Shown here: positions 1 through 21,248 of the stretch, in pieces
How the letters are laid out: each line of letters starts with the position of its first letter
How positions within the stretch are numbered: position 1 is the first letter of the stretch
Source of the DNA: a virus
Strand: one strand, 5' to 3'
DNA: 21,248 nt
Virus record (IMG/VR): IMGVR_UViG_3300041964_000006
Coordinates: 1-21,248 of that record
Translations under genes and position numbers: made by a program
Notes under the pieces: generated by a model
Seen by the model: only the letters and a program-made list of their open reading frames with translations
Database searches by the model: none
Told to the model about the DNA's origin: nothing

Positions 1-127
1 CTGTGTAGAGGAACCCCAACTTGGAATCAATCTCGTCCGCTGCCTCATCAACGAACTTCTGCTTGTTGACACGGGCGCTAACCATCGTGTCTCCAAGCAG
101 AAGATCGCCAACTGTAGAGTACGCCAC
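1..127 (-). CDS. Probable head-tail connector, 5' part only
   Basis: The minus-strand frame starts at a GTG (125-127) with AAAGGA about 11 bases upstream and runs off the left edge, giving 42 residues. It begins MAYSTVGDLLLGDTMVS and continues with a charged stretch (NKQKFVDEAADEID) before the cut. It comes directly after the major capsid gene and one intervening gene, the usual place for an HK97 gp6-like connector or adaptor that joins portal to tail. The short, helical, charged N-terminus would fit that family, but no diagnostic motif is visible, so the role rests mainly on position. The upstream gene ends 22 bases before this start. Confidence 0.5.
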   Translation of the reverse strand, partial: MAYSTVGDLLLGDTMVSARVNKQKFVDEAADEIDSKLGFLYT

Positions 128-149
128 CAGACGCTCGTTCCTTTAGAAA

Positions 150-810
150 TCAGTCAGGCGCCGGGGTGTTGCGACCGCCAGACGCCTTGGGGGCGGAAGC
201 CTTCGGAGCCTCGGGCTTGGCCTCCTCCTCCTGCTGCGACAGCGGCTTGGGCGGCTCGCCAGTGTTCTTGGCAACCTCAAGGGCAACAGCATCGCCCTCG
301 GTCGCCGGGCGACCCTCGCCACTACCGAACTCAGCAGCCTCGGCGTTGCGCAACTCCTGTGCGGTGGGAACACCACCAGAGACAGGGTTGGGAGTCGTGC
401 CATCGGTCGTCGGGGTCCACGGCGGGACCTCGGCGGTGGCGGGCTCCTGGCCCTCGGGCATCACGACGTGGACGTTGTTGTCAGCCTCGGTCGGGTGAAC
501 CGGAAGAACCGGCTCCGACGGAAGAGCGACATTGACGTTGCGACCGGCCTGGTTGCCCCGGACGACCCGGAACTTCTCAAACACGGCCAACTCGACCTTG
601 CCCAACTCGTCGTCGTCCTCGGGCTGACCGTCAAGCGGCTTCTGCTCGTCATAAGCGTAGTTCATACGCTCGGGCTCGACGCCAACGTAAGCGTTCTCGT
701 CAGCGAACACAGCATTGTCGCCCTCAGTCGTTGCCGCCCAACGTCCGTCAGTAGCGACGGCAGCGGCCAACTCCTCCTGGGGCCTTCGGGTCTGACTTGG
801 CCTGCGGCAT
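150..810 (-). CDS. Acidic Pro/Ala-rich protein downstream of capsid gene
   Basis: I place the start at ATG 808-810 because AGGAG lies 6 bases upstream. That frame gives MPQAKSDPKA and then breaks near 771-781 in a C/G run; the body of the protein continues in the next frame from QEELAAAVATDGRW to the stop at 150. With one base removed the product is about 219 residues. The first half is acidic and may be folded; the last 80 or so residues are rich in Pro, Ala, Glu and Lys and look disordered. Read without the repair, the frame extends back to 998, but that extension covers an intergenic hairpin and the end of the capsid gene. It lies between the major capsid gene and a probable connector, so a virion or head-completion role is likely, but I do not recognise the family. 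Confidence 0.6.
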
Positions 811-833
811 TTGCATCTCCTGTTTGAGTAGAA

Positions 834-858
834 GGGCCAGGGCGTATTGCCCTGGCCC
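834..858 (-). terminator. Strong hairpin after major capsid gene
   Basis: A 10-bp perfect stem (GGGCCAGGGC / GCCCTGGCCC) with a 5-base loop GTATT lies between the reconstructed end of the major capsid gene (about 865) and the ribosome-binding site of the next gene (817-821). No long T run follows, so it may act as a partial terminator or as an mRNA stabiliser that raises capsid message relative to downstream genes. A second, weaker stem (CCCCAA / TTGGGG) sits beside it at about 856-877. Confidence 0.6.
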
Positions 859-976
859 CAACGTCTACCCGATTGGGGCTCACCTGTTAAGGCAGACACC
901 GTCATCGTGTACGTCAAGTCCATGTGCGGAACACCGGGAACATCTTGATGCCGGTACCCGAGCCACGCCCCACGGG

Positions 977-2029
977 TCAACCGTGGTTCTGCTCCCACTC
1001 GTAGAACCAGCAGTCCAGTACCTCGGGGTGGGGGCTGGTCAGGGTCCGACCGAAGCCAAGGAAGTCGTCAATGTCGTTCACGTCCTCCTCGGCGGGGAGG
1101 AAGTAAATCTTGTTGTCCGACAGGAACCGGTTGCTCGTCACGATCTTGGAACCGATCGGACGAGTGCGGTACACAGCGTCGTACTCGGTGAACGTCACGC
1201 CCGTGGCACGGGTGACGGCAGCCTGCGCAGCAGTCGGCCCCCAGCCGTCCAACATGTACTTCGGGTCCAGAGGAATGTTCGGCGTGCCACCCACGACCGG
1301 CATCCCGGCACGTGCCAGGAAGCGCTCGGAGTTCGTCAGGCTGTTGAGAACCCGACGAGACGTGATGGCACGGGTAATCCGAATCCCGTAGAGGTTAAAC
1401 ATGTACTCCTGCACGGCCAGGATCGCCCCAATGGGGTCCGAGGTCGTGAGGCTCCACAGGCCACCCGTGGGCGCCTGGTTGGTCTGACCAGCGGGACGCC
1501 CGTAGTCGATGGCAAACTTGATCTTGCCGTCGTTGTAGGCAATGGCGCTGGACTCCAGAGCGGACATGATGAGCCACTCAATTCGGTTGTCCAACTTCCG
1601 CCGACGAATGGCGTCGTCACGGGCAACCTTGGTACGGAAGTCCTCGGCCATGTTCCCGACAGCCAGCGGGAAGTTCAGGTTGAGCGTTCCCATCTGCTGC
1701 TGAAGAAGAACCTGCTCCCGGTACCGGGTCACGTCAGAAGCGGCGTACCGGTCCTTGATCGCCCAGTCGATGATGGACGCACGACCAACGCCACCGGAGG
1801 TGTCGTCCTTCTGCGCCAACTCGGACTCGGCGTCCTCGGCACGAGCAGGAGCCAGACCCTCCTGGGTAAGACCCTGGGCGTAGTCGAAGATCACGTCGTC
1901 TGACGCAACCTCCATGAAGGGGGCCAGCATTCGGGTCCCCAACTGCTGAACCGGAGGCTCCTGATCCCGGATCGTCCCGAGAGCGACCTCCTTGCGGACC
2001 AGTCGGTCCTGGGCGATCTGAACAGGCAT
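977..2029 (-). CDS. Major capsid protein (lambda gpE-like family)
   Basis: The open frame gives 350 residues with an ATG start and AAAGGAG 8 bases upstream. Composition and layout match phage major capsid proteins of the gpE family (PF03864): an extended N-arm (VRKEVALGTI...), a segment with LAQKDDTSGG, a central helical region around RRRKLDNRIEWLIMSALESS, and a C-terminal part with GSKIVTSNRFLSDNKIYFLP. It directly follows the decoration protein gene, the classic D-E order. The frame ends in FYEWEQNHG*, but coding potential clearly continues: VDPWGVARVP, GIKMFPVFR and HMDLTYTMTVSALTG follow in successive frames, each joined by a one-base change. The real protein therefore probably ends near 865, with about 385 residues. 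It forms the icosahedral shell. Confidence 0.85.
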   Translation of the reverse strand: MPVQIAQDRLVRKEVALGTIRDQEPPVQQLGTRMLAPFMEVASDDVIFDYAQGLTQEGLAPARAEDAESELAQKDDTSGGVGRASIIDWAIKDRYAASDVTRYREQVLLQQQMGTLNLNFPLAVGNMAEDFRTKVARDDAIRRRKLDNRIEWLIMSALESSAIAYNDGKIKFAIDYGRPAGQTNQAPTGGLWSLTTSDPIGAILAVQEYMFNLYGIRITRAITSRRVLNSLTNSERFLARAGMPVVGGTPNIPLDPKYMLDGWGPTAAQAAVTRATGVTFTEYDAVYRTRPIGSKIVTSNRFLSDNKIYFLPAEEDVNDIDDFLGFGRTLTSPHPEVLDCWFYEWEQNHG

Positions 2030-2043
2030 CGTTTATGCTCCTT

Positions 2044-2496
2044 TTACTTGAACAGAAGTTCGACGTTCGGAAGCGCACGAATGGCGTCCCGAGTGGCGTT
2101 GGTCAGGGCAACACGAAGCCCACCAGCGTTGTACTCAAAGCACCAGCCCTGGACAACCGCAGCCTCATAGACGGCAGCAACCTCACGGTCGCCCTCCATC
2201 AACTGCCAAGGCAGGAAAGTGTCGTTGACACCCACGATGTTGGTCGCCGTCTGACGACCATCGGTCGCACCCGCCTGGAACACACCCACCTTGCCAGCGT
2301 CACCACCAGAGGTGATCTTGGCAAGAATGGTGCCCGGCTGGAGCACCTTCTGGTTGGCAAACCCGTCGATCGTCTCGGCAGGGATACCAGCCGCAGCGAA
2401 CATGTAGGACTCAGCCTTGATGTCACGGGTGCTGCGAAGGTAGACGTTCTTTCCGAACGGAGTCCGGAGAGTCTTGTCAGTGCTGAACAAGGGCAT
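2044..2496 (-). CDS. Head decoration protein (lambda gpD-like)
   Basis: This 150-residue protein has an ATG start with TAGGAG about 8 bases upstream and an intact frame. It matches the head decoration protein D family (PF02924) in size and pattern: a short N-arm, then ESYMFAAAGIPAETIDG, then a beta-rich part with VLQPGTILAKITSG and KVGVFQAGATDG, then NDTFLPWQLMEGDREVAAVY near the end of the fold. Such proteins bind as trimers on the expanded capsid and stabilise it after DNA packaging. The genes on either side, protease-scaffold upstream and major capsid 14 bases downstream, are the expected neighbours. Confidence 0.85.
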   Translation of the reverse strand: MPLFSTDKTLRTPFGKNVYLRSTRDIKAESYMFAAAGIPAETIDGFANQKVLQPGTILAKITSGGDAGKVGVFQAGATDGRQTATNIVGVNDTFLPWQLMEGDREVAAVYEAAVVQGWCFEYNAGGLRVALTNATRDAIRALPNVELLFK

Positions 2497-2510
2497 TTTT
2501 CAGTCTCCTA

Positions 2511-3748
2511 TTAGGCCGTGGCCCGAGCAGCCTTCAGAGCGGCCAGCCGCTTGAAGGAATCGGTCTTTTCGACAGACTCGGGCTTCATGCCCGAACGGTA
2601 AAGGTTCTGCACGGTGTCCTCAAGAACCTGAATCTGCTCGTTCACCGGGTTCGTCTGGGACTCGCCAGGGTCGTGCTGACCGTGCTTCTCAAACAGTCCA
2701 GACTTCGGAACGTCCTTGTACGTGTCCTTGAAGGCGTTAAACTGCGCCTCGGTCATGGTCTGCACCAGGGCAGTCATGCTGTCCACCTGCGTGGCCATGA
2801 TCTGCCCGTTCTCCGACAGCGAGGTCACGAAGGACGACCGACCAGCCTTGATGGCCTCGGTGCGGAACGTCTCGAGAGTCTCGATGTGGCGCTGAACGGC
2901 AGCGTGGTCGCTGGTGTCCCGGCCATCGATGCGGAAGGAAACGGCAGCCGGACGAGCGGCGCCGTGGTCGCTGTAGCCACCGTTCTCCGTCGAGCGCTCA
3001 CCCGTGGGGGGCGAGGCGACCGGAGGGGCGCCAGCAGCAGGCGGGGCGGCAGGCGCAGTAGCAGCAGCAGGAATTGGGGTCTGAGTCTGCGGCTCGCCAG
3101 CGTTGCTGTTGCGGCCAGCGTGATCCTGAGTTTCGGGCACTTCATCCTCCTGGGTATCCGTGATGACCTGCGAAAAACGGTGCTCGGTGTCCTTGCGGCC
3201 ATACAAGCCCTCGACTGCCGGAATGTCTACAAAAGCCAAACCCATGACGACTGGATAATACGAGGCGCCTTCGTTTGTCTCATACATGCCGACTTCAAGG
3301 GATCGTGACCGGAAAGTACCACGCTCCCACTTTTCGTATGCATCCGGCTCGGTAATCTCGACATCACATGCCAAGAACTGATCGTCTTCTACGTCACGGT
3401 ACACGGCGGTGAGGTAACCCACCACGCTGTTCGCACTGTAACTGTGGTCAACTCGGAGCGGAACGTTCGGAAAGTATCCATTGTCCCGCAGGAGAACAAA
3501 GTGAAACGCCATCTGCTCCAGATGGGTGGTTTCCCATGTGCTCTCAAAACCCATGCTGTCCTTGAAGGTGCCTGCCTTGAAGATTCGCAGGCCCTTCAGC
3601 GTCCCGCCACCATTGTCATTCTTGAAGGCCTCGACCCTGGAGAAAGCAGAGGTGGTGTGAACCATCTTGCGCTCCAGGGTAGCCGTAGCCTTGTTGCTCA
3701 TTGGTGTAGAAAAGTACTGGGCGGCTGTGGTGTCACGCAAGCACTCAT
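2511..3748 (-). CDS. Capsid maturation protease fused to scaffold
   Basis: The uninterrupted frame runs from TTG (3738-3740) and gives 409 residues. A better start is ATG 3746-3748 with AAGGAG (3758-3763) upstream; it is out of frame by one base, and an extra T would give MSALRDTTAAQYF. Residues about 45-185 resemble a Ser/His prohead protease: His99 in RVDHSYS and Ser147 in FRSRSLEVGMY are the likely catalytic pair, and LAFVDIPAVEGL closes the domain. A Pro/Ala-rich linker follows (about 211-250). The charged C-terminal part (about 265-409), with TMTEAQFNAFKDTYKDVP, looks like an internal scaffold. The protease would cut scaffold and capsid N-arms during prohead maturation. Its place just before the decoration and capsid genes supports this. 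Which protease family it belongs to (HK97 gp4-like or Mu gpI-like) is not settled. Confidence 0.75.
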
Positions 3749-3762
3749 GGTCAGATTCTCCT

Positions 3763-4017
3763 TCATACGCCGATTGTGGCGGGCAGTTCTTCTGCGTTGA
3801 CGGACACGTCCTTGACGATACGCACCTTCGTCCAGTGCAGGCACTCTCTACACCGAATGTGGGCGATGCCTTCCGTCACAACAACTTCAGTATAGAGCCG
3901 GTTGCCCTTCCACGATTTGATGTGAATGAAGCCATGCTTCGTCTTGGTGTCACGACCAGCGACAGCCAGCAGTGGACGCCGGGAACACCCGCAGCGAATC
4001 TCAAGTTCGCTCTTCAT
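3763..4017 (-). CDS. Com-like zinc-binding protein
   Basis: The start ATG (4015-4017) overlaps the upstream stop as ATGA, so I use it rather than the longer open frame back to 4107; the product is 84 residues. It has two cysteine pairs, CGC near the N-terminus (IRCGCSRRPLLAVAG) and CREC near residue 60 (HIRCRECLHWTKV), enough for one zinc site. The middle, HGFIHIKSWKGNRLYTEVVV, looks like beta strands. The layout recalls the Mu Com family of small zinc proteins, which in Mu activates translation of the mom modification gene. Here it sits between the fibre module and the protease gene. An RNA- or DNA-binding role is plausible, but function is inferred only from the cysteines. Confidence 0.55.
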   Translation of the reverse strand: MKSELEIRCGCSRRPLLAVAGRDTKTKHGFIHIKSWKGNRLYTEVVVTEGIAHIRCRECLHWTKVRIVKDVSVNAEELPATIGV

Positions 4018-4679
4018 CGGGGCTTCAGATTTTCCCAAGGTCCGTTGTGGGGATACATTCTCACCCAAGAGTTCCCCACCTTCATTTCCATGATGTACGC
4101 CACCCACACGCCACTGACCTTGCGCTGAATGATCCGAACATCGAGGACATAGACAATCCGGGTAACCGAATCAATAATCGAGATGTTGTCTACGAGGTTG
4201 TAGAGCAGACCGGTAGTCCGGTCACTAGAGTCAAGCAAGGACAAATTGTCCGTCAAGGTACGAGATAGCAACACGCCCAAGAGGGATGAAGTGTTGCTAT
4301 CGACAATGCCAGCCGTGTCCGTCAGGTTGTAATTAAGAATCTTGACGGGTGTGATAATTGAGTCTTCAATGGTCGCTGTATCAGTAACAACCACAATGGT
4401 ATTGCGAGTTAATGAAACCGAGATTGTGTCGGTGATTCCAACCGTGTCAACGAACAACTCGCTCGATGACATCTGGAATGCTTCACGAGTATCAGCAACA
4501 TCTAAAGTATCAAAAACGGTGTAATTTAATACTTGACCGCCAACAGTAGACTTCGACCATGAAACATAGTCGAGAATGCTGACGTTCTCGGTGAGTACCT
4601 CAGTTGCCTGAGTCTGGGCAGCCTCACGTACGTCGGTGACCCCTACCGAATCGGTAAGGGTGTACGTGAGGGCAGCCAT
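4014..4679 (-). CDS. Repeat-containing fibre-like virion protein
   Basis: This 221-residue protein consists mainly of eight copies of a nine-residue motif of the form hydrophobic-x-D/E-x-x-x-hydrophobic-x-D, at residues 8, 29, 55, 76, 98, 119, 142 and 162 (for example LTDSVGVTD, FVDTVGITD, LTDNLSLLD). The period is 20-26 residues, mostly 20-23. The last 50 residues are different (RKVSGVWVAYIMEMKVG, then NSWVRMYPHNG) and could be an end cap or attachment domain. The repeats suggest a stacked beta structure such as a fibre shaft. The ATG overlaps the last base of the upstream GH5 gene's stop, so the two are probably co-translated. Local base composition is more AT-rich than neighbouring genes. 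I know no specific family for it. Confidence 0.7.
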   Translation of the reverse strand: MAALTYTLTDSVGVTDVREAAQTQATEVLTENVSILDYVSWSKSTVGGQVLNYTVFDTLDVADTREAFQMSSSELFVDTVGITDTISVSLTRNTIVVVTDTATIEDSIITPVKILNYNLTDTAGIVDSNTSSLLGVLLSRTLTDNLSLLDSSDRTTGLLYNLVDNISIIDSVTRIVYVLDVRIIQRKVSGVWVAYIMEMKVGNSWVRMYPHNGPWENLKPR

Positions 4680-6964
4680 CAGACGTTGAGACTATCAACC
4701 TGCATTGCGATGGGGCTCGTCTCAGCACCGTAGTAACCACAAGCAATGGTGATGTCCACAAGGTTCGACCAAGAACGAGTAGCGACGTACCGCTGAACGG
4801 TCCACGTACCAGGAACGCCCCCGTTGTTGGGAGCCGTCTCCCAAAAGACTGCCCCGGCGTTGTTGTCTCGGATACGCCACCAATAATGGTTCGTGGAGTT
4901 GTAGACGACCGAAGTCTGAGTGTTCACTGCCGCATGACGCTCGCGGAAGTAAAGTGAACCACCCTCCTTGAGCATCTCGTATGAGTTATCCGAGTTCGCA
5001 GCAATGATGATCGTTGCTTGCGTTGTACCGGCACCCGTACCCGGCACCTGCGGAATCGCAAGAGTTGCTCCGGAGTTGTACAAGTCATACTTCGCCCATG
5101 AAGTCACCGACGCATACGCCGTCACACATGGCAGGTTAAGACGACCATTGACAATGGTCGGAAGACCGTTAGAGTTCCACTTTGAAGTGTCAACACTAGT
5201 TGTGAATGCATCAGTCAAAGTAGCCATCTTCGGCGTACCCGAGGGCGGGGCGACATTGGGCGTCACAGAATCGGACGCAGGCGAAGCCGCACTGGTGCCA
5301 ACGACGTTGGTGGCCTGAACTCGGAAGGTGTACGCCTGTCCGTTAGTCAGACCAGTGAAGTTCATCGAAGTGTTGGCATTGCCAGTCTGACGAGTCACGT
5401 TACCAGTCACACCGGTCGAAGGAGTCACCGTTACGGAGTAGTTCGTGATCGCAGAGCCGCCACTGTTCGGCGCAACCCAACTAACAGCGACTTCACCGTT
5501 ACCGCCAACTACGCCGGGCTTCGGCGGCGCAGAAGGAGCCGTGGCGGCACCACCCGTGTTCATCGGAATGGGCGGCGTCTGTCCCAGACGGTTCTTCGCA
5601 TCCCAAGCGTATTCACCGTTCGGCGTGTACGGCGGAAACTGCGAGTTAACAAGATGCGGGTGGCCTGCATTGGACATAAGCCAAATGCAATACCCGTAAG
5701 TCGCACCCCTTGAGTTATTTCCGTCGCAGTAGTTCAGGAACGCTCGGAAGTCGTGCTCGTAAACCTGAAGATTATACTCAATACCCGACTCACCAAAGAG
5801 AACCGGAAGTCCTGCATCAACAGAAGCAACGAATCCGTAGTCAGGGTGCGAAAACTCCCACTCCTTGAGATAGTGGTGAGGCTTGTAAACTACACCAGGT
5901 CGCAAGATCGGGTCGTTGATTGCGGGGTTGATGCGACGTGAAAAGTTGTTTCCACCCGCCGCAAGGAAAAGCGGAACATGCGGAGCCGCCACGGCACGCA
6001 CGGCATCGATCATGCTGATCCACCGCGCCTTCGCCGGTGCCCAACCATCGCCGGGATTGCTGTGAGGCTCGGCCTGGGTGGCGTAAATGACGTTCGGGAT
6101 GCCGTGGTACCGCTGCGCCAACTTGACTAGCGCATCCTGTTCTGCTTGACCAACGAGGTTCACATGCCAAGTGTTCGGCACCCGTCCAGCCGGGGGGAAT
6201 GTCACATAGACGTTGAAGAACTGTGCCAGAGCAACATAATGATCGAGAAGTGCCAAGTACGCACCATCGTTGTTATTAACCGGGTCCGCAGCGAACATGC
6301 GGTTAAAGATATTCGCTCCCCACGATACAGCCTCAGTAAAGTATGCACCGATACGGCTCGTGAGTTCGTGTGTACTTTGTTGACCAAAGTTCCACTCGTC
6401 GTCACCCATGTTGACGCCACGAAGAAGGACGTCCGCCTGAGTCGAATCGTTTGTGACAATACGAGAACCATTCGTCGTCAACCACGGGACGCCTGTGCTG
6501 ACAGGCGGGTCAACCGGAGCGACTCCGTTGATGACATCAACTCGATCAATAGTCACATACTTGGAACCAGGCACGGCACCCGTGGCATGAATCGTCAACG
6601 TGTGATCGCCTGGACTGACCGTGTTTGACTCAAAGACAATCTGCTGGTACTGTCGAGTGGGTGCGTACTGGTCACCCGCTCCGTACAACACATTGTCAAG
6701 ACCGACACCAAAGGTGGTGTGGTGAGTGTCCTTGGTCCCAATAATACGAAAGGACCCACCACTTGAGTTCACAGTAAACTTCAAGGTAGCAATCGCATTA
6801 GTAGCGTTTGTATAGCGCTCCGAGCCACCGCTGTAACCGACGTGGCTTGCAGAGTTCCAGCCGGACCCGTAGGTCAGACGTGAATCCTCAAAAGAATAAA
6901 TTGTCTCCGGGTCAACAGGCGGTGCGCTGGTGCTACCAATCCTGATCTGAATGTCACGGGCCAT
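4679..6964 (-). CDS. Virion glycosidase: GH5 domain with CBM-like and FN3 domains
   Basis: This is an intact frame of 761 residues. Residues about 20-145 form a beta-rich module (FEDSRLTYGSGW, GYSGGSERYTN) of the type found as carbohydrate-binding modules. Residues about 155-465 look like a glycoside hydrolase family 5 barrel: LLRGVNMGDDEWNFG at the start, Glu299 in ATQAEPHSNP as likely acid/base, His363-His364 in YKPHHY, Glu392 in VLFGESGIEY as likely nucleophile, and Trp428 in YCIWLM. Residues about 476-570 are a fibronectin type III domain (PSAPPKPGVV ... AYTFRVQATN). The C-terminal about 180 residues look like a lectin-type beta sandwich. GH5 enzymes cleave beta-linked glucans, mannans and related polymers. 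In a virion operon it would act outside the cell on host capsule, wall glycan or biofilm. No signal peptide is present, consistent with virion delivery. The substrate cannot be read from sequence. Confidence 0.82.
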   Translation of the reverse strand: MARDIQIRIGSTSAPPVDPETIYSFEDSRLTYGSGWNSASHVGYSGGSERYTNATNAIATLKFTVNSSGGSFRIIGTKDTHHTTFGVGLDNVLYGAGDQYAPTRQYQQIVFESNTVSPGDHTLTIHATGAVPGSKYVTIDRVDVINGVAPVDPPVSTGVPWLTTNGSRIVTNDSTQADVLLRGVNMGDDEWNFGQQSTHELTSRIGAYFTEAVSWGANIFNRMFAADPVNNNDGAYLALLDHYVALAQFFNVYVTFPPAGRVPNTWHVNLVGQAEQDALVKLAQRYHGIPNVIYATQAEPHSNPGDGWAPAKARWISMIDAVRAVAAPHVPLFLAAGGNNFSRRINPAINDPILRPGVVYKPHHYLKEWEFSHPDYGFVASVDAGLPVLFGESGIEYNLQVYEHDFRAFLNYCDGNNSRGATYGYCIWLMSNAGHPHLVNSQFPPYTPNGEYAWDAKNRLGQTPPIPMNTGGAATAPSAPPKPGVVGGNGEVAVSWVAPNSGGSAITNYSVTVTPSTGVTGNVTRQTGNANTSMNFTGLTNGQAYTFRVQATNVVGTSAASPASDSVTPNVAPPSGTPKMATLTDAFTTSVDTSKWNSNGLPTIVNGRLNLPCVTAYASVTSWAKYDLYNSGATLAIPQVPGTGAGTTQATIIIAANSDNSYEMLKEGGSLYFRERHAAVNTQTSVVYNSTNHYWWRIRDNNAGAVFWETAPNNGGVPGTWTVQRYVATRSWSNLVDITIACGYYGAETSPIAMQVDSLNV

Positions 6965-7195
6965 TTACTTGTTCCAAACTTCAGGATCGGGTCCCTTGAC
7001 GACCGTGCCCTCGTCGGGCATTTGATCGATGACATCTTGAGGCATTGGCCAAACTTCAAGATCAGGTCCCGTGACTGGACCGAACTCCTTGGGGTCCTCG
7101 TCACCTAGCACCTCCATGAAGAAGTTGCCGGTGCGAACCGCAATGGGGTTGCCCTCATTGTCTTGGATGACTTCAACCTTCTCGTCGTCAGGCAT
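6965..7195 (-). CDS. Small acidic protein with internal repeat
   Basis: I start at ATG 7193-7195 (MPDDEKVEVI), four bases after the upstream stop; the longer open frame back to 7378 overlaps the upstream gene and is probably a shadow. The 76-residue product is strongly acidic. It ends in a duplicated motif, TGPDLEVWPMP and KGPDPEVWNK, encoded by an imperfect DNA direct repeat. The last codon before the stop abuts the GH5 gene start (6964), so expression is probably coupled. The function is unknown; a small linker or chaperone for the neighbouring virion proteins is possible but not shown. Confidence 0.6.
   Translation of the reverse strand: MPDDEKVEVIQDNEGNPIAVRTGNFFMEVLGDEDPKEFGPVTGPDLEVWPMPQDVIDQMPDEGTVVKGPDPEVWNK
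6974..7075. repeat. 27-base direct repeat pair
   Basis: Copies lie at 6974-7000 and 7049-7075 on the plus strand and differ at three positions. They share CCAAACTTCA, then ATC, GGTCCC and TGAC. They encode the repeated (T/K)GPDxEVW motif in the small acidic protein, so this is an in-gene tandem duplication 75 bases apart. Confidence 0.75.
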
Positions 7196-7199
7196 CGGA

Positions 7200-7775
7200 T
7201 CACGTCCCAAGATCGTGGTTCCAGGTAACAGAAAGGGTGTCCGCTGCCGTCTTGTTGGCGACAGGAGCCAAAAGTGCCCGAGCAATGGTGTTTGCAATCG
7301 GAGCGGCAGTCTGTGTAGCAGTCGCCTGATTGACGAGCACAACCTCTGCGATGTTGTTAGCGGTCGCCACGCCAGCACCCCAAGTGGTCTTCCACTGGAT
7401 GCGCCGACGACCGGTCACCAGGGCAGACGTTGGAAAGCCGCCATCGATGGCGACCAGGCTGGCGGTCACCAGGGTCACAAGGGCGGAACCCGTCCCGCTC
7501 TTGGCAGGAGCCGTCGTGCCGGTGCCCAACTGCATACCGGTCACCTGAGAAGGTGGCGAAGCGATGTTCGCAGCACGCTCGCCGTAGTACCGATCACCAA
7601 CCTCGGTAATGATGTTCTTTTCGATACCCGACTGCTTGAGGTTGCCGAACTCATCGAACAACTCCCAAGTAATGAACCCCTGGATACCAAGGCGTTCATC
7701 AGTGGGCCGCTGCATATCCATTCGTGAACTCATGCGGTCCTTGATGCCAACGAAGGCAACTCCTTGCGACTCCAT
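7200..7775 (-). CDS. Probable minor tail/virion protein
   Basis: The product is 191 residues, with an ATG start and AGGAG 5 bases upstream. Residues about 33-75 (FITWELFDEFGNLKQSG, then IITEVGDRYYGERAAN) followed by GMQLGTGTTAPAKSGTGSAL are of a kind repeatedly seen in small phage tail proteins near fibre genes. The second half is beta-rich (RRRIQWKTTWGAG, AEVVLVNQATAT). It lies between one of the two BppU-like gene pairs and the GH5 gene, so a baseplate or fibre-linking role is likely. The 84 bases upstream are non-coding and could hold a weak promoter, although I see no convincing one. Exact function unknown. Confidence 0.65.
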   Translation of the reverse strand: MESQGVAFVGIKDRMSSRMDMQRPTDERLGIQGFITWELFDEFGNLKQSGIEKNIITEVGDRYYGERAANIASPPSQVTGMQLGTGTTAPAKSGTGSALVTLVTASLVAIDGGFPTSALVTGRRRIQWKTTWGAGVATANNIAEVVLVNQATATQTAAPIANTIARALLAPVANKTAADTLSVTWNHDLGT

Positions 7776-7859
7776 GACACTCCTGTGACTTTTGAGGGGG
7801 GACAGAAGAACGGTACCAGACAGCCACAGCGGGCCGAAAGGTTAGTCAATAAAAGTATC

Positions 7860-8099
7860 TTAGGAACGAAAGCGAAAATCGCCCTCAATAGCATTTACGG
7901 GCGTAGCGTCTCCGATCCAGGCGACGACCTCAAACCCAGAGGGTCGTGGAAGGTTGGCATTCGTTCCATGACGAACGACGCCGAAAGCCTGCGTGATGCC
8001 AATGGTACTTTCAAAGACATCGACAACAGCGATGCTCTCCGCAGGGTAGACAACGACTTCAACACCGTTGTCAATAACTTCAACAGTGTTGTTTGCCAT
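7860..8099 (-). CDS. Small fibre-associated protein, partner of BppU-like gene (copy 2)
   Basis: This 79-residue protein starts at an ATG placed directly after the upstream stop (TAAATG). The N-terminus TVEVIDNGVEVVVYPAES resembles the N-terminus of the collagen-like protein at 11872-12213 (VEIVQTPTELVVETTAAP), which also follows a BppU-like gene. The C-terminal half (PRPSGFEVVAWIGDATPVNA, then GD) resembles a short domain common in tail proteins of actinobacteriophages (established pattern, from memory). It probably attaches to, or is folded with, the neighbouring tail or fibre proteins. Confidence 0.62.
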   Translation of the reverse strand: MANNTVEVIDNGVEVVVYPAESIAVVDVFESTIGITQAFGVVRHGTNANLPRPSGFEVVAWIGDATPVNAIEGDFRFRS

Positions 8100-8456
8100 T
8101 TAACTCAACCCCGGCTTCGTGACCTGATCCAGAATCGTGAAGGTTCCTGACAGCCAGGTTCGCTTCTTCCCGGCATTGTCCTTGAGTTCAAGGTCCCACA
8201 TGTAGGTGCCGACCGGCATCGTCTCAGTAATTTCGGACTCAATGGTGCAGAGAACAAGACCAGGCGCAACAGCGTGGTTGATCGTGACGGCCATGGTCGT
8301 CATCAGGTCCTTTTGAGCATTCGTGTTGCGAACTTGCGCAGTACCCGTCCAACTCGTCAGAACGAGGGGCTCCTGCGTCGTCTTGTTTCGTAGACGAAAT
8401 GACTGCTCAAAGTCGTCGCCCTGCACACATTCAAGATTATATGCAGCGGGCCTCAT
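8100..8456 (-). CDS. BppU-like baseplate/fibre adaptor (copy 2)
   Basis: I choose ATG 8454-8456, with GAGG about 8 bases upstream, over an open frame reaching 8636 that overlaps the upstream gene. The 118-residue product is a clear paralogue of 12210-12566, also 118 residues. Shared blocks include CVQGDDF near residue 10, LTxWTGxAxVR near 37, VTIN, MPVGxYxWDLEL and RTWLxGTF near the end. The fold looks like the Ig-like N-terminal domain of BppU baseplate upper proteins (PF10651), which anchor receptor-binding proteins. It is followed without a gap by a small partner gene, as in copy 1. Confidence 0.7.
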   Translation of the reverse strand: MRPAAYNLECVQGDDFEQSFRLRNKTTQEPLVLTSWTGTAQVRNTNAQKDLMTTMAVTINHAVAPGLVLCTIESEITETMPVGTYMWDLELKDNAGKKRTWLSGTFTILDQVTKPGLS

Positions 8457-8509
8457 AAACCGTCCTCGGAATAGAAATATGATCTTCTGTAGCAGCCATC
8501 GTACACCGC

Positions 8510-9667
8510 TCATAGGCGGGGAGTTCCAGTACCCAAGGGTGACTTCGTGCGGACACCCAGCCAGGTGCGTTCTGAGGTAGAGCCAAGCCAGAGACGCTTG
8601 CTCATGAAACCAGTTACAGCAGTTTCGTTGCCCCACGCATCCTTGAACGTGTCACCGAAGTTAAAGTCCCACGTCAAAACGCCAAGAACACGGAAGTCAG
8701 CAAATCGTGCAGCACTGACTCCGAAGTCCCGTAGGCCATGCTTGGTTGCAGTCTGGTTGTGTGTCGAGGTAACCGCTAACTGCTGAACGCCGTTAACCCG
8801 GATACTAATGCTGGAGCCTTCTAGTACGGCTTCGATTACGTCGTTCGCAGCGGCACCCGTACTCAATGTGCCCATCGAAAAAAAGGTGCCACCCTCTCGG
8901 CGAAACAGACCGTTAGACTCGTTAGTGATAAAGTTATTCGCGTTGTCCGTAGAGCGAAAGCAGATTCCGCTAGAACCGATGGCGCTCTGCCGAACGCCAG
9001 GTGTGCAGTCAGCCAACCCCGAGTCGATGACGGCGGTGTTCTGGTCACCAGCACCGCTAGTGACAAGGTAAGCATCCGTGCCGTTCGTTCCCCACGTGCC
9101 GTTGTTCGGCGTCCAGGCTTGCCCCGTGTCAGCAGTACCGAGCGTCGTCGTGCTAGTGCGGGAAAACAAGTCCCGTACCACCATGTCGTTGATTGTGACT
9201 CGGATATCATCAAAGAAAGTAGTTGCACCGTTGACCTGGTTATACAACTGAAGTTGAGGAGAAAAAAAAGCAGCCTCAGCAGGGACAATGATCGACCGGG
9301 CCGTGCCGGTCACCCACACATTCGGAGCATTTGTTGGACTGGAGTAACCGAGGTTGCTGATAAGGCCACCTACAGCCGAATAGAAGCCTATGCGCATGTT
9401 CGGGTAGTAGTTGCCAATTGTCTTGATACGCACCGTGAAATCAAGAAAGTCGCCTGGGGTGCAGGGAATGGCGTTGGCGAAAGGCAACATGAAGTCCATC
9501 TGACCGGTGCCGCTGTTGGTCACCTGCCACGACTTAGAACCCGAGTCCACATTGGCGAGATTGGTGTTCCGAGTGACCGTAAGGCCCGTACCAGCGACCC
9601 ACAGGATCGGGTCATTGACATCACCTTCAGCAGTGCTCAGATCGCCGGTGAGAAGTTCAGTGGGCAT
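8510..9667 (-). CDS. Lectin-like tail fibre/receptor-binding protein
   Basis: This is an intact 385-residue frame. Residues about 1-160 look like a carbohydrate-binding jelly roll (SKSWQVTNSGTGQMDFMLPF, RIKTIGNYYPNMRIGFYSA, TTFFDDIRVTI near its end). Residues about 165-325 look like a concanavalin-type sandwich (DLFSRTSTT, ICFRSTDNANNF, HGLRDFGVSAARFADFRV). A short tail with WDFNFGDTFKDAWG closes the protein. Such two-sandwich proteins are typical minor tail or receptor-binding proteins. The stop of the upstream gene is two bases before the ATG. No catalytic residues are recognisable, so binding rather than cleavage is the likely role. Confidence 0.68.
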   Translation of the reverse strand: MPTELLTGDLSTAEGDVNDPILWVAGTGLTVTRNTNLANVDSGSKSWQVTNSGTGQMDFMLPFANAIPCTPGDFLDFTVRIKTIGNYYPNMRIGFYSAVGGLISNLGYSSPTNAPNVWVTGTARSIIVPAEAAFFSPQLQLYNQVNGATTFFDDIRVTINDMVVRDLFSRTSTTTLGTADTGQAWTPNNGTWGTNGTDAYLVTSGAGDQNTAVIDSGLADCTPGVRQSAIGSSGICFRSTDNANNFITNESNGLFRREGGTFFSMGTLSTGAAANDVIEAVLEGSSISIRVNGVQQLAVTSTHNQTATKHGLRDFGVSAARFADFRVLGVLTWDFNFGDTFKDAWGNETAVTGFMSKRLWLGSTSERTWLGVRTKSPLGTGTPRL

Positions 9668-9669
9668 GG

Positions 9670-10080
9670 CTACCCAGCGCTCGGGCTGTCGTTCTCCGGG
9701 GGACCCAGGTACGTCAAGTCAAGTGAAGCAGCAGGATTCACCTGACGTGCCAATGCCAAGATAACATCGGCGTAGATAGTCAAGTTCGACGGCACCGGCT
9801 GCAAGCCATGTGCTGTCGCCCAGTCATCGATACGACGACGCTGTGCAGGCGTAATCGTCGTCTTGCGTCCCTGCGCCCGAAGGTCCGCCCAGGACGTGCC
9901 GGTCACCAAACGGGTAACTGGACTCGTGGCATCCAGGGTGTCGCTAGGCGCAACAAAGATCGCCAGCACCTCATTAATCGCCAGCACCGCATGGGGAGTT
10001 CCTGGTGAGACATTCGCAGAGTAAAAAGACATCGAGCCATCCTGCATCATCACGGCATCCGAGAGATAAACGCTAGCCAT
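9670..10080 (-). CDS. Hypothetical protein in fibre module
   Basis: This 136-residue protein has an ATG overlapping the upstream stop as TAATG, so it is probably co-translated. The N-terminal half is beta-type (VYLSDAVMMQDGSMSFYSA, AVLAINEVLAIFVAPS). The second half is helical and basic (TTITPAQRRRIDDWATAHGL, then IYADVILALARQ). I do not recognise the family. Its place between two probable minor tail proteins suggests a structural or assembly role. Confidence 0.6.
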   Translation of the reverse strand: MASVYLSDAVMMQDGSMSFYSANVSPGTPHAVLAINEVLAIFVAPSDTLDATSPVTRLVTGTSWADLRAQGRKTTITPAQRRRIDDWATAHGLQPVPSNLTIYADVILALARQVNPAASLDLTYLGPPENDSPSAG

Positions 10081-10643
10081 TACAGCGCCGTTGCAGTAAA
10101 GTTGCTACCGGTTCGCAGTGTAATTGCACTTGAAGCAACCTCGGTAGCGGCTTGAAGTTGCACCGTCCCGGCTGCACTGGGGATGATGATGCCTCTAATC
10201 CACGCAGGATGATCGGTAGTGATCGCCACCGTGGCCGTGCTCATAACCGAGTCGCCAGACGTAGTGAGTGGTCCCTCAAATACACTGTCGGTACCGTCTG
10301 CTGCGAATCCAGCGATGCGCACGTTCGCAGCAAAGTTGGAAAAGGCAGGGGTAGTGAGGCCAAGCCGAATACCGGTTGTAAGTGCTGCGGACCTGTACAC
10401 GATCGCAAAGTCAAATCTATACACAACACCCGAAGCGACAGTAAAAGACAAACCCGTCACGTTGGCCAGAGCAGTAGCCGTGATACCAGCGGTGTCCGCT
10501 GTCAACCTTCCGGAGAGTGCCGGAGGAGGAATCGAACGCCAACGGTTGTAAAGTTGTGCAACTCGCTCATGCCAAAGCAAACCACCCGCCTCACCCTCGG
10601 TTAAACTTTCATCAATCGGGCCAGGCAGTTCCGTAAAAGACAT
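10080..10643 (-). CDS. Probable minor tail protein, beta-sandwich C-terminus
   Basis: The start ATG 10641-10643 has AAGGAG 4 bases upstream and is preferred over the frame back to 10760, which overlaps the fibre gene. The 187-residue product has a helical N-terminus (VAQLYNRWRSIPPPALSGR). A C-terminal domain of about 130 residues follows, with VTGLSFTVASGVVYRFDFAI, PAWIRGIIIPSAAGTVQLQA and a final TLRTGSNFTATAL. That pattern is common in small trimeric jelly-roll domains of phage tail and capsid-fibre proteins. Its role is probably structural or receptor binding. Confidence 0.65.
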   Translation of the reverse strand: MSFTELPGPIDESLTEGEAGGLLWHERVAQLYNRWRSIPPPALSGRLTADTAGITATALANVTGLSFTVASGVVYRFDFAIVYRSAALTTGIRLGLTTPAFSNFAANVRIAGFAADGTDSVFEGPLTTSGDSVMSTATVAITTDHPAWIRGIIIPSAAGTVQLQAATEVASSAITLRTGSNFTATAL

Positions 10644-10651
10644 TAGGCTCC

Positions 10652-11863
10652 TTAACCGATGATGATGACTCGGTAGGCGTTCGCCGTAGGCGCACTCGCA
10701 AACCGCAGAGTCACCGTGTTCGCATCCGTCATCTCCACATCGCACTCTACCTCGGCCCACGGGGTCGTGTTGGAGCGCACGCTGACAACCACGTCCCGAG
10801 TGTTCAGGTTGTGCGTAAAGGTCGGAGAAGCGTTGGCAGGAATGTCAGCAGCAAACTTGCCAGTGGCAGCGAGGTTGGTCCGAGCGCCAGCAGCGGTCGT
10901 GGCACCCGTGCCACCCCGAGCAACTCCAATCTCAGTAGCCGCCCAAGTACCCGTTCCAATGGTACCAAGAGTCGTAATCGCAGTCTGGCCGGTCCAGGCG
11001 GTGTTGATCGAGAACGTCGTGCCAGTCAGCGTCAGCGAAGTACCGTCAGCAGCATAGACCGTGTTACCTTCAGCGGACTTGACCCAGGTCTGGTTGGTCG
11101 TACCAAGCGTGGCGATCGTGGCAGTCTGAGTGTAAACGTCGCCAGCGCCAGCGGTACCCGCTTCCACGAACACCGTTGCGTTGTTCAGTTCCGCAGCGGC
11201 GTCAGCGTCCGTCGCACGTGCCCAGGCGCCCGCAGCAGCGACGTAGATGCCGTTTGCGGCAGCCGCAGTCTGTCCAGCCAGGAGGACCCGTTCGCCAGCA
11301 ACCAGGGTCACGCCGTCAATCGTCAGCAGCCCTGAAAGGGTGGCGACGTTCGCAGTCGAGACGACCCGGACCGGAACCTTCCAGTCAAAGCCCTGAATTG
11401 CCGCCGACAACTGCCCGAACGTGGCAGCGTCGGTTGCAACCGTGCCGTCCGCAAGACCTGTAATCTTCTGGCTACCAAAGGCGACCGCTGCGGTCGGTGC
11501 CGCCATCTGGTCAAGTCGGTTCGTCCGCACCTGCGTGTCGAAGCCCGACACGTCAGTAGCGGCGATGGCGAGCAGCGTCTTTGCCTGCGCAACGGTAAGT
11601 TCCTCACCGCCACCCGCACCTGCGGTCACACGACCGAGGAACCGTGACGAGTTAGCAAACTGGATCGCCGCCGTTCCGGTACCACCGGAAACACCAAGAG
11701 TCTGAGTGGCAGTTCCGTTGTGGAACTTCATTGCCTTGGCGGTGCTGTCGTACCAGACAATACCCTCGACGGGGGTGCCGTGGTCGCCTGCAAGAGTCTG
11801 AAGAACCAGATTGAGAATCTGGTTCTTGTTCATGTCCAGAGAGGACAACCGAAGCGTAGCCAT
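10652..11863 (-). CDS. Tail fibre protein
   Basis: This intact 403-residue frame starts at ATG 11861-11863 with TAGGAG 5 bases upstream. It shows several standard fibre elements. The N-terminal attachment-type segment contains LVLQTLAGDHGTPVEGIVWYD. Then come FGSQKITGLADGTVATDAAT and a central domain VVSTANVATLSGLLTIDGVT followed by AAAANGIYVAAAGAW. The repeat element ATEIGVARGGTGATTAAGAR is well known from phage fibre repeat families. The last 65 residues (FTHNLNTRDVVVSVRSN onwards) form a C-terminal tip domain like the one that ends the collagen-like protein upstream. It probably forms a trimeric fibre that binds the host surface. Confidence 0.8.
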   Translation of the reverse strand: MATLRLSSLDMNKNQILNLVLQTLAGDHGTPVEGIVWYDSTAKAMKFHNGTATQTLGVSGGTGTAAIQFANSSRFLGRVTAGAGGGEELTVAQAKTLLAIAATDVSGFDTQVRTNRLDQMAAPTAAVAFGSQKITGLADGTVATDAATFGQLSAAIQGFDWKVPVRVVSTANVATLSGLLTIDGVTLVAGERVLLAGQTAAAANGIYVAAAGAWARATDADAAAELNNATVFVEAGTAGAGDVYTQTATIATLGTTNQTWVKSAEGNTVYAADGTSLTLTGTTFSINTAWTGQTAITTLGTIGTGTWAATEIGVARGGTGATTAAGARTNLAATGKFAADIPANASPTFTHNLNTRDVVVSVRSNTTPWAEVECDVEMTDANTVTLRFASAPTANAYRVIIIG

Positions 11864-11871
11864 GCAGACTC

Positions 11872-12213
11872 CTACGTGAGGTAAGCGATACCGGAAAAGG
11901 CGTTGGGGTAGGTCAAAGTCATAACGCTAGTGCTCACGTAAGTGACCGCAGCACCCTCGATCGTGTTTCCCGAAGTGTCGTGAACAATGATGCCCGATGG
12001 GTACTTGGTGAGTCCATGATTGATCGTCCAAACCGCAGCAGGTGTGTCCTGGCTGTGAACATACGAGACACTGCCGCCGCCCACTCCAGCAGGCCCTTGC
12101 GGACCCGCTGGACCCTGTGGACCCTCAATAAGAATCTCGACAACCGCAGGCGCAGCGGTCGTCTCTACGACTAGTTCAGTGGGAGTTTGGACAATCTCGA
12201 CTTCTACGCTCAT
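11872..12213 (-). CDS. Collagen-like short fibre protein (copy 1 partner)
   Basis: The ATG overlaps the upstream stop as ATGA. The product has 113 residues: an N-terminal strand region (VEIVQTPTELVVETTAAP), a short collagen-type run of Gly-x-y triplets (GPQGPAGPQGPAG, residues about 31-43), and a C-terminal domain with VSYVHSQDTPAAVWTINHGL and IIVHDTSGNTIEGAAVTYV ending GIAYLT. That last domain is frequent at the ends of phage fibre and collagen-like proteins. The triplets imply trimerisation. Its N-terminus resembles the small partner protein at 7860-8099, supporting a duplicated gene pair. Confidence 0.72.
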   Translation of the reverse strand: MSVEVEIVQTPTELVVETTAAPAVVEILIEGPQGPAGPQGPAGVGGGSVSYVHSQDTPAAVWTINHGLTKYPSGIIVHDTSGNTIEGAAVTYVSTSVMTLTYPNAFSGIAYLT

Positions 12214-12566
12214 GGATCAATCCTTGTGTACTGCTTCAAGATTGAGAATGTACCTTGAAGCCAGGTACGTCGCAGGCCAGCAGCGTTTACAAGTTCAAGG
12301 TCCCAGTTGTAAACTCCAACCGGCATGAGTTCAGTCACCGTGTCAGCCAGTTCCAGAAGCACCATGCCAGGGTTCACCGGCTGATTGATGGTCACCGTGA
12401 AAGGCGTTACCAAGACATCATCAAGTGTGCGGCGAACGTGTGCGCTGCCAGTCCAGCCAGTCAGGTTCAGTGGGTTAAGCGTGTCGGGATCACGAAAGCG
12501 GATCGGCTGAACGAAGTCGTCACCCTGCACGCAGTCCATATTGTAAGTAGACGGCTTGTTGGTCAT
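12210..12566 (-). CDS. BppU-like baseplate/fibre adaptor (copy 1)
   Basis: This protein has 118 residues and is a paralogue of 8100-8456 with equal length and the same conserved blocks (CVQGDDF, LTGWTGSAHVRRT, VTINQPVNPG, MPVGVYNWDLEL, RTWLQGTF). The ATG (12564-12566) overlaps the portal gene stop by four bases, so it is the first gene of the fibre module and is probably translated with the portal. The Ig-like fold suggested by the strand pattern fits the BppU N-terminal family, which connects receptor-binding proteins to the virion. It could instead sit at the head-tail joint, given its portal neighbour. Confidence 0.7.
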   Translation of the reverse strand: MTNKPSTYNMDCVQGDDFVQPIRFRDPDTLNPLNLTGWTGSAHVRRTLDDVLVTPFTVTINQPVNPGMVLLELADTVTELMPVGVYNWDLELVNAAGLRRTWLQGTFSILKQYTRIDP

Positions 12567-14275
12567 GGCTTCTCCAAGTCGCTGATAGCCGAATCCAACA
12601 TGCGGTCGAACAGAGCCATAAAATCAGCAGGCCCGCTGTACTCGTTCATGCCGAGTTCGGCGGCGTCTGAGAGCCAGCGTTCGCACTGTTCGTAGACACG
12701 ACTTGTAAGTGCCGGGGCTTCGTCTCCAAATCCTTCGGCTCGGAGGGACTCAGTAAAACGGCGCCGATAACCGAGTGAAGGCTTAAATCCAGCACCGAAG
12801 GTGTTGTCTCGCCAAGCCTTCTCAACCTGGCCCTTAATGCGGGCGGATACGTCACGGCCAGTCGCCCGAGGTTCTCCAACACCACGGCGACCCGTGTCCT
12901 TGTCGGGACGGGCGCCCCGCTCACGATCATCGCCAACCGGCTCTGTGCCGTCGCCTTCTCCTGGGAGTGCATTAGGGTCCTCCTGCACGATCCGAACCTG
13001 CTTGAGAGTCATGCCCAACGCCATGCCCAACTCGTCCAGATCAACAGTCGCCTTATCCTTGCCGATCAATTGCGTGACGATTGCACGAAGAGTCTCAACA
13101 GACTCCTTGCCCATCTTTCGGTAATGCCACTGGGCACGGGGGGCCTTGGGCGAGAAGTTGAAGCCCTTGAGTCGCTCGCAGACATAGCGGTCAATGTACT
13201 CCTTCATGTCACCAGCCAAGGCGTTCAGCATCCAAAGCCAGGTCTGAGTGTGCTGCACGCCGAGATTGTTGGACCCCACGTCGCCCGTTCGCATGAGCAG
13301 GATGGGGGTGAAGATAGCCAGAGACATTTCTTCGTCCAGGCGCATCATGTACCGCTCAAAGTCAGCACCACGCATCTGAGACTCAAGGTACTCAATGTCG
13401 TACTCGTAGTCAGGGCGTCCACCGCTGCCACCGGAACCAGGCAGCGTGTCGCTCGGCAAGATGACCGTGCCCCGATTGCGGAGGTTCATCAAGATCAACT
13501 CCATGTGCTGACGACCCGTAGTAGCGGTGCCGTCTGGAGCGATTACGTCGGCGTCGAAGGGCGCACGACCAACCGGGGTCGGCTCACCGAAGCGCTCGTA
13601 GTAGCGGTTCGCAAAGAGGTGCATCAGTGTGGAGAAGTACCAAGGCGCAAATGCAGCCTTGAGCAACTTGCGACCGTAGTAGTCGCCGTTCTCCATCATC
13701 AGCGGGTACCACAGCGTGTTCTCGGGCGGGATGGCGTACCGCTGGCCCCACTGCTTGATCCCGTCGTACTCTTTGAACTTCGGACGGGGCTGACCCTGCG
13801 GAGCGTAACCCTGCACCGTCTTCCAGTTGATTTCGCAGTCTTCTGGAATCAGGTCCTTGAACTTGCCAATTTCGATGCGGCGCTCGGTGGTGTTGTTCTC
13901 CCACTCAATGACCATGGGCGAAAACCCAGCCCAGAGCGCCTGCGACATGCCCCGGATCAACCGGGTCCACATCTCACGAAGATTGTCCTCGATCATCGTG
14001 GCAATCTTCTTGTCTTCGCACTCCACCCACCAGTCGATCTGGTGCAGCATGAACGTGAGAACACTCAACGAGGCGTTAATCTGCGGGTTGTGACGCATGG
14101 CCCGGTAGTCCGCAAGCGTCAACTGCGAAAGGTCGAACTGAAGAATGGCACCGCCAGGCATTTGGTTGTAGGAGACGTCCCTACCAGCCCAGTCGCCAAA
14201 CGCAGGCCCCATCTTGGGAGGATCGGCCTTCTTGTAACTCTGGATAGGCCGTCCATCGGGACCAAGTAGCGACAT
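12563..14275 (-). CDS. Portal protein (DUF935 / Mu gp29-like)
   Basis: This intact 570-residue frame starts at ATG with GAAGG upstream. Typical features of DUF935-type portals include YRAMRHNPQINASLSVL (residues about 57-73), WWVECEDKK, a helical stem region, and the RYYERFGEPTPVGRAPFD motif. LSLAIFTPILL-type helix sequence (MSLAIFTPILLMRTGD) follows, and DPNALPGEGDG comes before a charged linker (about 435-480, Arg/Asp/Gly-rich). The last about 90 residues are an extra helical domain. Portals form the dodecameric ring through which DNA enters and leaves the head. It follows the terminase genes as expected. It is followed not by capsid genes but by the fibre module, which is unusual. Confidence 0.88.
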   Translation of the reverse strand: MSLLGPDGRPIQSYKKADPPKMGPAFGDWAGRDVSYNQMPGGAILQFDLSQLTLADYRAMRHNPQINASLSVLTFMLHQIDWWVECEDKKIATMIEDNLREMWTRLIRGMSQALWAGFSPMVIEWENNTTERRIEIGKFKDLIPEDCEINWKTVQGYAPQGQPRPKFKEYDGIKQWGQRYAIPPENTLWYPLMMENGDYYGRKLLKAAFAPWYFSTLMHLFANRYYERFGEPTPVGRAPFDADVIAPDGTATTGRQHMELILMNLRNRGTVILPSDTLPGSGGSGGRPDYEYDIEYLESQMRGADFERYMMRLDEEMSLAIFTPILLMRTGDVGSNNLGVQHTQTWLWMLNALAGDMKEYIDRYVCERLKGFNFSPKAPRAQWHYRKMGKESVETLRAIVTQLIGKDKATVDLDELGMALGMTLKQVRIVQEDPNALPGEGDGTEPVGDDRERGARPDKDTGRRGVGEPRATGRDVSARIKGQVEKAWRDNTFGAGFKPSLGYRRRFTESLRAEGFGDEAPALTSRVYEQCERWLSDAAELGMNEYSGPADFMALFDRMLDSAISDLEKP

Positions 14276-14276
14276 G

Positions 14277-14435
14277 TTACCTTCTCTTTGGCGGTGACCA
14301 TGAGGTCGAGTCGGTCGGTGGGAGCGGGGCCTTTAGGCCGAGGTCCCTGATGGCAGGATGGCCGTAACCACCATTGCCATTGACGACTGCTTGCTGCTGT
14401 GTTCGCTCTTCACGTGCGTCATCAAGGCGAATCAC
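14277..14435 (-). CDS. Small ORF between terminase and portal
   Basis: A GTG start (14433-14435) overlapping the end of the large terminase gives 52 residues: MIRLDDAREERTQQQAVVNG, then a Gly/Pro-rich part ending SWSPPKRR. The stop (TAA) lies one base before the portal ATG, and the portal's ribosome-binding site is inside this frame. A longer frame back to 14480 exists, and an alternative ATG (TGATG at the terminase stop) gives only 29 residues in another frame. The tight packing favours a real coupled gene, but the function is unknown and the start is uncertain. Confidence 0.5.
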   Translation of the reverse strand: MIRLDDAREERTQQQAVVNGNGGYGHPAIRDLGLKAPLPPTDSTSWSPPKRR

Positions 14436-15223
14436 CTTTGCGGCGATAAGCCCGGTCACCCATGAGTGTAAACACGACACCGGCCATTGCGTCGGCTACG
14501 TCTTTAGACCCGTCTGGCGGGTGGTCAACCTTGTCGCCATTGTCTACCAGTTCGCTGAGTTCCTTTACCACTATCTTCGTCAAAGACGTATCGTCGGGCC
14601 GCAGACGAATCATGTAGGGCGGGAACTCAATGCGGTTTTCGTAGATCGCCTCACGCAGGTCGTAGTACGGGAGAATCTGGCGATCCACCGAGACGATTTC
14701 GACCTCGATGCGCTTGCGCTCCAACTGCTGTCGGGTGTCGTGGACTGGAAGCCGTCCATCGTCACCTTCTTCAAGTTAAGTGATACTCGTCACGCAACCG
14801 GTAGATCATGCGCCGCACGTCACCGAGAAAAATCTCACGACCGGCCGCAGCGTGAATCCGCAGCAGCATGTCGAAGACAATGTACGGCTTCATCTCGCCG
14901 TCAACTCGATGACCTCACGCACGTGGCCCATGGCGAAAGCCCAGGGCGTCACCGTTGGCCGAGTACGCCAAGTCGATGTGGCCAACTCGCTTCAAGCGCT
15001 CATTCGCCCGGAACCAGTCAGCGATATCGCCCTCGCACGTCCACCGGGCCATCGCCGTCCGTGTCGTTGTGCTCGACCCACCGCTTCTCAGCCTCTTCAA
15101 TCTTGTAGACCAGGCTGATGAACGGGTCAGCCGGTCGCAGGCGGGATGCCTGCGAGGTCACGCAGCGCCTTCTCGGGGTTGTTCTCAAACTCACGTCGGT
15201 AGACGTTCGGAATCTCAATCAAG
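14422..15223 (-). CDS. Large terminase, C-terminal nuclease part (frame-broken)
   Basis: This is the second half of the packaging motor. It reads in pieces: NLIEIPNVYRREFENNPEKA, DPFISLVYKIEEAEKRWVEH, then ERLKRVGHIDLAYSANGDAL with a metal-binding Asp, MKPYIVFDMLLRIHAAAGRE, KKVTMDGFQSHDTRQQLERK with a second Asp, and a final intact stretch (14422-14724) holding the third acidic motif DHPPDGSKDVADAMAG. This is the RNase H-like nuclease typical of TerL, which cuts concatemeric DNA. At least seven one-base shifts separate the pieces; several that I checked are repaired in short homopolymers. Order and motifs are preserved, so the protein is probably functional in the real phage. Confidence 0.75.
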
Positions 15224-16116
15224 TTATCCGTCCCAGGCCATCTTGGCAGCCAAGGGTGGAACGATGTCGTGTCGCTTGCTGTCGTACCAGAACGAATCAC
15301 GCTCGCCGGTCACGGGATCGGTGTGCTTGTCCCAGCCGAACGACTCCCAAATCGCCATGCGGACCGCATGGGCGTTCGGGTCCTTCTTCATCTCCTGATA
15401 CTTCTTAGCAGCGAACCCGTTGCCCTTCTTCATCTGACCGATGACCAGCAGGAACCCCTTGTCACCGAATCGACTAGTGATACGAGACGAGATGGTCGTG
15501 TAGCCCTGCTCGGCGTAGTCCTTGTTCGCCGTCACCTTGTGCGAGTCGGCCTCATCCAGAATGCCACCGAGAATGTTGTAGCCCTCAAAGGTCGTTTCGG
15601 CAGAGTCACCGGGCAGAATCCAGATGTCCTTTTGTGGAAAGCGAATCTGGTTCTTGAAGTTCTTGTCGTAGGGAAAGTTGTTTTGGAACCAAGGCGAGTA
15701 TTCGATTCGTGCCTTGATGTCGCCAAACACCACCTCCTTGGCCTGGGGGCCAGACGTAGACATCTGCATGAAGGCAATACGTGAACCCGGCAGCAAGGTT
15801 GAAGTAGCCCTGCGGGTCAGCCAGGACAGAGCACCCAGTGCGCCAGGTAGGGCAGCACGATTGAGGCAACGGTCGTCTTGCCGATGCCGATGCCGCCCGT
15901 AATCATGGCGAGCGGAAACTGAGTCATCCGATCGCCTTGACTTCCTTGCCCATGATGGTTTCAAGTTCAGGCCATGATGGCAGGGCGAACTCGACCAGCG
16001 ATGTTCAGGTAGTCGGGGCCGACAAACTCACGGATTGACGCAGGACGCTGCCAGAACTGAGGATTGTCTTGGATGAACTTGAGTTCCCGCAGGATACTCA
16101 TGTTCGACACAGCCAT
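15224..16116 (-). CDS. terL: Large terminase, N-terminal ATPase part (frame-broken)
   Basis: The start is ATG 16114-16116, with GAGGG 8 bases upstream, two bases after the small terminase stop. It reads MAVSNMSILRELKFIQDNPQ, then PSWPELETIMGKEVKAI, then MTQFPLAMITGGIGIGKTTV with the Walker A motif, LADPQGYFNLAAG and RIAFMQMSTSGPQAKEVVFG. The longest intact piece (about 15224-15800) carries Walker B NILGGILDEADSHK and the coupling region FLLVIGQMKKGNGF. At least four frame changes separate the pieces, one of them placing a stop within the Walker A frame (at CPG*). Each is repaired by a one-base change such as CC to C or TT to T. Together with 14422-15223 this gives a protein of about 565 residues, normal for TerL, which powers DNA packaging through the portal. 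Confidence 0.82.
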
Positions 16117-16118
16117 CG

Positions 16119-16613
16119 CTAGTCCCTCGGGATCGTGGCAACGTCGATGGCCCTGGCCCGCAACTCCTCAGGCTCTTCCAACACCGCCTTCACCATGTCA
16201 GGCGTGATGTTCTCTCGCTTGATTCCACGCTTCACGAACTCCTCGACAATAGAAGCCATGAGCGCCTGCGGGAGTGCTGGCGTTGATCGTCTGCTGATTG
16301 AAGGTGATCTTCGTGGCACTGGCCGACGCCAGGTCGGGGTTGACCAACTTCGCCAACTTCACACCACGGTCGAAGAGTGTGTTGACGATCTTCGTCACCT
16401 CGGGGTTCAGTTCACCCTCAGCGTTCTCGTCCAGCAAGCCAACCTGCAACCGACGAGACTGGACCGCCAGCAGCGTGCCCAGACCCTCGATGATCGTTTC
16501 GCTGTCACGGGTCTTGAAGAACTGCGCCAGTTCTTGCGATTCGCTGTCAGGCACGATGCACACGGCTCCTGTTCGGAAGTATCGACATGAGTCCTGCAAA
16601 GAACACACGTCAC
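16119..16613 (-). CDS. Small terminase subunit with N-terminal zinc ribbon (frame-broken)
   Basis: A GTG start (16611-16613) overlaps the upstream stop as GTGA. The first frame gives MTCVLCRTHVDTSEQEPCAS then Cys, with Cys3/Cys6 and Cys18/Cys21 forming a likely zinc ribbon. An insertion of one C joins it to SESQELAQFFKTRDSETIIE and a helical core ending KITFNQQTINA. A second one-base shift leads to LPQALMASIVEEFVKRGIKR and TPDMVKAVLEEPEELRARA, ending at 16119. About 164 residues result. Small size, helical content and position two bases before the large terminase support a small terminase, which recognises the packaging site. The zinc ribbon may take part in DNA recognition. Confidence 0.65.
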
Positions 16614-17406
16614 AGAGGAAACTTGTCGCCCCGCATGATATCTTGCTTTACCTTCAGCATGATACGGGTGTGGACGGGCTTGTGGCTAGGATCATCAGGG
16701 TCCACCGGGGCAAAGCCCTTGGCCTTCATTGCAACTGCTTCTTGGAAGTACACCGCAGCCCACAACGCCGACTTCATGTTGTAGAGACAACGATTACGAG
16801 GCACCTTCAGTTCGTGTGGCCGCGTTCCGAGCAGATTCAGCCAGTACGAATGGTCAGGGGCTCGTTCGTACGACACAATCTTGCCGGTAGGAAGAACAAC
16901 ACTTCCCTTGGCAGCCTGCGTGCGTGCGTCCAGATCGATAGATCGGTAACCCAAGCCGAACAGCGTTTGATGACCGTAAACACCATGCACATGCATGATG
17001 GCTTCGGGATAGTCCTCCTGAACATCACGCAGCAACCGGAAGAATGCCTTGCCGGTTGAAGTAACCGCTGATGGTGCGCTGGTCACGAACACTCGATGAT
17101 GCTGGTCCTCGGGCGGCTTACTCATCAAGGTTTCCAGGCGTTCCATCGGCTCGCCGTAGCGCCAGACAGAAAAGACCTTGCCGTTATCTTCATGGCCCGG
17201 CGCAATGAACTGTGCGCCCTGCTCGGTGTTGCCGATCACGAATAACTCGTACGGTTGAGTACCGTAGTACAAGTCTGACCAACGCTTTGGGTCGATATTG
17301 CGCTTCTTGAGATAGCCCACGTCCCACACCATCTTGCGGATACCCTAACTCAAGCATCTCCTTGATGACATGCTGTGGGATTGCGAATCCATACCTCGAC
17401 CGGCAT
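16610..17406 (-). CDS. Unrecognised conserved-type protein at start of late block
   Basis: The intact frame 16610-17332 gives 240 residues beginning MVWDVGYLKKRNIDPKRW. Coding potential extends upstream in two other frames (RYGFAIPQHVIKEMLELGY, preceded by MPVE from ATG 17404-17406) through two one-base shifts, so the full protein is about 265 residues. Visible stretches include YYGTQPYELFVIGNTEQGAQ, VHGVYGHQTLFGLGYRSIDL and MKSALWAAVYFQEAVAMKAK. I do not recognise the family and see no catalytic motif. Its stop overlaps the small terminase start (GTGA), so it belongs to the packaging operon and is the first late gene after the divergent control region. No clear ribosome-binding site precedes 17406, so the start is tentative. 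Confidence 0.65.
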
Positions 17407-17469
17407 AGGGGGAGACGGTAGCGGGCCTAGATAGGCATAGCGAGCATCTTGAAGAAATCGCCCGAAAAC

Positions 17470-17498
17470 TGGACGCTGGGGCTGTCCCCATGTATCAT
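17470..17498 (+). promoter_or_regulatory. Candidate sigma-70-type promoter for replication operon
   Basis: TGGACG (17470-17475, four of six to consensus) and TATCAT (17493-17498, five of six) are separated by exactly 17 bases. The start of the first plus-strand gene lies about 60 bases downstream. The inverted repeat 17477-17490 sits in the spacer, a place where a bound repressor would block polymerase. Confidence 0.4.
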
Positions 17499-17520
17499 TA
17501 TAGGTCACTACCGACAGCCA

Positions 17521-17537
17521 GAGAGCACTACGCTCTC
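17521..17537 (+). promoter_or_regulatory. Leader hairpin before primase gene
   Basis: GAGAGC (17521-17526) pairs perfectly with GCTCTC (17532-17537) around the loop ACTAC. It would form in the 5' leader of the replication mRNA, about 7 bases before the CAGGGGG ribosome-binding site. It may influence translation or mRNA stability; it lacks the T run of a terminator. Confidence 0.4.
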
Positions 17538-17557
17538 CATATTCAGGGGGCTAGTTT

Positions 17558-18314
17558 TTGTCTGACAACCTTGATGTAATCAAGGCTCTCGGATCACGCT
17601 TCATCGAACGACGTGACGTAAAGGCAGTTCAGGGCGAAAAAATCGCCTGGCAGCCTGTCAAGACGAAGTTCACGATGCAGGATTTTGAGGACCATCTGTC
17701 TGGGAGGCGCACCTTTGGTCACTATCTGGTGTCGCCGGATGGCAATTGCAAGTTCTTCGCTTTTGATATTGACCTGGATAAAGAAGGTCAGTACTTCGAT
17801 GCGGCGGGCACGTTTCACCCGTGCAACCCTCGTGAGGTCATTCTTGAACGGGGACCACCCAGGATGGCTGGAGTTCGCACACGACCTGTCCAGCATCGCA
17901 GCGGGGTTCGCTTCCAAGATCAACAGAATCTTGGGCCTGCCTACCGCAGTTGCCTGGTCTGGAGGCAAGGGTCTGCATGTCTATGGGTTCACGGGTACGA
18001 AGAAGGCCAGCGTCGTCAGGACACTTGCGGCAGGACTGATGGATGATGCAGGGTGGCTGCCCACCCGTGGCGACAACTTCTTTAAGCACCCCCAGCACGC
18101 CAACGACCCACTCGCCTACCCGCACGTGACCATCGAAGTGTTCCCCAAGCAGGACACCGTTGGCTCGGATGGGTTCGGCAACCTCATGGCACTTCCGCTG
18201 GGCATCCACGGGATCACGAAGCAGGAAAAGTACTTCTGTCGGCTGAACGAGGACTCGTGGACTGTGGCTGATCCGATCAATGCACTCAGTGGCGACGTGT
18301 TGCCGTGGGAGTGA
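17558..18314 (+). CDS. Archaeo-eukaryotic-type primase/primase-polymerase (one frameshift)
   Basis: The start is TTG 17558-17560, with CAGGGGG about 7 bases upstream. The first frame runs to about residue 97 (...CNPREVILER) and the second continues GDHPGWLEFAHDL to the stop at 18314; removing one G from the GGGG run joins them, giving 251 residues. The sequence carries the three primase motifs of the archaeo-eukaryotic primase superfamily: the metal-binding DxD in KFFAFDIDLDK (Asp70, Asp72), SGGKGLHVYGF with the nucleotide-binding His, and VTIEVFPKQD. The FPKQ form is like that of TOTE-type primases (family knowledge). It would make primers at the phage replication fork. The GTG of the next gene overlaps its stop (GTGA). 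Confidence 0.78.
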
Positions 18315-18463
18315 CGACAAGGCGACCGCACCGACCTTCTGACACCGTGCCGTGGGAAGCAGTCATCTCATGGAAGTGTCTTGACTGTGGTTATTGGGTC
18401 AAGGAGTACGGACCCAGGGACGACACCGTGTGCCCCGGCCCATCTGCCGAGGTTGACTCGTGA
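18311..18463 (+). CDS. Small Cys-containing protein between primase and helicase
   Basis: A GTG at 18311 overlaps the primase stop, and the stop at 18461-18463 overlaps the next GTG in the same way, so all three genes are translationally coupled. The 50-residue product begins MTTRRPHRPSDTVPWEAV and contains Cys23, Cys26 (WKCLDCGYW) and Cys41 (TVCPG). This looks like half of a zinc ribbon or knuckle with a possible His or Asp ligand. The Arg-rich N-terminus suggests nucleic acid binding. It may be an accessory factor for the primase or helicase. No known family recognised. Confidence 0.7.
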   Translation: MTTRRPHRPSDTVPWEAVISWKCLDCGYWVKEYGPRDDTVCPGPSAEVDS

Positions 18464-20450
18464 CAGATGACGACGACGAACTGCTCGCCCGGCTGCGAGC
18501 GCACCAGAAGGCCCAGGGCAAGGTCGTAGAAGACCAGCCCAGTCTTCTCGCTGTGCCCGATAGTCTGGTTGACGAAGACCTAATCCCCGACATTGAGCCC
18601 TTTGAGCGCTCTGACGAGGATCTTGAAATTGACGGTGTGCTTGATCGCCTGAACATCTTGGACGCATACGCACGATGGTGCGGAAAGATGCAACCCAAGG
18701 TCGGCAGCAAGCGCGAGAGCATCATGGTGTCGTGCCCGATGCCTGGTCACGCCGACAAGAACCCATCTGCGTGGCTGAACCTCGACAAGGACACGTGGTA
18801 CTGCGGCGGTTGCCAGATTGGTGGCGACAAGTACGACATCGCTGCCATCCAACTCGGTTACCCGTTTCCTGAAGTCTACAAGACTGATGGCTCGTTCCCT
18901 GATCTGCGCCGTGACATGGCCGAGGATTTGGGCTACGTCGTGCGACGGACTCCTAGCGGACACGAGTATGTCGAAAAACTCGATTTCGAAGAATCAAATA
19001 AACTAGAAACCCAAGCGACCGATAATCACAATTCAGTCGCTCCAGGCGCTCCAATTGCGCCCGAAATGCCCGATTTAGGAGCATTTTCGGAGTCTGTAGG
19101 GGTGACCGATAACCAAACTCAACCCGAAAACATTGATACAAACTCCAATGTCCTCAGTTTCCCGATGCCTGCTGATCCCGAGACGTTCCACCAACGGGTT
19201 GAAGAATCGGGAGCGTTCATCGACTGGGAGCAAATCGTCACCCCAGGGACTTTTCTGTGGGAATGGATGCAAGCCACCACTATCGATGACCTGCCACACG
19301 AGTATTACTTCTGGCTGGGGATGCAGGGCATCGCCTTTGCCGCTGGCACCGACGTGGTGATGGACGACTACCGTCGCATCAAGCCAAATATTTTTGTCTG
19401 CCTCTACGGCTCAACCGGTAGCGGTAAGTCCCGGTCGATTGAGCCGTACGTGTCGATGCTGCGATCGGCGTTGCCCCGAGATGACGCCGACGACTACACG
19501 CCGTCCAAGGGCGTGGAGCATCTGCCGTCACCGGCATCCGCCGAAGCCTTGCTGAGAATGTTCCAGCACGATATCAAGGACCCCAGCACCCAGGCGGTGC
19601 TTGAGCAGGCCCAGGTCAAGGGTCTGTTGCGAGTCGAAGAGTTCGCATCGTTCGTGGCTCGGGCAAGTCGGCCAACCAACCCGATGAAGGAAACCCTCAT
19701 CGAGTTGTACGACGTGCTCGACCACACCATGAAGCACATGTCGGTCACGGGTGGCACGGTCAAAGCGAAGAATCCGTTTGCTCAGATGGTCACCTCCACC
19801 CAGCCCAAGGCGATCCACGCCTTCCTCCGTCGCAACGACACGGAGTCTGGGTTCTTGAACCGATGGATTTTTGCGACTGGTGCCCGGCGTCGGCGCCGGA
19901 TTTCCTACGGCGGCGTCCAGATCGACGTACAGCGGTCCGCAGACCTGTTGCGTGACCTGGCGTCGTGGTGCGGAACGGGCGGCTCTTTGAGTTGACCGGC
20001 GATGCGCTAGAAGCGTGGGACGAGTTCTTCCATGCGGAAATCGTGCCTCTGCATGACAACATGGACGAGTCGATGCTGTCACGTATCGACCTGTTGCTCA
20101 AAAAATTGATTGTGCTCTTCACGATCAACGACAAAGAATCGCAGCCGACTGCCGAGACGGTCAAGAAGGCTATTGCCATCTTCCCATACTTGCGGCTGAC
20201 CTCCATCATGTTCAGCACCGACATTGCTTACTCAGAGTTTGAGCACTGCCGGGTCGAAGTTCTAGAGGTTCTGGCCAAGGAAACCGAAGGCATTACATCT
20301 CGGGTCCTGCTGCGCCACATCGGCCAACGGCACGAAAAGCAGTTGATCGCACAGGTACTTCGGACCATGGTAGAACTCGGGGAGATTCAGGAAATCGTGA
20401 CGAAGGGCAAGCGTGGACCCGCTACGGCAAGGTATGCAGTCGTTGACTGA
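18460..20450 (+). CDS. CHC2 zinc finger-DUF3987-like helicase fusion (one frameshift)
   Basis: The start is GTG 18460. The first frame gives 511 residues to 19995; the C-terminal part continues in the next frame (RLFELTGDALEAWDEFFHAE ...) to 20450, and one added G near 19980 joins them into about 663 residues. Residues about 88-135 hold a DnaG-type zinc finger: Cys92, His97, Cys115 and Cys118 in SCPMPGHADKNPSAW and TWYCGGCQIGGDKYD. A flexible, AT-rich linker follows (about 172-232). Residues about 240-600 resemble DUF3987 helicase-like ATPases: Walker A GSTGSGKS (317-324), an acidic motif LLRVEEFASF (389-398), and QMVTSTQPKAIHAFL. The C-terminus (EITSRVLLRHI-like, about 600-663) looks like a winged helix. 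No catalytic TOPRIM domain is seen, so the primer-making activity probably comes from the upstream primase. Confidence 0.78.
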
Positions 20451-20622
20451 GCCTCTGATGACCCAAGAAGAGGTCGCCGCCATGTTCGGGGTGACGATTC
20501 ATGCTGTCCGCAAGTGGCGGCAGTGGGGCTGGATCGAGTTTATTCGGGTTGGCCGCACCGTCCGGTTCCAACGGGAACAGGTCGAGAAGTTCATGGCCGA
20601 TCACGTCAACGTGCCTGCCTAG
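20434..20622 (+). CDS. Excisionase/MerR-like helix-turn-helix protein
   Basis: The core MTQEEVAAMFGVTIHAVRKW followed by WGWIEFIRVGRTVRFQREQV is the standard small winged HTH of the excisionase (helix_turn_helix_17) family, which binds short DNA sites. Possible starts are GTG 20413, ATG 20434, TTG 20443 and ATG 20458; I use 20434, which gives 62 residues, but no start has a good ribosome-binding site. All but the last overlap the helicase stop at 20450. It may be a recombination directionality factor or a small transcription regulator; no integrase is seen in the window. It is the last gene of the plus-strand operon. Confidence 0.7.
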   Translation: MQSLTEPLMTQEEVAAMFGVTIHAVRKWRQWGWIEFIRVGRTVRFQREQVEKFMADHVNVPA

Positions 20623-20628
20623 AAGCAC

Positions 20629-20656
20629 AAAGGCCCCGCCGAAGCGGGGGGCCTTT
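20629..20656 (+). terminator. Rho-independent-type terminator between convergent operons
   Basis: AAAGGCCCCGC (20629-20639) pairs with GCGGGGGGCCTTT (20644-20656), leaving extra G bases as a bulge; the loop is CGAA. The A-start/T-end structure works in both directions. It lies 7 bases after the HTH gene stop and faces the minus-strand genes to the right. A second small stem, CACTC-CGAA-GAGTG, lies at about 20662-20675. Confidence 0.75.
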
Positions 20657-20686
20657 GCCTACACTCCGAAGAGTGCAGGGGGAAAA

Positions 20687-20888
20687 CTAGACGGACTCGG
20701 TACCGAGGTCAACGTCGAGGTCGTCAGCGAGGTCGCTGGCGGAATCCGCAGCCTCTCAGCGGCACGGGCAGCTTGGCGGCAGCCCGCTCCATCTCCTTGG
20801 CAGCACGGGCCGCAGCCCGAGCGTCCTTTGCGGCGGTACGAACGGCACGGTCGCGCTGGGCGCCGGGCACTTCGGGCCTTCCAGGCAT
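20687..20888 (-). CDS. Small Ala/Lys/Arg-rich protein with acidic tail (one frameshift)
   Basis: The start is ATG 20886-20888, with an excellent ribosome-binding site (GGGGAG, 7 bases upstream). It reads MPGRPEVPGAQRDRAVRTAA and a strongly helical stretch KDARAAARAAKEMERAAAK, to about 20750. The frame as given ends at 20724, but another frame continues as AADSASDLADDLDVDLGTES to a stop at 20687-20689, which looks much more protein-like; a one-base change in the CTGAGAGG region joins them. About 66 residues result: a basic coiled helix followed by an acidic tail. Function unknown; it is the last gene of a minus-strand virion block. Confidence 0.5.
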
Positions 20889-20890
20889 AC

Positions 20891-21062
20891 TTATCTCCCC
20901 TTGTGTGGTTGATACTTCGTCGGCAAGGCGCAGGTTAGCACCAACCCTTGCCAGGACGCCATCCCAGTCGGCAATTTCATGCTGATATCGAGGTGGTTCC
21001 ACCCACATCAAGGCACACAAGAGATGAATCAAGTCCCATCGGTTGACCGAAATGGATTCCAA
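20891..21062 (-). CDS. Small protein after probable tail gene (start and end uncertain)
   Basis: From TTG 21060-21062 the frame reads LESISVNRWDLIHLLCALMW, PPRYQHEIADWDGVLARVGA and NLRLADEVSTTQGEI. It then passes without a stop into the next small gene, so as written the two form one frame to 20724. The strong ribosome-binding site before ATG 20888, and a stop (TAA 20891-20893) in the adjacent frame reached by one base deletion, make two separate genes more likely. The position after a probable tail protein resembles that of tail assembly chaperones, but similarity is not evident. The start is weakly supported. Confidence 0.42.
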
Positions 21063-21072
21063 CTTTATTATC

Positions 21073-21248
21073 TCAAATTGGAGTAGCAGTAGCCTTGTAA
21101 CTCGACCCCGATCCGGTGAAGGACACCACACCAACGGAAGTAAGACCGGTGATCGATGGTGCAGTAGGCGTCGGTGGCGTAACACCGCCACCGATATCGG
21201 CTTGGATGGTAGAGCCTACTTTCCCTCCCCCCCCTGACTGTTAGTAAC
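21073..21248 (-). CDS. C-terminal end of a probable tail/virion protein (partial)
   Basis: The minus-strand frame runs from the right edge to a TGA at 21073-21075. It reads KVGSTIQADIGGGVTPPTPT, APSITGLTSVGVVSFTGSG and SSYKATATPI. A Gly/Thr/Pro-rich linker and a short Ig-like beta segment are typical of the C-termini of major tail proteins and other decorated virion proteins. An eight-G run near 21226-21233 breaks the frame; VTNSQGG precedes it in the next frame. The start is outside the window. The identity as major tail protein is only a guess from composition and the small gene that follows. Confidence 0.5.

Follow-up and report, generated by a model that had tools for sequence, protein, structure and literature searches.

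In phage Sf14, gp30 and gp31 form neck whiskers that were seen by cryo-EM, and their genes lie between those for the portal and the protease (PMC11821841). Sf14 gp30 is a chain of PDB 9c39, and the same protein in Bas63 is named 'Collar protein'. In T5, the tail collar formed by p132 holds the L-shaped fibres; the authors of that study tied p132 to the N-terminal domain of BppU (PMC10038345). Gordonia phages of cluster CS (Woesvirus, Montyvirus, Demosthenesvirus and Getseptimavirus) carry a portal-adjacent gene for a 'minor tail protein'. Here we analysed a 21,248-bp virus fragment from IMG/VR (IMGVR_UViG_3300041964_000006; the window), in which a long run of fibre-type genes separates portal from protease, and we confirmed that this placement of fibres in a head operon is real and recurrent.

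The head genes of the window (terminase, portal, protease, decoration and cap_E capsid) lie on the minus strand, as do all genes of the fibre block and its boundaries. The upstream boundary is the portal gene (12563–14275; PHROG113 3.2e-64; Portal_Mu 6.3e-33), whose product shares 45% identity over 98% with Gordonia phage portals; a portal search placed the closest cultured relatives among siphophages of Gordonia, Tsukamurella and Rhodococcus, with identities up to 45–47%. The downstream boundary is a gene for a small CxC...CxxC protein (3763–4017; PHROG20049/6679), beyond which lie the head maturation protease (2511–3740, start codon uncertain; PHROG976 5.7e-42), a lambda-D-like head decoration protein (2044–2496; PHROG5455 1.5e-45) and the cap_E major capsid protein (977–2029; PHROG29 1.4e-34; PF03864). 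The block itself comprises 12 ORFs (12566–4014, ~8.5 kb), all co-oriented, collinear and tightly packed, with a G+C content of 0.51–0.61, somewhat below that of the capsid end (0.60–0.63). A 4-bp ATGA overlap joins the portal gene to the first adaptor gene, and another joins the last fibre gene (4014–4679) to the CxC...CxxC gene. Homologues of the latter sit just upstream of the protease in relatives both with and without fibre genes, so the CxC...CxxC gene, conserved in this position across the lineage, is an ordinary member of the head operon outside the fibre block, and the block limits are therefore 12566–4014, as a sequence-only reading of the window had placed them. By eye, the CxC...CxxC protein (3763–4017) resembles a zinc ribbon; Pfam gave no match for it. 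Gene calls, profile matches and the ATGA overlaps together confirmed the existence of the ~8.5-kb block between portal and protease. Farther upstream, divergent primase and helicase genes at 17.5–20.5 kb recur in Gordonia phage MrWormie. Homology runs throughout both terminase subunits (small and large), the primase and the helicase, yet their coding sequence is split over several frames (14283–17421 and 17558–20450). This probably reflects numerous sequencing or assembly indels in the contig, or decay of the phage.

The block opens with adaptor 1 (12210–12566; PHROG1084 1e-20), a 118-aa protein with a predicted Ig-like fold of the T5 p132/BppU kind. Next comes a 113-aa collagen-like protein of the GPQGPAG type (11872–12213), recognized from its sequence, GPQGPAGPQGPAG, and ending in a C-terminal domain common to the fibre; its homologues are a protein of L068 (38% over 99 aa), a distant relative from a metagenome, and JonJames gp57. 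The 403-aa fibre (10652–11863) has a YadA-stalk segment (YadA_stalk 7e-7) and matches PHROG2647 (4.4e-58), a protein of L068 (53% over 145 aa), JonJames gp58 (42% over 288 aa) and PDB 9nx3 (1e-19); the predicted structure of its residues 120–403 had a pLDDT of 37, too low for a fold search. It is followed by ORFs for proteins of 187 aa (10080–10643), 136 aa (9670–10080) and 385 aa (8510–9667), which matched no family, the 385-aa protein being possibly carbohydrate-binding as judged by eye. Adaptor 2 (8100–8456; PHROG1084 3e-20) is a paralogue of adaptor 1 (54% identity over 113 aa), and the 79-aa ORF product encoded right after it (7860–8099) is a possible fibre N-terminus partner. The remaining genes encode a 191-aa tail-fibre-like protein (7200–7775; PHROG5417 3e-12; PHROG4176, tail fibre, 2e-4), a 76-aa protein (6965–7195, within ORF 7378–6965), a 761-aa GH5 glycosidase-like protein with an Fn3 domain (4679–6964; Cellulase PF00150 1.7e-11; fn3 3e-13) and a 221-aa ORF product with TD...I.DS repeats noted by eye (4014–4679). 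In the 761-aa protein, AEP and GESG motifs occupy the places of the acid/base and nucleophile residues of GH5 enzymes. For most small slot proteins, adaptor included, a Pfam search returned nothing significant. The 'lectin-like' label in the sequence-only reading applies, by eye only, to the 385-aa protein.

An AF2 model of adaptor 1, built with its paralogue and its L068 homologue (pLDDT 82, pTM 0.71), was an Ig-like beta-sandwich like p132 and the N-terminal domain of BppU. Its best structural matches were T5 p132 (7qg9_L) and the DT57C counterpart (8hqz_Q), both with Z 11.1, followed by the baseplates of Douge (8zdo_a, 9.8) and 80alpha (9.3), with the NF5 baseplate also among the matches. 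Neck collar proteins of Sf14 and Bas63 matched more weakly (9c39_J and 9mt4_H, both Z 8.9), as did the P74-26 neck and the R4C adaptor Ig domain (both 8.1), and Z values of about 8 are common for such folds according to the fold-search tool's own note. In sequence, PHROG3304 ('L-shaped tail fiber protein assembly') matched both adaptors (E 5.4e-7 and 4.2e-9), and comparison with Sf14 gp30 revealed no significant similarity (hhalign E 0.061, 30 columns). Related adaptors are encoded between the baseplate genes gp8 and gp7 in P-HM1 and between capsid and connector genes in Streptomyces phage TunaTartare. Homology between the adaptor and the N-terminal domain of the cluster CS slot proteins was undetectable by profile comparison (hhalign E 0.48) and was rejected as unproven. 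JonJames gp56, which is collinear with the adaptor, was likewise set aside as a homologue because its similarity was below significance.

Relatives gathered from phage records, IMG/VR and species genomes showed that the portal–protease junction varies widely in content. A single-protein portal search of viral contigs found no match. Across 122 non-duplicate loci with both portal and protease (a few IMG copies of isolates are still among them), the median portal-to-protease distance was 367 bp, with 83 loci at ≤600 bp and 21 at >1.5 kb, measured between detected protein ends and hence overstating the slot where the protease start was missed. The slot of the window, at 8.8 kb, was the longest of the 122. 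Most relatives have only ~0.2–0.5 kb, usually occupied by one small CxC...CxxC gene, which agrees with the usual portal-then-protease order assumed in the sequence-only reading, and the long slots in 21 of 122 loci, together with the same module in L068 and its metagenomic counterpart L067, show the recurrence that it had named as support for a stable architecture. Orchid, GordTnk2 and Trogglehumper have an empty junction; TIN2 has a 141-aa anchor only; and GMA7, Monty, Katyusha and MrWormie encode there a fibre-type protein whose 140-aa N-domain is conserved while its C-terminus changes. This cluster CS N-domain is carried by 96 phage records and, among the matches listed, lies nearly always right after the portal. 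Its profile matched none of the ORFs of the window, where the block occupies the same position as in cluster CS, directly after the portal and ahead of the small CxC...CxxC gene. Database records call the slot genes minor tail protein, esterase or hydrolase, and the open-access Gordonia phage papers examined do not describe the slot. Taken together, these loci make it very probable that the portal–protease junction is a standing slot of the lineage for exchangeable adsorption modules.

Several further features of these loci were observed. In L006 (IMGVR_UViG_3300033553_000108), the slot (4252–9331) encodes a 1314-aa protein with dozens of 'QSLQPVTQSATGT' repeats, adjoined by a 377-aa protein with the same 'QSLQPVTQSATGT' repeats. 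A portal/protease relative with a short slot, SKOF01000338.1, came from a metagenome bin named Thioalkalivibrio, which may mean that it was wrongly binned or that this actinophage-like lineage has a wider host range. In Woes, Minos and other Gordonia phages, portal matches fell in two pieces ~0.8–1.1 kb apart within a single annotated gene, which suggests that some portals of cluster CS contain an intein or another kind of insertion.

Homologous parts of the slot modules also occur in tail loci. JonJames gp57 and gp58, homologous to the collagen-like protein and fibre of the window, are encoded past the tape measure and the minor tail proteins. The cluster CS anchor domain was found in the tail loci of WilliamBoone (gp57, E 2e-39, or 1e-8 with an earlier profile that lacked gp57, which is itself part of the current one) and Trogglehumper (gp48, E 6e-10), the latter having an empty portal–protease slot of its own. 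Trogglehumper gp48 and JonJames gp59 have a C-terminal domain in common (45%), and JonJames gp59 in turn has a weak relationship to the fourth protein in the L068 slot. The same kinds of module thus occur in the head operon and in the tail locus. These tail-locus parts in JonJames, WilliamBoone and Trogglehumper fit the earlier proposal that an adsorption module had moved into the head operon, but the slot is a standing one rather than the product of a single event. Three large proteins follow the tape measure in Monty and Katyusha, whose slots are filled, and more do so in Orchid, TIN2 and Trogglehumper, a comparison of few genomes that is confounded by phylogeny.

Assembly artefact, products that stay out of virions and capsid decoration all rank low as readings of the block. 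The fragment has many frameshifts in terminase, primase and helicase, as might a chimaeric contig or assembly artefact. However, ATGA overlaps mark both ends of the block, and the same slot is filled in many isolates. Moreover, L068 fills this slot with an adaptor, a collagen-like protein and a fibre encoded in the window's order, again with ATGA overlaps at both ends, and is identical over 6,787 bp to L067, which comes from another metagenome accession. Because L068 and L067 hold the same module, slot and junctions even though the L068 portal is only ~48% identical to that of the window, misassembly is very unlikely, and we give an artefactual origin almost no credence. The sequence-only reading had named empty junctions in relatives combined with misassembly at the block ends as grounds for abandoning it; empty junctions do exist, but misassembly is contradicted by L068 and L067. 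Most relatives have an empty slot, making its cargo dispensable to the lineage, as expected if the genes were morons whose products act outside virions, for example as soluble depolymerases or exclusion factors. This too is highly improbable, given the fibre, collagen-like and anchor architecture, the homologues in tail loci and the overlap of the genes within a structural operon. Binding of the fibre and its partners to the capsid shell, as head fibres or decoration, is somewhat easier to entertain but still improbable. The fibre matches PHROG2647, labelled 'head decoration' (4.4e-58), and PDB 9nx3, an entry that bears the name 'Capsid decoration protein' (1e-19). Yet 9nx3 comprises residues 915–1151 of a Bixzunavirus virion protein (1151 aa) whose gene neighbours code for minor tail proteins and endolysin, so the name is probably an annotation rather than a localization, and we rejected the entry as proof of capsid location. 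The window also encodes a separate lambda-D-like decoration protein (2496–2044), and the same fibre family is found in the JonJames tail locus. The source of the 9nx3 C-terminal fragment is gp242, a 1151-aa fibre-like virion protein (3199–6654 of the Bixzunavirus locus L161); the name 'Capsid decoration protein' may be propagating through databases.

The placement of fibres in a head operon does not by itself mean a location on the head. Beyond the established gene content, slot recurrence, predicted fold of adaptor 1 and tail-locus homologues, we infer that the slot proteins are incorporated in the virion, that their target is a carbohydrate and that they attach to the tail rather than the head. 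We lean towards an exchangeable adsorption cassette in the standing portal–CxC...CxxC slot that is most likely anchored to the tail, since tail-related proteins give the best fold matches and tail loci are where such parts are otherwise encoded. In this cassette, each of the two short Ig-like adaptors, both of the T5 p132/BppU type (12566–12210 and 8456–8100), precedes fibre components: the collagen-like protein and the trimeric-type fibre after adaptor 1, and the short partner followed by the tail-fibre-like, glycosidase and repeat proteins after adaptor 2. The adaptors may contribute to a ring on the virion, where they would clamp the N-termini of fibres, and the distal proteins may attach to surface polysaccharide or cleave it before the tail is committed to injection. 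The strongest rival to tail anchoring is attachment at the neck, which we consider less likely but a real contender because of the Sf14 precedent. Adaptors of neck whiskers or collar fibres would bind the head–tail connector and carry the long fibres and glycosidase, with co-assembly explaining the adjacency to the portal. Sf14 encodes its whisker proteins gp30 and gp31 exactly between portal and protease, and the decoration and cap_E capsid genes follow; the adaptor model matches 9c39_J and 9mt4_H (Z 8.9), the P74-26 neck and the R4C adaptor Ig domain (8.1); and the related TunaTartare adaptor, between capsid and connector genes, adjoins the latter. The neck matches, the Sf14 gene order and the TunaTartare adaptor also count against the tail reading, as do the undetectable homology between adaptor and cluster CS N-domain and the non-significant similarity of JonJames gp56. 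Against the neck, similarity of the adaptor to gp30 in sequence was below significance (hhalign E 0.061), Z values near 8 are common for such folds, tail-tip proteins score higher, and homologous fibre parts are found elsewhere in tail loci. The earlier suggestion that these proteins decorate the head or portal vertex therefore keeps some force from the Sf14 whiskers in the same slot and the shared fold, but sequence similarity is insignificant and T5 p132 fits better. In its fullest form, in which whisker-type adaptors at the portal vertex would bear long collagen-like fibres along with a glycoside hydrolase as a neck-anchored adhesion array, neck attachment seems rather unlikely. Such an array, if real, would be a second receptor-binding device at the head end of a long-tailed siphophage, and co-assembly of the parts would keep its genes next to the portal gene.

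Whichever part of the virion they occupy, these modules identify the portal–protease junction as a recurrent site of adhesin exchange in a lineage with cultured members that grow easily. They offer a route to receptor-binding genes missed by rules that look after the tape measure, and the anchors and fibres common to slot and tail loci warn against reading virion position from gene position. Monty, Katyusha and similar Gordonia phages would allow a direct test of tail against neck.

The locus shares features with several described systems. With cluster CS, it shares the portal/protease/decoration/capsid lineage and a fibre-type gene in the same slot. The cluster CS slot, however, contains one gene encoding 380–840 aa, with a different anchor domain (hhalign E 0.48) and variable C-termini that include esterase-like and beta-helix-like forms (by eye and from record names), whereas about 12 genes, including those for two BppU-type adaptors, fill the slot of the window. 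The Ounavirinae whiskers of Sf14 and Bas63 resemble the window in having a gene between portal and protease and an Ig-like domain, but the Sf14 slot encodes only proteins of 166 and 110 aa, without long fibres and with sequence similarity below significance. The gp56–gp60 module of JonJames (Yvonnevirus) has homologous collagen-like (gp57) and fibre (gp58) proteins in the same order, although it lies after the tape measure and minor tail genes and its gp56 is only doubtfully related to the adaptor. With T5 p132 and TP901-1 BppU, components of the tail tip collar and upper baseplate, the window adaptor shares its predicted Ig fold, small size and adjacent fibre genes; it differs in being encoded in a head operon and in its low overall identity (18%).

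Follow-up and report, generated by a model that had tools for sequence, protein, structure and literature searches.

The window analysed here is the whole of the IMG/VR virus record IMGVR_UViG_3300041964_000006, a stretch of 21,248 bases. Its minus strand carries capsid, protease and portal genes and a terminase, the last recognised by its match to a Rhodococcus phage, and its plus strand, divergent from the terminase, encodes an archaeo-eukaryotic primase (AEP), a small ORF, a helicase bearing a zinc finger and then an HTH gene. The primase gene (17558..18314, plus strand) comprises the catalytic core only, as judged from Pfam AEP-TOTE matches to both halves, PHROG 5362, the motif residues and the alignment of a modelled relative to the CAPP Prim-Pol domain; frame A starts at a TTG at 17558, frame B runs to the stop at 18314, and the change lies near 17.8–17.9 kb. 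The small ORF (18305..18463, plus strand) contains one CxxC and has 52 residues when read from the GTG at 18305 or 50 from the GTG at 18311. The helicase gene (18460..20450, plus strand), assigned by Pfam and PHROG 5311, joins a CHC2 finger, a linker, an MCM-like AAA+ motor and a winged helix; its two frames cover 18460–19995 and 19965–20450, with the change near 19.98 kb. Directly 3' of it, a small HTH_17/excisionase-like gene (20413..20622, plus strand; Pfam HTH_17, 4e-9) probably belongs to the same transcription unit as the helicase. The GTGA overlaps reported between these genes in the initial annotation were found at 18311 and 18460, the small ORF overlapping both of its neighbours. A sigma-70 promoter scan returned two candidates against 1.5 expected from shuffles, that is, no enrichment.

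The AEP and helicase genes each contain one frame change in the window. The terminase (14437–17362, minus strand) is split over many frames, more than the primase or the helicase, and the proteins of its relatives align to it in many successive frames, whereas no frame break interrupts the portal, protease or major capsid gene. Since the terminase is broken so much more often, the frame breaks are read as indel noise in the contig and not as decay, and a pseudogene reading of the primase and helicase becomes less likely given that these last three genes are unbroken. Despite the split frames, the window retains every catalytic and zinc residue, and the AEP and helicase genes are intact in all 15 cultured relatives read. 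The AEP and helicase are also divergent from the terminase in complete phages, namely Rhodococcus phage Trogglehumper and the Gordonia phages Orchid, John316, Katyusha and Austin. The host of the window phage is probably an actinobacterium.

The two halves of the window AEP match Pfam AEP-TOTE at 8e-7 and 1.6e-8 and PHROG 5362 ('DNA primase') at 1e-24 and 6e-26. The metal-binding residues on which the primase call of the initial annotation hinged are kept across the two frames as D17765, D17771, H17976 and E18135 (residue coordinates give the first base of each codon), and the two Asp, the His and the Glu (DxD, SxH-type and third acidic motifs) are invariant in 15/15 cultured and 50/50 environmental relatives. 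Against the PDB, the AEP profile matched the CRISPR-associated Prim-Pol CAPP at 1.6e-28. A structure model of the AEP of a relative, L056 (pLDDT 89), has the Prim-Pol fold, superposing on the CAPP Prim-Pol domain with a Z score of 23.2 over 197 residues (1.9 Å, 28% identity). Lower scores come from LigD polymerase domains (Z ~12) and from primase subunits of human or yeast (Z ~11 and below). The Helicobacter pylori protein HP0184 (PDB 2atz), with its AEP-like fold, ranks above LigD as the next match, with Z 13.2 over 159 residues. The L056 model shows neither a PriCT nor a zinc nor a PriL-like domain, and there is no room for an accessory domain because the Prim-Pol alignment spans residues 13–271 of 276. 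The score of L056 against the CAPP equivalog NF040561, 78.5 bits, is under the curated cut-off of 200 bits. The AEP is closest to CRISPR-associated Prim-Pol, and primase activity with de novo primer synthesis is predicted for it. In vitro priming by the Prim-Pol cores of CAPP and of human PrimPol needs no accessory domain, according to the available text of PMC10345425.

The AEP of L056 also matches RT_UG10 models, and primase parts recur beside reverse transcriptases. A defence-system reading of the locus was considered and set aside, as nothing in the defence libraries matched beyond other Prim-Pol, RT_UG10 or DnaG-like parts. A more distant set of loci, L089–L096, carries AEP-TOTE domains related to that of the window, and a cysteine-rich stretch follows the AEP in several that were translated. 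In five of them (L089, L090, L094, L095 and L096) the AEP opens a longer frame, of ~890–914 residues, and DUF927 was matched in two of the four scanned by Pfam (L089, L090, L094 and L095).

The motor of the window helicase, split over two frames, matches DUF3987 at 5e-5, scoring 23.0 bits where the cut-off is 27, and PHROG 5311 ('helicase') matches over both helicase frames at 1e-87. The Walker A Lys-Ser pair lies at 19426..19431 on the plus strand, the lysine at 19426, and is followed by a Walker-B glutamate (E19639) and an arginine at 19861. Among 46 relatives, Pfam (E<=0.01) found DUF3987 (PF13148) in 42 and MCM5_C in one. A model of a relative, L077 (615 residues, pLDDT 87), comprises a confident finger, a disordered linker at ~145–193, a well-predicted motor and a helical and winged C-terminal part. 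Its motor superposes on yeast Mcm5 (9e2w) with Z 19.0 over 269 residues (3.6 Å, 14% identity) and on the archaeal MCM 3f8t with Z 18.3 over 250 residues (3.2 Å), and the helicase profile matches Mcm7 (2.6e-6), with the alignment lying mainly in the C-terminal part. In the model only the finger and this linker precede the motor, which begins at ~208, leaving no evident room for an MCM N-terminal (OB, hairpin) domain, and none was seen in the whole-chain model. The earlier label 'DUF3987-like ATPase' therefore stands as a Pfam name, while the L077 model and the Mcm7 profile match make MCM-type AAA+ core the better description; in the model, the motor is an MCM-type AAA+ core fold. A hexameric state and 3'-5' unwinding are predicted for the helicase.

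The absence of a TOPRIM domain from the helicase, central to the initial annotation, is borne out: none was found in either window frame or in the 46 helicases (Pfam, E<=0.01), for which seven Pfam families were listed, none of them a TOPRIM family. The window is a fragment, so absence of other primases from it is uninformative; the search for these was made in 15 complete cultured relatives. PF13155, PF01751, PF13362 and PF13662 were each found in 0/15, the same four TOPRIM families being positive in 14, 14, 9 and 14 of 14 well-known genomes used as controls. A hidden TOPRIM domain can thus be discarded for both helicase frames, the 46 relatives and the 15 complete phages as far as these four Pfam families reach. 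PolA (PF00476) and PolIII-alpha were likewise found in 0/15, and DnaB_C exceeded its cut-off in none, with one sub-threshold match in Mbo2. Matches of the helicase model in BFVD include some proteins named for TOPRIM and others named for Prim-Pol domains; the motor thus seems to be paired elsewhere with both primase types.

The DnaG-type CHC2 finger occupies 18607..18963 on the plus strand, a domain of ~120 residues with a C-H-C-C ligand set (C18733, H18748, C18802 and C18811). The window finger matches Zn_ribbon_DnaG at 3.5e-5, its 24.0 bits falling slightly short of the 24.9-bit cut-off, and across the 15 cultured records the finger exceeds the cut-off in six and gives some match in 14. The nearest solved structures are DnaG fingers, 2au3 (3e-4) and 1d0q (0.0056), the matches coming near 1e-5 with the full helicase profile. 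The fingers of T7 gp4 and DnaG have a role in template recognition. Of the 55 clusters in which the finger could be read, 54 keep all four zinc ligands, and two further clusters are cut by the contig end; in the remaining lineage (L078 at 2100–4121, L079 and L086) three ligands are present and the fourth is absent, with 'CPQDGG' in place of the last pair. One may ask whether the finger is a functionless relic of a single-chain ancestor with finger, TOPRIM and DUF3987, as the motor also occurs in phage proteins that BFVD names for TOPRIM and Prim-Pol domains. This is highly improbable, as the four ligands persist in nearly every readable cluster despite helicases that are only 21–45% identical to L077, and as the finger outlasts an exchange of the motor, described below.

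Two further observations concern the finger. In Streptomyces phage Success (L138:4932-5853) the finger match falls in gp30, and gp29 is an overlapping second ORF; both are annotated as DNA primase, which suggests a split gene or a programmed frameshift. The window finger (within 18460–19992) gives a match, too, to RTasDnaG-like, a PADLOC model for DRT defence systems.

The 50-residue protein between the two genes is probably not a core part of the system, judging by sequence comparison. No homologue of the small ORF was found in any locus searched, the best non-self match having an E-value of 1.6, and the gap between AEP and helicase is 200 bases or less in 30 of 53 clusters, with some pairs overlapping. 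An essential-subunit role by analogy with the small middle protein of SCCmec elements was rejected on these grounds.

Is the arrangement peculiar to this contig? When viral contigs were scanned with the AEP alignment, 80 loci were obtained, of which the eight outgroup loci (L089–L096) were set aside; 87 loci, including the 15 cultured ones, formed 68 clusters at 90% identity, and 54 of these had 2 kb or more of sequence 3' of the AEP. In 53 of the 54, far beyond chance, a finger-helicase follows the AEP on the same strand, and the co-occurrence that the initial annotation proposed to survey is therefore real. L054 and L057 are counted among the 53 by their finger only. The sole exception, L038, has an AEP without a finger-helicase nearby and other genes in its downstream frames, and counts against an AEP–finger module. 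Nine of the 27 directly adjacent AEP–helicase pairs share a 4-base in-frame overlap. Further, when only the finger served as query, irrespective of motor and AEP, the scan returned 42 viral loci and one genome locus, many on the same contigs as in the AEP scan, with an AEP upstream in 41/42 and 1/1, respectively. The split layout, with an AEP gene, a CHC2 finger on the helicase and no TOPRIM, is accordingly a stable trait of a large group of actinobacterial phages, which appear to lack a bacterial-type primase of their own.

Among cultured phages, tblastn found the AEP in 117 records and the helicase (E<=1e-3) in 105 Gordonia, 6 Rhodococcus and 6 Tsukamurella records, counts that include some GenBank/RefSeq duplicates. 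Counted by genus, the two proteins give matching tallies, and both are present in 15/15 fetched records, where the overlap was checked. Helicase matches were also obtained in Streptomyces (two records) and Vibrio (one record); that in Vibrio covers only the motor, and the one Streptomyces match listed covers only the finger. No plasmid relatives of the L077 helicase were found. This distribution bears on the possibility that the AEP is a repair, conflict or CRISPR-type Prim-Pol placed by chance beside a helicase, as might be supposed from its nearest families (AEP-TOTE, CAPP and the PrimPol models of defence libraries). With the helicase gene linked in 53 of 54 clusters and complete relatives lacking any TOPRIM primase match, there is very little to recommend a non-replicative AEP.

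In some finger loci the motor differs. In L054 (9981–11339) and L057 (7920–9818), the CHC2 finger is fused to an AAA_25 ATPase (4e-23 and 9e-26, respectively) and not to the MCM-like motor, with an AEP of the same family upstream; scans for wider relatives with L057 and L054 returned only themselves. A third, prophage-like locus, L134 (2480–4239), is the one viral finger locus without the AEP upstream: a stand-alone finger gene of 214 residues is followed by an ATPase gene called AAA_25-like by its resemblance to L057, and no AEP of the window's family was found in its 18 kb record, the search being limited to that family. That the finger remains next to the AEP after an exchange of the motor favours a finger that serves the primase, as do the restriction of the AEP to a catalytic core and the near-constant finger–AEP pairing. 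That reading is weakened by the ability of related AEP cores to prime alone, by L134, by the lineage lacking a ligand and by the mirror-tree analysis. With 43 taxa, mirror-tree correlations were 0.63 for finger–AEP, 0.54 for motor–AEP and 0.59 for finger–motor; with 51 taxa and trimming they were 0.49, 0.59 and 0.66. The first run left out 14 of 57 clusters (contig-end cut, incomplete finger pattern, other motor, or strict Walker pattern unmatched) and the second left out six (L040, L044, L054, L055, L057 and L068). The order changes with treatment, and the analysis gives no support for a special finger–AEP link.

The same evidence must be weighed for a finger that works for the helicase instead, gripping DNA or guiding the fork in place of the MCM N-terminal domain, with an AEP that primes alone and merely shares the operon. 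The finger is, after all, covalently joined to the helicase ahead of the MCM-like core; L134 retains finger and ATPase without this AEP family; related AEP cores prime unaided in vitro in the available text cited above (PMC10345425); and finger–motor gives the highest correlation in the trimmed mirror-tree. An AEP upstream of 41/42 viral fingers, a finger that stays beside the AEP after motor exchange, and solved relatives that are primase fingers of DnaG speak against it, and we consider it a possible though rather unlikely account. Another alternative gives host DnaG a part at the phage fork as well, with the finger recruiting or imitating that primase or its contact with the helicase. The DnaG-like character of the finger and the composition of L134, a finger and motor without the AEP, are in keeping with this, but an AEP retained with invariant catalytic residues would then be redundant, and such recruitment is improbable.

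The account preferred here is a finger that serves the AEP. The two genes most likely form the priming–unwinding module of a tailed phage. In this proposal, the stand-alone AEP, nearest to CRISPR-associated Prim-Pol, would synthesise primers, and a hexameric MCM-type AAA+ helicase would open the fork while carrying the DnaG-type CHC2 finger ahead of its motor on a disordered linker. The finger may hold the exposed single strand and present it to the AEP, aiding primer start or placement, a job that would correspond to the one that other AEPs assign to a cis-acting PriCT, Zn or PriL domain and DnaG to its own finger. The primers would then be handed off to a host polymerase, which probably extends them. 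The components, their folds and residues, their linkage and the absence of TOPRIM, PolA and PolIII-alpha matches from complete relatives are drawn from sequence or structure prediction. It is very likely that the AEP is the only recognisable primase, that the MCM-type motor is the replicative helicase and that a host polymerase extends the primers; service of the finger to the AEP in trans is plausible, with the odds close to even. For the proposal as a whole (AEP priming, MCM-type unwinding, template presentation by the finger and host extension), we estimate a probability of about 0.5. Its boldest form, a primosome of mixed ancestry in which an archaeo-eukaryotic core starts primers with a bacterial DnaG finger supplied in trans by an MCM-type motor, is more tentative and falls somewhat short of even odds.

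In such a mixed primosome, if it exists, the finger would act as a movable unit for presenting the template, able to serve a polymerase fold that has no kinship with the one alongside which it evolved. A finger that works with the AEP would also mean that template recognition and chemistry are separable and can be swapped between unrelated primase families. Cultivated phages also offer a small two-protein system in which the coupling of an MCM-type motor to an AEP can be studied, and a fold is suggested for part of the DUF3987 family. An annotation also needs correction, as the finger-helicase is called 'DNA primase' in several phage records, yet no primase domain was found in it.

Comparison with known systems places the module among several partial precedents. 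The closest are phages of Gordonia, Rhodococcus and Tsukamurella (ReqiDocB7, Perlina, Trogglehumper, GTE7, TIN4, Orchid and Jumbo), which have the same two proteins in the same order (PHROGs 5362 and 5311), divergent from the terminase where the flank was read. The window proteins are ~20–42% identical to these cultured-phage proteins in the best-placed tblastn rows among the matches listed. The products annotated in these phages are 'DNA primase' and 'helicase' or 'primase'; none of the annotations examined comments on the lack of TOPRIM, the split or the MCM fold, and one record, that of Mbo2, notes the CHC2 finger. The AEP has its catalytic core in common with CAPP of Marinitoga (7nqe, 7nqf and 7p9j), unlike which it lacks a TPR or C-terminal domain and sits with a helicase. 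The N-terminal finger resembles that of DnaG and T7 gp4-type primases, which combine CHC2 with TOPRIM, whereas the window module has no TOPRIM and bears its finger on an AAA+ helicase. Similarly, archaeal MCM and Mcm2-7 helicases have in common with the motor the AAA+ core and a C-terminal lid and winged-helix region; unlike MCM, no MCM N-terminal domain was seen in the model and the Pfam name is DUF3987, not MCM.

Two further systems approach the combination from different sides. In PrimQH/All3500, as described in the available text of Kazlauskas 2018 (PMC5862659), an AEP, a ZnBD or PriCT, DUF3987 and a winged helix occupy one chain. As far as that text goes, the window has the same set of AEP, zinc or PriCT, DUF3987 and winged-helix parts, with the AEP as a separate protein and a DnaG-type finger on the helicase as the zinc module. 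The SCCmec operon CCPol-MP-Cch2, for which the available text of PMC7581432 describes a priming enzyme, a small middle protein and a helicase with priming split over proteins, is a precedent for operon-split priming. In the same account CCPol is an A-family polymerase without a zinc domain; an A-family polymerase of this type (PF00476) was found in 0/15 complete relatives, and the small ORF of the window is not conserved. No description of DUF3987, MCM and a CHC2 finger joined in this way was found in the open-access literature searched. The module is thus real, conserved and annotated piecemeal in public records, its combination unremarked in that literature; what is new here is that its motor, as modelled, folds as an MCM AAA+ core and that two loci with the finger beside the AEP carry an AAA_25 motor in its place.
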